From Amedibacillus dolichus DSM 3991 (GTDB taxonomy: Bacteria; Bacillota_I; Bacilli_A; Erysipelotrichales; Erysipelotrichaceae), in assembly GCF_000154285.1 (NCBI RefSeq), contig NZ_DS483477.1:1-64000 (forward strand): a DNA stretch of 64,000 nucleotides, read 5' to 3'. Numbering within the stretch: position 1 is the stretch's first letter; the number at the start of each line of letters is the position of its first letter. A program made the position numbers and the translations under genes. Under the pieces are notes generated by a model, which was not told the origin of the DNA, searched no databases, and worked only from the letters and a program-made list of their open reading frames with translations. Shown in pieces: positions 1 through 64,000 of the stretch.

Positions 1-138
1 ATCGACGGAAAGGGGCAGGCACACACTGAGTCTGTTGTTGCCAAAAGCACACGGCCTTCGGTGCTGGATAACCTAAAACGCCCGGTGCAACCCCGCAGTA
101 CAGACAAGAAACCAAAACAGCATGAGGAGGTGCGGTAA
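1..138 (+). CDS. 3' end of an unidentified mobile-element gene
   Basis: An open frame enters from the left edge and ends at the TAA at 136-138. The 45 visible residues are rich in Lys, Arg, Pro and Gln and contain SVLDNLKRP, a disordered basic tail like those at the ends of accessory proteins in clostridial integrative elements. The stop lies 1 bp before the ATG of the next gene, and the next gene's Shine-Dalgarno sits inside this tail, so the two are probably translationally coupled. Too little is visible to assign a function. Confidence 0.6.
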   Translation: MDGKGQAHTESVVAKSTRPSVLDNLKRPVQPRSTDKKPKQHEEVR

Positions 139-139
139 C

Positions 140-946
140 ATGAATACTAACGATCTGAATACAGCTCTTTATGAAAAGATGGCTGCCGAACAGGACAAGT
201 TCCGGGACTGGCTGAAAAGCCAGCCCCCGGAAGAAGTCTTAAACCATGCCTATGAGTACACCACCCGCGAGGACATCGTGATGGCAATGGAGGAATTGGA
301 GTTGACCGATGCCCAGGCCCAGGCGCTTTTGGATTCCTCCTCGCCGCTGGCTGATGTGTACCGTTATTTTGAAAAGCTGGAGACTGGCTACATGGATGTG
401 ATCCGGGACAGCATTGAAAACCGTGCCGATGATGTGTGCAAGGCGCAGGAAGAATTACGAACTGCCCCGCTCTACCCCCATTCTGCCGCCTATGCGTCCG
501 AGCATGGAGAGATGGCACAATATAACCGTTCGTATCAGGCGAACAGCGCCTGCAAAGAAGCCATTGAGCAGACCATCAGCGCCCACTATGCAGAGAACCG
601 GCTGGATACGGAGGTGGCGGTCAAAGATGTGCTGGAAAAGTTCGGGGCGGAACGGGTACAATTCATTCTTGCAAACACCATCCAGCACAAGAACCATGAC
701 GGGCGTATCTCTCAGGACAATAAAGCCTGGGCAAAAACCATTCCCATGCCGGAGGACAGTGATGCTTCCCGCCACTGTGCCTATCTGGTTGTGGATGGGG
801 TCAATCCCGGTTTGACCGACCTGTTCACCAGACAGTTCCGAAAAGTCGCTCAAGAACAGCAGAAAAGTTCTGTCCTGCAAAAGCTCAAGCAGGAACCGCC
901 TGCCCGCAAGCCTGCAGCCCCGAAAAAACGGGAGCCGGAGCGATAA
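140..946 (+). CDS. DUF3849-type accessory protein of the conjugative element
   Basis: The 268-residue soluble acidic protein has no signal peptide or membrane segment. The middle (about residues 95-240), with LYPHSAAYA, a run around YNRSYQANSACKEAIE and RISQDNKAWA, resembles the DUF3849 domain found in clostridial conjugative elements; its biochemical role is unknown. The C-terminus is Lys/Arg/Pro-rich. An in-frame ATG at 122 exists, but AGGAGGT at 125-131 places the real start at 140. mobC begins 3 bp downstream, so this gene belongs to the mobilization operon. Family assignment is from recalled motif pattern; a DNA-processing accessory role is inferred from context only. Confidence 0.65.
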   Translation: MNTNDLNTALYEKMAAEQDKFRDWLKSQPPEEVLNHAYEYTTREDIVMAMEELELTDAQAQALLDSSSPLADVYRYFEKLETGYMDVIRDSIENRADDVCKAQEELRTAPLYPHSAAYASEHGEMAQYNRSYQANSACKEAIEQTISAHYAENRLDTEVAVKDVLEKFGAERVQFILANTIQHKNHDGRISQDNKAWAKTIPMPEDSDASRHCAYLVVDGVNPGLTDLFTRQFRKVAQEQQKSSVLQKLKQEPPARKPAAPKKREPER

Positions 947-948
947 CC

Positions 949-1287
949 ATGGCAAAGCGCAAGCGGGATGTTCCGGTTTTGTTTTGGGTGTCCGCAGAAG
1001 AACTGGAACTGATCCATCAAAAGATGCAGCAATACGGAACAGAAAATCTGAGTGCCTATCTGCGGAAAATGGCACTGGATGGGTATGTGGTCAAACTGGA
1101 TCTGCCGGAGCTGAAGGAGTTGGTTTCCCTGATGCGCCGAAGCAGCAACAACTTAAATCAGCTGACCCGCAAAGTGCATGAGACCGGGCGGGTTTACGAT
1201 GCTGACTTGGAGGATATATCCCAGCGGCAGGAACAGCTATGGGAGGGTGTGAGTCAAATCCTTACTCAGCTTTCTAAACTTTCATAA
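949..1287 (+). CDS. mobC: MobC-type relaxosome accessory protein
   Basis: The 112-residue basic protein begins MAKRKRDVPVLFWVSAEE and carries a ribbon-helix-helix-like N-terminus, followed by SAYLRKMALDGY and LMRRSSNNLNQLTRKVHETG. This pattern is typical of MobC proteins, which bind oriT and help the relaxase open the DNA at nic. Length is normal for the family. It starts 3 bp after the preceding gene and is followed by a strong terminator. The relaxase itself is 2.3 kb downstream, separated by a reverse-strand gene, so the mobilization module is interrupted rather than one operon. Confidence 0.85.
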   Translation: MAKRKRDVPVLFWVSAEELELIHQKMQQYGTENLSAYLRKMALDGYVVKLDLPELKELVSLMRRSSNNLNQLTRKVHETGRVYDADLEDISQRQEQLWEGVSQILTQLSKLS

Positions 1288-1307
1288 CAGGGATAGATAC
1301 TCCATTT

Positions 1308-1355
1308 GCGGAGGGAGGAACGGCGTTTCTTCGCCGCACCTTCCTCCGCTTTTTC
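1308..1355 (+). terminator. Intrinsic terminator after mobC
   Basis: GCGGAGG (1308-1314) pairs with CCTCCGC (1343-1349). An inner CGGCG/CGCCG hairpin lies at 1321-1336, and TTTTTC follows at 1350-1355. It is placed to end the operon containing mobC. Confidence 0.8.
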
Positions 1356-1438
1356 TTTTTGGCGGTATCCTTGTTTTTTGCCTGTCCGTACCGGATAATA
1401 TGAGTAGAATAAAAAGTGAAGCAAAGGAGTGAAAATAG

Positions 1439-1741
1439 ATGCTGACCTTTGAAAAGGTGCTGGAGATTTTTGCGGATTACCTGACCGCAGACGAGACCAT
1501 AGAAGTTTATATCAGCCGCCACGGATGTGTAAGGGTTGAATTTGACCAGGATTTTCACTATTGCTCTGGCGAGGTGTGCCATACTCCCAAGGAACTGTTC
1601 AATCTCTTAGCTGATGATTACCGGACTTATGTGGAGATTGAACTGACCAAAGGCAGACGGGAGTTGACGGAAGATGATGAGAGAGAAGCGGATGCCCTGT
1701 GCAAACGGCATCTGGAGCGTTGGAGGGAGAAACTGGAATGA
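1439..1741 (+). CDS. Small conserved element protein, paralogue of 5346-5642
   Basis: The 100-residue acidic protein starts MLTFEKVLEIFADYL after AGGAGTG. I do not recognise a characterised family. It shares the layout TFEKVLE(I/V)F-DYL, a central beta-rich segment and a Glu-rich helical end containing RR(E/S)LTE with the ORF at 5346-5642, so the two are clearly paralogous although they sit in DNA of different base composition. Small proteins of this kind are common accessory genes of clostridial conjugative elements. Its stop overlaps the next start (ATGA at 1738-1741), implying coupled translation with the membrane protein downstream. Confidence 0.7.
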   Translation: MLTFEKVLEIFADYLTADETIEVYISRHGCVRVEFDQDFHYCSGEVCHTPKELFNLLADDYRTYVEIELTKGRRELTEDDEREADALCKRHLERWREKLE

Positions 1742-2037
1742 AGATTTTGAAATGCTTGCTGATGATTGTAACTGCACCGGTCGTTTTGGTGTTGACGCTT
1801 TTTGTCTGGCTCTGCATGGGGCTGATCTACATATCTGGTCTGGTGCTTGGTCTGCTCAGCACGGTAATTGCTCTGCTTGGCGTGGCTGTGTTTATTACCT
1901 ATTCCCCGCAGAATGGTGCAATTTTGCTGATTATGGCATTTTTGATTAGCCCGATGGGACTGCCGCTGGCTGCGATCTGGCTGCTGGGAAAGGTGCAGAG
2001 TTTGAAATTTGCGATTCAGGATTGGGTGTATGGGTAA
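1738..2037 (+). CDS. CD1845-type small membrane protein
   Basis: The 99-residue protein begins MKILKCLLMIVTAPVVLVLT, with about three hydrophobic segments (residues 4-45, 48-65 and 68-85) and a charged end containing KVQSLKFAIQDW. This matches my memory of the CD1845 family of small membrane proteins in clostridial conjugative elements; the function is unknown. The start is set by the 4-bp ATGA overlap with the upstream gene; an earlier in-frame ATG at 1699 lies within that gene. Coupling suggests the two products act together, possibly at the membrane, but nothing in the sequence says how. Confidence 0.7.
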   Translation: MKILKCLLMIVTAPVVLVLTLFVWLCMGLIYISGLVLGLLSTVIALLGVAVFITYSPQNGAILLIMAFLISPMGLPLAAIWLLGKVQSLKFAIQDWVYG

Positions 2038-2060
2038 ATGATGTGAATATAATTTGGAAT

Positions 2061-2107
2061 GAAAAAGAAGCAGGACAATGGGAGATGAGACCCAATGCCC
2101 TGCTTCT
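2061..2107 (-). terminator. Intrinsic terminator for the AlbA-type gene
   Basis: A 9-bp stem (2066-2074 with 2099-2107, AGAAGCAGG/CCTGCTTCT) begins 5 bp past the end of the reverse-strand gene. Read on the minus strand it is followed by TTTTT (2061-2065). It may also stop transcripts from the plus-strand gene ending at 2037. Confidence 0.7.
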
Positions 2108-2111
2108 CTGT

Positions 2112-3524
2112 TTATTCGGAACGAACTGTAATATATTTTTGATTGCGACTTTTAGGTTTATCGGGAATAGTCATTTCTAATTGCCCGGATTCTAAAAGCG
2201 GATTGATATGCTTCAAAGTGAAGTTTCTTAAATCTTTGAAGCCGCAAAATACTGCAAGCTCTTTCTTGGATTTTGGTGTTGTGCAAAAAGCCAAAATCTG
2301 TTTGGATACCGTTGATAGTTCAATAACTTGGTGGGTAACTTGGTGGATAACTTGGTGGGCGTCACCCTCTAAGTTGTAGTTTACATTTTTCAAGATGACT
2401 CTGAAATCTGTCGCTGTTGAGGAAAATTCGGGCTTATATGCCTCTGTGTATCCAGGCAGCTTTTCGGTTTCACTGACGATTTTGCGTAGGCCACTTCCAC
2501 GGCGTTCCATGTACTTCATGCGATGGAACAGGTCAGCAATCACAGGGTTTCGCCGCATGGAACGGATACTGTAAATATCATATTCCTGAATTGATCCACC
2601 GCCAAACATACCGCCCGGAGATGTGATTTCCACCCGATCATCAAACATATCAATATGGATTTCGCTGCCAAGCACAATATAATCACGATGGATAAGCGCA
2701 TTGACAAGAGCCTCTGTCACAGCTCGTTCAGCATAATCCGGTTTGTCTACACGATACTGTGCCTTTTTGACAAAACGGACTTTGGAATTATTGCGAATAA
2801 ATTCACTGCCGCTGTTCAGTAAATAAATTAAATTTCCCTCGTATTCTTTATCGTCCAGCGCATCATCAAAGATAGAGCCTTTTTCCAAGCCATTCCACCG
2901 GGTACAGAACATACGGGAGTTATAAACCGTGTGCTGATCGGTCATGAGTTTTCCGGCATTGGTCAGGAGTCCATTTTTATCAGTCAAACCAAAGGAAACA
3001 TAATCGGATGGCTCAAAGCGGAGACCGGTCCGTTCCAGATAGGTTGCTTCCAGAAGTGTAAAGCTGTAATCCTTTTTTACCGCGTCTGTTGTTAGGGTAT
3101 CAAAGGACTGATTGGTTCCCTTTAAGATCAATTCATTCACAATGTAATCAGGGGCAATTACGCTTTCATTTCCAACACGGATATATGCCTCCATCACGCC
3201 GTCTGCCTTGTAATAATATGGGGTGCTACGGCCAGGAGAAACCTCCAGAGCTAATAGATTTTTACCATCTTCCTGTAATGGTTTTAAGATAAACTGAGGT
3301 AATGGTGTGATACGTTCTTTAATTAAGCGGCTGATCGCCTCAGCATCCTTTTGAACATCGGACAAGCCGATAGGCTCCCGGTCATCAGAGACTCCGAAAA
3401 ACAGAGTGCCGCCGATCCCATTGGAAAAGGCACTGACACTTTTTAACCAGCTTTTTGGCTTTTTTGTTTCGAGAGCAACTTTGAAATCACATTCCGTTGC
3501 TTCGGCAATGAGCTGTTCTATCAT
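2112..3524 (-). CDS. AlbA_2/Schlafen-type protein with C-terminal HATPase_c_4 region
   Basis: The 470-residue protein has an N-terminal AlbA_2 (divergent AAA/Schlafen) domain, about residues 1-115, with ECDFKVALE and SAFSNGIGGTLFFGVSDD. A HATPase_c_4-like region (about 255-355) follows, with ALVNALIHRDY, SPGGMFGG and RRNPVIADLFH ending in MERRGSGLRKI. Such proteins are annotated as putative transcriptional regulators or ATP-dependent nucleic-acid binders; no activity is established here. Residues around 388-400 form a short His-Gln-Val repeat, and a winged-helix-like tail follows (LSTVSKQILAFC to the end). It is oriented against the surrounding mobilization genes and has its own terminator, suggesting independently acquired cargo. 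Confidence 0.8.
   Translation of the reverse strand: MIEQLIAEATECDFKVALETKKPKSWLKSVSAFSNGIGGTLFFGVSDDREPIGLSDVQKDAEAISRLIKERITPLPQFILKPLQEDGKNLLALEVSPGRSTPYYYKADGVMEAYIRVGNESVIAPDYIVNELILKGTNQSFDTLTTDAVKKDYSFTLLEATYLERTGLRFEPSDYVSFGLTDKNGLLTNAGKLMTDQHTVYNSRMFCTRWNGLEKGSIFDDALDDKEYEGNLIYLLNSGSEFIRNNSKVRFVKKAQYRVDKPDYAERAVTEALVNALIHRDYIVLGSEIHIDMFDDRVEITSPGGMFGGGSIQEYDIYSIRSMRRNPVIADLFHRMKYMERRGSGLRKIVSETEKLPGYTEAYKPEFSSTATDFRVILKNVNYNLEGDAHQVIHQVTHQVIELSTVSKQILAFCTTPKSKKELAVFCGFKDLRNFTLKHINPLLESGQLEMTIPDKPKSRNQKYITVRSE
2325..2360 (-). repeat. Three 12-bp tandem repeats encoding a His-Gln-Val repeat
   Basis: On the plus strand AACTTGGTGG plus two bases occurs three times in a row (2325-2336, 2337-2348, 2349-2360). 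On the coding strand it gives HQV(I/T) units joining the ATPase region to the C-terminal domain. Twelve-base units keep the frame, so copy number could change by slippage without loss of the protein. Confidence 0.85.
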
Positions 3525-3645
3525 AAAATCCCTCCCTTGAGGTTGTAGAATGTTCTTTTTTATTATACCCAGCGGAGAAAGTTATTGCAACGATAGAAGC
3601 AAAGAGTTCAGCGAAAAAATATTTATGAGAGGAGGGCCTTCTATT

Positions 3646-5061
3646 ATGGCAACTACAAGAATCATGCCGCTTCATGTTGGCAAGGGTCGCACAGAAAGTC
3701 GGGCAATCAGTGACATCATCGACTATGTAGCAAATCCACAGAAAACAGATAACGGCAAGCTCATTACCGGCTATGCGTGTGACAGCCGGACTGCGGATGC
3801 GGAGTTCCTTCTGGCAAAGCGGCAGTACATTGCCGCTACTGGACGAGTGCGTGGCGCAGATGATGTGATTGCCTATCATGTGCGCCAGTCCTTCCGCCCT
3901 GGTGAGATTACCCCGGAAGAAGCAAACCGGCTGGGCGTAGAATTTGCAAAGCGTTTTACTAAAGGCAATCATGCCTTTGTGGTCTGCACTCATATAGACA
4001 AAGCCCACGTTCATAATCACATTATCTGGTCATCGGTCAGCTTAGAATATGACCGGAAGTTCCGCAATTTTTGGGGCAGCACCAAGGCGGTTCGTCGGCT
4101 AAGTGACACCATCTGTATTGAGAATGGACTGTCCATTGTAGAGAATACGAAACTTCACGGAAAGAGCTATAACAAATGGCTGGGCGATCAGGCAAAGCCC
4201 TCTCACCGAGAGCTGCTGCGAGTAATGATTGACTGTGCGCTGGAGCAGAATCCAGCGGACTTTGATGCGCTGCTGAAACTGCTTTCCGAAATGGGCTGCG
4301 AGGTATCCCGGCGCGGGAAAGCGATCCGGCTCAAAGCACCCGGCTGGAAGAATGTAGCCCGCATGGATGACAAGCTGGGGGCCGGGTACAGTGAAGCGGA
4401 AATTCGTGCGGTGCTGGCCGGAGAAAAACAGCATACGCCCCATAAAAAAAACGTCGTGCAGCCGGAGCCGCCGAAGGTCAATCTACTGGTGGACATTCAG
4501 GCAAAATTGCAGGCCGGAAAGGGTGCTGGCTATGCTCGATGGGCCAAAGTTTTCAATCTGAAGCAAATGGCGCAGACCATGAATTACCTGTCAGAGCATA
4601 ACCTGCTGGAGTATGCGGTTTTGGAAGAAAAGGCTACGGCTGCCACGGCACATCACAATGAACTTTCGGCGCAGATCAAAGCGGCTGAAAAGCGCATGGC
4701 AGAGATCGCTGTTCTGCGTACTCACATCGTAAATTATGCCAAGACCCGTGAGGTCTATGTGGCATACCGCAAGGCGGGTTACTCTAAGAAATTCCGGGGG
4801 GAATATGAGGAAGAAATTCTGCTCCACCAGGCTGCTAAGAATGCCTTTGATGAGATGGGAGTCAAGAAGCTTCCCAAGGTCAAAGAGTTGCAGACGGAGT
4901 ACGCGAAATTGCTGGAAGAAAAGAAAAAGACCTATGCCGAGTACCGGCGTTCCCGTGAGGAAATGCGGGAGCTTTTAACGGCAAAGGCAAATGTAGATCG
5001 AGTGCTGAAAATGGAGGTAGAACAGGATGTTGAAAAAGAAAAAGACCACGGCCAGCGGTAA
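3646..5061 (+). CDS. MOBP-type relaxase (Relaxase/MobA-VirD2 family)
   Basis: The 471-residue protein would nick oriT, stay covalently bound to the 5' end and pilot the strand into the recipient. The N-terminal relaxase domain carries HIDKAHVHNHIIW, the three-His metal site of HUH relaxases, and an early Tyr in the IIDYVANP segment could be the catalytic residue. The rest (about residues 290-471) is Lys/Glu-rich and helical, probably coiled coil. In-frame ATGs at 3550 and 3625 exist, but GAGAGGAGGG at 3626-3635 selects 3646. The gene's 3' end overlaps a Shine-Dalgarno-led small ORF at 5027, and a hairpin array follows. Confidence 0.9.
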   Translation: MATTRIMPLHVGKGRTESRAISDIIDYVANPQKTDNGKLITGYACDSRTADAEFLLAKRQYIAATGRVRGADDVIAYHVRQSFRPGEITPEEANRLGVEFAKRFTKGNHAFVVCTHIDKAHVHNHIIWSSVSLEYDRKFRNFWGSTKAVRRLSDTICIENGLSIVENTKLHGKSYNKWLGDQAKPSHRELLRVMIDCALEQNPADFDALLKLLSEMGCEVSRRGKAIRLKAPGWKNVARMDDKLGAGYSEAEIRAVLAGEKQHTPHKKNVVQPEPPKVNLLVDIQAKLQAGKGAGYARWAKVFNLKQMAQTMNYLSEHNLLEYAVLEEKATAATAHHNELSAQIKAAEKRMAEIAVLRTHIVNYAKTREVYVAYRKAGYSKKFRGEYEEEILLHQAAKNAFDEMGVKKLPKVKELQTEYAKLLEEKKKTYAEYRRSREEMRELLTAKANVDRVLKMEVEQDVEKEKDHGQR

Positions 5062-5266
5062 GCTGGTTCTGGTCAAAAGCGTTCGCAGAACGCGCAGCCA
5101 CAGAATGAAATTCTGTGTTCAAAGGGGCTTGGGGGCGCTGCCCTCAACAAGCAAGCAGAGAGGAAAATCACAAAGGGATTTTCTTCTCTGCGGGCCTGTG
5201 TGTATTAACACAGGCATTGCTTGCCACTTTTGTTCGCAAACAATATCCGTATCCTTTACACGATGA
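5027..5266 (+). CDS. Small basic ORF or leader overlapping the relaxase 3' end
   Basis: GGAGGT at 5013-5018 lies 8 bp before an ATG at 5027, so translation initiation looks real. The 79-residue product begins MLKKKKTTASGKLVLVKSVR. From codon 18 onward the DNA is a chain of five hairpins (5079-5215), so most of the reading frame is shaped by structure rather than by protein constraint. Past about 5220 it runs into AT-rich DNA. It may be a leader peptide, or the start of a gene cut off when the low-GC cargo entered. I do not recognise the protein. Confidence 0.35.
   Translation: MLKKKKTTASGKLVLVKSVRRTRSHRMKFCVQRGLGALPSTSKQRGKSQRDFLLCGPVCINTGIACHFCSQTISVSFTR
5079..5215 (+). other. Array of five consecutive hairpins
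   Basis: Five inverted repeats follow one another: GCGTTC/GAACGC (5079-5093), CACAGAAT/ATTCTGTG (5099-5117), an 8-bp stem with one G-T pair (5129-5147), a 15-bp stem with one G-T pair and a 7-base loop (5155-5191), and GCCTGTGT/ACACAGGC (5194-5215). Two G-T pairs favour function as RNA. It lies directly after the relaxase gene, so an oriT, a structured RNA or an attenuator are all possible; none is proven. Confidence 0.75.
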
Positions 5267-5345
5267 TTTACTTTTATTATCATAGTCGTAATAAGTATAT
5301 AAACTACTTACATATAAGCACCTAAAATATGAAAGGGCTGATAAA

Positions 5346-5642
5346 ATGATGACCTTTGAAAAGGTTTTAGAAGTATTCAACGATTACCTAAATAAAGATA
5401 GTGTTTTGGAGGTGGTGAACACTAAGCGAGGATACACCGTTATGATTTGGGATGAAAAAGATGAGCAATGGTTTGGTGTGGAACATTGCAAAGCCCCCGA
5501 GCTTTTACGGGATGCCTTACTTGATGGCTATCGTGATTTTTTAGAGCAACAACTTACTCATAACCGCAGGAGTTTAACCGAAACAGAAATCTTAGATATT
5601 CAAAACCGATGTGAACAGCTTTATGATTTGTGTGGAGAATAA
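5346..5642 (+). CDS. Small conserved protein, paralogue of 1439-1741
   Basis: The 98-residue acidic protein starts MMTFEKVLEVFNDYL after AAAGG and shares its N-terminal motif and the later RRSLTE segment with the protein at 1439-1741. Function is unknown. Unlike its GC-richer paralogue it lies in AT-rich DNA that also carries the resistance genes, so it probably arrived with a different ancestral element. A strong terminator follows 12 bp after the stop. The second codon is also ATG, so the start could be 5349. Confidence 0.7.
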   Translation: MMTFEKVLEVFNDYLNKDSVLEVVNTKRGYTVMIWDEKDEQWFGVEHCKAPELLRDALLDGYRDFLEQQLTHNRRSLTETEILDIQNRCEQLYDLCGE

Positions 5643-5653
5643 AAAAATAACCT

Positions 5654-5691
5654 AAAAAGTGCGATAGCCTGTGTAGGTGTCGCACTTTTTT
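5654..5691 (+). terminator. Intrinsic terminator
   Basis: AAAAAGTGCGA (5654-5664) pairs with TCGCACTTTTT (5680-5690), and the T-run extends to 5691. A-tract on one side and T-tract on the other make it potentially bidirectional, separating the small gene from the convergent XRE regulator. Confidence 0.85.
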
Positions 5692-5722
5692 CAGTTGGCT
5701 TGGCTTACGAAAACAGCGTTAA

Positions 5723-6076
5723 TTATTCCGCAGTTTCTCTTGCCTTTTTCAAGCCTTGAGCCGTAGCTTCCATCACGATAAGCTCCTTTTCTTCCATATC
5801 ATTCAACAGTACATCAACTTGTTTGCGGCGATTGTTGTCGCCATCTTCATTGCATGGAAAAAAGAACTGGTCTACAGAGATGTCAAGCAAGGTAGTAATG
5901 AGATAAAATTTGTTAAGCCTTGGGTGCTGCCCCCTGTTCTCTATATACATAATAGAGCGTGGCGTAAGGTCTACCAGTTGGGCAAGATATTCCTGTGTCC
6001 ACCCTTTTGCTTCCCGAGCTTTTTTTATCGCTATACCTAACGGCTTAAAATCAAGTTTTCTTTCATCTTGGTACAT
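5723..6076 (-). CDS. XRE-family transcriptional regulator
   Basis: The 117-residue protein has an N-terminal helix-turn-helix (about residues 14-70) with IAIKKAREAKGWTQEYLAQ, TPRSIMYIENRGQHP and LLDISVDQFF. The short C-terminal part (75-117) is charged and helical. The promoter on the reverse strand overlaps a 9-bp inverted repeat, which suggests autoregulation. It is divergent from the small HTH gene and bcrR, so it may influence that promoter as well. Its target beyond the shared intergenic region cannot be read from sequence. Confidence 0.85.
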   Translation of the reverse strand: MYQDERKLDFKPLGIAIKKAREAKGWTQEYLAQLVDLTPRSIMYIENRGQHPRLNKFYLITTLLDISVDQFFFPCNEDGDNNRRKQVDVLLNDMEEKELIVMEATAQGLKKARETAE

Positions 6077-6079
6077 TTT

Positions 6080-6124
6080 AATATCATCCTATATCATTGT
6101 ACATTTCGGGTGATGATATTTGAA
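6080..6124 (-). promoter_or_regulatory. Promoter of the XRE gene with overlapping inverted repeat
   Basis: On the minus strand TTCAAA (6119-6124) and TACAAT (6096-6101) are separated by 17 bp. AATATCATC (6080-6088) and GATGATATT (6112-6120) form a perfect 9-bp inverted repeat that brackets the -10 box, a good candidate operator. Confidence 0.6.
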
Positions 6125-6178
6125 CGAAGTATGATTTTATGTTTAGTAGTGTATAATTTCGTATTAGTGGAGAGAAAC

Positions 6179-6207
6179 TTGCTATTATTCGTCATTCCGT
6201 ATATAAT
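6179..6207 (+). promoter_or_regulatory. Promoter for the HTH protein and bcrR
   Basis: TTGCTA (6179-6184), a 17-bp spacer and TATAAT (6202-6207) lie 35 bp before the ATG at 6242. It would drive the small HTH gene and the overlapping bcrR. Confidence 0.7.
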
Positions 6208-6241
6208 AATTATATACTCTTTGCGAAAGGAAGTTGATATT

Positions 6242-6439
6242 ATGAATTACATTTCTGTGAAAGCCGCTTCTGAAAAATGGGGCATATCGGAAAGACGGAT
6301 ACAAAAATTATGTGAGGAAAATCGCATTGACGGAACTGAAAAATTTGGTCGTGCATGGATGATACCAAAAGATGCAGAAAAACCCGTTGATGGACGTATG
6401 AAAACAAGGAACAAACAGGAGGAGAATCATGGAATTTAA
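6242..6439 (+). CDS. Small helix-turn-helix protein, excisionase/MerR-like
   Basis: The 65-residue protein reads MNYISVKAASEKWGISERRI followed by IQKLCEENRIDGTEKFGRAW and MIPKDAEKP. This is the pattern of small DNA-binding proteins in which a winged helix is followed by a Trp-Met-Ile-Pro strand. The start at 6242 is set by AAAGGAAG; the frame is open from 6068 but without a ribosome site. Its end overlaps bcrR by 11 bp, so both are translated from one transcript. It may be a regulator of the cargo region or a leftover excisionase; it is not adjacent to an integrase. Confidence 0.65.
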   Translation: MNYISVKAASEKWGISERRIQKLCEENRIDGTEKFGRAWMIPKDAEKPVDGRMKTRNKQEENHGI

Positions 6440-7043
6440 TGAAAAGCTACAACAGCTTAGGACTGGAAAGAACTTAACGCAGGAACAACTTGCGGAGCAA
6501 TTATATGTATCAAGAACAGCCATTTCAAAATGGGAAAGCGGCAAGGGTTACCCTAACATTGAGTCGCTCAAGTGTATTTCTAAATTCTTTTCTGTGACCA
6601 TAGATGAACTGCTATCGGGCGAAGAACTGATTACACTTGCCGAAACTGAAAATCGTTCCAACTTGAAAAAAATTTACAGTTTCATTTATGGAATATTAGA
6701 TATGATGGCGGTTACTTTTATACTTTTGCCGTTGTATGGTAACCTTGTTGACGGATATATTTATTCTGTCAATCTACTTTCATTTACAGACACTACCCCA
6801 ATATATCTTGCAATCTATTGGATTGTTTTTATTGTTTTGATTGCACTTGGGATAGCGAAACTGATGTGTGTTTGTTTTGAAAAGGAATCATGGAGCAACA
6901 TAATCACAAAATGCTCTCTCGTGCTGAGTACGCTTTTTATCTGCTTCTTCGCTGCGGCAAGACAACCCTATGTAACCGCCCTTATGTTTCTGCTATTTGT
7001 TGCTAAAATATTTGTCTGGATAAAGCAAACCCAAACAAAGTAA
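6429..7043 (+). CDS. bcrR: BcrR, membrane-bound bacitracin sensor and activator
   Basis: The 204-residue one-component regulator senses bacitracin at the membrane and activates bcrABD. Residues 1-65 form an XRE-type HTH (LRTGKNLTQEQLAEQLYVSR, then AISKWESGKGYPNIESL). Four hydrophobic segments follow at about 82-102, 120-145, 155-175 and 178-198. E. faecalis BcrR has the same plan and about the same length. AGGAGG 6 bp upstream sets the start. Order bcrR-bcrA-bcrB-bcrD and two GACA-N7-TGTC sites directly downstream confirm the call. The one difference to note is the coupled small HTH gene upstream. Confidence 0.9.
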   Translation: MEFNEKLQQLRTGKNLTQEQLAEQLYVSRTAISKWESGKGYPNIESLKCISKFFSVTIDELLSGEELITLAETENRSNLKKIYSFIYGILDMMAVTFILLPLYGNLVDGYIYSVNLLSFTDTTPIYLAIYWIVFIVLIALGIAKLMCVCFEKESWSNIITKCSLVLSTLFICFFAAARQPYVTALMFLLFVAKIFVWIKQTQTK

Positions 7044-7067
7044 AATGCCATAAACCCTTTAAAATAG

Positions 7068-7098
7068 GCTCTGACACGATAAGTGTCGGAGCTTTTTT
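7068..7098 (+). terminator. Intrinsic terminator of bcrR, overlapping an operator
   Basis: GCTCTGACAC (7068-7077) pairs with GTGTCGGAGC (7083-7092) with one T-G pair, then TTTTTT (7093-7098). The stem contains the first BcrR operator, so the same bases serve as terminator in RNA and as protein site in DNA. Confidence 0.7.
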
Positions 7099-7119
7099 CG
7101 TGCTGACATCTATTGTGTC
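7073..7119 (+). promoter_or_regulatory. Two BcrR operators (GACA-N7-TGTC)
   Basis: GACA-N7-TGTC occurs at 7073-7087 and again at 7105-7119, with centres 32 bp apart, about three helical turns. This is the inverted-repeat form I recall for BcrR binding in E. faecalis. Both sites lie upstream of the bcrA promoter, as expected for an activator. Confidence 0.85.
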
Positions 7120-7140
7120 GGCATTGTGACGGTAGATTTC

Positions 7141-7169
7141 TTGGCTTCTATGCAATACTCGTGGATAAT
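7141..7169 (+). promoter_or_regulatory. Candidate bcrABD promoter
   Basis: TTGGCT (7141-7146), 17 bp, GATAAT (7164-7169) lies 55 bp before bcrA and about 21 bp downstream of the second BcrR operator. The weak boxes fit a promoter that depends on an activator. Confidence 0.55.
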
Positions 7170-7223
7170 AAGATTGTGGTCAGCGAAAACAAGAACAGCA
7201 ACCCACGGAAAGGAGAATCAAAT

Positions 7224-8141
7224 ATGGATTATATCATTGAAACAGAAAATCTTACGAAGCGATACGGAACAGCCACCGTTGTCGATAAGGTAAATCTTCA
7301 TGTGCCAAAGGGCAAAATTTATGGTTTGCTCGGCAGAAACGGAGCAGGCAAAACCACAGCAATGAAAATGATGTTGCAGCTTGCTTTCCCAACGGAGGGA
7401 ACGGTACGCTTGTTTGGCACAAACTATAAGGAAAATATCCATACCCTTTATAGCAAAGTAGGCTCTATTATCGAAACACCGGGATTTTACAGTAATTTAA
7501 CAGGGTATGAGAATTTGCAAATTCTCGCTAAACTGCGAGGGGGAGTATCTAAAAGTGGAGTAGAAAAAGCTCTTGAAGTTGTGGGGCTGCATAAGGAGAA
7601 AAGAAAAGTCTTTTCCGATTATTCCCTCGGAATGAAGCAACGGCTTGGTATTGCCGCCGCCATTATGCACGAGCCGGAGCTTTTAATACTTGACGAACCG
7701 ATTAACGGACTTGACCCCATTGGAATAGTTGAAATACGCTCATTTTTATCTGAACTTAGTCACAATCATGGCATTACCATTTTTATCTCAAGCCATGTTT
7801 TAAGCGAGATTGAACAGATAGCAGATATTATCGGCGTTATGCACGAGGGGCATTTAGTAGAGGAAGTGAATATATCCGAGCTTCACAAAAGGAATCGAAA
7901 ATACATTCAATTTGATTTATCTGACAGTGAGATAGCCGGAAAGATTTTAGAAAACCACTACCACATGACGGATTTTACAGTGCAGGACGGTACGGTGAGA
8001 ATTTATGACTTTAGCCAAAGTGTTGGAGAAATCAATCGAGAATTTGCACGAAATGGACTGCTCGTGACAAGGATAAATGATAGTGAGGAAAACTTAGAGG
8101 ACTACTTTTCTAAACTGATTGGAGGTGGCGGTATTGCTTAA
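7224..8141 (+). CDS. bcrA: BcrA, bacitracin-resistance ABC transporter ATPase
   Basis: The 305-residue ATP-binding subunit powers BcrB, protecting the undecaprenyl pyrophosphate cycle from bacitracin. Walker A is [12 protein letters not shown], the signature SLGMKQRLG, Walker [14 protein letters not shown] and the switch His SSHV. The last 85 or so residues form the C-terminal extension common to BcrA-type ATPases. GGAAAGGAG selects ATG 7224; the longer frame from 7113 runs through the promoter and operator and is not coding. The 3' end overlaps bcrB by 8 bp. Expression should require BcrR and bacitracin. Confidence 0.92.
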
Positions 8142-8883
8142 TCTTATTTCTTGTGAATTATTAAAACTAAAGCGTTCAAAAATGGTGCTAATTAGTGTGG
8201 CAGGGGTATTATCTACCCCACTTTTGATGTTAATAGAAGCCTTGCAAACACATTTTGATAAGCCGGAGATTATCTTTACCTTGTCTGACATATACAGCGA
8301 CAGTGTACTGTATATCATGCTGCTGGTAAACATTATGATATATGTGGCAATTGCAGCTTACTTGTTTAGCAGAGAGTACACAGAAAGCACCCTCAAAACC
8401 ATATTGCCCATACCCATTTCAAGGACAAAACTATTAATTGGAAAATTTTGCACCCTGCTTCTTTGGATTGTTATGCTAACCCTTGTAACATGGGCAGGTA
8501 TATTTATCGTTTGTGGGCTATATGACGCTGTCTTTACATTGGAGGGATATAGCTTACTAGTGGCAATAGTATGGCTCCCCAAGTTTTTGTTTGGCAGTAT
8601 CCTGATGTTTTTAACAGTTTCTCCTTTTGTGTTTGTTGCTATGAAAACAAAAGGATTTGTCGCCCCGATGATTGGCTCTGCCGTGATTGTCATGGGAAGT
8701 GCCGCACTTTCAAATCAAGAATGGGGAGCGTTGTATCCGTGGACAGCCACCTATTTCTTGGTGCAGGGTAAACTTCAGAGTACCGGCTATCCTACACTGC
8801 TGTCTGTATCTATTATTATTCTTGTATCAGCAGTTGGTTTTCTTATGACCTTTCATCATTTTAAAAAGGAGGATTTGAAATAA
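8134..8883 (+). CDS. bcrB: BcrB, bacitracin-resistance ABC transporter permease
   Basis: The 249-residue membrane subunit of BcrAB has about six hydrophobic segments and the short [20 protein letters not shown] stretch usual in ABC-2 type permeases of this group. GGAGGTGG at 8121-8128 points to a TTG start at 8134 (6-bp spacing); the in-frame TTG at 8119 overlaps that site. Overlaps of 8 bp with bcrA and 1 bp with bcrD indicate coupled translation of all three. Confidence 0.88.
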
Positions 8884-9710
8884 TGGTACTTGATTTTATA
8901 GAAATTTTAAAAGTTATTTTTCTTGGAATTGTTGAGGGTATTACTGAGTGGCTACCTATCAGCAGCACAGGACATATGATTCTTGTGGACGAATTTATCA
9001 CACTTAATATGAGCGAAGCATTTAAAGAAATGTTTTTTGTTGTTATTCAACTTGGAGCTATACTCGCAGTGGTTGTAATGTTTTGGAACAAGATGTTTCC
9101 CTTTCAATTTAAGAACAAAGCACAGTCAATTGTTAAAAAGGATACTTTCTCGTTGTGGTTCAAGGTTGCGGTAGCTTGTGTACCGTCAGCTATTATGGGG
9201 ATTCTATTTGATGATTATTTGGATGCTTACCTCCAAACCCCCATTGTGATTTCAATCATGTTAATCTTTTATGGTTTGTTATTCATTCTCATAGAAAATT
9301 GGAATAAAAAGCGTACTCCTACTACTATGGCACTTTCTGACATCAGCTATAAAACAGCAATCTTGATAGGGGCATTTCAAGTGTTATCACTTATACCCGG
9401 CACATCACGGTCGGGAGCAACGATTATAGGTGCTTTACTCATAGGAGTTTCACGAGTGGCAGCAGCAGAGTTTACTTTTTTCCTCGCAGTACCTACTATG
9501 CTTGGAGCAAGTGCTTTTAAGCTGTTAAAATTCGGGTTTGAATTTACAAGTGCAGAACTGCTCGCTCTTGTTCTCGGTATGGCTGTGGCATTTGCGGTAT
9601 CTGTCTTAGTAATTAAATTCCTAATGAACTTTATCAAAAAACATGATTTTAAGGTGTTTGGTTGGTATCGAATTGTGCTTGGTATACTTGTTGTACTTAT
9701 AAAATCTTAA
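8883..9710 (+). CDS. bcrD: BcrD/UppP, undecaprenyl pyrophosphate phosphatase
   Basis: The 275-residue integral membrane enzyme removes the terminal phosphate of undecaprenyl pyrophosphate, the bacitracin target, recycling lipid carrier and lowering the drug's binding partner. The family motifs are present: [17 protein letters not shown] near residue 15 and [19 protein letters not shown] near 165. About eight transmembrane segments are visible, and the length matches BacA/UppP proteins. It is the last gene of the bcr operon (TAATG overlap with bcrB) and is followed by a strong terminator. The chromosomal uppP presumably lies elsewhere. Confidence 0.93.
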
Positions 9711-9735
9711 TAATGCGTTTTCTTTGTGCGCGAAT

Positions 9736-9775
9736 AAAAATGCCAGCTGGTCCTTAAGATCAGCTGGCATTTTTG
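9736..9775 (+). terminator. Intrinsic terminator of the bcr operon
   Basis: AAAAATGCCAGCTG (9736-9749) pairs perfectly with CAGCTGGCATTTTT (9761-9774). It is symmetrical and could work in both directions. Confidence 0.9.
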
Positions 9776-9877
9776 TTTCTGGGGATGGAAAACAACCCAG
9801 AGATTCTCGTTGTCGATCTCCTCCTGATTTTAGTTTGCATGGTGAATTTTGCAAATTGAATCTACAGGAGGTTAATA

Positions 9878-10348
9878 ATGGGATTTAATTATGGATATGA
9901 GAAAAAGAAGTTTGATAGTAGATGGAAGCGTTTAGAAGTTGAGTATTGTGATGCAGGGATGAGCGAAGAACAGATTGCTGCCATGAAAGAATATGACTGG
10001 GCATGGTTTTGCAGTCAAAGGGTTTTTCAAAACCATGCGCAACCAATACCTTGTGAACAATATGATGAAGTATGTGGTCAATCACAGCTGTTCCGAAAGT
10101 TTGCATCGTTATCTTATCAATGGGATGTTGATAAGATTGATCAAACGCGATATGGATGGTTGGCTTCGGTGGAAAACGAACAACTACTGTTGAGATTGAA
10201 GAAGCTGTCGAAGAAAGATTTGGAGCTATTGACATTACTTTTTGTGGATGGTTATCGTCAAATTGATGTAGCACGTCTTTGGCATTGTTCCAGAAGTGCT
10301 GTTGCACAAAGATTTAAAAAAATAAAAAAATTTTTGAATAACACTTAA
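9878..10348 (+). CDS. Sigma-70 region 4-like transcription factor of the element
   Basis: The 156-residue protein has a C-terminal helix-turn-helix (about residues 105-153) with LSKKDLELLTLLFVDGYRQI and DVARLWHCSRSAVAQRFKKI. This is a sigma region 4-type arrangement found in small sigma-like regulators beside the excisionase/integrase modules of clostridial integrative elements. ACAGGAGG precedes the ATG. It likely controls element excision or transfer genes. It is followed by a 476-bp structured intergenic region before the excisionase gene. Confidence 0.75.
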   Translation: MGFNYGYEKKKFDSRWKRLEVEYCDAGMSEEQIAAMKEYDWAWFCSQRVFQNHAQPIPCEQYDEVCGQSQLFRKFASLSYQWDVDKIDQTRYGWLASVENEQLLLRLKKLSKKDLELLTLLFVDGYRQIDVARLWHCSRSAVAQRFKKIKKFLNNT

Positions 10349-10824
10349 CAAATGAAGCGTATCAGTGCCTACCCATTGAGGGAAGAACATTCTCCCAATG
10401 TGGAGCTTGACAATTTCATAGACGGCATTTCCGGTACATAACCTATGTACGAGCGAATCAGGCACGCCGCGAAGATGGACAGCCCCAGGAGGTGATGAAT
10501 AGGACTGTTCCGAGCGATCCACGTCAGCCTGATACCCGAAAGTGGCATTTCAGGGCGCGATGACTGCATAGGGGTTAAAGATACTTCCTCACGGCCTCCT
10601 AAAGACTTGGGGGGAACTCTGCGGCGCACGAGTAAAACGACGCTGTGGAGTTATGACAGCCGCGCCAGCGGAGACCGGAATGTCCCCATCGCCAGGGGTG
10701 CGTGGCAAATGTGGCGAGTAAATTTTTCAAAGTCAGATACCATGCGCTGGCAGCTTCGGTTGCCAGCGCATTCATGTGATTTTGAAAGCAACAACCACAT
10801 CTTTGACAGAAAGGGGGACCACCT
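10349..10824 (+). other. 476-bp intergenic region with candidate structured RNA
   Basis: This gap between the sigma-like gene and the excisionase is far longer than usual. It holds GTACATA/TATGTAC (10434-10450), a 12-bp stem with three G-T pairs (10615-10626 with 10641-10652), and a 13-bp stem capped by cUUCGg (10740s-10773, core ATGCGCTGGCA/TGCCAGCGCAT at 10742-10752 and 10761-10771). G-T pairs and a UUCG tetraloop suggest it acts as RNA, perhaps controlling the excisionase and integrase. Confidence 0.55.
10352..10441 (+). CDS. Possible 29-residue small protein
   Basis: An ATG at 10352 opens a frame to the TAA at 10439, encoding MKRISAYPLREEHSPNVEL and then DNFIDGISGT. Composition looks protein-like, but the ribosome site is weak and I recognise no family. 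It may be a small protein, a leader or the remnant of a longer gene. Confidence 0.3.
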   Translation: MKRISAYPLREEHSPNVELDNFIDGISGT

Positions 10825-11055
10825 ATGGAAAAATTGATTTCGCGGAAAGAGGCTGCCAAATTACTGGGGATTAGCATTGCCACTTTGGATGCAGCTCGAA
10901 ACAGTGGGCTAATTTCCTATGTTCAGTATGTGCAAAATGGTTGCGTGTACTTTACAGATGCTGGCCTTCAGGAGTATATCGCAAAATGCACCCATCGTGC
11001 AAAGCCAGTGGAAAAAAGCGCTACATACCGCAAGCTGCGAAGTGTCCGAGCTTGA
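10825..11055 (+). CDS. Excisionase-like helix-turn-helix protein
   Basis: The 76-residue basic protein starts MEKLISRKEAAKLLGISIAT after AAAGGGGG and continues LDAARNSGLISYVQYVQNG, the winged-helix plan of excisionases and MerR-like HTH_17 proteins. It lies 84 bp upstream of the first integrase, the usual position for xis in Tn916-type elements. It should bind near the element ends and steer the integrase toward excision. Family is inferred from size, fold pattern and position. Confidence 0.75.
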   Translation: MEKLISRKEAAKLLGISIATLDAARNSGLISYVQYVQNGCVYFTDAGLQEYIAKCTHRAKPVEKSATYRKLRSVRA

Positions 11056-11139
11056 GCTGTTCCGTATCCTTGCTGGAACCTAATATGTCTGATAAAACAA
11101 AGGTACAGCGCTGGACATTATTCTTAGGAGGTGACGGAA

Positions 11140-12351
11140 TTGGCAAAAAGAAAAAGGGCAATTCCTCAATATGGTACGGTCGTGCTTAACGGCATTGAAT
11201 ATTATAGAACCAGAGTCGAAGATTCGGATGGAAACAGAGTGGCGCTTTATGCAAAGACGCCCGAAAAGCTTTATGACAAGGAACTGGAGGCGTTAGAGCA
11301 GATTGACAGTACTACGTTTCGTCGAAGATCGCCTACGGTTGCTGAGTACTGTGAGAAGTGGCTGCTGATGCAGTCCGTCCATGTTCGGGCCACCACCTTG
11401 ACAGATTATACCTCTAAGGTGCGGCGGCACATTATTGGAGGGCTGGGAGACAAGAGAATGGCTGATGTATCCCTGGATGACATCCAACTTGCCCTCGTAC
11501 CTGTTTCCAAGAAGTCGGCTTCGGTTTATAAGTCTGTGGTGATTCTCTGCAAGTCCATTTTCCGGGCGGCCAAGGAGAGCCATGTGATTGACGAGGACCC
11601 GACCATATACCTGGATGCAAAGGGAGGAGTTCCCCAGGAAGAAAGACAGGCATTGACGGATGAACAGGTTGAGCGGCTTTTGGACACGATCCGGGATTTG
11701 CCGCCCTATGTATTTGTGATGATCGGTTTATATGCCGGTCTGCGCCGGGAAGAAATCCTGGCGCTGCAATGGGATTCTGTGTATCTGGATGCAGAGGCTC
11801 CGTACTTAACGGTACGGCGGGCATGGCACACAGAACATAACAGGCCGGTCATTCTTACCGAGCTAAAGACCAAAGCGGCACAAAGAAACATTCCTCTCCC
11901 GGTCTGTCTGGTTGAATGTCTGAAAGATGCAAAGAAAAAATCCACTTCGGATTATGTGATTGCCAATCGGGACGGTGATCCGCTATCCTATACACAGTTT
12001 AAGCGGCTGTGGCAGTATATTGTGACGCGGACTGCAAAGCCGAGAATGGCCAGAAAACTTGTGGACGGAAAGTATGTAAAATATATGCTTTACCCGAAAC
12101 TTGGAGAAAAAGCCAGGAATAACGGCCATGTGGTATATAGCCTGGATTTTGAAGTGACACCGCATCAGCTGCGGCACACCTACATCACCAATCTGATTCA
12201 TTCTTCGGTGGACCCCAAAACGGTACAATATTTGGCGGGCCATGAAAGCAGCAAAATCACGATGGACATTTACGCAAAGGTCAAATACAACAGGCCGGAT
12301 GATCTTGTCAAAGCAATGGGCTGTGCCTTTGACTTATGGGACGCTGTGTAA
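11140..12351 (+). CDS. Tyrosine recombinase (integrase), first of a tandem pair
   Basis: The 403-residue site-specific recombinase integrates and excises the element. An arm-binding N-terminus (AKRKRAIPQYGTV, YYRTRV) and a core-binding SAM-like domain (about 70-165) precede the catalytic domain, which has GLYAGLRREEI (Arg), TPHQLRHTYIT (His-x-x-Arg), LAGHESSK (His) and MDIYAKV (Tyr). All catalytic residues are present. AGGAGGT at 11126-11132 selects a TTG start at 11140; the GTG at 11131 lies within the ribosome site. A terminator follows, and a paralogue of identical length lies downstream. Confidence 0.9.
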   Translation: MAKRKRAIPQYGTVVLNGIEYYRTRVEDSDGNRVALYAKTPEKLYDKELEALEQIDSTTFRRRSPTVAEYCEKWLLMQSVHVRATTLTDYTSKVRRHIIGGLGDKRMADVSLDDIQLALVPVSKKSASVYKSVVILCKSIFRAAKESHVIDEDPTIYLDAKGGVPQEERQALTDEQVERLLDTIRDLPPYVFVMIGLYAGLRREEILALQWDSVYLDAEAPYLTVRRAWHTEHNRPVILTELKTKAAQRNIPLPVCLVECLKDAKKKSTSDYVIANRDGDPLSYTQFKRLWQYIVTRTAKPRMARKLVDGKYVKYMLYPKLGEKARNNGHVVYSLDFEVTPHQLRHTYITNLIHSSVDPKTVQYLAGHESSKITMDIYAKVKYNRPDDLVKAMGCAFDLWDAV

Positions 12352-12377
12352 GTTCCGAACAATTCAGAAAATGAAGT

Positions 12378-12411
12378 AAGAGCGAGACAAGGATGTCTCG
12401 CTCTTAGTTTT
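12378..12411 (+). terminator. Intrinsic terminator between the two integrases
   Basis: AAGAGCGAGACA (12378-12389) and TGTCTCGCTCTT (12394-12405) form a perfect 12-bp stem with a 4-base loop, followed by AGTTTTT. The second integrase therefore needs its own promoter or readthrough. Confidence 0.85.
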
Positions 12412-12496
12412 TCCTTGGCCGTATCTTTGATTCAATTTGAAATCTCTGATAAAAAGGAGGTGTAGATACATCACCACGCGAGAAAGGAAATTAATT

Positions 12497-13708
12497 ATGG
12501 CAAAGAAGAAAAAAAACATACCTCAATATGGAACCGTCACACGAAAGGGTGTCCTGTATTACAGAACCCGGATTCTGGACGCAGACGGCAAGCAGGTGAG
12601 CTTGTATGGGACTACCTGCGAGGAACTGTACGATAAAGAGCAGGAGGCGAGACGCCAGGTAGCGGAGATCATCTTCCACCGGGAGCATCCTACTGTGGCC
12701 GAGTATTGTGAGAAGTGGCTGTTGATGCAATCCGCAAAAGTGTCGCCGGCTACACTGAAGGGCTACGCCTCCAATATGAAGAACTACATTATCAAGCCTT
12801 TGGGAGATATGTATATGGAGGAAGTAACAGCGGATGATATTCGTCTGGCGCTGATCCCATTGTCCAATAAGTCCGAGAGCCTGCACAATACGGTGAATAT
12901 GCTCCTCAAGTGCATTTTTTACTCGGCAGAGCGGAGCCAGTTGCTGGAATACAATCCGTGTGAGGGGATTTCGGCAAAAGGAGGGAAACCGACCCAAAAG
13001 AAAGATTCGCTGACAGACCAGCAGGTGGAAGTGCTGCTGGAAACCGTCAAAGGACTTCCGCCGTATCTGTTTACCATGATCGGCTTATATGCCGGTCTGC
13101 GCCGAGAAGAAGCTCTCGCCTTGCAATGGGATTGTGTGTTCCTCGATGCACCCACTCCATATATCTCTGTGCGGCGCGCATGGCGATCAGAGCATAACAG
13201 ACCGGTTATCTCTACAACGCTTAAGACGAAAGCAGCAAGAAGGGATATTCCCATTCCCAAATGCCTTGTGAATTGTCTGCGGGAAGCCAAGGCTGCCTCC
13301 AAATCGGAATATGTGATTGCCGATAGTGAGGGACAGCCCTTGTCATATTCGCAGTTCAAACGTGTCTGGCAGTACATCGTTGTTCGGTCTACCAAGGAGC
13401 GTACCTATTATAAGTATGTGAACGGACAGAGCATCAAGTACACTGTTCAGCCGAGTCTGGGAGGACATCAGAAAAACAATCCCAACATTGTGTATAGCCT
13501 GGACTTCGATGTGACACCGCACCTGCTGCGGCATACCTACATCACCAATCTTCTGTATGCAGGTGTTGACCCCAAGACGGTCCAGTACCTTGCCGGACAT
13601 GAGAACAGCAAGACAACTATGGACATCTATGCAAGAGTAAAGTATAATAAACCAGAACAGCTATTCGATGTAGTAAATTCTGCATTTCATCAAGCTGTTC
13701 CCTCGTAA
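12497..13708 (+). CDS. Tyrosine recombinase (integrase), second of a tandem pair
   Basis: Also 403 residues, colinear with the first integrase and by eye more than half identical. It shares IPQYGTV, PTVAEYCEKWLLMQS and all catalytic motifs: GLYAGLRREEA, TPHLLRHTYIT, LAGHENSK and MDIYARV. The ATG at 12497 follows GAAAGGAA. A stronger AAGGAGGT at about 12453-12460 has no usual start codon at the right distance, possibly an ancestral start lost by mutation. An 8-bp inverted repeat GAACAGCT/AGCTGTTC spans its last codons, a possible recombinase site. Whether both integrases act in one reaction or one belongs to a second element is open. Confidence 0.88.
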   Translation: MAKKKKNIPQYGTVTRKGVLYYRTRILDADGKQVSLYGTTCEELYDKEQEARRQVAEIIFHREHPTVAEYCEKWLLMQSAKVSPATLKGYASNMKNYIIKPLGDMYMEEVTADDIRLALIPLSNKSESLHNTVNMLLKCIFYSAERSQLLEYNPCEGISAKGGKPTQKKDSLTDQQVEVLLETVKGLPPYLFTMIGLYAGLRREEALALQWDCVFLDAPTPYISVRRAWRSEHNRPVISTTLKTKAARRDIPIPKCLVNCLREAKAASKSEYVIADSEGQPLSYSQFKRVWQYIVVRSTKERTYYKYVNGQSIKYTVQPSLGGHQKNNPNIVYSLDFDVTPHLLRHTYITNLLYAGVDPKTVQYLAGHENSKTTMDIYARVKYNKPEQLFDVVNSAFHQAVPS

Positions 13709-14007
13709 AAGTGGCCTGTTTTTTGGGTTAAGGAATAGGACAACCGAGGGGTCGAGGCTCAAAAAAGCCCGGAATATCAAGGAAAATCATCGCTCAGACG
13801 ATTGAAATACGGTCTTAAGGCTGCACGTCGTGCACCACAGTTCTCTAAACGTTAGTAAATTGTTTGAGGAAAACATTCGAAAAGCCCCATTTTATGGGGT
13901 TTTTCTTTTTTTTATTTTGTCTAAAAAACCCTCATAAAGCTGCAATATGGTAACAAATAAAGCAACTTCGCCTCTCACCAAAAATGTGGTGCAAAACTGT
14001 GGTCTAA
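13709..14007 (+). other. Non-coding right flank of the integrases
   Basis: No gene is visible. It contains several short palindromes (for example TGCAC/GTGCA near 13830) and an intrinsic terminator. The right end of the mobile element should lie here or in the adjoining repeat region, but no att core could be defined without the left end. Confidence 0.5.
13881..13906 (+). terminator. Intrinsic terminator downstream of the integrases
   Basis: CCCCAT (13885-13890), loop TTT, ATGGGG (13894-13899), with A and T tracts on either side and TTTTTC following. Confidence 0.75.
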
Positions 14008-14118
14008 GCTGCTTTATTTAGAGAATTGTGGAGATAGACTGTGGTGTGAGACTGTGGTGCGAGAATGTGGAGAGAGAATGTGGTGCGAGAATGTGGAGAG
14101 AGATTTGCTGCTTTATTT
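14008..14118. repeat. 13-bp tandem repeat array bounded by direct repeats
   Basis: About six or seven imperfect 13-bp units of the form GAGAATGTGG(A/T)G(A/C) run from 14021 to 14105. GCTGCTTTATTT occurs exactly at both borders (14008-14019 and 14107-14118). Units alternate between GTGGAGA and GTGGTGC endings, giving a 26-bp higher-order period. It lies between the integrases and a truncated integrase. Confidence 0.8.
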
Positions 14119-14125
14119 TTTCCAT

Positions 14126-14595
14126 CTAGCACTTAACCGATGCTGGAACATACATTTTGTTCACTGCTTCTATCAATGTATCGACATCTAAATGCGTATA
14201 TACACGCTCTGTAAGTGACATAGCCCCTCTGTGTCCGACGATCAATTTAATTGATGTTTGGTCTACTTTTGCTTCAGCAAGAAGCGAAATGCAAGTGTGT
14301 CTCGTGCAATGTGGAGTGTAACGTTGCATTCCATATGGTTCCATTAATGGAAACCAATAAGCATCAATATAATTTCTATACTTGAATGGTTGCATGCTAG
14401 GCATACAAATTAAAGTTTCTGCTTGTGAATATTCGTACCAGTTTTTGAAAAATGGCAAGATACAATCAGCAATAGGAACTCTACGAACACCACTATCTGT
14501 TTTACTTTTGGTTATATCAAAGTATTGTTCCTCTAGATTGACATTCTTCTTTTCTAATTTTAATAGTTCTCCAATTCTTACTCCTGTATAAATTA
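14126..14595 (-). pseudogene. Truncated tyrosine integrase (catalytic domain only)
   Basis: Read on the minus strand from the IS3 border, the frame encodes YTGVRIGELLKLEKKNV, then KTDSGVRRVPI, HCTRHTCISLL, IVGHRG and ERVYTH before the stop at 14126. It is thus the catalytic domain of a phage-type integrase with Arg, Lys, His-x-x-Arg, His and Tyr all present. The N-terminal DNA-binding half is missing because the IS3 element begins at 14596. A short internal ATG at 14458 could start only a smaller piece. It is a relic of an older integrated element, unrelated in detail to the two integrases upstream. Confidence 0.85.
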
Positions 14596-14695
14596 TGATG
14601 CTAGAATAAAAACCGTATCAGTTAAATGTGAGAGTTAAAGCATCTTATGGTATACTGTCATAAATTATTAACACAGAAAGAAGAGGAATTTAATT

Positions 14696-14986
14696 ATGGC
14701 TAAACCTACATTTACAGATGAATTTAAACAAGGAGTTGTTCAGTATGTACTTGATCATCCTGATGAATCTAAACTTTCTATTGCTAAACGTTTTGACATT
14801 GCTGACAGTACTGTTCATAAATGGGTGAAAGATGCTGATAAAAATAATGGTACTATTGTTTCCAGAGGTTCTGGTAATTTCTCTAGTGATGAAGCTAAAG
14901 AAATTGCTCGTTTGCGTAAGGAGCTTAAAGATACACAGGATGCGCTTGATGTCTTAAAAAAGGCTATTGGCATACTGGGAAAATAA
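14696..14986 (+). CDS. IS3-family transposase OrfA
   Basis: The 96-residue protein has an N-terminal helix-turn-helix (KPTFTDEFKQGVVQYVLDHP, then LSIAKRFDIADSTVHKWVKD) that binds the terminal repeats. A C-terminal leucine-zipper-like helix follows (EIARLRKELKDTQDALDVLK). GAAGAGGA precedes the ATG. A AAA AAG at 14956-14962, in frame, is a canonical -1 slippery heptamer that would join OrfA to OrfB and make the active transposase. Confidence 0.92.
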   Translation: MAKPTFTDEFKQGVVQYVLDHPDESKLSIAKRFDIADSTVHKWVKDADKNNGTIVSRGSGNFSSDEAKEIARLRKELKDTQDALDVLKKAIGILGK

Positions 14987-15054
14987 CGAAACAGGAACTT
15001 TATTATCAAATCAAAATAAAAAAGCAGAATGATAATAATGCTTCGATTTCCGGT

Positions 15055-15873
15055 ATGCTCGATAAACTTAATGTCAGTAAATCAGGATATTATGATTACG
15101 TTAACAGAAAACCTTCTAAACAAAAAGTTAGAAAACAGGAACTCAGTAAAAAAATAAAAGCAATTTATGAAGAATCACATGAAATTTATGGAGCACCGAA
15201 AATAACTGTAAAACTGAATCAGTCAGGAATAAAAGTCAGCGAAAAATATGTGGGCAATATTATGCGTGAGATGGGTATTAAAGCCCATTATATCAGACCA
15301 TGCACAATAACCACTAAGGACAGTGATTTTTCATCAAAACTGAAGAATATTCTAAAACGTAATTTCAATCCTGAAAAGCCGAATTCAGCCTGGTGTACAG
15401 ATATAACCTATATTTGGACACAGGAAGAAGGATTTGTGTATCTGACAAGTATAATGGATTTATACTCAAGAAAAATAATAGCCTGGAAACTAACAAAAAC
15501 AATGGAAGTAGAGGAAGTATTAAAATGTCTGGAAGAAGCAAAAAGGAGGAGAAAAACAGATAATCCGGTAGTAATACACAGTGACAGAGGTGTTCAATTC
15601 ACATCAAAAAAATACTATAATCTAACGGTAGGAATGATCGGCAGTTACTCTAAAAAAGGGAATCCATGGGATAATGCATGCATAGAATCATTTCATGCAT
15701 TGATAAAAAGAGAATGGCTAAACAGAAAAAAGATAAATGACTATTCAGAAGCTTATCAGATGGTATTTGAATACATAGAAGGATTTTACAATACAGTAAG
15801 AATACATTCTCATTGTGATTACCAATCTCCAAACAAATATGAAAAAAACTACTACCAGAATAATTTAAACTAA
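15055..15873 (+). CDS. IS3-family transposase OrfB (DDE integrase core)
   Basis: The 272-residue ORF has the rve DDE domain: Asp in WCTDITYIWTQ, Asp in VIHSDRGVQFTS, and Glu in NPWDNACIESFHALIKREW. The reading frame is open upstream to the A AAA AAG site at 14956-14962 (GYWHTGKITKQELYYQ follows the slip), so the functional product is an OrfAB fusion and the ATG at 15055 need not be a real start. It differs from copy 2 at only two residues (Tyr for His and Val for Ile). Confidence 0.92.
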   Translation: MLDKLNVSKSGYYDYVNRKPSKQKVRKQELSKKIKAIYEESHEIYGAPKITVKLNQSGIKVSEKYVGNIMREMGIKAHYIRPCTITTKDSDFSSKLKNILKRNFNPEKPNSAWCTDITYIWTQEEGFVYLTSIMDLYSRKIIAWKLTKTMEVEEVLKCLEEAKRRRKTDNPVVIHSDRGVQFTSKKYYNLTVGMIGSYSKKGNPWDNACIESFHALIKREWLNRKKINDYSEAYQMVFEYIEGFYNTVRIHSHCDYQSPNKYEKNYYQNNLN

Positions 15874-15923
15874 AAATTGAAAATTTTTATATTTTAGTTG
15901 TCCGAAATCTTGACATAGTACCA

Positions 15924-16276
15924 AAGCTATCCAATATGGTTATGAGCATTTCTTTTGATATAGAGTTAGATAGTTCGATACGCACATCATTTTTCACTAA
16001 AACCGCAACAGTAGAGGTATCCTTTGCTTCTGTAGATGTAGACTCATTAGTTTCCACTATTAGAGGCATGAAAGAAACAGATTCGTTTTGAGTTATCGTA
16101 TCACAAATTTCGTTCCTAATTCTTTTTAGCCAATAATAGTAAGTTGGAGTAGGAATAGCATTCCTTTCGCACCACTTTCTCACTGATAAGCCACTTGATC
16201 GACATTGTTGTATTCTTTCTATCCATTCTTGTTTTCTGGCATGCTTACTTACTTCATTCACATTCATTACCCACAC
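15924..16276 (-). pseudogene. IS66-family TnpA-like accessory protein, 3' end cut by IS3
   Basis: The protein starts MWVMNVNEVSKHARKQEWIE and contains SGLSVRKWCERNAIPTPTYY and YWLKRIRNE, the pattern of the IS66 TnpA protein. After LITILDSFG the frame crosses into the IS3 end and stops at 15887. tnpB and tnpC, which normally follow, are absent: the DNA beyond the IS3 copy is an unrelated integrase fragment. This is direct evidence of a deletion joined at the IS3 element. Confidence 0.75.
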
Positions 16277-16635
16277 CCCTTAAGTACTAATGTTATAGTA
16301 TTTCGACCAGTCAATTTACTATAATAGAGCAATTTGACTATCAGTTTACTTTAACTTTATCTTAAGTATGTGCTTTTTTTACTTATCCTTCAATCCACTT
16401 TTTATTTGACGCTTACGTTTAAGAAAATCTGTTATATCTTTTGGATCTGTATAATTCATAGATGCAAATTTATTACTAGTTTTCGATTATTTGCTAAAAC
16501 GATATCTTTTTAAAGCAATTCATGAATGTATCATTTTTTTGATTTTATATTTATATCAGTTTTCACCATTCGAATAGGGTATTGAGCTTTTCTCAAACCA
16601 TTAACAATGAATCCAACATCATGGAAACAAGTGGT
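16277..16635. other. AT-rich intergenic region
   Basis: No gene, RNA or strong hairpin is seen. It probably contains the outer end of the IS66 remnant and the 3' flank of the nucleoid-protein gene. Confidence 0.5.
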
Positions 16636-17613
16636 CTACTTCCGACGAATCGAATGGATATTTTTCAATCGAATCGACAGCTTTCCATCATCTTCCGTAA
16701 TAAATTCAACATCATTTTTACTATTCAACAAATCAACAGGAATCGTTAATTCAATCCCGCTGTCTGTCCTTATTTTTTCTGTTTTCTCACTTTTTGCAGG
16801 ACGTATATTTTCAACACTCATGGAATCAACGCCCTGAGATTTCATATCACGTACAAAATCCTGTTGAGCTAACGTATGACCACGAAAAACCTGCTGTGCA
16901 ATTTCTTCAGCCTGCAAGGCATCTTCTTCTTTGATACATTCCACAACAGCACTCTTAAGTGCCGGCATAGTTTCAAGAGCATTAAGATTGTAGCGTTCAC
17001 TAATCACTTCTGCACTCTCACTCATGATCTTTAATGTTTCTTTGTAGCTTTGTTTTGCTTTACACTGCAAGATCTCCTCGAATACATAGGTGTTGTGATA
17101 AGGTGTCTCAATAAGCTGTAAAGCCGATGTGGCATACTCTATAATAAAAATACGATCATCTTTTAACAGACTTTCGGAAAACAATGCTTTATGCAAAAGG
17201 AATTCATTTTCCACTTTCCCGCTGTTTGTATGAATAACATGCGTCAACTTTTGTGTGTTGGCATTATCAATACCAACAAGGTAGCGAATATCATCTACTT
17301 TCACTTCACAAAAAATAAAATCGCTGGAATGGAATACATTATACTTACGTTTTTCCTCAAAAATACGTTGTGCAATTCTTTTTGAGGTCTCTTCAAAAGT
17401 TGCTTCAGTCGTTTTATAATCAAAGATCCATTTTTCAATATCGCTGTTGTCAAAGGTTGCTTGGCGCTTATTTTGACTTTTAAAAATGCGCTTTAATTTC
17501 GACATAAGGATTGGTTCAATCTCCTCGTTTAGTTTTTCCATTGGTACCTCACTTGGTGCAAACAGGTTTTGTGCGGTATCCATAATATGTAAAATGCAGC
17601 GTATGAGTTCCAT
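16636..17613 (-). CDS. Nucleoid-associated protein (NdpA/YejK family)
   Basis: The 325-residue cytoplasmic protein matches the 37-kDa nucleoid-associated family. It has FCEVKVDDIRYLVGIDNANT, LTHVIHTNSGKVENEFLLHK and a C-terminal beta segment IELTIPVDLLNSKNDVEFIT. Family members bind the nucleoid, but their precise role is unclear. It has its own promoter on the minus strand and is divergent from the SNF2 helicase gene, which fits a DNA-related neighbourhood without proving a link. Length is normal and nothing appears missing. Confidence 0.8.
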   Translation of the reverse strand: MELIRCILHIMDTAQNLFAPSEVPMEKLNEEIEPILMSKLKRIFKSQNKRQATFDNSDIEKWIFDYKTTEATFEETSKRIAQRIFEEKRKYNVFHSSDFIFCEVKVDDIRYLVGIDNANTQKLTHVIHTNSGKVENEFLLHKALFSESLLKDDRIFIIEYATSALQLIETPYHNTYVFEEILQCKAKQSYKETLKIMSESAEVISERYNLNALETMPALKSAVVECIKEEDALQAEEIAQQVFRGHTLAQQDFVRDMKSQGVDSMSVENIRPAKSEKTEKIRTDSGIELTIPVDLLNSKNDVEFITEDDGKLSIRLKNIHSIRRK

Positions 17614-17637
17614 ATACTATCCTCTCTCTTCTGTTTT

Positions 17638-17666
17638 ATTATAGTACCATAAATCTTATGCAAAAA
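17638..17666 (-). promoter_or_regulatory. Promoter of the nucleoid-protein gene
   Basis: On the minus strand TTTTTG (17661-17666), 17 bp, TATAAT (17638-17643), 25 bp before the ATG, with GAGAGGA as ribosome site. Confidence 0.6.
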
Positions 17667-17833
17667 AAATAAATTGATCATTTTTTAAATCCTTACAGAT
17701 ACATGCGCAAGAAGTGGCGAAAGTTTAATAATAGAAATATAAGCAATTTAACAGCTGCTTGCAGAAAATTCAAAATACTGGAAACATAGCAAACGTATTC
17801 TCCATCTTTCCGCTATTGTTTTGAGAAAAGAAA

Positions 17834-17862
17834 TTTACCAAATGCATAGAACAGTGTAAAAT
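17834..17862 (+). promoter_or_regulatory. Promoter of the SNF2 helicase gene
   Basis: TTTACC (17834-17839), 17 bp, TAAAAT (17857-17862), 46 bp before the ATG at 17908; TAGGGGGA is the ribosome site. Confidence 0.6.
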
Positions 17863-17907
17863 AATGATATAAACAAGCTGCTTTCGAATAGATAGGGGGA
17901 TTTACAC

Positions 17908-20900
17908 ATGCTCAAGATACAACCATCGACTTTATATAGTGTAGTAAGTGATACAACAAGCATTCGTTTAAGTGAAAGCTATTACCGTTATGATAATGTA
18001 GAAGAAATACATATTACCTTTGATACGGATATGTATATGTATTGTGTCATAGCCAGAGTAAATGTGTTAGGAAAGCTGAGTCAATGCCGGTTGTGGATCG
18101 ATGAAGAAGGAAATGTGGATTCCTATCAGTGTCATCGTCTATTTGAAACGAAACAAAGAGATAGCAGCATAGTTTCTTATGAACGAGATTGTCCTTGGTG
18201 TAATGAGGAAAGTGCCTGTGGTGATATCGGAGCAGTATTATTAAAACTAGCAGCTTTACCAGATGAAACGATACCGTTTCACTATATTAGTGAAAAAAGG
18301 CTTTCACAAGAAGAAAAAGAAAAACGCAGGCAGGAGGAATATCGTAAGCAGCAACGAAACAGAATGCTAGCATTTGGCAAAACAATGCTTCGTGAACAAA
18401 AGCGAGCGTATGAGAATAAGATCGTATCCCTTACACAGCATCAGCAATATGAGCTTCAACCGGAGCTTGCGTATGATCATGTAGATGAAAAGCTGTATGT
18501 ATCCTTTCGTATCGGTGCACAGAAAAAATACGTGTTGAAAGATATCGAAACATTTTTAGAGCGTATCGAAAATCATATATATTATAAATATGGGAAACAA
18601 TTAGAATTTGTACACTGCATGGAAGCTTTTGATGAAAGATCACGAAAGCAGATTAGCTTGTTAAAGCAATGGTGTGAAGAACGGCAACAAGCCCATTTGG
18701 AATATAATGGATATTATTATGGCTATTCACGTATTACACGTTCACTTGCTCTGTCAGAAAATGAAATAGATGCATTCTTTGACTTATATGATGGACAAGA
18801 TACAGAATTTACGTTAATAAAAACGGAGCGAAGAATCAGAATTCTTGTTCAAGAAGAGGGAGATTTGTTACACTTTTCTTATGACGATGAGAAATTGATT
18901 GTTGGCAATAAGCATTTGTATACTATCACACAAGAGGTCGGGCAAACGGTAGAACTTTGTCAAATTACTTTGGATAGTGAAGGCAAAACCATGAGCTTTT
19001 TAAATGATATTACATCAAATGTTCTATATATCGAAAAAAAGGAATATGCAGCCTTTTACAAATATGTAATATCCGATATTCAGCCTTATTTAGATATTAT
19101 CGGTTTAGAATGTTTAAAAGATCTTCCTGAGCCATACAGCGTGATAAAGCTATATGGGGATATTGATGCAAATGGACAAATGTATATCAAATTAAATTAT
19201 TATAATGAAGAAGGAGAGCGAGGAGAAGGCTTTGATGATAACCCTATTACCTCCTATGCACAAGATGTTGTAGAAGCGTATATTAAAAGTTATGCTTCTG
19301 TCATTGATTACGATGCACATACTGCTTATTTTGATATGGATAGAGAAGATACCTATACCTTTGTTTTAGGAGGACTTTCATTTTTGAATTCATATTGTGA
19401 AATTTATGTGAGTGATGCTTTAAAAAATTTAGAAAAAGAGCATCATTATACGATCCAAGTAGGTGTGCGAATAGAAAATGATTTATTAGGAATTGATATT
19501 CAAAGTCTTGAGATTCCAAAAGAGGAACTATCCGCGGTTTTACGTTCCTATCGTCGAAAGCGTAAGTTTTATCGTTTAAAAAACGGAAACTTGCTGAATT
19601 TGAATTCTCCGCAGTTAAAAGAGCTTGATGATATGTTGGAAAGCTATCATTTATCGGGAAATGATCTTGTAGACGGTAAGGCAACTATGGAAGCTTACCG
19701 ATTGTTTTCAATGAATGATAAGGCGAATCAAGCTCAGTATCTTGATATTCAACGCAGTGCACAGTTTCAAGCCAAGATCGATCAGTTTTACAGCAGCAAA
19801 AATAAAAGCTATCCGCTTCCATCACCTTATGATAAAATTTTAAGAGATTATCAAAAAGAGGGCGTGCAGTGGTTATCCATGATGCGCGATAGTGGCTTTA
19901 ATGGCATTTTGGCAGATGATATGGGATTGGGGAAAACACTTCAGGTAATTGCTTTACTGGATTCAAAAGTAAGTGGAAAAACGAGTATCGTTATATGTCC
20001 GGCTTCCTTAATATATAATTGGGAAGATGAGATTCACCGGTTTTCAAAGACGTTAAAGTGCAAATGTATTTGTGGAAATGCGAAGCAAAGAGCACAGGAA
20101 ATTGCGTCTTATTCACAATATGATGTTTTGCTTACAAGCTATGATTATATCCGCCGTGATATTGAGTTGTATGAAGCTATGACCTTTTATTATGTTATTT
20201 TAGATGAGGCGCAATATATCAAAAATCAAAAGACACGCAATGCCCTTTGTGTAAAAAAATTAAAGGCTGAGCATAAGTTGGCCTTAACAGGTACCCCGAT
20301 TGAAAATTCATTGGCAGAACTTTGGTCTATTTTTGACTTTCTAATGCCGAATTATTTATTTAATTATCATTATTTTCAAGCACATTATGAAAGTGAAATC
20401 GTCAAAAATCATAACGAGGAAGTGCAACAAAAATTAAAGAAGCTGGTAGCTCCTTTCGTATTAAGACGGAATAAGAAGGAGGTCTTAAGAGAGCTTCCGG
20501 ATAAGATTGAACAAAATTATATCATTGATTTTAGTGAAGAAGAAAACAAATTATATGTAGCACATTTAGCTCAGGTAAATCGAGAATTAAGTCAAATGGT
20601 AAATATGCAGAGTACAGATAAAATAACGATTCTAGCAATGCTTACAAAGCTAAGACAATTGTGTTGTGAGCCTCGTTTGGTATTTGAAAATATACATGAG
20701 CCTTCTTCTAAGCTAAAGGCTTGCATTCATTTGATTCAGACTTTAAAGGAGAATAAGCAAAAGGTTCTTTTGTTTTCTTCCTTTACAAGTATGTTGGAGT
20801 TGATTGCCGATGAATTATACAAAGAAGGAATTTCTTATTATATATTGACAGGTGCTACGAATAAGGAAGAACGCAGGGAGTTGGTGGAGCGTTTTCAAAA

Positions 20901-21216
20901 TGACTCAACGACTGTATTTTTGATTTCCTTAAAGGCAGGAGGAACCGGTTTGAATCTGACTTCCGCAGAGGCGGTTATTCATTATGATCCTTGGTGGAAT
21001 CAATCTGCACAAAATCAAGCAACGGATAGAGCTTATCGAATCGGACAAAGGAAGAAGGTACAGGTATTTAAACTGGTGATGAAAAACAGCATTGAAGAAA
21101 AGATTCAAAAGCTGCAGCTAATGAAAAAGGAGCTTGCGGATATGTTTGTGGAAAATAACGAGACAAATCTTGCGAAAATGAGTAAGGAAGAGCTGTTGTC
21201 ATTGTTTGAAATCTAA
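17908..21216 (+). CDS. SNF2-family DNA translocase/helicase
   Basis: The 1102-residue protein has an N-terminal region with a SWIM-like zinc segment (CPWCNEESACGD, about residue 95), a long middle typical of bacterial SNF2-associated domains, then the two RecA-like lobes. Visible motifs are LADDMGLGKTLQVIALL (Walker A), ILDEAQYIKN (DEAQ box), LALTGTPIENS, and lobe 2 SLKAGGTGLNLTSAEAVIHY with ATDRAYRIGQ. All ATPase motifs are intact. Such proteins move along double-stranded DNA; bacterial members are linked to transcription recycling or repair. It has its own promoter and no operon partners. The nearby nucleoid protein is the only contextual hint. Confidence 0.92.
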   Translation: MLKIQPSTLYSVVSDTTSIRLSESYYRYDNVEEIHITFDTDMYMYCVIARVNVLGKLSQCRLWIDEEGNVDSYQCHRLFETKQRDSSIVSYERDCPWCNEESACGDIGAVLLKLAALPDETIPFHYISEKRLSQEEKEKRRQEEYRKQQRNRMLAFGKTMLREQKRAYENKIVSLTQHQQYELQPELAYDHVDEKLYVSFRIGAQKKYVLKDIETFLERIENHIYYKYGKQLEFVHCMEAFDERSRKQISLLKQWCEERQQAHLEYNGYYYGYSRITRSLALSENEIDAFFDLYDGQDTEFTLIKTERRIRILVQEEGDLLHFSYDDEKLIVGNKHLYTITQEVGQTVELCQITLDSEGKTMSFLNDITSNVLYIEKKEYAAFYKYVISDIQPYLDIIGLECLKDLPEPYSVIKLYGDIDANGQMYIKLNYYNEEGERGEGFDDNPITSYAQDVVEAYIKSYASVIDYDAHTAYFDMDREDTYTFVLGGLSFLNSYCEIYVSDALKNLEKEHHYTIQVGVRIENDLLGIDIQSLEIPKEELSAVLRSYRRKRKFYRLKNGNLLNLNSPQLKELDDMLESYHLSGNDLVDGKATMEAYRLFSMNDKANQAQYLDIQRSAQFQAKIDQFYSSKNKSYPLPSPYDKILRDYQKEGVQWLSMMRDSGFNGILADDMGLGKTLQVIALLDSKVSGKTSIVICPASLIYNWEDEIHRFSKTLKCKCICGNAKQRAQEIASYSQYDVLLTSYDYIRRDIELYEAMTFYYVILDEAQYIKNQKTRNALCVKKLKAEHKLALTGTPIENSLAELWSIFDFLMPNYLFNYHYFQAHYESEIVKNHNEEVQQKLKKLVAPFVLRRNKKEVLRELPDKIEQNYIIDFSEEENKLYVAHLAQVNRELSQMVNMQSTDKITILAMLTKLRQLCCEPRLVFENIHEPSSKLKACIHLIQTLKENKQKVLLFSSFTSMLELIADELYKEGISYYILTGATNKEERRELVERFQNDSTTVFLISLKAGGTGLNLTSAEAVIHYDPWWNQSAQNQATDRAYRIGQRKKVQVFKLVMKNSIEEKIQKLQLMKKELADMFVENNETNLAKMSKEELLSLFEI

Positions 21217-21439
21217 GCATAAGGTTAATGAAAGTATAAAGTGAGGGAGTTAGTTATCGAATGAAGGAAGTTTATTCGTAAAAAGACAAATGATATTCTT
21301 TATTGACTGATTCTGTATTAGGTATGTTTCATAGCTTGGTGTATGCAATATAAATGAATGCATATTGCATATAATATGCCATGCATTCCATGTTATAATA
21401 CATATAAAAGTTGGGAATAAGTCCCCGGGAGGAAAAGAA

Positions 21440-22138
21440 ATGAAATATCAAATGTTAGGTGATTCCGATTGTCCTTTGTTGCATGTAGAATTGCAGAATA
21501 ATGAATCAATAAAAATTGAAAGAGGCGCAATGGCGTATGTGTCAAATGTAGAGATTGAAGGAAAGATGAATAGTTCGAAAAAGGGCTTAGGTGGTGTATT
21601 AGGAGCGATTGGCAGAAGTATGACGAGTGGTGAAAGTGTATTTATTACGCATGCTACCGGCAAAAGCAGTGATGCTTATATCGGAATTGCACCATCTATT
21701 CCGGGAAAGATCAAATGCTTACAAGTGGGAGGTATGACGCAATACCGTTTAAATACCGGAGCTTTTCTAGCTTGTGATATGAGTGTTGAATATATGATGA
21801 AATCACAGAATGTCGGCAAGGCATTTTTTGGTGGAACCGGAGGGTTCTTCGTGATGGAAACAAGTGGAGAAGGCGATGTTTTGGTAAATGCTTTCGGTGA
21901 TTTGTTAATGCTGCATGTTACTCCTGATCGCCCGATTACCATTGATAATGAACATGTAGTTGCTTGGGACGCATCTTTAAACTACGATATCCATATTGCT
22001 AGTGGAACATTTGGCTTTACGACCGGTGAAGGATTGGTAAATGAATTTCATGGTGAAGGTGATGTATGGATTCAAACACGTAACCTTCATAGCTTAGCTG
22101 ATGCCGTAAGTCCGTTCCTACCAAGTTCTAATAATTAA
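21440..22138 (+). CDS. AIM24/TIGR00266-family protein
   Basis: The 232-residue protein is rich in beta strands and Gly, with IKIERGAMAYVS near the start, FFGGTGGFFVMETSGEGDVL near residue 130 and a C-terminal GEGDVWIQTRNLHSLADAV. This is the AIM24 (TIGR00266) pattern; bacterial function is unknown. GGGAGG before the ATG at 21440 sets the start, although the frame opens at 21365. Upstream, GCATATT/AATATGC (21360-21379) is a perfect inverted repeat near an AT-rich promoter region and could be an operator. A terminator follows the gene, so it is monocistronic. Confidence 0.85.
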   Translation: MKYQMLGDSDCPLLHVELQNNESIKIERGAMAYVSNVEIEGKMNSSKKGLGGVLGAIGRSMTSGESVFITHATGKSSDAYIGIAPSIPGKIKCLQVGGMTQYRLNTGAFLACDMSVEYMMKSQNVGKAFFGGTGGFFVMETSGEGDVLVNAFGDLLMLHVTPDRPITIDNEHVVAWDASLNYDIHIASGTFGFTTGEGLVNEFHGEGDVWIQTRNLHSLADAVSPFLPSSNN

Positions 22139-22155
22139 GTTTCTATTGATAATCG

Positions 22156-22187
22156 AGAAGAGAGTGCAAAGCTTTCTTCTTTTTTTG
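22156..22187 (+). terminator. Intrinsic terminator of the AIM24-type gene
   Basis: AGAAGAGAG (22156-22164) and CTTTCTTCT (22172-22180) pair with one G-T, loop of 7, followed by seven T. Confidence 0.75.
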
Positions 22188-22514
22188 TATGGAAATATTT
22201 AGATGTACAGTTGTATTTTCGTTAGGATATTGTGATGATTTATCTTAGAAAAGGCACGTTTTCTGATTTTTGTGATAGATTATGTGTGAAATGCATTGTA
22301 GAGTCGTATTATAAGGAAGGATATTATAAACTACATTAAAAATATGGATATTGTATATTCGTATAAATATAATTGAAATTGGAAAATTGATGATTCAAAT
22401 GTCATCAAATATGATTTAGGGTAGAAAAAATAAGAATTTGTAAGTATTATCTACTATATAATCTTCTTAAAAAGATATATAATGAATAACATATTAGAAA
22501 TAATAGGAGGAATT
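22188..22514. other. AT-rich upstream region of the first LCP gene
   Basis: About 330 bp without a gene. Several TATAAT-like boxes occur (near 22455 and 22476), but none has a convincing -35 partner at the right spacing. GGAGGAATT before 22515 is the LCP ribosome site. Confidence 0.4.
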
Positions 22515-23990
22515 ATGACACAACAGAAAACAAAGAAAAAGAGTATCTTCAAGAATATAGGATTTTATTTTGCACTTATTTATTTGGCTTTAACGGTATT
22601 GTTTATCGTACAGTTGTTTGTTTTAAACATGGTACCGATGAAGTATATGTTACCGGTTATCATTGTTTTGGTGTTATTGGCAATTGGTTTGAGCTATTTG
22701 CAATTAGGAAAGCGGTTGAGTAAGCTGAATCGAATTTTGGGCAGAATTATTATTGTGCTGTTGTCTTTGCTTTTGGGTGTAGGAAATTGGTACATTTTTA
22801 AAACTTACAATACATTTGGGAAATTGACAGATAGTGATAAAGATGTTTCCGTAGTTTCGGTAGTTGTTATGAAAGACAGCGGTTATGAAACGATTGACGA
22901 TATTGCCGGAGGTGTTGTAGCTACAACAAATTTGGGAGATAACAAGGTTCTAAATGAAGCGATTGCCGACTTGAAAAAAGATGTTAATGTGAAATTGCAG
23001 GATTATAACTCCATGGAAGCGTATGGCGATGCACTTTACAATGGTGAGGTAACCGCTATGCTGCTTAATGAGGGAATGCGTGGTTCTTTTGATGAAAAGC
23101 ACCCACAGTTCGATCAGGATACCAAGGTTTTAAAAAGCTATACATACGAAACAAAAGCGGCAGATATCAGCAAGAATGTAGATGTAACGGAAGATCCGTT
23201 TAATATTTATATTAGCGGTATAGATACTTACGGAACAATTTCTACGGTTGCCCGTTCCGATGTGAATATGCTGGTAACAGTGAATCCGACAACCAAACAG
23301 ATTTTGATGACGAGCATTCCACGTGATTATTATGTTGCGCAGCCATGTCAGGATAATCAAAAAGATAAATTAACACATTCCGGTATTTTCGGTGTTTCTT
23401 GTACGATTGAAACAGCAGAGAACTTTTTAAATGTACCTATCAATTACTATGCACGTGTAAATTTTTCAAGCTTAGTTGAAATGGTAGATGCTTTAGGAGG
23501 AATCAATGTGTATTCGCCGAATACATTTGTTACTATGCATGGTAATTATCAGATTGTTGAAGGAGAAAACTACATGGACGGGGAAAAAGCTTTGGGCTTC
23601 GTACGAGAGCGCTATGCATTTACTAGTGGTGATCGGGAACGTGGAAGAAATCAGATGCGAGTAGTGGAAGCGATGATAAATAAGGCAATTTCACCAGCGA
23701 TCATTACGCGTTACACAAGTATTATGGACGCTATTGCAGGAAGTTTCCAAACCAATATGAGTCAAAGTGAAATCAATTCGCTTATCCGTATGCAGCTAGA
23801 TGATATGAGCGGTTGGGAAATTTTCCAGTATTCCGTAGATGGCACCGGACAAGGAAGTACATGGTCGCCTTCTTATGGATTCTATGCATATATGATGGTA
23901 CCGGATCAAGCAACCGTGGACAAAGCAAATTCACTTATCAATACCGTATTAAATGATGGAAGGTTAGTACAGGAAAATATAGGATACTAA
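22515..23990 (+). CDS. LCP (LytR-CpsA-Psr) family cell-wall polymer ligase, copy 1
   Basis: The 491-residue membrane enzyme likely attaches undecaprenyl-linked polysaccharide to peptidoglycan. Three N-terminal membrane helices (about 15-40, 45-65, 72-95) precede a solute-binding-like segment (110-220, with SVVSVVVMKDSGYETIDDIAG) and the LCP domain (235-460). Conserved LCP features are present: ARSDVNMLVTVNP (Asp), TSIPRDYYV (Arg) and GDRERGRNQMRVVEAMI. AGGAGG sets the start at 22515 rather than 22482. A terminator follows, so it is a separate unit just ahead of the polysaccharide locus. It is by eye about three-quarters identical to the LCP gene at 27107. Confidence 0.9.
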   Translation: MTQQKTKKKSIFKNIGFYFALIYLALTVLFIVQLFVLNMVPMKYMLPVIIVLVLLAIGLSYLQLGKRLSKLNRILGRIIIVLLSLLLGVGNWYIFKTYNTFGKLTDSDKDVSVVSVVVMKDSGYETIDDIAGGVVATTNLGDNKVLNEAIADLKKDVNVKLQDYNSMEAYGDALYNGEVTAMLLNEGMRGSFDEKHPQFDQDTKVLKSYTYETKAADISKNVDVTEDPFNIYISGIDTYGTISTVARSDVNMLVTVNPTTKQILMTSIPRDYYVAQPCQDNQKDKLTHSGIFGVSCTIETAENFLNVPINYYARVNFSSLVEMVDALGGINVYSPNTFVTMHGNYQIVEGENYMDGEKALGFVRERYAFTSGDRERGRNQMRVVEAMINKAISPAIITRYTSIMDAIAGSFQTNMSQSEINSLIRMQLDDMSGWEIFQYSVDGTGQGSTWSPSYGFYAYMMVPDQATVDKANSLINTVLNDGRLVQENIGY

Positions 23991-23996
23991 ATATTT

Positions 23997-24026
23997 GGAG
24001 GTAGTAATAGTGCTATCTCCTTTTTT
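23997..24026 (+). terminator. Intrinsic terminator of LCP copy 1
   Basis: GGAGGTAG (23997-24004) pairs with CTATCTCC (24013-24020), one G-T, then TTTTTT. Confidence 0.85.
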
Positions 24027-24092
24027 ATCTATTTCGAATTTTTCTTCATGATGAAGTACAAAATGATGTAAAATGTGAGGCAGGGGGTATGG

Positions 24093-24121
24093 TTGCATTG
24101 TAGTTTTTTTTGTAGTATTAT
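24093..24121 (+). promoter_or_regulatory. Candidate promoter of the polysaccharide operon
   Basis: TTGCAT (24093-24098), 17 bp, TATTAT (24116-24121). It would give a leader of about 180 nt before loaP. Confidence 0.55.
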
Positions 24122-24309
24122 ATTAAAAGTTAGAATAGGGTATAGTGTGCCCTTTTTAGCTATGGATAAGGTATTATCTAAAGTTGAAGGAATACAGCGA
24201 AGTGAATCGTTGCTTGGACACGTTCATGATTGATGTATGGTCATAGTATAAATCGTCAAGTCGAACACTGGGCTTGGTAGGCGAAGCCTACTCTTTTGGA
24301 GGCGAAAAG
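24122..24309 (+). promoter_or_regulatory. Leader RNA region ahead of loaP with hairpins
   Basis: It contains CAGCGA/TCGTTG (24195-24212, one G-T) and the perfect hairpin GTAGGC-GAA-GCCTAC (24277-24291) just before the ribosome site TTTGGAGG. LoaP proteins are known to act through RNA hairpins in leaders of the operons they control, so this is the likely recruitment site. An AGGG/CCCT stem followed by TTTT near 24140-24157 could be a weak early terminator. Confidence 0.45.
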
Positions 24310-24822
24310 ATGAATTGGTATGTTGTACAGGTGAGAAGCGGTCATGAAAAACAGATTGCCGAAAAGTGTAGAACTATGATATCTAATGACATTTTAACAG
24401 AATGCTTTATACCGGAGTATATCCATAAACGGAAATTTAGCGGTGTTTGGCACGATGTGAAAGATGTTTTATTCAAAGGGTACGTTTTTATGATTACAGA
24501 TAAGATTGATCTGCTATATTCCGAATTGAAAAAAATACCGGATTTCGTCAAGGTTATCGGCAAAAAGCAAGCTGAGATTTATCCATTAGATGAAGATGAG
24601 ATTGCTTTTATGAAATCTTTCGGTAAAAAAGGGCATATTGTAGATATGTCTATAGGTTTTATTCGTGGAGATAAGATATATATTACGGAAGGACCGTTAC
24701 AGGGCAAAGAAGGATTGATTGTAAAGATTGATCGGCACAAAAGAATTGCTTATCTTCGATTAAGTATGTTTAATAAAGAAACTACGACTAAAGTAGGTTT
24801 GGAAATTATTAGTAAGTGCTAA
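24310..24822 (+). CDS. loaP: LoaP, NusG-family processive antiterminator
   Basis: The 170-residue NusG paralogue has an NGN domain (about 1-105) starting MNWYVVQVRSGHEKQIAEKC with VLFKGYVFM. A C-terminal KOW domain follows (about 125-170), with GPLQGKEGLIVKIDRHKRIA. LoaP binds elongating RNA polymerase and a leader RNA hairpin, then reads through terminators over long operons, typically polysaccharide or antibiotic loci. TTTGGAGG sets the start. It is the first gene of a roughly 23-kb same-strand locus that contains internal terminators, exactly the setting expected. Regulation of loaP itself is probably through the hairpin leader. Confidence 0.88.
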   Translation: MNWYVVQVRSGHEKQIAEKCRTMISNDILTECFIPEYIHKRKFSGVWHDVKDVLFKGYVFMITDKIDLLYSELKKIPDFVKVIGKKQAEIYPLDEDEIAFMKSFGKKGHIVDMSIGFIRGDKIYITEGPLQGKEGLIVKIDRHKRIAYLRLSMFNKETTTKVGLEIISKC

Positions 24823-24853
24823 GATATGAGTTGTTTTATTTTGGAGGAATAAT

Positions 24854-25363
24854 TTGAATCTTTTGATTATAGGCGCCGGTGGACATGGAAAATGTTGTTA
24901 TGATATTGCGGTGCGAATGAATTGTTTTACGAAAATTGAATTTGTGGACGATAGCGAGGAATATGTTTTAGGTAAGAAGGTTATCGGAAAACAAAGTGAT
25001 TTAGAAAGCTTACGTAATATGTTTGATTGCGCATTTGTTGCGATTGGAAATAATCAAGTGAGGAAAAGCTTGTATGATATATTGAGCTTAATGCAGTATC
25101 GTAAGGTGAATTTGTTGGATCCTAGTGCGGTGGTTTCTTCTTTTGCAAAATTAGGAGAAGGAATCGTTGTATTTCCCAATGCAGTAATAGAAGCAAGTGC
25201 TGTTATTGATGATGGTTGTATCGTTTCCGCAAATAGTATTGTTCACCATGATGCGATGGTAAAGGAATATGCTTTGATTTATGGCAATTGCATTATTCGA
25301 CCAATGGTAAAAATTCAATCGTTTACAGTGGTTAAGAGCGGAACAGTTGTAGAAAATTGTTAG
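24854..25363 (+). CDS. PglD/NeuD-type sugar O- or N-acetyltransferase
   Basis: The 169-residue protein has a small Rossmann-like N-terminus (LLIIGAGGHGKCCYDIAVR) and a left-handed beta-helix of hexapeptide repeats (about 85-165: GEGIVVFPNAVIEASAVI, then DDGCIVSANSIVHHDAMV). A catalytic-type His pair lies at VHHDA. The family acetylates nucleotide-sugar amines or sialic acids. It is some 30-45 residues shorter than usual members, with an abrupt end after VVKSGTVVENC, so the last helix coils are missing. A TTG start follows TTGGAGG. Next to a phosphoglycosyltransferase it probably finishes the first sugar of the repeat unit. Confidence 0.75.
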   Translation: MNLLIIGAGGHGKCCYDIAVRMNCFTKIEFVDDSEEYVLGKKVIGKQSDLESLRNMFDCAFVAIGNNQVRKSLYDILSLMQYRKVNLLDPSAVVSSFAKLGEGIVVFPNAVIEASAVIDDGCIVSANSIVHHDAMVKEYALIYGNCIIRPMVKIQSFTVVKSGTVVENC

Positions 25364-25375
25364 TGAGGGGTAAAA

Positions 25376-25990
25376 ATGTATAAAAACTTTTTGAAAAGAG
25401 TTCTTGATTTTTTTATGAGCTTATTGGGAATTGTTGTGTTATCACCGATTTTTTTAATATTGGCGATCATTATTAAATTGACTTCTCCCGGTCCGATTTT
25501 ATTTAAACAAAAGCGTGTGGGAAAGAACAAGTCTCATTTTAATATATTGAAATTTCGAACGATGCGAACGGATACACCTAAAGATTGTCCAACACATTTG
25601 TTGTCAAATCCGGATCAATACATCACGAAGATCGGGAAGTTTATGCGGAAAACAAGCTTAGATGAGCTTCCGCAGCTATTCAATATCTTAAAAGGAGATA
25701 TGGCAATTATCGGTCCACGCCCTGCCTTATGGAATCAATATGATTTGATTGAAGAAAGAGATAAATATAAAGCTAACGATATCAAACCGGGATTAACCGG
25801 TTTGGCACAGATTAACGGTAGAGATGAATTGGAAATTGATGTCAAAGCCGCTTTAGATGGCGAATATGTTGAAAAAATGAGCTTTTTATTTGATTGTAAG
25901 TGTTTCTTTGGAACCATTACATCAGTATTAAAATCCGATGGTGTTGTGGAAGGCGGAACCGGAGAAATGAAAAAGGAGGAGAAGCAATGA
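25376..25990 (+). CDS. Initiating phosphoglycosyltransferase (PglC/WcaJ-type sugar transferase)
   Basis: The 204-residue monotopic membrane enzyme transfers the first sugar phosphate to undecaprenyl phosphate. It has one N-terminal hydrophobic segment (about 12-35) with a Pro, then FKQKRVGKNKSHFNILKFRT, LDELPQLFNILKGDMAIIGP and KPGLTGLAQINGRDEL, the catalytic core of the family. It is the small PglC-like form without the large N-terminal region. GTGAGGGG precedes the ATG, and the stop overlaps the next start by 4 bp, so it is coupled to the epimerase-type gene. Confidence 0.9.
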   Translation: MYKNFLKRVLDFFMSLLGIVVLSPIFLILAIIIKLTSPGPILFKQKRVGKNKSHFNILKFRTMRTDTPKDCPTHLLSNPDQYITKIGKFMRKTSLDELPQLFNILKGDMAIIGPRPALWNQYDLIEERDKYKANDIKPGLTGLAQINGRDELEIDVKAALDGEYVEKMSFLFDCKCFFGTITSVLKSDGVVEGGTGEMKKEEKQ

Positions 25991-26847
25991 AGAAAATCCT
26001 AGTAACAGGAAAGGGGAGTTATATCGGAACCCACTTCATTGAAGAACTCTCAAAGTATCCGAAGGACTATCAAGTCGATGAACTTGAAATGCGTGATGAT
26101 GACTGGAAGCAACATGATTTTTCAGTGTATGATGTGGTTTATCATGTAGCAGGTTTAGCACATTCAACACCTGATGAGAGTCAGAGAGCTTTATATTATC
26201 GTGTAAATACGGATTTAACGTATGAAGTTGCGAAAAAAGCCAAGGAGGCGGGAGTAAAGCAATTCATTTTTATGTCCTCTATTATCGTTTACGGAAGTGG
26301 AAAAATCGGTGAAGATCGAGTGATTACGAAAGATACACCTTTAACTCCGGATAATTTTTATGGTGATAGTAAAAAACAAGCAGAGATTAAGGTTTTACCT
26401 TTAGAAGATGAAAACTTCAAGCTTGTAATCGTAAGACCACCGATGATTTATGGGCCGAATTCGAAAGGAAATTATCCTTTATTGGCAAAGTTCGCAAAGA
26501 AAACGATTTTATTTCCTACCCTGGAAAATAAAAGAAGTATGCTGTTTTTAGGAAATCTGATTGCGTTTATCAAGCTTATGATAGATAATGAGGAACATGG
26601 TATTTTTTTGCCGCAAAATAAAGAATATGTATCCAGTGCGAGCTTGGTGAAAGAAATTTCTAAGCTGCATGATCATAAAATATGGTTTACGGGATTGTTT
26701 AATCCTCTTTTACGGTTGTTTAATAAACAGGTATATGTAAATAAGGTATTTGGAAATCTTACCATTGATAAAGCATTATCCGAGTATAAAGATGAATATT
26801 GTAAGTATTCATTTGTGGAATCAATAAGATTGACGGAAGAAAAGTGA
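25987..26847 (+). CDS. NAD-dependent epimerase/reductase of nucleotide sugars (SDR)
   Basis: The 286-residue extended SDR protein has an N-terminal nucleotide-binding motif (MKKILVTGKGSYIGTHF), a catalytic Ser region (FIFMSSIIVYGSG) and Tyr-x-x-x-Lys (FYGDSKKQAE). It is related to WbpV-like 4-ketoreductases and epimerases acting on UDP-sugars. With the CapD-type dehydratase of this locus it could reduce the 4-keto intermediate to UDP-QuiNAc or UDP-FucNAc for the phosphoglycosyltransferase upstream; substrate is inference. The ATG overlaps the previous stop (ATGA). A 259-bp gap follows. Confidence 0.8.
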   Translation: MKKILVTGKGSYIGTHFIEELSKYPKDYQVDELEMRDDDWKQHDFSVYDVVYHVAGLAHSTPDESQRALYYRVNTDLTYEVAKKAKEAGVKQFIFMSSIIVYGSGKIGEDRVITKDTPLTPDNFYGDSKKQAEIKVLPLEDENFKLVIVRPPMIYGPNSKGNYPLLAKFAKKTILFPTLENKRSMLFLGNLIAFIKLMIDNEEHGIFLPQNKEYVSSASLVKEISKLHDHKIWFTGLFNPLLRLFNKQVYVNKVFGNLTIDKALSEYKDEYCKYSFVESIRLTEEK

Positions 26848-27106
26848 AAGCAAAAAGTTGATATGAATTTACGGGAATAAGACTTTCTAATAAAATATAT
26901 GTAAAAATTAGTAAAGCTTATTTATGTTTTTATAGTTATTTATAAAATGTGGATTTAAAAACAATTTAATTGATTTTATTGTATTAATTATCATATTCAT
27001 ATATGTTGATTGATAAGGAGTATGACAGATGCAAAAAATCTAGATAATAGAGAATGAAGGTTTGAAGAAATTGCAATAGCATATAAGCAGCTATGTAGGA
27101 GGATTT

Positions 27107-28582
27107 ATGACACAGAGAAAAGCAAAAAAGCGAAGTATATTTAAAAATATCGGTTTTTATTTTGCGTTGATATATTTTGCTTTAACGGTATTACTTATTG
27201 TGCAGCTATTTATTCTCGGAATGATACCGATGAAGTATTTGATTCCGATCATTATTATTTTGGTATTGCTGGCAATGGGGCTGTGTTATTTACAATTAGG
27301 AAAGCGATTAAGTAAGCTGAATCGAATTTTGGGCAGAATTATTATTGTGCTATTATCCTTATTTTTGAGTGTAGGGAATTGGTATATTTTCAAGACCTAT
27401 CATACGTTTGGGGAACTAACGGATAGTGATAAAGATGTTTCCGTAGTTTCGGTAGTTGTTATGAAAGACAGCGACTATGAAACGATTGAAGATTTAGCAG
27501 GACAAAATATTGCCACAACAACATTAGGTGATGCAGATGTAATGTCAAATGCCGCAAAAGATTTAAACAAAGATATAAGTGCGGAATTAAAAAGCTATAA
27601 TTCTGTTGATGCTTATGGTGATGCACTTTACAATGGAGAAGTAGAAGCGATACTTCTTAATGAAGGAATGCGCGGATCTTTTGAAGAAAAGCACCCTGAG
27701 TTTGATACAGATACTAAAGTCATCAAGCGTTATACCTATGAGAAAGTGGCCAAGGATATTAGTAAGAATGTAGATGTTACAAATACACCATTTAATGTTT
27801 ATATTACCGGTATTGATTCTTATGGCACAATTGCGACGGTATCACGTAGTGATGTGAATATGTTGGTAACAGTGAATCCGAATACAAAGCAGATTTTGAT
27901 GACGAGCATTCCACGTGATTATTATGTTGTGCAGCCATGTCAGGATAATCAAAAAGACAAACTAACACATACCGGTATTTTCGGTGTTTCTTGTACGATT
28001 GAAACAGCGGAAAATTTCTTAAATACAGATATCAATTATTATGCACGTGTAAACTTTTCAAGCTTAATTGATATTGTTAATGCTTTAGGCGGCATTACGG
28101 TAAATTCACCGGTTTCTTTTACCACAACGGTTGGAGGATATTCGATTGTAGCGGGTGATAATTATTTAGATGGAGAAAAAGCATTAGCTTTCTCACGTGA
28201 ACGATATTCGCTTGCAGGAGGCGATCGAGATCGTGGAAAGAATCAAATGCGTGTTGTAGAGGGTATGATAAATAAGGCTATTTCACCGGCAATCATTACT
28301 CGATATACAAGTATCTTAGATGCAGTAGGGGGAAGCTTCCAAACAAATATGGATCAAAGTGAAATCAATTCGCTTATCCGCATGCAGCTAGATGATATGA
28401 GTAGCTGGGAAATTTTTCAGTATTCTTTAAATGGATACGGTTCCGGTAATACTTGGTCTCCGGCAAATGGGTTCAATTCTTATGTAATGCAGCCAGATCA
28501 GAATACAGTTGATAAGGCAAATGCATTAATTAATAAGATGTTAAATGGTCAAACATTGACACAAACAGATGTTGCTGAATAG
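27107..28582 (+). CDS. LCP family cell-wall polymer ligase, copy 2
   Basis: The 491-residue protein is colinear with the LCP protein at 22515 and has the same parts: membrane helices, a solute-binding-like insert (SVVSVVVMKDSDYETIEDLA), and an LCP domain with SRSDVNMLVTVNP, TSIPRDYYV and GDRDRGKNQMRVVEGMI. Long DNA stretches are identical between the copies, showing a recent duplication with loaP and three genes now between them. GTAGGAGG sets the ATG. It should attach the locus polymer to peptidoglycan; two copies may prefer different polymers. Confidence 0.9.
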   Translation: MTQRKAKKRSIFKNIGFYFALIYFALTVLLIVQLFILGMIPMKYLIPIIIILVLLAMGLCYLQLGKRLSKLNRILGRIIIVLLSLFLSVGNWYIFKTYHTFGELTDSDKDVSVVSVVVMKDSDYETIEDLAGQNIATTTLGDADVMSNAAKDLNKDISAELKSYNSVDAYGDALYNGEVEAILLNEGMRGSFEEKHPEFDTDTKVIKRYTYEKVAKDISKNVDVTNTPFNVYITGIDSYGTIATVSRSDVNMLVTVNPNTKQILMTSIPRDYYVVQPCQDNQKDKLTHTGIFGVSCTIETAENFLNTDINYYARVNFSSLIDIVNALGGITVNSPVSFTTTVGGYSIVAGDNYLDGEKALAFSRERYSLAGGDRDRGKNQMRVVEGMINKAISPAIITRYTSILDAVGGSFQTNMDQSEINSLIRMQLDDMSSWEIFQYSLNGYGSGNTWSPANGFNSYVMQPDQNTVDKANALINKMLNGQTLTQTDVAE

Positions 28583-28589
28583 GAAAAGG

Positions 28590-28622
28590 GGAGATAAGAA
28601 TTTCTTATCTCCTTTACTTTTT
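28590..28622 (+). terminator. Intrinsic terminator inside the polysaccharide locus
   Basis: GGAGATAAG (28590-28598), loop AATTT, CTTATCTCC (28604-28612), then TTTACTTTTTT. It would stop transcripts before capD unless bypassed, for example by LoaP. Confidence 0.85.
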
Positions 28623-28629
28623 TAGTTTT

Positions 28630-29190
28630 CCCCAAAAAAACATGGGCAGTAGCTAGGTGATGTGAGTTTACTACAGGCGGAACTATTAGCTTAAGACAAG
28701 GGTGTCTATCATGAGGTGGAATCTTAAAGGAAGCCGGTGGCAAAATCTTGAATCTATGGACAAGAACTGGTCAAAATGCACATAAGGTAGGATAAGGTTT
28801 CCAAACAAATCAAAGTCTTATGTGTAAAATCAGAGGTTATATGAGAGGAAAGTTACTGCACCTTATCTGAGGAGGTTTGTCAGAATAACATGTGAAATAT
28901 TGTTGAATTGGCAGAAGTCAGTACTGCTTGTAGTTGCAAAGTTTGGATTATATATGTATATATGGAGCACATTGGAAAACTAAGAGAAAAAGGTGTTATG
29001 AGTTGAGTAAGGCGGGACGAAATACGAAAGCTGCTTACGAGTAAATGAAAGTGTATAAGTAGGTGTAGAAAAATAAGCTAAACACACATTGGTATGCAAA
29101 AAAACTTAGTGAATCGACGTATGCAAACGGCACGTACGGTGATTTGAAAGGACAGTGGATAGTTATTCTCTCCCACTTGGTTACAAGAAT
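28630..29190 (+). pseudogene. Decayed group II intron lacking its reverse transcriptase
   Basis: The 5' part (about 28650-28890, with GATGTGAGTTTACTACAGG, AAGGAAGCCGG and GAGGAGGTTTGTCAG) resembles the 5' half of group II introns in Bacillota. At 29112-29147 a domain V-like hairpin (CGTATGC-AA-CGGCACGTACGGTGAT) is followed by a domain VI-like stem ending CTCCCAC. Only about 200 bp lie between the halves, so the RT/maturase gene is gone. The domain V stem carries an A-G mismatch where a pair is expected, indicating loss of function. Borders are approximate. Confidence 0.6.
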
Positions 29191-29224
29191 ATAGTAGACT
29201 ATATCATACATATATAATTTTCTG

Positions 29225-29253
29225 TTAGAGAAAGCAGAGTTGTATGGTATAAT
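29225..29253 (+). promoter_or_regulatory. Candidate promoter of the capD segment
   Basis: TTAGAG (29225-29230), 17 bp, TATAAT (29248-29253), close before capD. It would allow expression of the downstream block despite the upstream terminator. Confidence 0.5.
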
Positions 29254-29279
29254 TATTGCGTGAATATAGGAAGGAAGTG

Positions 29280-31169
29280 TTGAGGGTGTCAAGCAAACTG
29301 TTTAAAAACCCGATTTATAAATATCATAGAGAATTGCTGTTATGGGGAATTGATATTTTTATTGTATTAGTTTCCTTTTTCTTAGCATATTGGATTAAAA
29401 TAGATTTTGAAATTCCGGATTTTGATTATTTTAATTTTCCTAAAGCGATTTTATCGATAACGACATTAGTTTTTGTATATAGTGTTTCTTTCCGGTTATT
29501 TAGAATACATAAAAGTTTATGGAAATATATAGGACAGGTGGAAGCGTATCGTATCGGTATGAGCGTACTCTGTTCTTCTGTTGTATTGCTTGTGTGTGTG
29601 CTGGTATCACATATAGAAAGATTCTATTTAGGTATTGTTGTTACCGGAGGACTTTTAAGTACCTTGATGATGTTTAATGTTCGTTTGATTTATCGTACAT
29701 ATCGTAAGCATCTAAATAGATCGGAAGTTGCCAAACGCAACGCGTTGATTATCGGTGCCGGTGATGGCGGCTATTTGATGTTGAAAGAGTTAACACAAAA
29801 TGAAAAATACAATGTCAATGTTGTTGGATTTATTGATGATAAGAAAATAGGTTCAGTAATATCCGGGTATAAGGTGTTAGGTGATACTTATGATATTCCA
29901 TCAGCTGTAAGTAAGTACGATGTGCAATGTGCATTTATTGCAATTCCAAGTGCAGACAAGGAAAATATCCGTCGTATTTATGATATTTGCCAATCTGTTA
30001 AATTAGAAACTAAAATCATGAAAGATACGCATGATATTTTAGATGATAGCTTAAAACCGAAAAATATTCCGCTTCATGATATTAGTATCGAAGATTTATT
30101 AGGACGTGGAGAGGTTCATCTTGATCAAAGTGAAATCAAGTCGTATTTAACTGATCGAATTGTTGCGGTAACAGGTGCCGGAGGAAGTATCGGTTCTGAA
30201 CTTTGTCGTCAAATCGTTCGATTTAAGCCTAAAAAGCTTGTTATGATTGACATTAATGAAAACTATTTGTATATGCTTGAGCAGGAGTTTAATCGTAATC
30301 GTACACATGGTTTGATGGATAAAGATATAGAAATTGTTTCTATTATTACATCTATCCGTGATTTTACGGCATTGACTGACGTGTTTAAAAAGTATCAGCC
30401 GGAGGTAGTGTTCCATGCGGCGGCACATAAGCATGTTCCGCTTATGGAAACCCGACCAATGGAGGCAATTAAAAACAACGTGTTTGGGACAAATAACGTA
30501 ATTAAGGCTTGTATTAAAAATAAAGTTTCACGCTTTATTATGATCAGTACAGACAAAGCAGTAAATCCGACCAATGTCATGGGAGCTTCTAAACGTATGA
30601 CAGAAATGATTTTACAAGCAAACGGAAATAACGGTGTTACGAAAATGGCAGCTGTACGTTTTGGAAATGTATTGGGATCGAATGGTTCCGTTATCCCGAT
30701 TTTTAAAGGACAGATTGCCGAAGGAGGACCGGTAACAATTACCGATAAAAATATCATTCGTTATTTCATGACGATACCGGAAGCTGCGCAATTGGTACTG
30801 CAAGCAGGTTTTTATGCAGATAAGGGTGAAATTTTTGTGCTTGATATGGGACAACCGGTAAAAATCTTGGATTTAGCTGAAAAAATGATTCGTTTATCAG
30901 GATATAAACCTTATGAAGATATCGATATTGTGGAAATCGGACTTCGCCCCGGTGAAAAAATGTTTGAGGAGCTTCGTTTAGATGGTGAAACGACAACGAG
31001 AACAAAGAATAATCTAATCTTTAAAAATAACGTTATGGATATCACCATGGAAGAAATCAATGAGAAGCTAAAAGAGCTTAGTGAAGTTATTAACGAAGAA
31101 GCAAGCAATGAGAAAATTAAGGAATGTATATTGCGTTTGATAAAAGATAAGGAAACTGTAAAAAAATAA
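29280..31169 (+). CDS. capD: CapD/PglF-type UDP-sugar 4,6-dehydratase, membrane form
   Basis: This roughly 629-residue protein has four N-terminal membrane helices (about 15-130), a first Rossmann domain (NALIIGAGDGGYLMLKEL) and a second catalytic SDR domain (VAVTGAGGSIGSELCRQIVR). It contains FHAAAHKHVPLMETRP, the Met-for-Tyr style active site ISTDKAVNPTNVMGASKR and ENMFEEL-like GEKMFEELRLDG. Family enzymes convert UDP-GlcNAc to the 4-keto-6-deoxy sugar. Start is uncertain among GTG 29277, TTG 29280 and GTG 29286, all after AGGAAGGA. It would supply the sugar for the phosphoglycosyltransferase at 25376. Confidence 0.88.
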   Translation: MRVSSKLFKNPIYKYHRELLLWGIDIFIVLVSFFLAYWIKIDFEIPDFDYFNFPKAILSITTLVFVYSVSFRLFRIHKSLWKYIGQVEAYRIGMSVLCSSVVLLVCVLVSHIERFYLGIVVTGGLLSTLMMFNVRLIYRTYRKHLNRSEVAKRNALIIGAGDGGYLMLKELTQNEKYNVNVVGFIDDKKIGSVISGYKVLGDTYDIPSAVSKYDVQCAFIAIPSADKENIRRIYDICQSVKLETKIMKDTHDILDDSLKPKNIPLHDISIEDLLGRGEVHLDQSEIKSYLTDRIVAVTGAGGSIGSELCRQIVRFKPKKLVMIDINENYLYMLEQEFNRNRTHGLMDKDIEIVSIITSIRDFTALTDVFKKYQPEVVFHAAAHKHVPLMETRPMEAIKNNVFGTNNVIKACIKNKVSRFIMISTDKAVNPTNVMGASKRMTEMILQANGNNGVTKMAAVRFGNVLGSNGSVIPIFKGQIAEGGPVTITDKNIIRYFMTIPEAAQLVLQAGFYADKGEIFVLDMGQPVKILDLAEKMIRLSGYKPYEDIDIVEIGLRPGEKMFEELRLDGETTTRTKNNLIFKNNVMDITMEEINEKLKELSEVINEEASNEKIKECILRLIKDKETVKK

Positions 31170-31401
31170 ACGTTATATTAAATGCCACGATTGCATTTGA
31201 AAAAGTAAGTATGATAACGTTTCTTTATAAATTGAAATTGTTGTTTTTCTAAATACTAAAAGAGATAATATTCCTTATTAAGAAGTTATCTGCTTAGTTT
31301 TGAATTATAAATAATGATTAGTAGAGTTTCGTACTTTAGTGATAGCTGTTGCTTAACAGATTTTGAAATATCATTAAAAGAGGAAGAATTGGGGTAAATA
31401 T

Positions 31402-33639
31402 ATGAATGTAATGATTATTAGTTGTTTTGGATACTATGAGCAAAGGGTACGTTTTGTGAAAGAAGCTTTTGAACAAAAAGGCCATCATGTAGAGGTTGTA
31501 TTTTCTGACTTTGATCATATCAATAAGGCTAAAATTGTCGATAAAAGAGCTGGGACAACTTATTTAAAATCACGTCCATATTATAAAAATATATCATTAA
31601 GCCGGATTTTTTCTCATTTTCTTTTCGCAAGATCCGCATATCATTATGCATGTAAAAAACAACCAGATTTAATATATGCGGTGATACCACCAAATACGCT
31701 TGGAAAATATTTAAAGAAATATAAGAAAAAAAATAAAGTTCGTTTAATTTTCGATATTTATGATCTTTGGCCGGAATCTTTTGTAAATCAAAAATTTGCG
31801 GGGATTGCCCGTCCGTTTTTTTTGAAATGGGCAAGTTTCCGGAATCAATCATTAAATGCAGCAGATTTTGTAATTACCGAATGTGATTTATATCGTGAAA
31901 TTTTAGCTGAATTTCTCGATCCGGAGCACACGAAAACAATTTATTTAACAAAAGGCAGTGAATTTGAACAGCCGATGATTTCTAAGCCTATGGAAACTTT
32001 GCATATTTGTTATTTGGGATCAATCAATAATATTATAAGTATTGATATGATCGTACGCTTTTTAAAAACTTTGCAAAATTATCGTCCGATTGTTGTCGAT
32101 ATTATCGGAAAAGGCGAAACGAAAGATGACTTTATTAGAAAGCTAAAAGCACAGGGAATTGAAACAATCTATCATGGAGCCTTATTTGGTGAAGATAAAT
32201 GGAAAATTATGAATCAATGTCATTTTGGCATCAATATGATGATTAACACTGTACGGGTTGGTCTTACAATGAAATCGGTAGATTATTTTGAAGCGGGACT
32301 TCCAATACTGAATAATATTAAAGGCGATACATGGACTTATGTCGATAATTTCAATTTAGGCTTTAATGTAGATGAAAAGAATATTGAAGATGTTGCTCGT
32401 AAACTGGCAAAATTAGATGAACGACAATTTGAAGAAATGCAGAGAAATGTAAGAGATGTTTTTGCCTCTAAATTTTCTTTAACAGCATTTCAAAGAGATT
32501 TTCAGTCGGTATTGGATTATTGCGAAAAGCTGACACATAAAAATATTTTGATTTTATGCAATCATGAAATTGTTTTGTATAATTTTAAAAAAGAGCTTAT
32601 TCAAAAAATCAGTGAAAAAGGCTATCAGGTTCATATTTCTATGCCATTTAATCATAGCTTACCTTTTTTTGAAGATACTTTAAAATGTGATTGTATTGAA
32701 ACAAGAATTGATCGTAGAGGGATCAATCCGTTAAAAGACTTTAAATTGATTTTATTTTACAGAAAATTGATAAAAGAGCTTAAACCGGATTTGGTTTTTA
32801 CACTTACAATTAAGCCTACGATTTATGGTGGCGTTGTATCAAGAATTTACGGTGTGGATTATATAACGAATATTACAGGTTTGGGAAGCGCATTTCAAAA
32901 TGATAATTGGCTCCGTAAATTTGTTGTTCATATGTATCGTGTGGCTTTAAAAAATGTGAAAAAAGCGTTTTTTGAAAATGAAGATAATTGCCGAGTGTTC
33001 TTAGAGGACAAAATAGTGGAAGTGGAGAATAGTTGTATAGTACACGGTGCAGGGGTTAATTTACAGGAATTTAAATTTGTGAATCCTTGTAAAAATCCTA
33101 AATTGGTTTTTGCTTTTATCGGTCGTGTGATGAAGGAAAAAGGGATTGATGAGTTCCTTTATTGTGTTGATAAATTGCGCAATGAAAACGCCGAATTTCG
33201 TGTATATGGTTTTTGTGAAGAAGAATATATTGCACGTTTAAAAGAAATGGAGAAAAACCCTAATTTCCATTATTTTGGTTTTTGCAATGATATTGCTAAT
33301 AAATACAATGAATTTGACGTTATTGTTCTGCCTTCGTATCATGAAGGAATGTCCAATGTTTTATTAGAAGGAGCTTCCAAGGGGAAAATTTTAATTACAT
33401 CTGATATTTTTGGCTGTAAAGAAGCCGTTATAGACGGTAAAAGTGGTTTTTTAGCCACAAAAGCTGATAAAGAAAGTTTATTAGAGGCATGTAGGAAGGC
33501 TTTGGCATTATCGTATGAGGAAAGAGTTGCCTTTGGATTAGAAGCAAGAAAGTTAATGGAAAAGGAGTTTGATCGTAACATCATTAACAAGCAATACATG
33601 GAGGCAATTGATGAGATATTAGGAGAAAAGACACTATGA
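31402..33639 (+). CDS. Fused tandem GT4-family glycosyltransferases
   Basis: The 745-residue protein holds two complete GT-B enzymes. The first (about 1-375) starts MNVMIISCFGYYEQRVRF, with IFDIYDLWPESF and a donor-site region around YFEAGLPILNN. The second (about 379-745) starts KNILILCNHEIVLYNFKKEL, has ITNITGLGSAFQ, FAFIGRVMKEKGIDEF and the E-x7-E motif in YHEGMSNVLLEGA. The junction SVLDYCEKLTHKNILIL shows no linker repeat: what is normally a free start Met is replaced by Lys. Both halves look intact. Successive sugars may be added by one polypeptide. The stop overlaps the next gene (ATGA). Confidence 0.88.
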   Translation: MNVMIISCFGYYEQRVRFVKEAFEQKGHHVEVVFSDFDHINKAKIVDKRAGTTYLKSRPYYKNISLSRIFSHFLFARSAYHYACKKQPDLIYAVIPPNTLGKYLKKYKKKNKVRLIFDIYDLWPESFVNQKFAGIARPFFLKWASFRNQSLNAADFVITECDLYREILAEFLDPEHTKTIYLTKGSEFEQPMISKPMETLHICYLGSINNIISIDMIVRFLKTLQNYRPIVVDIIGKGETKDDFIRKLKAQGIETIYHGALFGEDKWKIMNQCHFGINMMINTVRVGLTMKSVDYFEAGLPILNNIKGDTWTYVDNFNLGFNVDEKNIEDVARKLAKLDERQFEEMQRNVRDVFASKFSLTAFQRDFQSVLDYCEKLTHKNILILCNHEIVLYNFKKELIQKISEKGYQVHISMPFNHSLPFFEDTLKCDCIETRIDRRGINPLKDFKLILFYRKLIKELKPDLVFTLTIKPTIYGGVVSRIYGVDYITNITGLGSAFQNDNWLRKFVVHMYRVALKNVKKAFFENEDNCRVFLEDKIVEVENSCIVHGAGVNLQEFKFVNPCKNPKLVFAFIGRVMKEKGIDEFLYCVDKLRNENAEFRVYGFCEEEYIARLKEMEKNPNFHYFGFCNDIANKYNEFDVIVLPSYHEGMSNVLLEGASKGKILITSDIFGCKEAVIDGKSGFLATKADKESLLEACRKALALSYEERVAFGLEARKLMEKEFDRNIINKQYMEAIDEILGEKTL

Positions 33640-34397
33640 AAACAGTAAGTGTTATTGTACCAATCTATAATGCATCGAATAGTATTATAGATTGTATGGA
33701 TAGCATACGTCATCAAACATATCGGGATTATGAGGTTATTTTGATAAATGATGGATCTACTGATGATAGTCTGATAAAAGTACAGAACTATATTAAACAA
33801 TATCAACTGGTGGATTGGCATGTTATTTCAAGAGAAAATTTAGGAGTTTCTCATTCTAGGAATGAGGGTATCTGTACTGCCCAAGGCGAGTATATAGCAT
33901 TTCTGGATTCCGATGACATGTGGGATAAGAGAAAATTGGAGAGACAAATGGCATTTGTTAAAGAACACGATGCTAGTGTTGTCGGTGGTAAATTCGGTAA
34001 AATAAACGGATCGGCATATTGGAAATATCAATTAAACGATTTACTGTATCATAACTATGTACTGACATCTACGGTTTTAATACGTAAGAATGCTATTATG
34101 GAAGCAGGATTATTTGACGAAACTATGCGATATTCAGAGGATTATAATCTTTGGTTAAAGTTGGCTACACGTTATCCAATATATATTTTGAATGAACAAC
34201 TGGCTATTTATGATATTTTGAAACAAGGAGGGGGATTGTCCTCACATCTTTGGAGTATGGAAAAAGGAGAACTTTCCAATTATCATTTTTTAAAAAAACA
34301 CAATTACATATCAAGTATATCGTATATCAAGGTATGTATATACTCATTATCTAAATTTATGCTTAGATTGATAAAGAGAGTGGGAAAAAGGAGGTAG
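33636..34397 (+). CDS. GT2-family glycosyltransferase
   Basis: The 253-residue GT-A fold enzyme starts MKTVSVIVPIYNASNSI. It has the nucleotide site ILINDGSTDDS and the metal-binding DxD-type segment FLDSDDMW, and a catalytic-region ETMRYSEDYNLWLKLA. Length is on the short side, ending in a basic amphipathic helix (FMLRLIKRVGKRR) that may bind the membrane. It overlaps the GT4-GT4 gene by 4 bp and is followed 4 bp later by another GT4 gene, so all three are translationally linked. Donor and acceptor cannot be told. Confidence 0.88.
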   Translation: MKTVSVIVPIYNASNSIIDCMDSIRHQTYRDYEVILINDGSTDDSLIKVQNYIKQYQLVDWHVISRENLGVSHSRNEGICTAQGEYIAFLDSDDMWDKRKLERQMAFVKEHDASVVGGKFGKINGSAYWKYQLNDLLYHNYVLTSTVLIRKNAIMEAGLFDETMRYSEDYNLWLKLATRYPIYILNEQLAIYDILKQGGGLSSHLWSMEKGELSNYHFLKKHNYISSISYIKVCIYSLSKFMLRLIKRVGKRR

Positions 34398-34401
34398 TAT
34401 T

Positions 34402-35523
34402 ATGATACGTGTCTTGCATGTTGTTAGTATTATGCATCGAGGCGGGATTGAAACGATGCTGATGAATTATTATCGCAGGATTGATCGTAATCAAGTGCAG
34501 TTCGATTTTATAGAACATGGATTTGAAGAAAATGATTATGATGCAGAAATCAGGCGTTTAGGTGGGAAAATTTATAATATACCACCTAAATATGAAGGAG
34601 TAAAAAAAAGCTTGAATGCTATTTCTGAAATTGTTTCAAAAAACAAATACCAAATAGTTCATGTTCATATGGACGCCATGAATTCCTTTGCGTTGTACGC
34701 AGCTAAAAAAGGAGGAGCAAGTATCCGCATTTCACATGCACATAGTACCTCAATGCCCCCATCAAGAGTAAAAGGTCTTATTTATTGGTTATCAATTAAA
34801 GCCTTGCCAAGATATGCAAATCAATATTTTACTTGTAGTCAGGTATCGGCCGATTACCTGTATAGGAATATAGATAAGTCAAAAATCCAGTATATACATA
34901 ATGCGATTGACACTGAAAAATTTAATTATCAAGAAGATATAAGAAATCAAATAAGAGAAAAGCATGATTTAAAAGACAACCTTGTTTTAGGACATGTGGG
35001 TAATTTTCAGTATCCTAAAAATCATATGTTTTTACTTGAAATCATGAAGGAGTACCATCAAATTAATCCAAATGCTAAGTTATTGTTGTGTGGAGATGGT
35101 GAGCTGCGAGAAAGTATTGAGAAGCGAATAAAGGAATATCATTTAGAGGAGAATGTGATACTATTAGGCGTGTGTGATAATGTAAGCGAATATATGCAAG
35201 CATTTGATATTTTATTACACCCTTCGTTTTATGAGGGCTTTCCGGTAGTAACAGTTGAAGCGCAATGCTCGGGTTTACCGCTTCTATTATCCGATACACT
35301 CACGAAAGAAGTAGCTTTAACCGATCACGTAGAGTTTTTAGCCATTGATGGAGATCAGGCTGTTAAACAATGGACAGATGCTATTGAAAGAATTCGATGT
35401 CATGCTTTTGAAAGGAAAAATCAATCTGAAATAATCGCTAAAAAGGGATATGATATTCGAATAGAAGCAGAAAAACTACAGCATCTTTATGAACAGCTTG
35501 CAAAGGAGGAACTAAATGAATAA
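34402..35523 (+). CDS. GT4-family glycosyltransferase
   Basis: The 373-residue GT-B enzyme opens MIRVLHVVSIMHRGGIETML, typical of capsular GT4 proteins. It contains HAHSTSMPPSR, GHVGNFQYPKNHMFLLEI and the donor-binding E-x7-E in FYEGFPVVTVEAQ near residue 280. GGAGG precedes the ATG. The 3' end overlaps the next gene by 8 bp. Role: addition of one sugar to the lipid-linked repeat unit on the cytoplasmic face; specificity unknown. Confidence 0.9.
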   Translation: MIRVLHVVSIMHRGGIETMLMNYYRRIDRNQVQFDFIEHGFEENDYDAEIRRLGGKIYNIPPKYEGVKKSLNAISEIVSKNKYQIVHVHMDAMNSFALYAAKKGGASIRISHAHSTSMPPSRVKGLIYWLSIKALPRYANQYFTCSQVSADYLYRNIDKSKIQYIHNAIDTEKFNYQEDIRNQIREKHDLKDNLVLGHVGNFQYPKNHMFLLEIMKEYHQINPNAKLLLCGDGELRESIEKRIKEYHLEENVILLGVCDNVSEYMQAFDILLHPSFYEGFPVVTVEAQCSGLPLLLSDTLTKEVALTDHVEFLAIDGDQAVKQWTDAIERIRCHAFERKNQSEIIAKKGYDIRIEAEKLQHLYEQLAKEELNE

Positions 35524-37972
35524 ATTATATTCTAAAGTAACTAGCATAGAGTTATATAAAATTTTATTTATGGTATGCTCTTTGCTGTATATACTTCCTA
35601 AAGGAGATGTTGTCGCAAGTATTTTATTAAAAGGAATGCTTGTTTGGGGTTTTTTATTGTTAGTAATTCGCTTTTATCAGAAAAGAATTATAATTGACAA
35701 TAAGTTTTTCATATTTTTTATAATCTTTACACTGCTGAGTATCATATTTAATTTTCAAGATGGATTTATACGAAATATTAAAGATTTTTTATATCTTATT
35801 TTAGAAGTGGTTTTGTTAACACAGGTTGATAAAGGGGATAGTAAAAATATACTTATTTTTAATAGAATTTTATTAGGCTTTATGACCTTTGGTTACACTG
35901 TATCTCTTTTGATTTTCTTTTTTCGAATACCGCAGGTGCCTGGATTTGAAAAATTCATAATGTCGTATACAGAAGGAAGATTATGGGGTTGGTGTGGAAA
36001 TCCAAATACACTTGCAACTATGAGCTTGTTCGGCTTGTTCGCTGCTTTTTTTAATATTTATTTGCGAAAAGAAAACTTATCAGTTTTAAATAAATTAGGA
36101 TATGGTTTTATCATTATCGAGGCATTAGCTTGCTTGACTTTATCACAATCACGTTCAGGTTTTGTTGGTTTCGCTGTATTAGTATTTGGTGCGGTATTTT
36201 TTATTGGCATTTATAAAAATAAGCACATCATTGGTTCTATTCTATTAGCACTCATAATTGGTATTGCTTCTGTATTTATGTTGGAAGTATATGGTTGGGG
36301 GCTGAGACAAATGCCTTCTGAAAAACTTGCTATTAGTGTAAATTCAAACGGATATTTTTCAATTCAAGAAGATGGTTCGGATGGAGGAGAAGTTAATCCT
36401 TCAAGTTCCGACATGGGACTTGAGAACAGAGAAATCGGATCAGATTATTCCAATGGGCGATTTACTATTTGGAAAGGCGGTTTATCCGTCGCAAAAGAAA
36501 ACATTTTGTTCGGAGTTGGGCAAAATGCATTGAATGATGAAGTAAATCAAAAATTACCTAAAGATTATGTTAAACAATCACCGAAAATAGCTGCTAACAT
36601 GCATAATATTTATTTGCAGGTATTGGCAACCTCCGGTATTTTTGCATTTATCTTTTTTGTTTTACAGTTTGTAAATAGCTTTTGGAAAAGAAGAAAAGAA
36701 ATATTTAATGATGCACTAAAATGTATGTTTTTTGTTTTGATTGGGTGTATGTTGATAATTAACTTATTTGATTCCAATATAATCGGATTTATGAATTTAT
36801 TTATTGCCGGTATGTTTTGGATTTATTTCGGATATTTCACTAGTGAATGTGCCGATAATAAAAAAGTTTTATTTCTCATCAATTCATTAAAAATAGGCGG
36901 TGCGGAAACAGTACTAAGAGATATTGTAAATCATTTTGATTTTCAAAATTATGATATTACTGTAAGAACCTTATTTTCAGAAGGTGAATTGTTAGATGAA
37001 TTTTCGCCTTTCATTCATTATTCAACAGTTCTTAAAAAACCGAATCCTCTAAAAAAAGCGATATTGTGGAGATGTGTAAAGTATTTGCCGAGTGTTATCA
37101 TACAATATTTTATTCACGGACAGTATGATTATGCAATAGCATTTTTAGAAGGTATGCCAACGAAAATTGTAGGCTCTCTTAAAAATACGGATTGTAAAAA
37201 ATATTGTTGGATTCATACTGATCTGGTTCATAACTTTGAGAGTGAAACGAACTATCATAATCGAGAACAAGCATTGAAATGTTATCAAGGAATGGAGAAT
37301 ATTATTTGTGTGTCCAATGATTGCAAGGATAAGTTTTTACAAATTTATCCCGAATTAAAGGATAGGACTATTGTTGTTTATAATTGCTTGGATATAGAAC
37401 GTATTCGTATGCTATCCGATGAAGTGGTAGAATCACCTTTTTTAGATAAGAAATCCTCAATACTATTGTGTAGCGTTGGAAGGTTAGTTAAAGAAAAAGG
37501 CTTTCTTCGTATGCTGCATGTTATTGAACGTTTGAAAAAAGAAAATGTCAATTTACAGTGGTTATTGATTGGAGATGGAAATCAAAAAGATATTTTAAAG
37601 GAATATGTGAAAAAACACGGGCTTGAAGAAAATGTAGCATTTTTAGGTTATCAAAAAAATCCATTTGCTTATATGAAGCTTGCTGATTATTATGTGTGTT
37701 CTTCCTTTGTTGAAGGCTTTTCATTAACTGTTGTAGAAGCACTTATCGTAGGGGTAGCGGTGATTTCGACTCAATGTACTGGACCAAGTGAGATTCTTAG
37801 CGATAATTGTGGAATCCTTTGTGAAAACAGTGAAGATGGTTTATATGACACTTTGAAAGTAATAAATAAAAAGAAAAAAGAGTTACCTAGAGAAAAAATC
37901 GAAAAGCGAATTGCTCAATTTCGCGTAGAAACTGTTTTAGATAGTATCTATAAATTGATCGGAGGTCAATAA
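35516..37972 (+). CDS. Fusion of a Wzy/O-antigen ligase-type polymerase with a GT4 glycosyltransferase
   Basis: In this 818-residue protein residues 1-445 form a polytopic membrane domain with about 11 helices and the Wzy_C-type outer loop (RLWGWCGNPNTLA, LTLSQSRSGFVGF, NGRFTIWKGGLSV, NMHNIYLQVLATSG). After TSECADNKKVLFLINSLKI a complete GT-B enzyme follows (about 455-818), with GGAETVLRDIVNHF, LCSVGRLVKEKGFLRML and E-x7-E in FVEGFSLTVVEAL. The polymerase active side is extracytoplasmic and the GT side cytoplasmic, so the fusion would tie assembly and polymerization physically together. I know of no standard family with this order. Confidence 0.85.
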   Translation: MNKLYSKVTSIELYKILFMVCSLLYILPKGDVVASILLKGMLVWGFLLLVIRFYQKRIIIDNKFFIFFIIFTLLSIIFNFQDGFIRNIKDFLYLILEVVLLTQVDKGDSKNILIFNRILLGFMTFGYTVSLLIFFFRIPQVPGFEKFIMSYTEGRLWGWCGNPNTLATMSLFGLFAAFFNIYLRKENLSVLNKLGYGFIIIEALACLTLSQSRSGFVGFAVLVFGAVFFIGIYKNKHIIGSILLALIIGIASVFMLEVYGWGLRQMPSEKLAISVNSNGYFSIQEDGSDGGEVNPSSSDMGLENREIGSDYSNGRFTIWKGGLSVAKENILFGVGQNALNDEVNQKLPKDYVKQSPKIAANMHNIYLQVLATSGIFAFIFFVLQFVNSFWKRRKEIFNDALKCMFFVLIGCMLIINLFDSNIIGFMNLFIAGMFWIYFGYFTSECADNKKVLFLINSLKIGGAETVLRDIVNHFDFQNYDITVRTLFSEGELLDEFSPFIHYSTVLKKPNPLKKAILWRCVKYLPSVIIQYFIHGQYDYAIAFLEGMPTKIVGSLKNTDCKKYCWIHTDLVHNFESETNYHNREQALKCYQGMENIICVSNDCKDKFLQIYPELKDRTIVVYNCLDIERIRMLSDEVVESPFLDKKSSILLCSVGRLVKEKGFLRMLHVIERLKKENVNLQWLLIGDGNQKDILKEYVKKHGLEENVAFLGYQKNPFAYMKLADYYVCSSFVEGFSLTVVEALIVGVAVISTQCTGPSEILSDNCGILCENSEDGLYDTLKVINKKKKELPREKIEKRIAQFRVETVLDSIYKLIGGQ

Positions 37973-37973
37973 G

Positions 37974-38849
37974 ATGTGTGAAATTACTATTTTTACACCT
38001 GTTTATAACCGCGCTTATTGTTTGAAAAAGCTTTATGATTCATTAAAGGAACAAACGTGGAAGGATTTTGAATGGGTTATTGTTAATGATGGTTCAACTG
38101 ATCATTCCGATGAACTAATAAAAACATTTATTGAGGAAAAAAGGATAAAAATACAATATCGGTACGTTAAAAATCATGGAAAGCATAATGCTATTAATAT
38201 AGGTGTCGAGATGGCACAGGGAAGGCTGTTTTATATCGTAGATTCAGATGATAGTTTGCCAAGAAATGCATTAGATAGAATCATGTATTGGGAGAGTACA
38301 ATTAAAACAGAAAAACAATTCGCGGGTGTTGCAGGTTGTCGAGGTAATAAAGAAGGAAAAATTATCGGGGAAACATTCGAAGGAGAGTATATAGATGCTA
38401 CGGTACTAGAACGTGATGCAAAGCATATCATAGGCGATAAGGCGGAAGTATTTTATACTGATATACTGCAAAAATACCCTTTTCCTGTTTTTGAAAACGA
38501 AAATTTTATTTCAGAAAGTGCGGTTTGGCTAATGCTTGGAAAAGAGGGATACAAGCTTCGATGGTTTAATGAAATAACCTATTACGGAGAATATTTGGAA
38601 GATGGTTTAACGGCAAAAGGCAATCTGCTGTTTCAAAAAAATCCAAAAGGTTTTTTATATGTTACTAAACTTGAACTTTCTTGTTATCCTAATGATAAAA
38701 TAAAATGTATGAAGCTTTGTGTTGCGTATTATACTACATTGAAAAAAGTGGGTATAGATTTAAAGAGGTGTGCAGCCGATTTAGGAGTATCAAAATTTTA
38801 TTTAGCCTTTTCGTATATGCTTTTTAGAATCAAAAATATAAAAGGATAG
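37974..38849 (+). CDS. GT2-family glycosyltransferase
   Basis: The 291-residue GT-A enzyme starts MCEITIFTPVYNRAYCLKKL, with WVIVNDGSTDHSDELI and the DxD-type YIVDSDDSLP. The middle part (GKHNAINIGVEMAQG) and the wide C-terminal half resemble capsule glycosyltransferases of the EpsS/WcaA group. The start lies 1 bp after the preceding stop. Sugar specificity is not readable. Confidence 0.88.
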   Translation: MCEITIFTPVYNRAYCLKKLYDSLKEQTWKDFEWVIVNDGSTDHSDELIKTFIEEKRIKIQYRYVKNHGKHNAINIGVEMAQGRLFYIVDSDDSLPRNALDRIMYWESTIKTEKQFAGVAGCRGNKEGKIIGETFEGEYIDATVLERDAKHIIGDKAEVFYTDILQKYPFPVFENENFISESAVWLMLGKEGYKLRWFNEITYYGEYLEDGLTAKGNLLFQKNPKGFLYVTKLELSCYPNDKIKCMKLCVAYYTTLKKVGIDLKRCAADLGVSKFYLAFSYMLFRIKNIKG

Positions 38850-38860
38850 GTGAAGTTATT

Positions 38861-39853
38861 ATGAACGAGAGCCATAATTGTATCGTGTCTATTATTGTTC
38901 CGATATATAATGCGGAAAAATATTTATCAAGAACTGTGGAAACATTACGTCGGCAAACCTTAACAAATATTGAAATATTATTAGTAAATGACGGGTCCAC
39001 CGATGATAGTTTAAAGCTGTGCCGAGAATTTGCCGAAATTGATCCTAGAATTCAAGTGATTGATAAGCAAAACGGAGGGGTCAGTTCTGCGCGCAATATT
39101 GGATTAAAACTTGCAAAGGGACAATACGTGTTATTTGTTGATGCAGATGATTATGTTGAAGCAAATTATGCGGAGATCTTACTAAAGACTTTGCAGGAAA
39201 ATAAGAGTGATATTGAAATGTGTGGATATTTTAGGGAGGACAAAAAATCCGAACAAATAATTACTCTAATGGAAAAAGACCACGTTTTTGATTTAAATAA
39301 AGAGTTACCCTCAATTCATAAAGCTTTTGTGAAAGGAAACGGTGGAATTTACAGTATATTTAATAAGCTGTTTTCATTAAAAAAAATCAAAGAAAACAAT
39401 CTTCAATTTTCTGAGAAACTAAGTCATGCAGAGGATTTTCTTTTTTGCATACAGTATGTGAATACTTGTTCTTCTTTTGGTTATATAAATATTCCTCTAT
39501 ATCATTATGTTAATAATGATAATAGCTTAACAACGACATTTAATAAGAGGCAATTAGCATACCATGAGGATTGGTTAATGGTATTAAAGCAAAATATAGT
39601 ATCCGATGTTTATAAAGAGCATACACAAGAAATTTACTATACGACATTAACAGAAGTAAATGATTATTGTATTAGAGCGAAACGAAATAAGGTTCGATTT
39701 TCTTATAAGGATTTAACTTCCTATCCAAGTGTTCGGGAAATGATAAAGAACATTCGTTTTAAAAGAGTTGATTCGATAAGCTGTTATATTCTATTGATAG
39801 CATTACGATTCAAAATTTTATTTCTGTATAAGTTGTATATTCTTTTACGATAA
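38861..39853 (+). CDS. GT2-family glycosyltransferase
   Basis: The 330-residue enzyme has CIVSIIVPIYNAEKYLSRTV, ILLVNDGSTDDSLKLC, GGVSSARNIGLKLAKG and FVDADDYVEA, the full GT-A signature of EpsJ/EpsH-type enzymes. LSHAEDFLFCIQYV supplies the ED catalytic pair. The C-terminus is hydrophobic (YILLIALRFKILFLYKLYIL) and may sit on the membrane. A weak terminator follows, ending this gene block. Confidence 0.9.
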   Translation: MNESHNCIVSIIVPIYNAEKYLSRTVETLRRQTLTNIEILLVNDGSTDDSLKLCREFAEIDPRIQVIDKQNGGVSSARNIGLKLAKGQYVLFVDADDYVEANYAEILLKTLQENKSDIEMCGYFREDKKSEQIITLMEKDHVFDLNKELPSIHKAFVKGNGGIYSIFNKLFSLKKIKENNLQFSEKLSHAEDFLFCIQYVNTCSSFGYINIPLYHYVNNDNSLTTTFNKRQLAYHEDWLMVLKQNIVSDVYKEHTQEIYYTTLTEVNDYCIRAKRNKVRFSYKDLTSYPSVREMIKNIRFKRVDSISCYILLIALRFKILFLYKLYILLR

Positions 39854-39896
39854 TGAAAAGATTTGGTGAAATATATAAAATCACCTCTTTTTTATA
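39854..39896 (+). terminator. Weak candidate terminator inside the locus
   Basis: GGTGA and TCACC flank an AT-rich loop and are followed by TCTTTTTTA, with an outer AAAAGA/TCTTTT pairing. It precedes a 100-bp gap before the next block. Confidence 0.4.
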
Positions 39897-39998
39897 GTAG
39901 TTAAAAAAGTTGTAAGATAAAATACTTCGCGCTATGATATAATTAAGTAGTTATAGTGTGTCGATTGAAAAGTAATATACTTAGGTATGGAGGTTAAA

Positions 39999-41090
39999 AT
40001 GGAAAGAAAGAAAATATTTATTTCAGCATATACTTGTTTCAATGTAGGTGATGATTTATTTATTAAAATTTTATGTGATAAATTTTCAGAACATGATTTT
40101 TATATCATTGCAAATAAGGAGTATAGAAAAATATTTAGGGAACAAAAAAATTTACATATAATAGATTCAAGCTCAGCCTACCAACGTTATTTAAATAAAA
40201 TTATGTCATTGTTGCATAAAGAGCACTATACTATTAGAAAAACGATTTTATCTTGCGATGCGATTGTATGTATTGGTGGTTCCATCTTCATTCAAAATGA
40301 AAATTGGAAAAATCGCTTCGAATTTATGTTAAAAGAAATAGATAAACCAAAATTCGTTATCGGTTCAAATTTCGGACCTTTCGACGATGATGGGTTTTAT
40401 TCCGCATTTCATGAATTATTTAAATGCTTTACAGATATATGTGTAAGAGATGATTATACATATAGTTTATTTCATGATTTAAAAAATGTCAGAAAAGCTC
40501 CGGATATTGTATTTCAATATGATATGAAAAAACATATTTCTGAGGAAAAACAAGGCGTAGGTATTAGTGTTATAAATTTACGGAATCGCAAGGGATTAGA
40601 AAAAGTATGTGAGGTTTATGAAGAAAAAATCGCTTCTGTTTGTGAAATGTTCGCAACAAAGAATATCCCGGTAAAGCTATTTTCATTTTGCAAATTTGAA
40701 AAGGATAATGATGTAATCGAAAAGATCAAGGATAAATTAAGCGATATTGCGAAAGAAAATTGCAAAGTTATACTATATGAAACAGATTTAGAAATGCTTT
40801 TGGATCAAATAGGAAATTGCAAAATGATTATTGCATCACGATTCCATGCTATGATTTTAGGTTGGATAGCACAGTGCAAGGTTTTGCCTTTAATATATAG
40901 CGATAAAATGTTGAATGTAATTAATGATGTTAGATTCACCGGAAAATATGTAGATATAAAAAATATCGAATCTTTAACGATGGACGATATTATGAAAATA
41001 TATGAAAATCAACCTATACTTAGAACAGAGATTTTGAGTAAGGAAGCAGAAAGGCAGTTTGATGGATTAAAGCAGTATTTGAATACGTAA
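39999..41090 (+). CDS. Polysaccharide pyruvyl transferase-like protein (CsaB family)
   Basis: The 363-residue protein begins KKIFISAYTCFNVGDDLFIK and contains AIVCIGGSIFIQNENW, FVIGSNFGPFDD, SVCEMFATKNIPVKLFSF and MIIASRFHAMILGW. These are the landmarks of the PF04230 family, in which pyruvyl or related groups are added to sugars of wall polymers. GGAGG before the ATG at 39999 decides the start over the ATG at 39987. A pyruvyl ketal would give the polymer negative charge; the donor is not shown by sequence and other activities exist in the family. Confidence 0.82.
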   Translation: MERKKIFISAYTCFNVGDDLFIKILCDKFSEHDFYIIANKEYRKIFREQKNLHIIDSSSAYQRYLNKIMSLLHKEHYTIRKTILSCDAIVCIGGSIFIQNENWKNRFEFMLKEIDKPKFVIGSNFGPFDDDGFYSAFHELFKCFTDICVRDDYTYSLFHDLKNVRKAPDIVFQYDMKKHISEEKQGVGISVINLRNRKGLEKVCEVYEEKIASVCEMFATKNIPVKLFSFCKFEKDNDVIEKIKDKLSDIAKENCKVILYETDLEMLLDQIGNCKMIIASRFHAMILGWIAQCKVLPLIYSDKMLNVINDVRFTGKYVDIKNIESLTMDDIMKIYENQPILRTEILSKEAERQFDGLKQYLNT

Positions 41091-41111
41091 AAAGGAAGGT
41101 TAGGAAATGTT

Positions 41112-42047
41112 ATGGAAAATAAAATCTCTGTTGTGATAACTTCGTATAATAGATATGAATATTTGACTCAAGCCATTCATTCAGTGGTAATGCAGGATTA
41201 TTCGAATAAAGAGATTATTGTTGTGGACGATTGTTCTGACGATTTAAATTATGATGAGTTTAAAATGCGAGATGATATAATTTATATACGTAATGAAGCC
41301 AATAGCGGTGCATCTATGAGCAGAAAAAACGGATATAGAGTGGCAACTGGTGAATACATCATTTTTATGGACGATGATGACTATTATACAAATTCTGATT
41401 TTTTAAAAAAAGCTATGAACGGCTTTTTAAATAATACAGATATTAGCTTTGTCAGTGGTAATGTTAATGTATATGACCAACAGTCTGAACAGGTGTTGCC
41501 TGCCAATAAACTTCCGTTTTATGGGAATGTGGATCGCGAAGAGTATTTAAAAGGATTTCAAACTAAATACATTAAACCTTATTCTACCTTTTCCACTGTA
41601 TTTTCCATGAAGGTTATTGATAAAATTATTGAGATGCCAATGTTTAATGATTCTTCCATTTATTTAGGAGCTCTATTATATGGAAAACCGTATTTTATTG
41701 AAGATATTATCGGAAATTACAGAGTACATAAAAGCAATATGACCAAGGCACTAAATGTGGAATTTATTTTGCAAAATTTGAAACAAAAAAAAGATATAAA
41801 AGATGCGATGTTATCACAAGTGTCTTTTGATTTAGAAAAATGGTTTTATCAACAAGTAAAATTGACTGTAGATTATTATTTACGAGAAACTAGGCCACAA
41901 TTAAAATCAGCTGTTGCGGTTTTGAAGTGGGGATTACAGAATATGAAAAAAAATCGATTACATTTTTTCTTAGATTGGTTGTATGATTTAGTTTATAGCT
42001 ATCGTGCTACGAGAAAATGTAGAGAGGAAAATAAGTATGAAGCGTAG
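41112..42047 (+). CDS. GT2-family glycosyltransferase
   Basis: The 311-residue enzyme has KISVVITSYNRYEYLTQAIH, IIVVDDCSDD, NSGASMSRKNGYRVATG and FMDDDDYYTN. The catalytic-region EDIIGNYRVHKSNMTKAL is present. The C-terminal region is basic and amphipathic. Its end overlaps the flippase gene by 11 bp. Confidence 0.88.
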   Translation: MENKISVVITSYNRYEYLTQAIHSVVMQDYSNKEIIVVDDCSDDLNYDEFKMRDDIIYIRNEANSGASMSRKNGYRVATGEYIIFMDDDDYYTNSDFLKKAMNGFLNNTDISFVSGNVNVYDQQSEQVLPANKLPFYGNVDREEYLKGFQTKYIKPYSTFSTVFSMKVIDKIIEMPMFNDSSIYLGALLYGKPYFIEDIIGNYRVHKSNMTKALNVEFILQNLKQKKDIKDAMLSQVSFDLEKWFYQQVKLTVDYYLRETRPQLKSAVAVLKWGLQNMKKNRLHFFLDWLYDLVYSYRATRKCREENKYEA

Positions 42048-43536
42048 GCAAGTTTTTTCTAATATATTATCCGGGTTTTTAGGTCAAGTCATTACATTAT
42101 TATTAGGTATTATCCTACCTAGACTTTTTATTATGACGTTCGGGTCAGAAATAAATGGGCTTCTTTCTTCTGTGAATCAAGTTTATGTATATATTGGTTT
42201 ATTAGAAGCAGGGGTAGGTACTGCAACACTTCAGGCATTGTATAAACCGATTGCTTCTCAAGAAAAAGATAGCATCAATTCCATATTATCGGCAACTAAG
42301 ATGTATTATTATAAAACGGGCTTTTTTTATGGTTTAGCAGTGCTTTTGTTTGCAATTTTATATCCTATATTTGTTTCTAATGAAATCGGATTTACAACAA
42401 TATTTTTGGTAATATTGTTTAGCGGTTTAGGAAATGTTATTATTTATTTTTTCCATGGAAAATATAAAATTTTATTAAATGCAGACGGGAGAGGATATAT
42501 AGTTACTAATATTGCGACGATATCTACAATTATTACCAGTATTTTAAAAATTATTTTGATTTTTAAGGGGTTTGATGTAGTCGCTATTCAGTTCTCGTTT
42601 TTCATAGTAACATTATTACAAGTTGTATTTTTTCAAGTATATATAAATAAGAGATATCAATGGTTGGATTTAAATGTTGAACCTAATTTCCAAGCCATAT
42701 CTCAAAAAAATTCAGTTTTAATACATCAATTATCATATTTAATATTTTCAAATACCGATATTATTATTTTAACTTTATTTTGTGATTTAAGAATAGTAAG
42801 TATCTATACTATATATAATCTTGTTTTTTCATCAATTTCTAATATTCTTGCTTCAATCAATGGAAGCATTGTATATGTATTAGGTCAAGAATATGCGAAA
42901 AATTTGAAAAATTTTATGAAATATGTTAATTGTTATGAATTATATTATACAGTACTGAATTTTATATGTTATACAATGGCGTTAATATTTGCTATACCAT
43001 TTCTCAAACTATATACTAATGGTTTCAACGATCCGCAGTATGTAGATGTAATTTTAGTAATATTGTTTGTTGCGTTAAATGTTTTAGTTGCATCACGCAC
43101 AGCAATGTCGAATATCATAAATATTACCGGACATTTTAAAGAAACGCAGAATAGAGCTATTTTTGAATCTGTTATTAATTTGACAGTATCTTTAATCGGA
43201 GTACATTTTTTTGGGATTTACGGGGTCTTGCTTGGAACAATCATTGCCTTATTGTATCGTACAAATGATATAATTCTTTATAGTAACCATAAAATATTAA
43301 ATAGATCTGCTTTTCATACATATAAAATTATAATCGTAAATGTTGCTTTAATGATCTTAATATATGTTGGTTTCCAAAATATGGTTCTTCCATTTCTTTT
43401 GTTGGATACATATACTGAATTATTTGCTTCAGCTGCGTTATGTGCTATTATTATAGGTTTAATTTATATCGTCATTAATTCTTTATTAGATAGGGATTCT
43501 TTTAGATTTGTTTTGAGCTTAGTTGTAAAAAAATAG
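42037..43536 (+). CDS. Wzx-type lipid-linked oligosaccharide flippase, first
   Basis: The 499-residue polytopic protein of the MOP/polysaccharide transport group has about 14 hydrophobic segments. It begins VFSNILSGFLGQVITLLLGI, continues GLLSSVNQVYVYIGLLEAGV and later has ILASINGSIVYVLGQEYAKN. It would move undecaprenyl-linked repeat units across the membrane. AGAGAGGA before 42037 sets the start, overlapping the previous gene. Remarkably a second, different flippase gene follows 49 bp later. Confidence 0.88.
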   Translation: MKRRQVFSNILSGFLGQVITLLLGIILPRLFIMTFGSEINGLLSSVNQVYVYIGLLEAGVGTATLQALYKPIASQEKDSINSILSATKMYYYKTGFFYGLAVLLFAILYPIFVSNEIGFTTIFLVILFSGLGNVIIYFFHGKYKILLNADGRGYIVTNIATISTIITSILKIILIFKGFDVVAIQFSFFIVTLLQVVFFQVYINKRYQWLDLNVEPNFQAISQKNSVLIHQLSYLIFSNTDIIILTLFCDLRIVSIYTIYNLVFSSISNILASINGSIVYVLGQEYAKNLKNFMKYVNCYELYYTVLNFICYTMALIFAIPFLKLYTNGFNDPQYVDVILVILFVALNVLVASRTAMSNIINITGHFKETQNRAIFESVINLTVSLIGVHFFGIYGVLLGTIIALLYRTNDIILYSNHKILNRSAFHTYKIIIVNVALMILIYVGFQNMVLPFLLLDTYTELFASAALCAIIIGLIYIVINSLLDRDSFRFVLSLVVKK

Positions 43537-43585
43537 TGAGTTTAATGAAATGTAGTAAATAATAATTATAGAAAGGGGATAGAAA

Positions 43586-44995
43586 ATGAGTATTTCTAAA
43601 TCTTTGTTTCAATCATCGGTAATTTATTTTATCGGGCAAATTTTATCTAAAATCATTTCCTTTCTCTTACTTCCGCTTTATACCAACTATATCAATACAT
43701 CGGATTTTGGCTATTATGATTTTACTGTTTCTATATTAGGTGTTATTGTACCGGTTATATTCTTGGAAATATGGACAGGAACCCTTAGATTTGGTGTGGA
43801 AAAACAAGATGAGTGTGGAAAGTCTAAGGTAATCAATAACACAATGATACTTGGAATGGGATCACTCGTTCTTTATAGCATCATATATGTTGTTTTTATG
43901 TCATTGTTTCCATTTGAATTACCACTATGGATCTATTTATATAGCTTTTTTTGGGTCATTCAATTATTTTTGCTGAGTGTTGCAAGAGTTTATGGGAAAA
44001 ATGTATTGTATGCAAGCAGTGGAGTAATTTCAGTATTCTTTAATGCAGCGGTAACGATTCTTGTCGTAATGCTAACAAATGGTTCCATTATTTCCTTATA
44101 TTTAGGAATGATTGTGTCTATGATCGTACAAATAATAATTTTGAATCATAGTTTTCATATTTTCTCAAAATTTCGTTTCTCCGATTTTGATAAGGATTTA
44201 TGTAAAGAACTTATACGATTTTCATTACCTTTAAGCTTCAACTCAATTATGTTTTGGATGTTGGAGGGGTTTAATAAATATGTTATAAAAATATATTTGG
44301 GACTTTCCAGTGTAGGAATCTATGCGGTTGCCAATCGTTTATCCTATATTTTAACATTGATAATCAGCGTATTCAGCTTATCTTGGCAAGAAACAATCTT
44401 TAAAATCAGTGATAAAGAAACTAAAGAAGCTGTCTATAACCAAGGCTTCCACATGCTGTTTAAAGTTATGGGGGCAGGATTGGTCGTTTTATTACCGGCA
44501 ATCGCCATTATGTTTCCATATATAATAGGGAATGATTATGCACAAGCTAGAAATCTGATACCTTGGCTATTATTATCGGTTTATGCCAATGCAATGGTAA
44601 ATTTATTATCTTCTTGTTTCGCAGCAGAGAAAAATACCAAAGATGCAATGATTGCAAGAACGATATCCTGTATTATCAATGTAGTCGTTCTTTTCTCCTT
44701 TATTGACTGTATCGGTCTTTATGCGTCTCCGATTGCTTTGTTTTTAGCAAATTCTATCGGTATGATCGTTTTGCTAATGTTGATTAAAAAGCATGTGCGT
44801 ATTACGTTATTACCTTCACAAGTCATGGTGTTTATAACGATGTTTATTATTTCATATTTTGTGTATACAAATTGCAGCACTTTTGTAAATCTAGGTTGGT
44901 TATTATTTTCAGCAATTATTTATTGTATTTATTTAAAGGATTTTATTATTTCTGTTTTGAAGCTTGCTAAAGATATGGTATTTCGAAAAAGGTGA
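43586..44995 (+). CDS. Wzx-type flippase, second
   Basis: The 469-residue protein with about 12-14 membrane segments begins SLFQSSVIYFIGQILSKIIS and has FLLLPLYTNYINTSDFGYYD, the classic start of Wzx/RfbX proteins, and SLSWQETIFKIS further on. It is only distantly similar to the flippase upstream, so it is not a tandem duplication. Two flippases may serve two repeat units, or one may be a leftover of a merged locus. Confidence 0.9.
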   Translation: MSISKSLFQSSVIYFIGQILSKIISFLLLPLYTNYINTSDFGYYDFTVSILGVIVPVIFLEIWTGTLRFGVEKQDECGKSKVINNTMILGMGSLVLYSIIYVVFMSLFPFELPLWIYLYSFFWVIQLFLLSVARVYGKNVLYASSGVISVFFNAAVTILVVMLTNGSIISLYLGMIVSMIVQIIILNHSFHIFSKFRFSDFDKDLCKELIRFSLPLSFNSIMFWMLEGFNKYVIKIYLGLSSVGIYAVANRLSYILTLIISVFSLSWQETIFKISDKETKEAVYNQGFHMLFKVMGAGLVVLLPAIAIMFPYIIGNDYAQARNLIPWLLLSVYANAMVNLLSSCFAAEKNTKDAMIARTISCIINVVVLFSFIDCIGLYASPIALFLANSIGMIVLLMLIKKHVRITLLPSQVMVFITMFIISYFVYTNCSTFVNLGWLLFSAIIYCIYLKDFIISVLKLAKDMVFRKR

Positions 44996-45005
44996 GGTGA
45001 TAAGT

Positions 45006-46394
45006 ATGAAAAAAGTCAAATTTATTTGTGAGCAATATGTTGATATGCTTGGAATTCTTATTGCAGTATTAACTGTTTTTAGTAGCTTTTTCATTACCGG
45101 TCTATTTGGAATGGGAAAGTATGGAACACTGATTAACTATACATTATGTGGTCTGTTTTTCGTTTATATAGGTATGCTGTTGATTATAAGAAAAAAAAAT
45201 TCGTGTTTTTATAAATCAGTTGAATTCTATATTTGCTTGTTTCTTTTCTTTTATCTTTTAACAATTGGGTTAAATACAGGAAAAATACAGAATTTAAAGA
45301 TCTTTATTTTAACTGCCATTCAATGGGGGATCCTGTTCCATTATATGAAAGCAAAGAGAATTACTATGGAAAAAATTTTATATTGTTTAAACATAATAAT
45401 TTTTATAGTAACTTTCATTGGTATTGTATATTGTTTTTTATTCAATCACCCGGTTTCAAATTTTGCGGAAAGACATTGCGGATTCTATGAGAATCCTAAT
45501 ACGGGGGCTATTATTTGTGCAATTAGTATCGCTATTTCCATGATGTTTCTAAGTTTTAAAAACATTTGGAATCGTGTTTTTTTGATAATCAACATTGTTT
45601 TCCAACTAATGATGATACGTTTGTGTTTATCAAGAGCCGGAGTTATTATGCTAATAGCCTTTTTGATTTTATATGCGCTGATAGTAGCTTGTTATCACAA
45701 GAAAAAAGCAATAACAGCTATACGTAATTTGATAGTAGTTGCAGTTGTGTTTTTGTTTATTTACAATGTAGTATCCCCTAAACTTTATCACTTAAGAGAT
45801 TTGATTTTGTATCAGCCAAGTGCGGTATTAAATGTCTTGCAAAAAGAAGAAACCGCTGGAAGCAACGTAAGCAAAAGAGATGAAAAGAAGGCAACTGACA
45901 GTGATAATCATCGAATGAACTTATTGATTTCGGGAAGTAAAGCATTTCTTCACAATCCGATTATCGGAGTAGGGCAAGCGAATTTACCGAAGGCAGTAAA
46001 TGAGCAAATGTTGTTACAGGATTTAGAAACCGGAGGAGTGCATAATGCCTATTTGCAGATGTTGATTTCTAACGGTACGATAGGATTTGTTTCTTATGCT
46101 GCTATTTATGTAGTATTGTTGATTTTGTTTATCAAAAAACGTAAAACTATTACATTAGCAATGATTCAAGATAAAAATTATAACTATTTCTGTGGTTTTA
46201 CAGCATTAACATTAAGTTTATTTGTATATGGATTATTAGAATCGGTAATCGTTTTAAGTAGTTCGTTCCCGGCAGTTATCATGGCAATTTCCGCTGGTGG
46301 CGTAGCTTCTTTTATAGAAGGAAATGAAAGTGTAGGAAAGGAATTGTCAACAAATGGAAAAGAAACTGTTGAGTATCATCATACCTGTATATAA
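45006..46394 (+). CDS. Wzy/O-antigen ligase-type polymerase
   Basis: The 462-residue protein with about 11 membrane helices has NPNTGAIICAISIAISM, LCLSRAGVIMLIAF, the outer-loop NHRMNLLISGSKAFLHNPII and GVHNAYLQMLISNGTIGFVS, matching the Wzy_C fold. It is the second polymerase of the locus besides the fusion at 35516. The ATG at 45006 follows GAGGTGATAAG; the frame is open from 44964. The 3' end overlaps the next gene by 41 bp, a long overlap for the locus. Confidence 0.85.
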   Translation: MKKVKFICEQYVDMLGILIAVLTVFSSFFITGLFGMGKYGTLINYTLCGLFFVYIGMLLIIRKKNSCFYKSVEFYICLFLFFYLLTIGLNTGKIQNLKIFILTAIQWGILFHYMKAKRITMEKILYCLNIIIFIVTFIGIVYCFLFNHPVSNFAERHCGFYENPNTGAIICAISIAISMMFLSFKNIWNRVFLIINIVFQLMMIRLCLSRAGVIMLIAFLILYALIVACYHKKKAITAIRNLIVVAVVFLFIYNVVSPKLYHLRDLILYQPSAVLNVLQKEETAGSNVSKRDEKKATDSDNHRMNLLISGSKAFLHNPIIGVGQANLPKAVNEQMLLQDLETGGVHNAYLQMLISNGTIGFVSYAAIYVVLLILFIKKRKTITLAMIQDKNYNYFCGFTALTLSLFVYGLLESVIVLSSSFPAVIMAISAGGVASFIEGNESVGKELSTNGKETVEYHHTCI

Positions 46395-47376
46395 TAATCA
46401 AGATCAGATAAAAAATTTAATTGATGAAATTTTGAGCATGGAGTTACGAGAACAGTTGGAAATATTGTGTGTAGATGATGGATCCGAAGATCAAAGTCTG
46501 CAAGTATTACAAAGTATCAATGATAAAAACTGTTTGGTTTTGACACAGCCGCATGCAGGTGTAAGCTATGCGAGAAATTTAGCTTTAGACAAAGCAACCG
46601 GAGAATATATTACTTTTTTTGATGCTGATGATAATATTGATACAAATAAATTCATGACTGTTTTAAATAAAATAAAGATAGAAAAGCCGGATTTATCAAT
46701 CTTCGGAATATATGATCGATTTATTTACAGCAGTGAGAAAATTCAATTACATCGGAATTATGTTGAAAATAAAAGGTACAGTGCAGATGAGTTTTTTCAA
46801 AATTTCGGGAATTTATTAAATAAGCATATCATGTACTCACCATGCAATAAGATATATAAGCGCAGTATTATCGAACGGTATCAGATACGTTTTAATGTAG
46901 AATGTGCAATCGGTGAGGATATGCTATTTAATCTTGATTATTTACAACATGTTTGTAACGTCAGAATGTTTGAGGAATTCGTTTACTTGTATAATCACGA
47001 TATGATGAAAATATCAAGTAGTTCAAGAAAATATCATGAAAACGAGTTTTCAATTTTAATGAAAATTATAGAGAAAATAAAGCTTCTTTTAGAAAATAAA
47101 AAAGTATATTTTAAAAATGAAAAAGAGATTCATGAATTTTTAGTTCGAAAAATTTCCTATTCTATAAATAATTTATTTTTCAAAGGATCGCATTTAACAA
47201 AGGAAGAAAGACTATATTTTATAGATAATCTTTACAACAATGCGTTAGTTAAAGAAGCAATAGATGATCCAAGAGTAAAAATGATTGAATTTGATCAGAA
47301 AGTGTTACATTTTCTTCATAAAAGAAGATGGAAAAGATGTATCTTGTATCTATATCAATTGAAAAATAAAAGATAA
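46354..47376 (+). CDS. GT2-family glycosyltransferase
   Basis: The 340-residue enzyme starts MEKKLLSIIIPVYNNQDQIK, with ILCVDDGSEDQSLQVL, GVSYARNLALDKATGEY and FFDADDNIDT. AIGEDMLFNLDYL gives the ED pair. It is the last gene of the polysaccharide locus, followed by a terminator-like hairpin and a transposon relic. GGAAAGGAATTG before the ATG is the likely ribosome site, inside the polymerase gene. Confidence 0.88.
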   Translation: MEKKLLSIIIPVYNNQDQIKNLIDEILSMELREQLEILCVDDGSEDQSLQVLQSINDKNCLVLTQPHAGVSYARNLALDKATGEYITFFDADDNIDTNKFMTVLNKIKIEKPDLSIFGIYDRFIYSSEKIQLHRNYVENKRYSADEFFQNFGNLLNKHIMYSPCNKIYKRSIIERYQIRFNVECAIGEDMLFNLDYLQHVCNVRMFEEFVYLYNHDMMKISSSSRKYHENEFSILMKIIEKIKLLLENKKVYFKNEKEIHEFLVRKISYSINNLFFKGSHLTKEERLYFIDNLYNNALVKEAIDDPRVKMIEFDQKVLHFLHKRRWKRCILYLYQLKNKR

Positions 47377-47401
47377 AAATAGGATAGTTCTATAATAAAA
47401 G

Positions 47402-47452
47402 AAAAAAGCTAGTGTGATATGTTAATTAAAATGTATAAATGCTAGTTTTTTT
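47402..47452 (+). terminator. Terminator at the end of the polysaccharide locus
   Basis: AAAAAAGCTAG (47402-47412) pairs with CTAGTTTTTTT (47442-47452), one G-T, with a long AT-rich loop. Confidence 0.55.
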
Positions 47453-47658
47453 ATTGGTTATTTGTATCTGTACAATAATCAGAGGATTGAATCAAGTTAG
47501 ATATTGGTTCATAATTATTGGTATTAGTAAATTTAATAGTATTTTGAATGGCTCAGTTTACGATTGATAGTGATTAGAGTATGAAAAAGTCTATCTCTTA
47601 CTGTATGCTCTTTGTATATATAGATGCCACGATAAAAAATCTTTATAGTATTCCTAAT

Positions 47659-47827
47659 TTATTCTAGGCGTATTCTTAAATATTTATATGGATCCAATCC
47701 GTTTACTTTCGCTGTTTCTATGATATTGTAAACTACTGCACACTCTTGCTCCTTTGGAACTTTCGGATATCAGCCAATTCTTTCGTTTAATCGTAAATAG
47801 GCGAATACTGTTTTCTATCAAATTATT
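47659..47827 (-). pseudogene. 3' remnant of an IS66 TnpC transposase
   Basis: On the minus strand the frame reads NNLIENSIRLFTIKRKNWL and SESSKGA, then after a one-base loss continues ECAVVYNIIETAKVNGL and DPYKYLRIRLE before the stop at 47659. This is the C-terminus of the IS66 transposase. No 5' part is seen. The surrounding 620 bp (47377-48002) hold nothing else I can identify. Confidence 0.75.
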
Positions 47828-48002
47828 ATTCTTTTATAACTATAACATTTCTATTTTCATTTGTTCTTTTTTCGTTTATAATACTATATGCCAAACAAGC
47901 GGAAAATGTTGGAAAGTGATCACAACACTTATTCATCGCAAGTAGCTTGACGGCAACCTTTGTTAGACATCGTATCATTAGGAACGATAGTAGGAGGAGA
48001 AT

Positions 48003-48626
48003 ATGAAAACAAAGAAAACGCAGTACATGGCCTTTATGGCACTTTTTTTAGCAATTCAAATTTTGCTGGTTGTTACCCCACTGGGCTATTTACCCCTTGG
48101 TCCAATAGACGCAACGACCATGCACATTCCTGTAATTGTCGCAGCCATTGTATTCGGACGTAAAGCCGGAGCACAGCTTGGACTTGTATTCGGAATTACT
48201 AGTGTATTAAATGCAACCTTTCGCCCGAATATCACATCGTTTGTCTTTTCGCCCTTTGTAACGGTGGCAGGAATTAGCGGTAATTGGACAAGTTTGCTAA
48301 TAGCTATTGTACCACGTATCTTATTAGGCTATTTTTCCGGAGTATTATTTGAAGTACTAAAAAAGCACAAGGTCAATGAACAGCTTTGCATCATTACAGC
48401 ATCACTTGCAGGAGCAATAACCAATACCGTTTTGGTACTAGGAGGTATATATTTCTTTTTCGGCGAAGCCTACGCAAAGGCAGTACATGTGGCTTATGAA
48501 GTATTATCAGCGGTTTTGTTGGGTGTTGTTACAACCAATGGAATTGCAGAAGCTGTTTTAGGCGCAATAGCCTGTTTGCTGATCGTGAAAGCTTTAGCAC
48601 CGTTTATGAAAAAATATCAAAAATAA
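48003..48626 (+). CDS. ECF transporter S component
   Basis: The 207-residue integral membrane protein with about six helices starts KTKKTQYMAFMALFLAIQIL and carries LGYLPLGPIDATTMHIPVIV. This is the pattern of PF12822 S components that bind a vitamin and associate with the shared EcfAAT module. The conserved AGISGNW and a short basic end are present. Substrate cannot be told; pantothenate is possible, since family members with the TTMHIP segment include PanT and coaX/coaBC lie in the window, but they are 14 kb away. AGGAGG precedes the ATG. A terminator follows directly, so it is monocistronic. Confidence 0.82.
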   Translation: MKTKKTQYMAFMALFLAIQILLVVTPLGYLPLGPIDATTMHIPVIVAAIVFGRKAGAQLGLVFGITSVLNATFRPNITSFVFSPFVTVAGISGNWTSLLIAIVPRILLGYFSGVLFEVLKKHKVNEQLCIITASLAGAITNTVLVLGGIYFFFGEAYAKAVHVAYEVLSAVLLGVVTTNGIAEAVLGAIACLLIVKALAPFMKKYQK

Positions 48627-48648
48627 AGCTCGCTAAATGCGAGTTTTT
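48627..48648 (+). terminator. Intrinsic terminator of the ECF gene
   Basis: CTCGC (48629-48633), loop TAAAT, GCGAG (48639-48643), TTTTT. Confidence 0.7.
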
Positions 48649-48746
48649 ATTTAATTAAAGCAATTATTCACTGGTTCACTGATAAAGCAATCAAAAATGC
48701 GAAAGGAAAAGAATACAAAAGTAAATCCATGCACATTTTTCTTAGC

Positions 48747-49025
48747 TTAATGATGATTTTGTAAGCATTGAGGTGGTTGTGTGCGGGCATTGCCATGATT
48801 GATTGCTTTGATGCCTTGAAAATGCCGCTCCTTTGGATTCTGTTGAAGAATATCGTAAATAGCAGATAAACGCTTATGACCATCAATACAATGATATCCC
48901 TCTTGATCATGAAGGACACGAATCGGAAAACTCAAGCCGATACGTAATAAGCTTTGATACAACGCTTGACTATACTCTGTATAAGTAAATTGAATTTCCT
49001 GAAGCGACAGTGCTTCGACTCGCAT
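48747..49025 (-). CDS. ParB/sulfiredoxin-fold mini-protein
   Basis: The 92-residue protein reads VEALSLQEIQFTYTEYSQAL, then LLRIGLSFPIRVLHDQEG and YHCIDGHKRLSAIYDIL, a ParB N-terminal nuclease-like (Srx/ParB) domain with the DGHKR element near residue 50. No HTH or dimerization domain follows, only a basic His/Gln-rich tail, so it is much smaller than partition ParB. GAGGTGAT precedes the ATG. It is divergent from the ABC-type gene. Function is unknown; the fold is used by CTP-binding switches and small enzymes. Confidence 0.65.
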   Translation of the reverse strand: MRVEALSLQEIQFTYTEYSQALYQSLLRIGLSFPIRVLHDQEGYHCIDGHKRLSAIYDILQQNPKERHFQGIKAINHGNARTQPPQCLQNHH

Positions 49026-49106
49026 AAAATCACCTCTTCTATGTAGCTATCATATCATAATCATACCTTTATTTCTAACATATTTCTTACATCAATTATG
49101 AATTTA

Positions 49107-49134
49107 TTGACAATTTTGTTCACTATGATACCCT
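49107..49134 (+). promoter_or_regulatory. Candidate promoter of the ABC/FtsX-like gene
   Basis: A perfect TTGACA (49107-49112), 16 bp, then a weak TACCCT (49129-49134), 18 bp before the GTG start. Confidence 0.45.
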
Positions 49135-49152
49135 AAATATGAGGTGTTGCAC

Positions 49153-51606
49153 GTGCTGCAAGTGGAAGGCTTAACATTATACGATCGAAATCATTGCATT
49201 CTGTTATCCAATGCTTGTTTTCGTCTGCCCAATTATGGCTTTGTAAGTATTTATGGTGATCACGAAGAACTCCATCATCTGTTGGCACAAAGCCTTGCAG
49301 GTGTTTATTCTCCGAATGCTTCACGTTTTATATACAATGATCAGGAAATGACCCTATTTGATGAAAAAGAGCGCAGCATATATCGCTCTTGTTTTGCGTC
49401 ATTTTTATTTCATGACTTTCAGATCATACCGGATCAAACGGTTTACGATAATATAACAATGTTTGAAAACTTTCCTCGCTATGTCATTCAAAAGGAACTT
49501 GCTTTTTTTCAAATGGAAGATAAAGTTACTACACTAGCCGAGGATTTAACTCCGTTTGAACAATGGAAAATGGTGCTTGTCAGATGTATGCTGCGTTGTC
49601 CGATGATGTTGGTTGTGGATAGCGAAAGTACGCCTTTAGCGAAAGAAGAGCTCATGCAGCTGTATAGTTTATTAGATATGCTGAAATCGCGGGTATTGGT
49701 TGTCGTTATCGGAGATAAGCAAAGCATTGCCTATGCCAATCGGATAATCGAGATTGCAGATGGATATATTTTAAGTGATACGCACACCAATAGCCATAGC
49801 TTTCCTCAAGTTAATCAGATCCAACAACCTTATACTTTAAAACAGGCGCAGATTGAGGCCTTTGATGAAAAGCTTTATCACTTTATTCATTGGAAGCTGA
49901 GGCTAGCTACGGTATTTCTCGTGCTTTCCTTTATTGCATTATCCGTTGGCTTATTTTCATTGAACCTCGATGTTACGGATATTCAAATGCGTCTTATGGA
50001 AAACAAACAATCCAGCATTCTTGCTGTGGAAAAGCTTGCTAATCTTAATGGTGAATATGTAGATAATTATTATGATTATTTAAATGAAAACGATGTCGTA
50101 GCCTTACAAAAAGCATTGGGAAAGAAGCTGATTCTCGGATACTATCCAACGGATTTAAAGGCTGCTCGCTACTCGGTTTATGGCAGCTCACAGTTGTATG
50201 TTACCGATATTTTAGATGAATATACAATGATTGAAGCAGATAGTGCACAGGAGCTTGGCTTTGCGAAAATGTACGGCAGCTATCCGCAGGCTTATGATGA
50301 AATTGCCCTCCCATCAACCAGTGCTTATCGTATATTGAAGGAAGTTTTAAACGAACCCTTTTATAATACGCAGGAGCAATGTGAACGCATGCTGGGAATG
50401 AAGGTGCTGTGGTTTGGACAGCCTTTAACAATTACCGCAATCTTTCCTGCTTATGAAGCAGACAATGCCAATATGGAATTGCAGATGCACAGCTATGGCT
50501 CCTCTTTGAATCAAGCAAAGTTGATGTCGGGAAGCTTTTTTGTGAAAAGAGGTTTTGCAAAGAAACAAGAGGTATTAACGATGTCTGCTTATCAGAAAAC
50601 CGGAAAACGTTTGATTTACGGAGATCGAATTGTCGCGGAATTTGAAGGCTTACACCAAGGAAAAGTAGGAATGCGTTATTTTGATGGGGAATATCACTAT
50701 ACAAGTAGTGAGTTAGAAGAAGATGAGATTTTAATTGATTATGATGCCGCACTTTCCATGGGGTTTCGAGCCAGTTATTTAAGCTGTGTAAAGGATCAGG
50801 CAATTGATGTGGATCAGGCGATTCGTTTGTTTGAGGAATTTGCTGAAAGCTGGGTGGGAAAGGAGATAACATTACAAACCTATCGTGTACCATTAGCTCC
50901 ACAGGCAACACAAACGATGAATAGAGTTGTACGTATCAAAGGAATTATGCTGCCACGAAGCTTCAGCTATGAGGATTATGAGCGCTATTATAAAAAAGAA
51001 GGCATTGGTGCAATCTATGCATCAAAAGAGATGCTGGCAGCGGGAATCACGCAAAACCATTATATCAAGGTAGCCTTTTTCCAAAGTCATGAGAAAAAGG
51101 AATTGAAGCATGCACTAGATTATTTGAATTCTCATGAAGGTTATGATGCGTTTTTGACCAATGATCGAATTTTGAAATTCTTTGTTGTTGATTTACATGA
51201 AGTAGCAATCTTTTTATTGATTTTAGGAGGACTTGCCTTTCTAGCCTTTTTATACTTGTATATCTTTTTGTTAAAGTCTGCTAGCAGCTATATTCATAAG
51301 GATTGTACGATACATTATTTATTAGGAGAAACAAAAAGTGCCCTGCGTTCACTTGTCATAAAATACTTTCAAATGGTATTATGGATACGTTCTTTATTTA
51401 GTTGGCTATGTGCCGCTTTGACACTTATGCTATTTGTTTTTACCATTTATTTTGCATTATATGCTTCCATAACGATCATGTGGTCATTGACCATTCCGTG
51501 TATCCTGCTTTTTGTAGGGGTGTTGTTGGTTCGTATCGTGATGCATATTGTATTTCAAAGGACAACGGTTTTAGATGAAATGTTAATCGATGAGGAGAGG
51601 CTATGA
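49153..51606 (+). CDS. ABC-type ATPase/FtsX-like permease fusion with degenerate ATPase motifs
   Basis: The 817-residue protein keeps the plan of MacB-type transporters: an ATPase-like domain (1-225), one membrane helix (about 260-285), a large outer domain (about 290-680) and three C-terminal helices. Yet every ATPase motif is altered. Walker A is IYGDHEELHHLL without GK(S/T), the Q-loop is FLFHDFQIIPD, the signature is LTPFEQWKMVLVR, Walker B is LVVDSESTP and the switch is VVIGDK. The frame is intact over its full length, so it is conserved as a non-hydrolysing protein rather than a pseudogene. GAGGTG at 49141-49146 selects GTG 49153. It overlaps the rRNA methyltransferase gene by 4 bp. Confidence 0.82.
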   Translation: MLQVEGLTLYDRNHCILLSNACFRLPNYGFVSIYGDHEELHHLLAQSLAGVYSPNASRFIYNDQEMTLFDEKERSIYRSCFASFLFHDFQIIPDQTVYDNITMFENFPRYVIQKELAFFQMEDKVTTLAEDLTPFEQWKMVLVRCMLRCPMMLVVDSESTPLAKEELMQLYSLLDMLKSRVLVVVIGDKQSIAYANRIIEIADGYILSDTHTNSHSFPQVNQIQQPYTLKQAQIEAFDEKLYHFIHWKLRLATVFLVLSFIALSVGLFSLNLDVTDIQMRLMENKQSSILAVEKLANLNGEYVDNYYDYLNENDVVALQKALGKKLILGYYPTDLKAARYSVYGSSQLYVTDILDEYTMIEADSAQELGFAKMYGSYPQAYDEIALPSTSAYRILKEVLNEPFYNTQEQCERMLGMKVLWFGQPLTITAIFPAYEADNANMELQMHSYGSSLNQAKLMSGSFFVKRGFAKKQEVLTMSAYQKTGKRLIYGDRIVAEFEGLHQGKVGMRYFDGEYHYTSSELEEDEILIDYDAALSMGFRASYLSCVKDQAIDVDQAIRLFEEFAESWVGKEITLQTYRVPLAPQATQTMNRVVRIKGIMLPRSFSYEDYERYYKKEGIGAIYASKEMLAAGITQNHYIKVAFFQSHEKKELKHALDYLNSHEGYDAFLTNDRILKFFVVDLHEVAIFLLILGGLAFLAFLYLYIFLLKSASSYIHKDCTIHYLLGETKSALRSLVIKYFQMVLWIRSLFSWLCAALTLMLFVFTIYFALYASITIMWSLTIPCILLFVGVLLVRIVMHIVFQRTTVLDEMLIDEERL

Positions 51607-52937
51607 AAGAAGTATTTTTACAAAGAATGCAGCAATATTTAGGAAATGAATACGAGGCTTATGTGGAAAGTCTATCCAAACCGCTGTATCGTGGTTTGCG
51701 TCTTAATACAACAAAAACAACTATACAGGAAATCATGGAAGAAAAGCTATGCACCTTGAAGCCTTCCGCTATTTGTAATAAGGCTTATTATATTCAAGAT
51801 GAGGAATCCTCGCTTGGCAATCATGCAGCACATGCGGCAGGCTTGTTTTATATGCAGGAGCCAAGTGCCTCCAGTGCAGTGGAAATATTAGGTGTTGAAA
51901 AAGGGGATTGGGTGTTGGATTTATGTGCAGCTCCCGGTGGCAAGACGACACAGATTGCCGATGCCCTAGCGCATACCGGCTTTTTGGTAGCCAATGAAAT
52001 TGATCCTAAGCGCGCTCAGGTATTATTAAGTAATATGGAGCGTTTAGGATTTTATGAGTGCATGATTACCAATGCCAACCCAAAGGATTTGACCAAGGCC
52101 ATGAAAGGCTGCTTTGATAAGGTGTTAGTAGATGCGCCATGCAGTGGAGAGGGCATGTTTCGCAAGCATTCCAAAGCTATGGAAGATTGGAGTGTGGAAC
52201 ATGTAAAGGCTTGTGCTCAGCGACAGAAGCACATTTTAGAGAATGCCTATGAGGCATTGAAAGAGAGTGGGATTTTAGTATATTCTACCTGTACCTATGC
52301 AATGGAAGAAAACGAGGAAGTAATTGCCGATTTTATGGAAAAACACCCGGATATGGAGCTGTTAGATCCCTGTGTCAGCTTTGGGCGATGCGGCTTTCCA
52401 TATAAAGATTTAGATAGCGAAAAGCTAGTACGCATTTTACCGATGGATAAGGGTGAAGGTCATTTTGTGGCAAAGCTGCGCAAGCGTGCTGCTGCAACCA
52501 CTGTGAACCTAAAGACAATGAAACCGGCAAGACTACCGTCTTTCGTAAACGATTTTTTGACAACTCAACGCAAGCAGAGCTTTGCCTATATGGTTGAAAT
52601 CAACCAAAAAGTATATGTCAAAAACACACCGTTTCTTGATTTGAAAAATATCCGAGTATTACGACAAGGTATGTTGGTAGGAGAAATTGTGAAGAATCGT
52701 TTGGAACCGCATCAGCATTTTTATGTATGTGCCAAGAGCAATGACGAATTTTATCAGACCTATGATATGAGTGATGAGGAATGTTTATCGTATCGCAAAG
52801 GAAATCCTTTAGCGGTTGTCGGCTATAAGGGGTATGTGGCATTGAGTTGGCATCATCACCCGATTGCCTTTGCCAAGGGAGATGGCATGGTGCTGAAAAA
52901 CAAATATCCTAAGGGCTTACGATTACAGGGCGTATAA
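51603..52937 (+). CDS. rsmF: RsmF/NOL1-NOP2-Sun family rRNA cytosine-C5 methyltransferase
   Basis: The 444-residue SAM-dependent enzyme has VLDLCAAPGGKTTQIADAL (SAM site), DKVLVDAPCSGEGMFRKH and YSTCTYAMEENEEV (the two catalytic Cys of m5C methylases). A C-terminal PUA-like RNA-binding region follows (about 330-444), ending PKGLRLQGV. This layout matches RsmF/YebU, which methylates 16S rRNA; the exact base is inference. ATGA overlap with the ABC-type gene indicates a shared transcript. A short hairpin with T-run overlaps its stop. Confidence 0.88.
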   Translation: MKEVFLQRMQQYLGNEYEAYVESLSKPLYRGLRLNTTKTTIQEIMEEKLCTLKPSAICNKAYYIQDEESSLGNHAAHAAGLFYMQEPSASSAVEILGVEKGDWVLDLCAAPGGKTTQIADALAHTGFLVANEIDPKRAQVLLSNMERLGFYECMITNANPKDLTKAMKGCFDKVLVDAPCSGEGMFRKHSKAMEDWSVEHVKACAQRQKHILENAYEALKESGILVYSTCTYAMEENEEVIADFMEKHPDMELLDPCVSFGRCGFPYKDLDSEKLVRILPMDKGEGHFVAKLRKRAAATTVNLKTMKPARLPSFVNDFLTTQRKQSFAYMVEINQKVYVKNTPFLDLKNIRVLRQGMLVGEIVKNRLEPHQHFYVCAKSNDEFYQTYDMSDEECLSYRKGNPLAVVGYKGYVALSWHHHPIAFAKGDGMVLKNKYPKGLRLQGV

Positions 52938-52948
52938 TGCGCCTTTTT
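52927..52948 (+). terminator. Intrinsic terminator overlapping the rsmF stop
   Basis: AGGGCG (52927-52932) and CGCCTT (52940-52945) pair with one G-T; TTTTTC follows. Confidence 0.5.
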
Positions 52949-52996
52949 CTTTTTGCGAACGTATGCTAAAATAGTAACGGAAAATGAGGTCATAAT

Positions 52997-54745
52997 ATGT
53001 TAATTTCAATGGATAGTATCACGAAATATCACAATGTAAAAGAAATCGTTAAGGAAGCTTCATTGACGATTGAGGAACATGATAAAACAGCTTTGATCGG
53101 TGTAAACGGAGCAGGGAAAACAACGATTTTACGAATCGTAGCCGGTTTGGAGAGCTATGAGGGAAATATCGTACGAAAAAACGGTTTGAGAATTTCGTAT
53201 CTTCCTCAAGATCCTGTTTTTGATGAGCAGGAAAGCATTCTTTATCAAGTCATGAGAGTAGATCCCAAAATTGAGGAGTATGAAGCCAAAAGTATTCTTG
53301 GGAAACTGGGAATGCATGATGTCGATCTTTGTATCGCAAAGCTTTCCGGAGGACAACGCAAGCGAGTTGCATTAGCACGAGCACTCTTAAAGCCTTGTGA
53401 TCTATTGATTTTAGATGAGCCGACCAACCATTTGGATAATGAAATGATCGAATGGCTGGAAAAATATTTAAAGCGATTTTCCAATGCCATTTTTATGGTT
53501 ACGCATGATCGTTATTTTTTAGAGCGGGTTTGTACTAAAATGGTGGAAATTTCACAAGGAAAGCTATATACCTATGAAGCGAATTATTCACAGTATTTAG
53601 AGGCTAAGGCATTGCGTGAGGAGCAGGCATTGGCGAATGAAAAGAAGCGTCAAAATTTGCTGCGTAAGGAGTTGGCTTGGATACGTGCCGGTGTGCAGGC
53701 AAGAGGAACCAAAAGCAAGGAGCGAATAGAACGCTTCCATGCCTTGAATGCACAGGATAAGCCACAGCTTGAAAAAAGTATTGCCTTGGATTTAACAACC
53801 AGTCGTTTAGGAAAAAAGATCATTGAGTTGGAGCATATTTCCAAAGCCTATGGAGAGCGTGTCTTGTTTCGAGATTTCAGCTATCATTTCACACGTCATG
53901 ATCGCATCGGTATCTTGGGAGCAAATGGCTGTGGAAAAACGACATTACTGCACGTTATGGCAAAACAGCTGGAGCCGGATAGCGGTACGGTCGTTCATGG
54001 AGAAACTTTGAAACTCGCCTATTTCAAACAGGGACATGGGGATATGGACGGCTCTATGAAGCTTATCGACTATATTCAGGAAACAAGCAATCACATTGAG
54101 ACCACACAACGAAGCTATACTGCCGCATCAATGTTGGAACGCTTTTTATTTCCACGTTCTATGCACCATACGACAATCGAGCGTTTATCCGGTGGTGAAA
54201 AGCGTAGATTGTATTTATTGAAAGTGTTGATGCAGGCACCGAATGTCTTGTTTTTAGATGAACCGACGAATGATTTGGATATTGCGACATTGCAGATCTT
54301 AGAGGATTATTTAGATGAATTTAACGGTGCAGTGGTTGTTGTATCGCATGATCGTTATTTTTTAGATCGTATATGCGACAAATTGTTTGTTTTTCAAAAC
54401 GGCAATATCGTTCAGCATATCGGAGGGTATAGTAGCTTTATTCAAATAGCTTCACAGACGGTGGAAACAACACCAAAGAGTACGCAGCCGAAAGCAGCTG
54501 TACTGATGAAGATGACAACGAAGGAAAAGCAAGAGCTAGCCGGTATGGAAACCGCTATGGATCAGGTACAGAAGTGTATTGATGCTATTGATCAGGACAT
54601 GGAAAAGTATGCCGATGATTTCCAAAAGCTACAGGAATTATCGATTCAAAGAGAAGCTAAGGAGAAACAGCTAGAAGAAATGATGGAGCGTTGGTTACAG
54701 CTTAGTGATAAAAAAGCAAGGATAGATGCAATGTTAAATAAGTGA
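52997..54745 (+). CDS. ABC-F family ATPase (Uup/EttA-like)
   Basis: The 582-residue soluble protein has two ABC domains. The first has GVNGAGKTTILRI, KLSGGQRKRVALARAL and LLILDEPTNHLD; the second has GANGCGKTTLLHVM, RLSGGEKRRLYLLKVL and LFLDEPTNDLD. A helical linker (about 205-265, AWIRAGVQARGTKSK) and a C-terminal coiled coil (about 500-582) fit Uup-type members. ABC-F proteins act on ribosomes; some give antibiotic resistance, but nothing here points to that. ung follows 9 bp later. Confidence 0.88.
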   Translation: MLISMDSITKYHNVKEIVKEASLTIEEHDKTALIGVNGAGKTTILRIVAGLESYEGNIVRKNGLRISYLPQDPVFDEQESILYQVMRVDPKIEEYEAKSILGKLGMHDVDLCIAKLSGGQRKRVALARALLKPCDLLILDEPTNHLDNEMIEWLEKYLKRFSNAIFMVTHDRYFLERVCTKMVEISQGKLYTYEANYSQYLEAKALREEQALANEKKRQNLLRKELAWIRAGVQARGTKSKERIERFHALNAQDKPQLEKSIALDLTTSRLGKKIIELEHISKAYGERVLFRDFSYHFTRHDRIGILGANGCGKTTLLHVMAKQLEPDSGTVVHGETLKLAYFKQGHGDMDGSMKLIDYIQETSNHIETTQRSYTAASMLERFLFPRSMHHTTIERLSGGEKRRLYLLKVLMQAPNVLFLDEPTNDLDIATLQILEDYLDEFNGAVVVVSHDRYFLDRICDKLFVFQNGNIVQHIGGYSSFIQIASQTVETTPKSTQPKAAVLMKMTTKEKQELAGMETAMDQVQKCIDAIDQDMEKYADDFQKLQELSIQREAKEKQLEEMMERWLQLSDKKARIDAMLNK

Positions 54746-54754
54746 GGCGATACC

Positions 54755-55423
54755 ATGGTAACAATAGGAAATGATTGGGATATCCTTTTAAAGGAAGAAT
54801 TTGCAAAGCCATACTATCAAAAGCTACGATTATTTTTAGCACAGGAATATCGCTGTCAAACGATTTATCCGGATATGTATGATATTTTTAATGCATTAAA
54901 ATATACAGCCTTCCAAGATGTAAAGGTAGTCCTTTTAGGACAAGATCCCTACCATGGTGAACATCAGGCGCATGGCTTGTGCTTTTCGGTAAAGAAAGGA
55001 ATTGCGCCACCTCCCTCTTTATGCAATATTTTTGAGGAACTTCACCGAGAGCTTGGCTGTACCATACCACCACATGGAGAATTAACCGCTTGGGCAAAAC
55101 AAGGAGTTTTAATGCTGAATAGTGTGCTGACGGTGCGTGCTCATCAACCGGGTTCACATGCTCAAAAGGGCTGGGAAACTTTAACCGATACGATTATCGC
55201 AAAGCTAAATGATAAAAAAGATCCGGTAGTATTTTTGCTGTGGGGAAAATATGCCAAATCCAAAAAAGCGCTTATCACCAATCCGATGCATCTCATCTTA
55301 GAAAGCTCACACCCCAGTCCATATAGTGTAGATTATGGATTTCGAGGCTGCGGACATTTTGTGAAAGCAAATACATTTCTTATGCAAAACGGATTAACAC
55401 CGATTGATTGGCAGATACGCTGA
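54755..55423 (+). CDS. ung: Uracil-DNA glycosylase
   Basis: The 222-residue family 1 UDG excises uracil from DNA in base-excision repair. Motifs: VVLLGQDPYHGEHQAHGLCF (catalytic Asp and His-containing water-activating loop), PPPSLCNIFEEL, LLWGKYAKSKK and LESSHPSPYS (the HPSP minor-groove loop). All catalytic residues are present and length is normal. GTGAGGCGA precedes the ATG. It lies 9 bp after the ABC-F gene, presumably in the same operon. Confidence 0.96.
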   Translation: MVTIGNDWDILLKEEFAKPYYQKLRLFLAQEYRCQTIYPDMYDIFNALKYTAFQDVKVVLLGQDPYHGEHQAHGLCFSVKKGIAPPPSLCNIFEELHRELGCTIPPHGELTAWAKQGVLMLNSVLTVRAHQPGSHAQKGWETLTDTIIAKLNDKKDPVVFLLWGKYAKSKKALITNPMHLILESSHPSPYSVDYGFRGCGHFVKANTFLMQNGLTPIDWQIR

Positions 55424-55509
55424 TTGTTTGTAAGCACACAAAAGCTGAACTTTAATAGCGTTATGTTTGATCATTGTGTTATGATTCATTTGTTTGAAAG
55501 GTTGGTACG

Positions 55510-56415
55510 ATGATAACAGAAAAAAGAGAAAAACAAATTTTAACCATGTCTTTTATATCCGGGCTTATTTTTGCGATAATTGAATTTATTTTCTCTATTT
55601 ACAGCGATTCACAATCAGCATTAACCGATGCGGTATACGATGCTTCTGAATTGGTATTTATTGCATTGTTGTTATTTTTAACCCCTTTATTTCATAAACC
55701 GGTTTCCGAAAAGCACCCGTATGGATATTTTCAAATCGAATCAATATTCGTCATCATCAAAAGCGTTATGATGCTATCGGTTACCATAGGCGTTTTGGTT
55801 GAAATTTTAAAATCTGCTTTGGCGGGTGGAAACATGGTGAATAATGCACAAATTGCAATTTTTCAGTTTTGCTTAGGTTCTGGCAGTATTTTTATTTATT
55901 TGCTTATGAGAAAACTGAATAAAAATTTATCTTCGCCTACCATCACTGCCGAATTGTTGGGTTGGAAATTGGATATTATTTATAGCTTTGGAATGTCTTT
56001 GACTTTTTTTATATCATTATATTTGAAGCATACATCATTGGCATGGATTTCTCCTTATGTAGATTCAATGATTGCAGTGATGGTAATGCTTTTTGTATTG
56101 CCGGAAAGTGCCAAAGTATTGTGGGAGGCGATCAAAAACGTATTTTTATTTTCGCCTGAAAAAGCATGGGTGGAGGAGATAAAAGAAGTATGTAATCCTA
56201 TTTTGGAAGAATATCATTTTTTGCCGCTTTTTTATGATATAACAAAGACCGGCAGACATTTATGGATAGCTGTTTATTTTCAAATTGAAGAGGAATGCTT
56301 GAACGTAAATGAGTTACAAAAGGCATGGAAGGCGGTAAACGAGCAAGTGCAAAAGAGTTATCAAGAATGTACTTGCGAATTGATTTTAATGCCTAAAACT
56401 ATGGATATAGGGTAA
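55510..56415 (+). CDS. Cation diffusion facilitator (CDF) transporter
   Basis: The 301-residue membrane protein with about six helices has SALTDAVYDASELVFIALLL on helix 2 and KHPYGYFQIESIFVII, the CDF landmarks. The second metal pair lies in ELLGWKLDIIYSFGM and a cytoplasmic C-terminal domain spans about 215-301. The helix-2 DxxxD site suggests a divalent cation such as manganese, iron or zinc; metal is not determined. It has its own ribosome site GAAAGG and a 86-bp upstream gap. Confidence 0.85.
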   Translation: MITEKREKQILTMSFISGLIFAIIEFIFSIYSDSQSALTDAVYDASELVFIALLLFLTPLFHKPVSEKHPYGYFQIESIFVIIKSVMMLSVTIGVLVEILKSALAGGNMVNNAQIAIFQFCLGSGSIFIYLLMRKLNKNLSSPTITAELLGWKLDIIYSFGMSLTFFISLYLKHTSLAWISPYVDSMIAVMVMLFVLPESAKVLWEAIKNVFLFSPEKAWVEEIKEVCNPILEEYHFLPLFYDITKTGRHLWIAVYFQIEEECLNVNELQKAWKAVNEQVQKSYQECTCELILMPKTMDIG

Positions 56416-56419
56416 TGTT

Positions 56420-56485
56420 ATGATTTCTGATAAGAATAGCATTGAAAAAGAAATACTAAGAGTATATGAAAGTATGTGGAAATAG
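56420..56485 (+). pseudogene. 21-codon ORF, possible N-terminal relic
   Basis: ATG at 56420 gives MISDKNSIEKEILRVYESMW followed by Lys and stop. The pattern resembles the first helix of NTF2-like/DUF4440 proteins, and the rest is absent. It is a small relic at best. Confidence 0.25.
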
Positions 56486-56551
56486 CAAAGAAAGATAGAC
56501 AGTTGAAGGATTGTTTTCTATAATGTAGATACAATATAAGAGGTGATAGAA

Positions 56552-57358
56552 ATGAATAAAGTCGTTGGTTTTATCGGAAACGGGAATATGGGAAGTGCTA
56601 TGATTCATGGGATTATGAAAGCAAAACTTTTAAAAGCAGAGCAGCTTTATGTTTCGGCAGCACATGAAGAAAGTCTGCAAGAGGTAAAACAGCTGTATGG
56701 TGTGCATGCGACATGCGATAATGTAGAGGTTGCTAAAGCGAGCGATATTTTGGTGTTGGCAGTGAAGCCCTATCAGTATGAAACGGTAATTGAGGAAATC
56801 AAAGATGCTGTTAAAAAAGAGGTTATCATAGTAAACATAGCGGCAGGAAAAAGCATTGAGCATATCAACCAGATGTTTGGACGTGAAATGAAGGTGGTTA
56901 AGGCAATGCCAAATACGCCGGCTTTTGTCGGTGAGGCAATGAGTGCCTTGGCATATAGTGAGCATATAACCCCTGAGGAGTTGGAGTATGTCGTAAGCTT
57001 ATTTCAAAGCTTCGGTAAGGTAGAAATCGTAGCGGAAGGTTTGATGGACGCAGTTACGGCAGTCAGTGGTTCTTCCCCGGCGTATGTATTTATGTTTATA
57101 GAAGCAATGGCAGATGGAGCGGTTGCTTTGGGCATGCCTAGGAAGAAAGCCTATACCTTTGCCGGACAGGCGGTTTTAGGGGCAGCTAAAATGCTGTTAG
57201 AAAGCAAGCAGCACCCGGGTGAATTAAAAGATGCGGTTTGTTCACCCCAAGGAACGACGATTAGTGCAGTTCAAAAGCTGGAGGAGTGCGGCTTTCGCAG
57301 CAGTGTGATGCAAGCGATGCTTGCATGTGCTGATAAATCAAAGGAGATGCAAAAATAG
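56552..57358 (+). CDS. proC: Pyrroline-5-carboxylate reductase
   Basis: The 268-residue enzyme catalyses the last step of proline synthesis with NAD(P)H. N-terminal Rossmann: MNKVVGFIGNGNMGSAMIHG; VLAVKPYQYETVI, VKAMPNTPAFVGEAMSAL and the C-terminal signature VSGSSPAYVFMFIEAMADGA and DAVCSPQGTTISAVQKLEE are all present. AGAGGTGAT selects the ATG at 56552 over the GTG at 56543. The gene ends exactly where an IS1182-type element begins, so the element landed without cutting the coding region. Confidence 0.95.
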   Translation: MNKVVGFIGNGNMGSAMIHGIMKAKLLKAEQLYVSAAHEESLQEVKQLYGVHATCDNVEVAKASDILVLAVKPYQYETVIEEIKDAVKKEVIIVNIAAGKSIEHINQMFGREMKVVKAMPNTPAFVGEAMSALAYSEHITPEELEYVVSLFQSFGKVEIVAEGLMDAVTAVSGSSPAYVFMFIEAMADGAVALGMPRKKAYTFAGQAVLGAAKMLLESKQHPGELKDAVCSPQGTTISAVQKLEECGFRSSVMQAMLACADKSKEMQK

Positions 57359-57359
57359 G

Positions 57360-57410
57360 GGCTGTGACGAGTAAGAGAAATTAGTATTTCTCTGAAAATC
57401 ACAGCCTTTC
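57360..57410 (+). terminator. Stem-loop at the IS1182 left end, possible proC terminator
   Basis: GGCTGTGA (57360-57367) pairs with TCACAGCC (57399-57406), enclosing AGAGAAAT/ATTTCTCT (57374-57393), followed by TTTCT. Confidence 0.55.
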
Positions 57411-57522
57411 TCTATTCGAATCGTTGGATAACCCTTAATTTTGGGTACTTTGAAAACAGCTTCCTTCTTAAAAGCTTTTTTTGAATCTTCTTTTTTATAT
57501 TTACAATTACCATTGTGGAAAA

Positions 57523-58763
57523 CTAATTCATATTTTTTGCTATTTTTCGATTATGATACTTTCTAAGGTTATATCCTATACATACTAGCTCTAATTCTAC
57601 TTTTACTCCACTTTCTCCTCGCCGATGAAGTCGTACATATTCAAAGTCCTGCTTGATATCCGCAAACGCTCCCTCTGCCTGTACACTGCGATTCTTCATC
57701 AGCTTCTTTCCTTCCTCACTCTTTAGACATTCATCTATTTCTCTATGCATCTTCTCCAAGGCTGGTACGATCCTTGCGCTTCTTCCGTTTTTTGATGTCG
57801 TGCATTTGCTCCTATGCGGACATTCTACACAGTTTTTATTTCTGTAATACACGGTTGTTTTTGGGTATTGTCCCTTAAGGCTGACTCCGACACGTTCTAC
57901 TTCAAATACATATCCGACAGGGCATACAGGTGTTCCGTTTTCATCTCGCTCCATGTGCCGTAGCTGATAACGATTCTTGTCCGTTATTTTTTCTTTCTTT
58001 TTTTCATATCCGCTGTATTTCAATATCCCTTTGATACCTTTACTCCTGCAGTAACTGTAATTTTCATAGCTTCCGTATCCTGCATCTGTCACTTCCACTT
58101 TTGGATAGTTACCATACAGTTTTTTATATCCTTCTGTAAATGGTTGTAATGTTCGTATATCATTCGTATCGCCACTGATATAAGAATATGCGATATATCC
58201 ATTGCTTACTCCTACCTGCACATTGTATCCCGGCTTGAATACATTCGTATGATTGTAATAATCATATTTCATATGCATGAATGTAGCGTCCGGATCTGTC
58301 TTGGAAAAACTGTTCCTGTTTCCCAGTATATCTTCCTGCATTGCATACTGCCACATCTTTACTGCACTTTTCTTCAGTTCATCGCACAATTTTGCGATTT
58401 CGTGCTTTCCTCGGCCTTTTCGAATATATCCTTTTTCTTTCAACCAGTTTTCTAGTGTTTCATCTATTTGTATCATATATTCGATATTCGGATATTTTAG
58501 AAGGGAATATTGAATATTGATCTCATGCTTTTTAAAGTATTGGTTTATCTGTCTCAATAGCTCCATACATTTCTGCCAGTGTCTTGGAAGATAACATCTG
58601 CTCCAGCCTCTCCAACAGAAAGTCATCTTGTTGGCATTTGCTTCGAACTTCGTTCCATCGATATAAAGAATCTGTTCTTCTAGCGCTTTTTCATCCTGTA
58701 TATACAGATAGATTTCCTTCGCAATGGTTTCTATTGATTCTTTCAGAGTGTTATTGATGAAAC
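57523..58763 (-). pseudogene. C-terminal part of the split IS1182 transposase
   Basis: Starting at the IS3 border the frame reads FINNTLKESIETIAKE, then LYIDGTKFEANANKMTFCW, KTDPDATFMHMKYDYYNHTN, VEVTDAGYGSYENY and SVQAEGAFADIKQDFEY, followed by the stop at 57523. These are the DDE motifs of IS1182 transposases. Joining it to the N-terminal piece across one copy of the GTT duplication restores an unbroken ER-F-I-N-N reading frame, so the gene was intact until the IS3 arrived. Confidence 0.88.
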
Positions 58764-58813
58764 TGGTACTATGTCAAGATTTCGGACAACTAAAATATAA
58801 GAATTTTCAATTT

Positions 58814-59632
58814 TTAGTTTAAATTATTCTGGTAGTAGTTTTTTTCATATTTGTTTGGAGATTGGTAATCACAATGAGAATGTATTCTTACTGTATTGTA
58901 AAATCCTTCTATGTATTCAAATACCATCTGATAGGCTTCTGAATAGTCATTTATCTTTTTTCTGTTTAGCCATTCTCTTTTTATCAATGCATGAAATGAT
59001 TCTATGCATGCATTATCCCATGGATTCCCTTTTTTAGAGTAACTGCCGATCATTCCTATCGTTAGATTATAGTATTTTTTTGATGTGAATTGAACACCTC
59101 TGTCACTGTGTATTACTACCGGATTATCTGTTTTTCTCCTCCTTTTTGCTTCTTCCAGACATTTTAATACTTCCTCTACTTCCATTGTTTTTGTTAGTTT
59201 CCAGGCTATTATTTTTCTTGAGTATAAATCCATTATACTTGTCAGATACACAAATCCTTCTTCCTGTGTCCAAATATAGGTTATATCTGTACACCAGGCT
59301 GAATTCGGCTTTTCAGGATTGAAATTACGTTTTAGAATATTCTTCAGTTTTGATGAAAAATCACTGTCCTTAGTGGTTATTGTGCATGGTCTGATATAAT
59401 GGGCTTTAATACCCATCTCACGCATAATATTGCCCACATATTTTTCGCTGACTTTTATTCCTGACTGATTCAGTTTTACAGTTATTTTCGGTGCTCCATA
59501 AATTTCATGTGATTCTTCATGAATTGCTTTTATTTTTTTACTGAGTTCCTGTTTTCTAACTTTTTGTTTAGAAGGTTTTCTGTTAACGTAATCATAATAT
59601 CCTGATTTACTGACATTAAGTTTATCGAGCAT
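58814..59632 (-). CDS. IS3-family transposase OrfB, copy 2
   Basis: Its 272 residues have the same DDE motifs as copy 1 (WCTDITYIW, HSDRGVQFTS, NACIESFHALIKREW). Only two residues differ: AIHEESHE for AIYEESHE and TIGMIG for TVGMIG. Expression is by -1 frameshifting from OrfA. Because this copy is intact and has target duplications it is the likely younger insertion. Confidence 0.93.
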   Translation of the reverse strand: MLDKLNVSKSGYYDYVNRKPSKQKVRKQELSKKIKAIHEESHEIYGAPKITVKLNQSGIKVSEKYVGNIMREMGIKAHYIRPCTITTKDSDFSSKLKNILKRNFNPEKPNSAWCTDITYIWTQEEGFVYLTSIMDLYSRKIIAWKLTKTMEVEEVLKCLEEAKRRRKTDNPVVIHSDRGVQFTSKKYYNLTIGMIGSYSKKGNPWDNACIESFHALIKREWLNRKKINDYSEAYQMVFEYIEGFYNTVRIHSHCDYQSPNKYEKNYYQNNLN

Positions 59633-59700
59633 ACCGGAAATCGAAGCATTATTATCATTCTGCTTTTTTATTTTGATTTGATAATAAAGTTCCTGTTTCG

Positions 59701-59991
59701 TTATTTTCCCAGTATGCCAATAGCCTTTTTTAAGACATCAAGCGCATCCTGTGTATCTTTAAGCTCCTTACGCAAACGAGCAATTTCTTTAGCTTCATCA
59801 CTAGAGAAATTACCAGAACCTCTGGAAACAATAGTACCATTATTTTTATCAGCATCTTTCACCCATTTATGAACAGTACTGTCAGCAATGTCAAAACGTT
59901 TAGCAATAGAAAGTTTAGATTCATCAGGATGATCAAGTACATACTGAACAACTCCTTGTTTAAATTCATCTGTAAATGTAGGTTTAGCCAT
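59701..59991 (-). CDS. IS3-family transposase OrfA, copy 2
   Basis: Its 96 residues are identical to OrfA of copy 1. Helix-turn-helix TDEFKQGVVQYVLDHP with STVHKWVKD, then a leucine-zipper-like end. The slippery heptamer A AAA AAG is conserved on the minus strand (59725-59731). The upstream 100 bp contain a TATACT-type box and the right-hand terminal repeat. Confidence 0.93.
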   Translation of the reverse strand: MAKPTFTDEFKQGVVQYVLDHPDESKLSIAKRFDIADSTVHKWVKDADKNNGTIVSRGSGNFSSDEAKEIARLRKELKDTQDALDVLKKAIGILGK

Positions 59992-60091
59992 AATTAAATT
60001 CCTCTTCTTTCTGTGTTAATAATTTATGACAGTATACCATAAGATGCTTTAACTCTCACATTTAACTGATACGGTTTTTATTCTAGCATCA

Positions 60092-60428
60092 AACGCTCAA
60101 AACTCTTGTAACTGGGAACACAACCATTTGTAATGCTGCGATATCGAACATCGTAGCGACAAAGCTTCTCTAACCTACGTAAAGAAGCGTAGCCATTTTC
60201 AGCGAAAGCCATAAGGATGACGGTTAGCATCATGACAGGATCATAAGAACGAGGATCAAGACTAAGGAAGTCTATGAACTTACTCAAATTTATCCTCCTC
60301 AAGACTTCCAGGATCGTGATACTCAAATCATCTTTAAGAACATCGTTTTGAAAAGAAAAATTAAAATCTAGTAGCATATATGGCTGATATGCTGTATAAT
60401 TTTCTTGGTTAATTTGAGTACTTGTCAT
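60092..60428 (-). pseudogene. N-terminal part of the split IS1182 transposase
   Basis: It begins MTSTQINQENYTAYQPYMLL and contains FIDFLSLDPRSYDPVMMLTV and YRSITNGCVPSYKSFER, the IS1182 N-terminal domain. The frame runs 14 bp into the IS3 and stops at 60078. A TATAAT box lies just upstream of the start. Together with 57523-58763 it makes one interrupted gene. Confidence 0.88.
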
Positions 60429-60442
60429 ACATAAATTATACC

Positions 60443-60484
60443 AAAAAATACACCTTCTTCCTTATGGAATTGGGTGTATTTTTT
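60443..60484. terminator. Bidirectional terminator at the IS1182 right end
   Basis: AAAAAATACACC (60443-60454) pairs with GGTGTATTTTTT (60473-60484). It probably shields the transposase from outside transcription. Confidence 0.75.
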
Positions 60485-60562
60485 TTGTCTTAGAGCTTGA
60501 CTTATCTGTCACAGCACCGATATATGGACTGGATTGACAATACTTTATCTAAAATACGGCTT

Positions 60563-61321
60563 TTAGGATATTTGATGTAGAATAGAAGAATCTTTGCTAC
60601 TTTCTTGGGAGCGGTATAAAAAGAACAGAGGAATAAAAGCAATGAAGCAGGCAGCTATCCCTGCTAATTCCAACCAAAGGATAGGTATGTTGATATAGCT
60701 TAAGAAAGGGAATAGTTTCATAATATGAGCGGGAAGATTGGTTGTCATGATGTAGTTGGAGCCAATAACTTGATTGAGTCCGAAAACAAGCGCAAAAATA
60801 ATATTAGCGTCGATAAACGCTTGAAAGGCTTCTCGGTAGGTGATTTTCCATTCCAACACATACAAGACGTAAATACTGGCAGTTAAAAAGAAATGATGGC
60901 TGAAGAAGAATTGCCAAAAGATAAAGCGATCCGGTCCACAAGTAAGATCCGGCAGTAAAATAGCAGGAAGCGGTCCGGCAAATGAAAAGAAATAAACAAA
61001 TTTAAACATCTTTTTATGATTGGTTATGAGTGCGTACATAAACAAATAGCCACTGATAAAACAGAAATGTAATGGTAAATGCTCCTTGTAGCTCCATGTT
61101 CCATCGAGTATTTTTTGACCATAATAAATAGCCATATTGGTAAACATGATGCCTGCAACGATGTAACGAAAGGCTTTATCATGGTATTTCCATTTGCGTA
61201 TAGCTTCTCGATGCTTATAAATCAGTACCATTGCCAACAGCATCGTTATAGTTAAAACGATATGCCAAAAACCGAATAAACGGAAATGAAAAATCCCCGG
61301 CGTGTCGCTAAAAAAACTCAT
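60563..61321 (-). CDS. YwaF/TIGR02206-family membrane protein
   Basis: The 252-residue polytopic protein with about six or seven helices has HYLPLHFC-like KEHLPLHFCFISGYLFMYAL, PAILLPDLTCGPDRFIFWQF and FFSHHFFLTASIYVLYV. These match the TIGR02206 (YwaF) family of unknown function. GAGGGAT five bases before the ATG at 61321 supports that start over 61333. It is monocistronic and faces the IS1182 element, whose end lies 44 bp away. Confidence 0.82.
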   Translation of the reverse strand: MSFFSDTPGIFHFRLFGFWHIVLTITMLLAMVLIYKHREAIRKWKYHDKAFRYIVAGIMFTNMAIYYGQKILDGTWSYKEHLPLHFCFISGYLFMYALITNHKKMFKFVYFFSFAGPLPAILLPDLTCGPDRFIFWQFFFSHHFFLTASIYVLYVLEWKITYREAFQAFIDANIIFALVFGLNQVIGSNYIMTTNLPAHIMKLFPFLSYINIPILWLELAGIAACFIAFIPLFFLYRSQESSKDSSILHQIS

Positions 61322-61478
61322 ACTATCCCTCATTTCATATATTTATTTTAGCATAAAACAGCATAGAGAATTATTACATTATGGTAAGAATGGTAGAAAG
61401 ATAAGCGTGATTGTCAGTTTTTTCTTTCCCAATTTGTGAATTATTGATATAATAACAAGCGTTAGGCGGGGATTGAGT

Positions 61479-62345
61479 ATGAAACTTAAGCAATTCAAAT
61501 ATATGGATTATATTAATGTAGTTATCGGCGGTGTTTTATTTGCGGCAGCCGTTAATCTATTTATTGTACCGATGAATTTATTCAGTGGCGGAGGTATCGG
61601 CGTTGCCCAAATTTTACGTACCCTGATTAGTGGGTGGATTTCAGTTCCGAAGGGGTTAGATGTTGCGGGTATTATCAACTTTTTAATCAATATACCCTTG
61701 TTTATCATGGCATATCGCAGTATCTCACGTAAGTTTTTTATTAAAACCCTGTTGAATGTAATTGCCCAAACGGTTGCCTTTACATTGATTTGGATACCGG
61801 AAACTCCGATTATTGATGATGTGTTAGCAGCTTGTTTGATTGCCGGCTTGATCGGTGGTTTTGGTATCGGTTTTGCTTTACGTTGCGGCGGCAGTGGCGG
61901 CGGTGTGGATATTCTCGGTGTTTATATGGCGAAAAAATCCGAACGGTTTTCTGTCGGAAAACTGAGTATTGTTATTAACGCCTGTATTTTTACTTGCTGT
62001 GCGATTTTATTTGATTTGGCAACAGCCATTTATTCGATTATCTTTACAGCTTGTATGTATTTGACGGTGGATAAATTTCACTATCAAAACATCAACATGA
62101 CAGCGATGGTGTTTACACGAAATCCGCAGGTTAAAAACAGTATTATGGAGGAAACCGGCAGAGGTGTTACGTATTGGAAAGGCGCAGGTGCCTATACAGA
62201 TAATGAAACCTTTGTTTTAATGACGGTTATTAACAAGTATGAGGTGCCACAGGTAAAAAAGATTATTTTATCGGCAGATCCGCAAGCCTTTATCATTATC
62301 AATGAGGGAATGAGTGTCAGCGGTAACTTTGAAAAACGTTTGTAG
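61479..62345 (+). CDS. YitT-family membrane protein (DUF161/DUF2179)
   Basis: The 288-residue protein has five or six N-terminal helices (YMDYINVVIGGVLFAAAVNL; GGGIGVAQILRTLISGW; FALRCGGSGGGVDILGVYM) and a soluble C-terminal DUF2179 domain (about 215-285, VFTRNPQVKNSIMEETGRGV). Function is not established. The ATG at 61479 follows GGCGGGGA; an upstream in-frame TTG at 61473 is less likely. A nested hairpin terminator ends it. Confidence 0.88.
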   Translation: MKLKQFKYMDYINVVIGGVLFAAAVNLFIVPMNLFSGGGIGVAQILRTLISGWISVPKGLDVAGIINFLINIPLFIMAYRSISRKFFIKTLLNVIAQTVAFTLIWIPETPIIDDVLAACLIAGLIGGFGIGFALRCGGSGGGVDILGVYMAKKSERFSVGKLSIVINACIFTCCAILFDLATAIYSIIFTACMYLTVDKFHYQNINMTAMVFTRNPQVKNSIMEETGRGVTYWKGAGAYTDNETFVLMTVINKYEVPQVKKIILSADPQAFIIINEGMSVSGNFEKRL

Positions 62346-62380
62346 GAAGTCTTTTGATTTTCGATATGGATAAATAAAAC

Positions 62381-62433
62381 GGAGATCTCAAACATGGTTA
62401 AATGAAATGACCATATAAGAAATCTCCTTTTTT
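62381..62433 (+). terminator. Intrinsic terminator of the YitT gene
   Basis: GGAGAT (62381-62386) pairs with ATCTCC (62422-62427); inner ATGGT/ACCAT; TTTTTT follows. Confidence 0.75.
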
Positions 62434-62461
62434 ATTGCTTGTTTATAGATAGAAGAAAATA

Positions 62462-63262
62462 TTATTTTTTATTGGCTTCTTCCTTCTTTTTCTTCTCACT
62501 GATGTATTTTTCGTAAATAAACTTTAATCCCTTAAAGGTTAAATCACGATCGTAAATATCAATTTCATCGGTATTTTTATAAATGATTTTCCCCAATCCT
62601 CCGGTAGCGATGACCTTCATATTACAGCCAAGCTCCTCTTTGAACTGACGAATGATGTATTCGCTTTGTCCGATATAGCCATAAACAAGACCGGCTTGCA
62701 TACTGGTTGTGGTAGTCTTGTTTAAAATGGATTTCGGCTTTTTGATTTCGATTTCCGGAAGCTTGGCAGCCTGTGTCCACATTGCTTGTGCACTGGTTTC
62801 AATCCCTAAGGCAATTACTCCGAATTCAAAGTTTCCTTGTGCATCTACATAATCATAGGTTGTAGCAGTACCGAAATCTACAACTAAGCAAGGACCTCCA
62901 TAGGCATAAAAGGCACCGGCTGCATCAACGATACGATCTGCGCCGACCGCCTTGGGATTCTCGGCTTTGACGGAAATTCCGGTTTTGATACCGGGACCGA
63001 CAACGATCGGTTCTTTTTTCATATATTTGCGAATGCCATTCAAAAAGGAATGCATGATCTTAGGAACAACGCTGCTGACGATAACATCATCAATATCATT
63101 GATGGATACCTGAGAGGCATTTAAAAAGTTTGTGATCATGAAGCCGTATTCATCACTGGTACGCTTCATTTTGGTGGTTAAACGATAATTTCCGATGAGT
63201 TTATTGCCATTGTAAATACCGATGGTAATATTGGTGTTTCCGACGTCCATTACTACTAGCAT
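62462..63262 (-). CDS. coaX: Type III pantothenate kinase
   Basis: The 266-residue ASKHA-fold enzyme phosphorylates pantothenate, the first step of coenzyme A synthesis. Motifs: MLVVMDVGNTNITIGIY (phosphate loop), IVVGPGIKTGISV, KAVGADRIVDAAGAFYAYG and LVVDFGTATTYD (catalytic Asp region). AAGGAG lies upstream of the ATG at 63262, though the frame is open from 63328. The gene starts one base after the coaBC stop, so the two CoA genes form an operon and are coupled. Confidence 0.95.
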   Translation of the reverse strand: MLVVMDVGNTNITIGIYNGNKLIGNYRLTTKMKRTSDEYGFMITNFLNASQVSINDIDDVIVSSVVPKIMHSFLNGIRKYMKKEPIVVGPGIKTGISVKAENPKAVGADRIVDAAGAFYAYGGPCLVVDFGTATTYDYVDAQGNFEFGVIALGIETSAQAMWTQAAKLPEIEIKKPKSILNKTTTTSMQAGLVYGYIGQSEYIIRQFKEELGCNMKVIATGGLGKIIYKNTDEIDIYDRDLTFKGLKFIYEKYISEKKKKEEANKK

Positions 63263-63263
63263 G

Positions 63264-64000
63264 CTATTGTACTCCTTTTTCCTCGCGAATTTCGGCAAGT
63301 CTTTCCAAAATCTTGCAGGCAACCTCATATTTGCTCATAATTGAAAGCTCTTGAAGCTGCTCTTTTTCAATAAGGGTTACGATGTTGGTATTATGACCGA
63401 ACCCGGCTCCCTCGGTTTTTAAATTGTTTGCGACAATCATATCGCAATGTTTCTTTTCCAACTTTGCTTTGGCATTCTCAATTAAATTTTGGGTTTCCAT
63501 CGCAAAGCCGCAAAGAATTTGATCCTTTCGAATATGTTCTCCCAAATAGGCGAGAATATCGGGATTTTTGACAAGCTTTAAGGTAAATTCTTCACTATCC
63601 TTCTTGATTTTATGCTCGGCAACACTTTCAACACGATAATCTCCTACGGCAGCTGCCTTGATAATATAATCGGCAGATATATAGTGCGCTTTTACAGCCT
63701 CTAGCATATCCAAAGCGCTTTGAACGGAAATCAGCTGAACGCCGAAAGGTGCTTCCTCTCGACTCGGTCCACTGATCAAGGTTACACAGGCTCCCATGGA
63801 TTGTGCGGCACGTGCTAATTCATAACCCATTTTACCGCTGGAATGATTGGAAATATAACGTACGGGATCTAAGGCTTCCTGTGTAGGTCCGGCAGTGATC
63901 AGCACATGTTTGCCCTCTAAACGTCGATTGGTTTGAAAGTAGGAATCAATGCATGCTTCTATATCACTTAGCTCTGCCAACTTACCTTTTCCACAATCCC
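63264..64000 (-). CDS. coaBC: CoaBC C-terminal part (phosphopantothenate-cysteine ligase domain), cut by window edge
   Basis: The frame is open to the edge; DCGKGKLAELSDIEACID links the CoaC decarboxylase part (outside) to the CoaB domain. Visible CoaB motifs: HVLITAGPTQEALDPVRYIS, NHSSGKMGYELARAA, IIKAAAVGDYR, LVKNPDILAYL and LCGFAMET with VANN. CoaBC joins cysteine to 4'-phosphopantothenate and then decarboxylates it. The TTG at 63980 is an internal codon, not the start. Followed directly by coaX. Confidence 0.95.
   Translation of the reverse strand, partial: DCGKGKLAELSDIEACIDSYFQTNRRLEGKHVLITAGPTQEALDPVRYISNHSSGKMGYELARAAQSMGACVTLISGPSREEAPFGVQLISVQSALDMLEAVKAHYISADYIIKAAAVGDYRVESVAEHKIKKDSEEFTLKLVKNPDILAYLGEHIRKDQILCGFAMETQNLIENAKAKLEKKHCDMIVANNLKTEGAGFGHNTNIVTLIEKEQLQELSIMSKYEVACKILERLAEIREEKGVQ

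Follow-up and report, generated by a model that had tools for sequence, protein, structure and literature searches.

A probable Wzy-type polymerase joined to a C-terminal GT4 glycosyltransferase in a polysaccharide cluster of Amedibacillus dolichus

In WadA of Brucella, an N-terminal cytosolic GT25 domain attaches the final sugar of the core, and the C-terminal part, with 12 helices, is an O-antigen ligase (PMC9938171). Mutants support both activities and the protein works in cells; its authors described it as the first bifunctional enzyme to span the membrane and have sites on either side (PMC9938171). A CAZy survey found the GT25-GT121 join in five genera, Brucella and Mesorhizobium among them, and suggested coupled action (PMC10920833). 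Both kinds of domain are also familiar on their own. WaaL (7tpg) and other Wzy_C proteins are stand-alone membrane proteins with no cytosolic glycosyltransferase (GT), and essential Arg and His residues have been listed for WaaL of E. coli (PMC10269572). HepE (4xsr) and BshA are separate GT-B proteins, untethered to a membrane polymerase.

Here we analyse a protein of 818 residues encoded in a stretch of 64,000 nucleotides from A. dolichus DSM 3991 (the window; all coordinates are counted from its first letter unless a locus is named). As far as the fused protein is known from its sequence and model, it shares with WadA a cytosolic nucleotide-sugar GT and a 12-helix Wzy_C-type enzyme acting outside, in one chain. 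In WadA the GT is N-terminal, belongs to GT25 and is joined to a ligase that acts on an LPS core, whereas in the window protein the GT is C-terminal, belongs to GT4 and is encoded in a cluster with LytR-CpsA-Psr proteins. The GT matches GT4-type Pfam families only, and there is no N-terminal GT25 domain. Judged by sequence, the window protein shares its general plan with WadA without being a WadA-type member.

The initial annotation had held that these two activities are normally found in separate proteins. This is so for most Wzy proteins, but the join of a GT to an O-antigen ligase is known and has been tested in WadA (PMC9938171). The idea is therefore not wholly new; new here are the opposite domain order, the GT4 type, the other bacterial group and, probably, a polymerase. 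A search of the open-access literature, in which few subscription journals are covered, returned no paper on any Wzy-GT4 fusion.

The fused reading frame and its two halves

The fused ORF follows an upstream GT gene with which it overlaps by 8 bases, and the features are as follows.

34402..35523, + strand, upstream GT4 gene (Pfam)
35504..35509, + strand, AGGAGG Shine-Dalgarno sequence of the fused ORF, within the 3′ end of the upstream GT4 gene
35516..37972, + strand, fused ORF of 818 aa, Wzy_C-type membrane domain plus GT4 glycosyltransferase (ORF reading and Pfam)
35516..36844, + strand, membrane half, residues 1-443, 12 helices, Wzy_C/WaaL type, predicted N-in/C-in (AF2 model, K/R counts, profile match to 7tpg)
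36122..36661, + strand, Pfam Wzy_C (PF04932), residues 203-382 (E 1.1e-20)
36290..36604, + strand, large extracytoplasmic loop, residues 259-363, with conserved Arg315 and His363 (conserved columns, topology)
36845..36859, + strand, junction, residues 444-448, ECADN (AF2 model)
36860..37969, + strand, GT4 (GT-B) glycosyltransferase half, residues 449-818 (Pfam, structure comparison)
37712..37738, + strand, E-x7-E motif of the GT, E733-E741 (sequence and model)

The frame runs from the ATG at 35516 to the stop at 37972 without internal stops, and both other frames contain many stops at the junction. As first proposed, this one frame of 818 residues carries two domains: Pfam recognises Wzy_C and both domains of the GT-B fold. 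Between residues 433 and 492 of the fused ORF no in-frame ATG, GTG or TTG was found, and none of the start candidates near the junction in any frame is preceded by a Shine-Dalgarno sequence. The GT half thus has no visible route to separate synthesis.

The AlphaFold model of the fused protein has a mean pLDDT of 79, with a low-confidence region (pLDDT below 50) in the core of the outer loop, residues 258-311. It shows 12 membrane helices, the last ending at about residue 443, and not the 11 that had been counted from the sequence. Lys and Arg number 2-3 per cytosolic loop and 0-1 in four of the six outer loops, and the GT domain is predicted by the model to lie on the cytosolic side, with the C-terminus inside. 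The model alignment comprises the window protein and the locus proteins; a Scatolibacter row joined across frames was left out. The fold of one fusion from another genus (L066) reached a pLDDT of 55 and was left out of use.

For the membrane half, the Wzy_C match scores 74 bits (cut-off 31.7). The 105-residue loop between residues 259 and 363 is placed outside, and R213 lies in the part of the domain that precedes it. In an alignment of 24 Wzy_C proteins R213, R315, H363, N364 and G374 are conserved columns, the first four of them invariant or nearly so. A profile of this half matches the solved WaaL structure 7tpg (E 1.6e-18), with R213, R315 and H363 aligned to its Arg and His residues, and about equally the oligosaccharyltransferase 9rmk (E 9e-18). 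The half thus shows what marks the Wzy_C/WaaL superfamily, namely the PF04932 domain, about 12 helices with a large outer loop, and Arg and His at positions essential in WaaL; the conserved Arg and His, in or beside the loop, are shared with WaaL and other Wzy_C proteins alike. Among the matches listed in the structural comparison all were to the GT half, and the identity of the Wzy half rests on its sequence-profile match to WaaL.

The GT half matches Glyco_transf_4 (residues 460-629) and Glycos_transf_1 (residues 646-774, E 7e-29), both above the curated cut-offs, and has GGAE at residue 461. On superposition with HepE and BshA it gave Z scores of 34-36, the comparison with HepE reaching Z 36 with an rmsd of 2.9 over 341 aligned residues. 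With these two proteins it shares the GT-B fold along the entire C-terminal half as well as E-x7-E, and with both Rossmann domains present it has the makings of a GT4 enzyme. That the GT-B half is complete, as had been noted from the letters, is borne out by the motif, the N- and C-terminal Pfam domains and the match to HepE. So is the claim that a Rossmann fold starts directly after the last helix: strand 1 of the GT spans residues 449-455, and in the model only about five residues separate it from the helix.

An unfused relative and other fusions

Besides a lone GT, a pattern scan of genome contigs turned up a single relative that matches the whole protein; it comes from Scatolibacter rhodanostii (L034) and is unfused. 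The Scatolibacter Wzy protein has 491 residues and 31% identity to the Wzy half of the window protein. Its GT4 partner (36% identity) is read in a different frame, from a GTG that lies behind AAGGAGG and about 30 bases ahead of the Wzy stop. The next gene encodes a GT2 with 45% identity to the product of the gene that starts one base past the stop of the fused ORF. The following features of the window bear on this comparison.

37974..38849, + strand, GT2 gene, whose 45% orthologue follows the unfused Wzy-GT4 pair in Scatolibacter
44964..46394, + strand, second, unfused Wzy_C protein of the cluster (Pfam)
46354..47376, + strand, GT2 gene, its first 41 bases overlapping the second Wzy gene in a different frame, an unfused counterpart (Pfam)

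By sequence comparison, a Wzy-GT4-GT2 module is conserved between the window and Scatolibacter: the orthologous Wzy-GT4 pair and the adjoining GT2 gene are shared, and the two differ in that Wzy and GT4 are two overlapping genes in Scatolibacter. As these genes overlap in different frames, a net change of one base in the overlap, or an equivalent change, would fuse the pair. From this one unfused relative we infer that the direction was fusion rather than a split. The overlap of the second Wzy gene with its GT2 gene, read in the same way, is the arrangement that would have preceded the fusion.

The same fusion was sought with the full protein in 272 genomes of the same family, with the Wzy half in 294 genomes of the same order, with a Wzy profile in 392 genomes of the same phylum, and in viral contigs, and was found in none of these sets. 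The genus of the window is represented by no other genome among those searched. Within the searched genomes there was thus no second one with exactly this fusion, and the sole close relative found is unfused.

Other joins of the same kind were found. Six loci of the same family encode Wzy_C followed by a GT-B domain (L065, L066, L067, L070, L071 and L072, the last cut by a contig end). A search of the genus to which these belong added the partly assembled G027, so that 7 of its 70 genomes carry such Wzy_C-GT4 fusions, which we call the g6 clade. The g6-clade fusions share 32-93% identity in their Wzy halves and 55-96% in their GT halves; that the join is kept at Wzy identities down to 32% indicates that it is old and retained. 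In the wider class, Pfam identified three more Wzy_C-GT4 fusions in three genomes: L132 (787 aa), L133 (782 aa) and L134 (811 aa). All have the domain order of the window protein and a similarly short linker, with the GT beginning soon after the last helix. They differ from it in that both halves are distant from its own, without a close relation to any of them, and they are apparently the products of separate fusion events.

In the GT tree, the window GT clusters with unfused GTs at weak support (82/88), Scatolibacter being nearest by path. The fused label has to change four times on the tree, and the starred branches force only one of these changes. On this basis Wzy_C-GT4 fusion seems to have come about independently on several occasions in the class, and a single origin stays compatible with the branch support. 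Of the Wzy_C proteins listed for the family and the class, the majority are unfused, so that fusion is not required for function.

The initial annotation had looked to full-length homologues for the same two-domain order. This order is present in the other fusions, and the nearest relative of the module, that of Scatolibacter, has a stop/start pair at the junction; in this one genome the pattern is thus the one that the initial annotation had named as speaking against the fusion. Elsewhere, independent fusions share the junction, which shows, at the level of sequence comparison, that this stop/start reflects the origin of the fusion and not an error.

Partners other than a GT were found at the C-terminus of Wzy_C in three further loci.

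L068, 1417-3573, + strand, Wzy_C-deacetylase (NodB type) fusion (Pfam)
L069, 1671-3860, + strand, Wzy_C-deacetylase (NodB type) fusion (Pfam)
L135, 1444-3555, - strand, Wzy_C-TupA-like ATP-grasp fusion (Pfam)

The two polysaccharide deacetylase fusions come from two genomes of the same family, and all three loci were rejected as GT fusions by their C-terminal domain. With GT4, deacetylase and TupA as partners, a cytosolic glycan enzyme at the Wzy C-terminus looks like a recurring theme. Under the usual topology the deacetylase of L068 and L069 would be cytosolic, which is odd for NodB enzymes. Eight more candidates (L073-L077, L127, L128 and L130) were rejected because their long frames come from extra membrane segments or other segments. 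Two loci were left out of the fusion count, as Glyco_trans_1_2 matched one with an E of 0.004 and the other had no match.

L129, 1704-3992, + strand, Wzy_C plus a C-terminal domain of about 320 residues, barely recognised by Pfam
L131, 1615-3900, + strand, Wzy_C plus a C-terminal domain of about 320 residues, barely recognised by Pfam

Proposed function and alternatives

The cluster around the fused ORF encodes an initiating sugar-phosphate transferase, several GTs, and two each of flippase-like, Wzy_C and LytR-CpsA-Psr proteins, a content that fits a Gram-positive wall polysaccharide.

25376..25990, + strand, initiating sugar-phosphate transferase (Bac_transf, PF02397), same cluster (Pfam)

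Members of the LytR-CpsA-Psr family link polymers of this kind to the peptidoglycan of Gram-positive bacteria. From the cluster content we favour a polymerase, which the N-terminal half probably is, over a ligase or an O-oligosaccharyltransferase (O-OTase).

We propose, with a probability of roughly 0.65, that the fused ORF encodes a single protein that has a glycosyltransferase site on each face of the membrane, holds the GT at the polymerase and arose from overlapping genes; the activity, the sugar and the coupling are what we infer. The C-terminal GT4 would add one sugar to the lipid-linked precursor of the repeat unit on the cytosolic face. A flippase would then turn the repeat unit over, and the N-terminal 12-helix Wzy-type domain, using lipid-diphosphate-linked repeat units at the outer face, would join the units outside. 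The fusion would have originated from a wzy gene and a GT gene that overlapped its end, once the two came into the same frame. Its likely use would be to keep a repeat-unit GT at the polymerase in a fixed ratio. The GT may also make the sugar end that Wzy uses as acceptor, much as the GT of WadA makes the acceptor for its own ligase; by this analogy, coupling of the last cytoplasmic sugar addition to polymerization, as suggested earlier, is plausible. If the halves are coupled, such fusions would show which GT works beside Wzy, something that polysaccharide clusters do not normally reveal, and the physical link between repeat-unit assembly and polymerization would become directly testable.

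The strongest competitor, clearly less probable than the reading above, takes the fusion as real but as a by-product of overlapping genes, in which the GT is tethered and its dosage equalised with no hand-over of substrate. Wzy genes can indeed overlap the next GT gene, by 30 bases in Scatolibacter and by 41 bases at the second Wzy of the cluster, and the fused partners are varied (different kinds of GT4, deacetylase, TupA ATP-grasp). The g6 clade argues against it, as there the frame has been kept open despite the divergence of the Wzy halves, with GT halves still 55-96% identical, which points to a useful join. A broader and tentative idea, which we hold to be possible rather than likely, is that C-terminal fusions of Wzy with GT4, deacetylase or TupA ATP-grasp recur in the class owing to a physical link across the membrane between repeat-unit assembly and polymerization, the partner finishing the sugar end used by Wzy. 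Were this link real, the interaction surface, along with the sequence of assembly steps in polysaccharide clusters, could be read from the fusions.

Rather unlikely, in our view, is that the N-terminal half is a ligase or O-OTase that transfers to a final acceptor, which would make the protein a Gram-positive functional counterpart of WadA. PF04932 spans ligases, polymerases and O-OTases, the profile matches WaaL and 9rmk to much the same degree, and the second Wzy_C protein of the cluster could serve as the polymerase. Against this, the cluster encodes two LytR-CpsA-Psr proteins and an LPS core is not expected; it also encodes two flippase-like proteins (that at 43586 by Pfam, that at 42004 by helix content), so that two polymerases are possible.

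A sequencing or assembly error, such as a one-base indel in the A6 run after the junction (around 36860-36866) that joins two overlapping genes, would agree with the separate genes of Scatolibacter, the nearest relative, and with a GTG at 36849 that a one-base change in this run would bring into the GT frame, but it is very improbable, since that GTG, unlike the start of the fused ORF with its AGGAGG, has no Shine-Dalgarno sequence, the adjacent genes of the cluster are intact, independent fusions occur at the same place in other genomes, and the assembly, in 19 contigs, reaches 98% completeness. The absence of start signals for the GT, the intact neighbours and the independent fusions together make an artefact unlikely, in line with the initial annotation, which had argued from the intact motifs of both halves.

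Surroundings of the cluster

The polysaccharide cluster opens with a NusG-like antiterminator with NusG and KOW domains (24274-24822, + strand). Ahead of the fused ORF lies a further fusion of the cluster: a frame of 745 residues (31402-33639, + strand) contains two GT4s head to tail, here too with no clear start for the second half. A frame of 820 residues at 49144-51606 (+ strand) has no Pfam match at an E of 1e-5.

The two flippase-like membrane proteins adjoin each other at 42004-43536 and 43586-44995 (+ strand); the second has a Pfam match and the first was assigned by helix content. The paired flippases and the two Wzy_C genes suggest a mosaic of two polysaccharide clusters. The cluster is flanked by two tandem phage-type integrases, an IS3-type integrase core and a DDE transposase (11131-13708, + strand; 15055-15873, + strand; 57523-58626, - strand).
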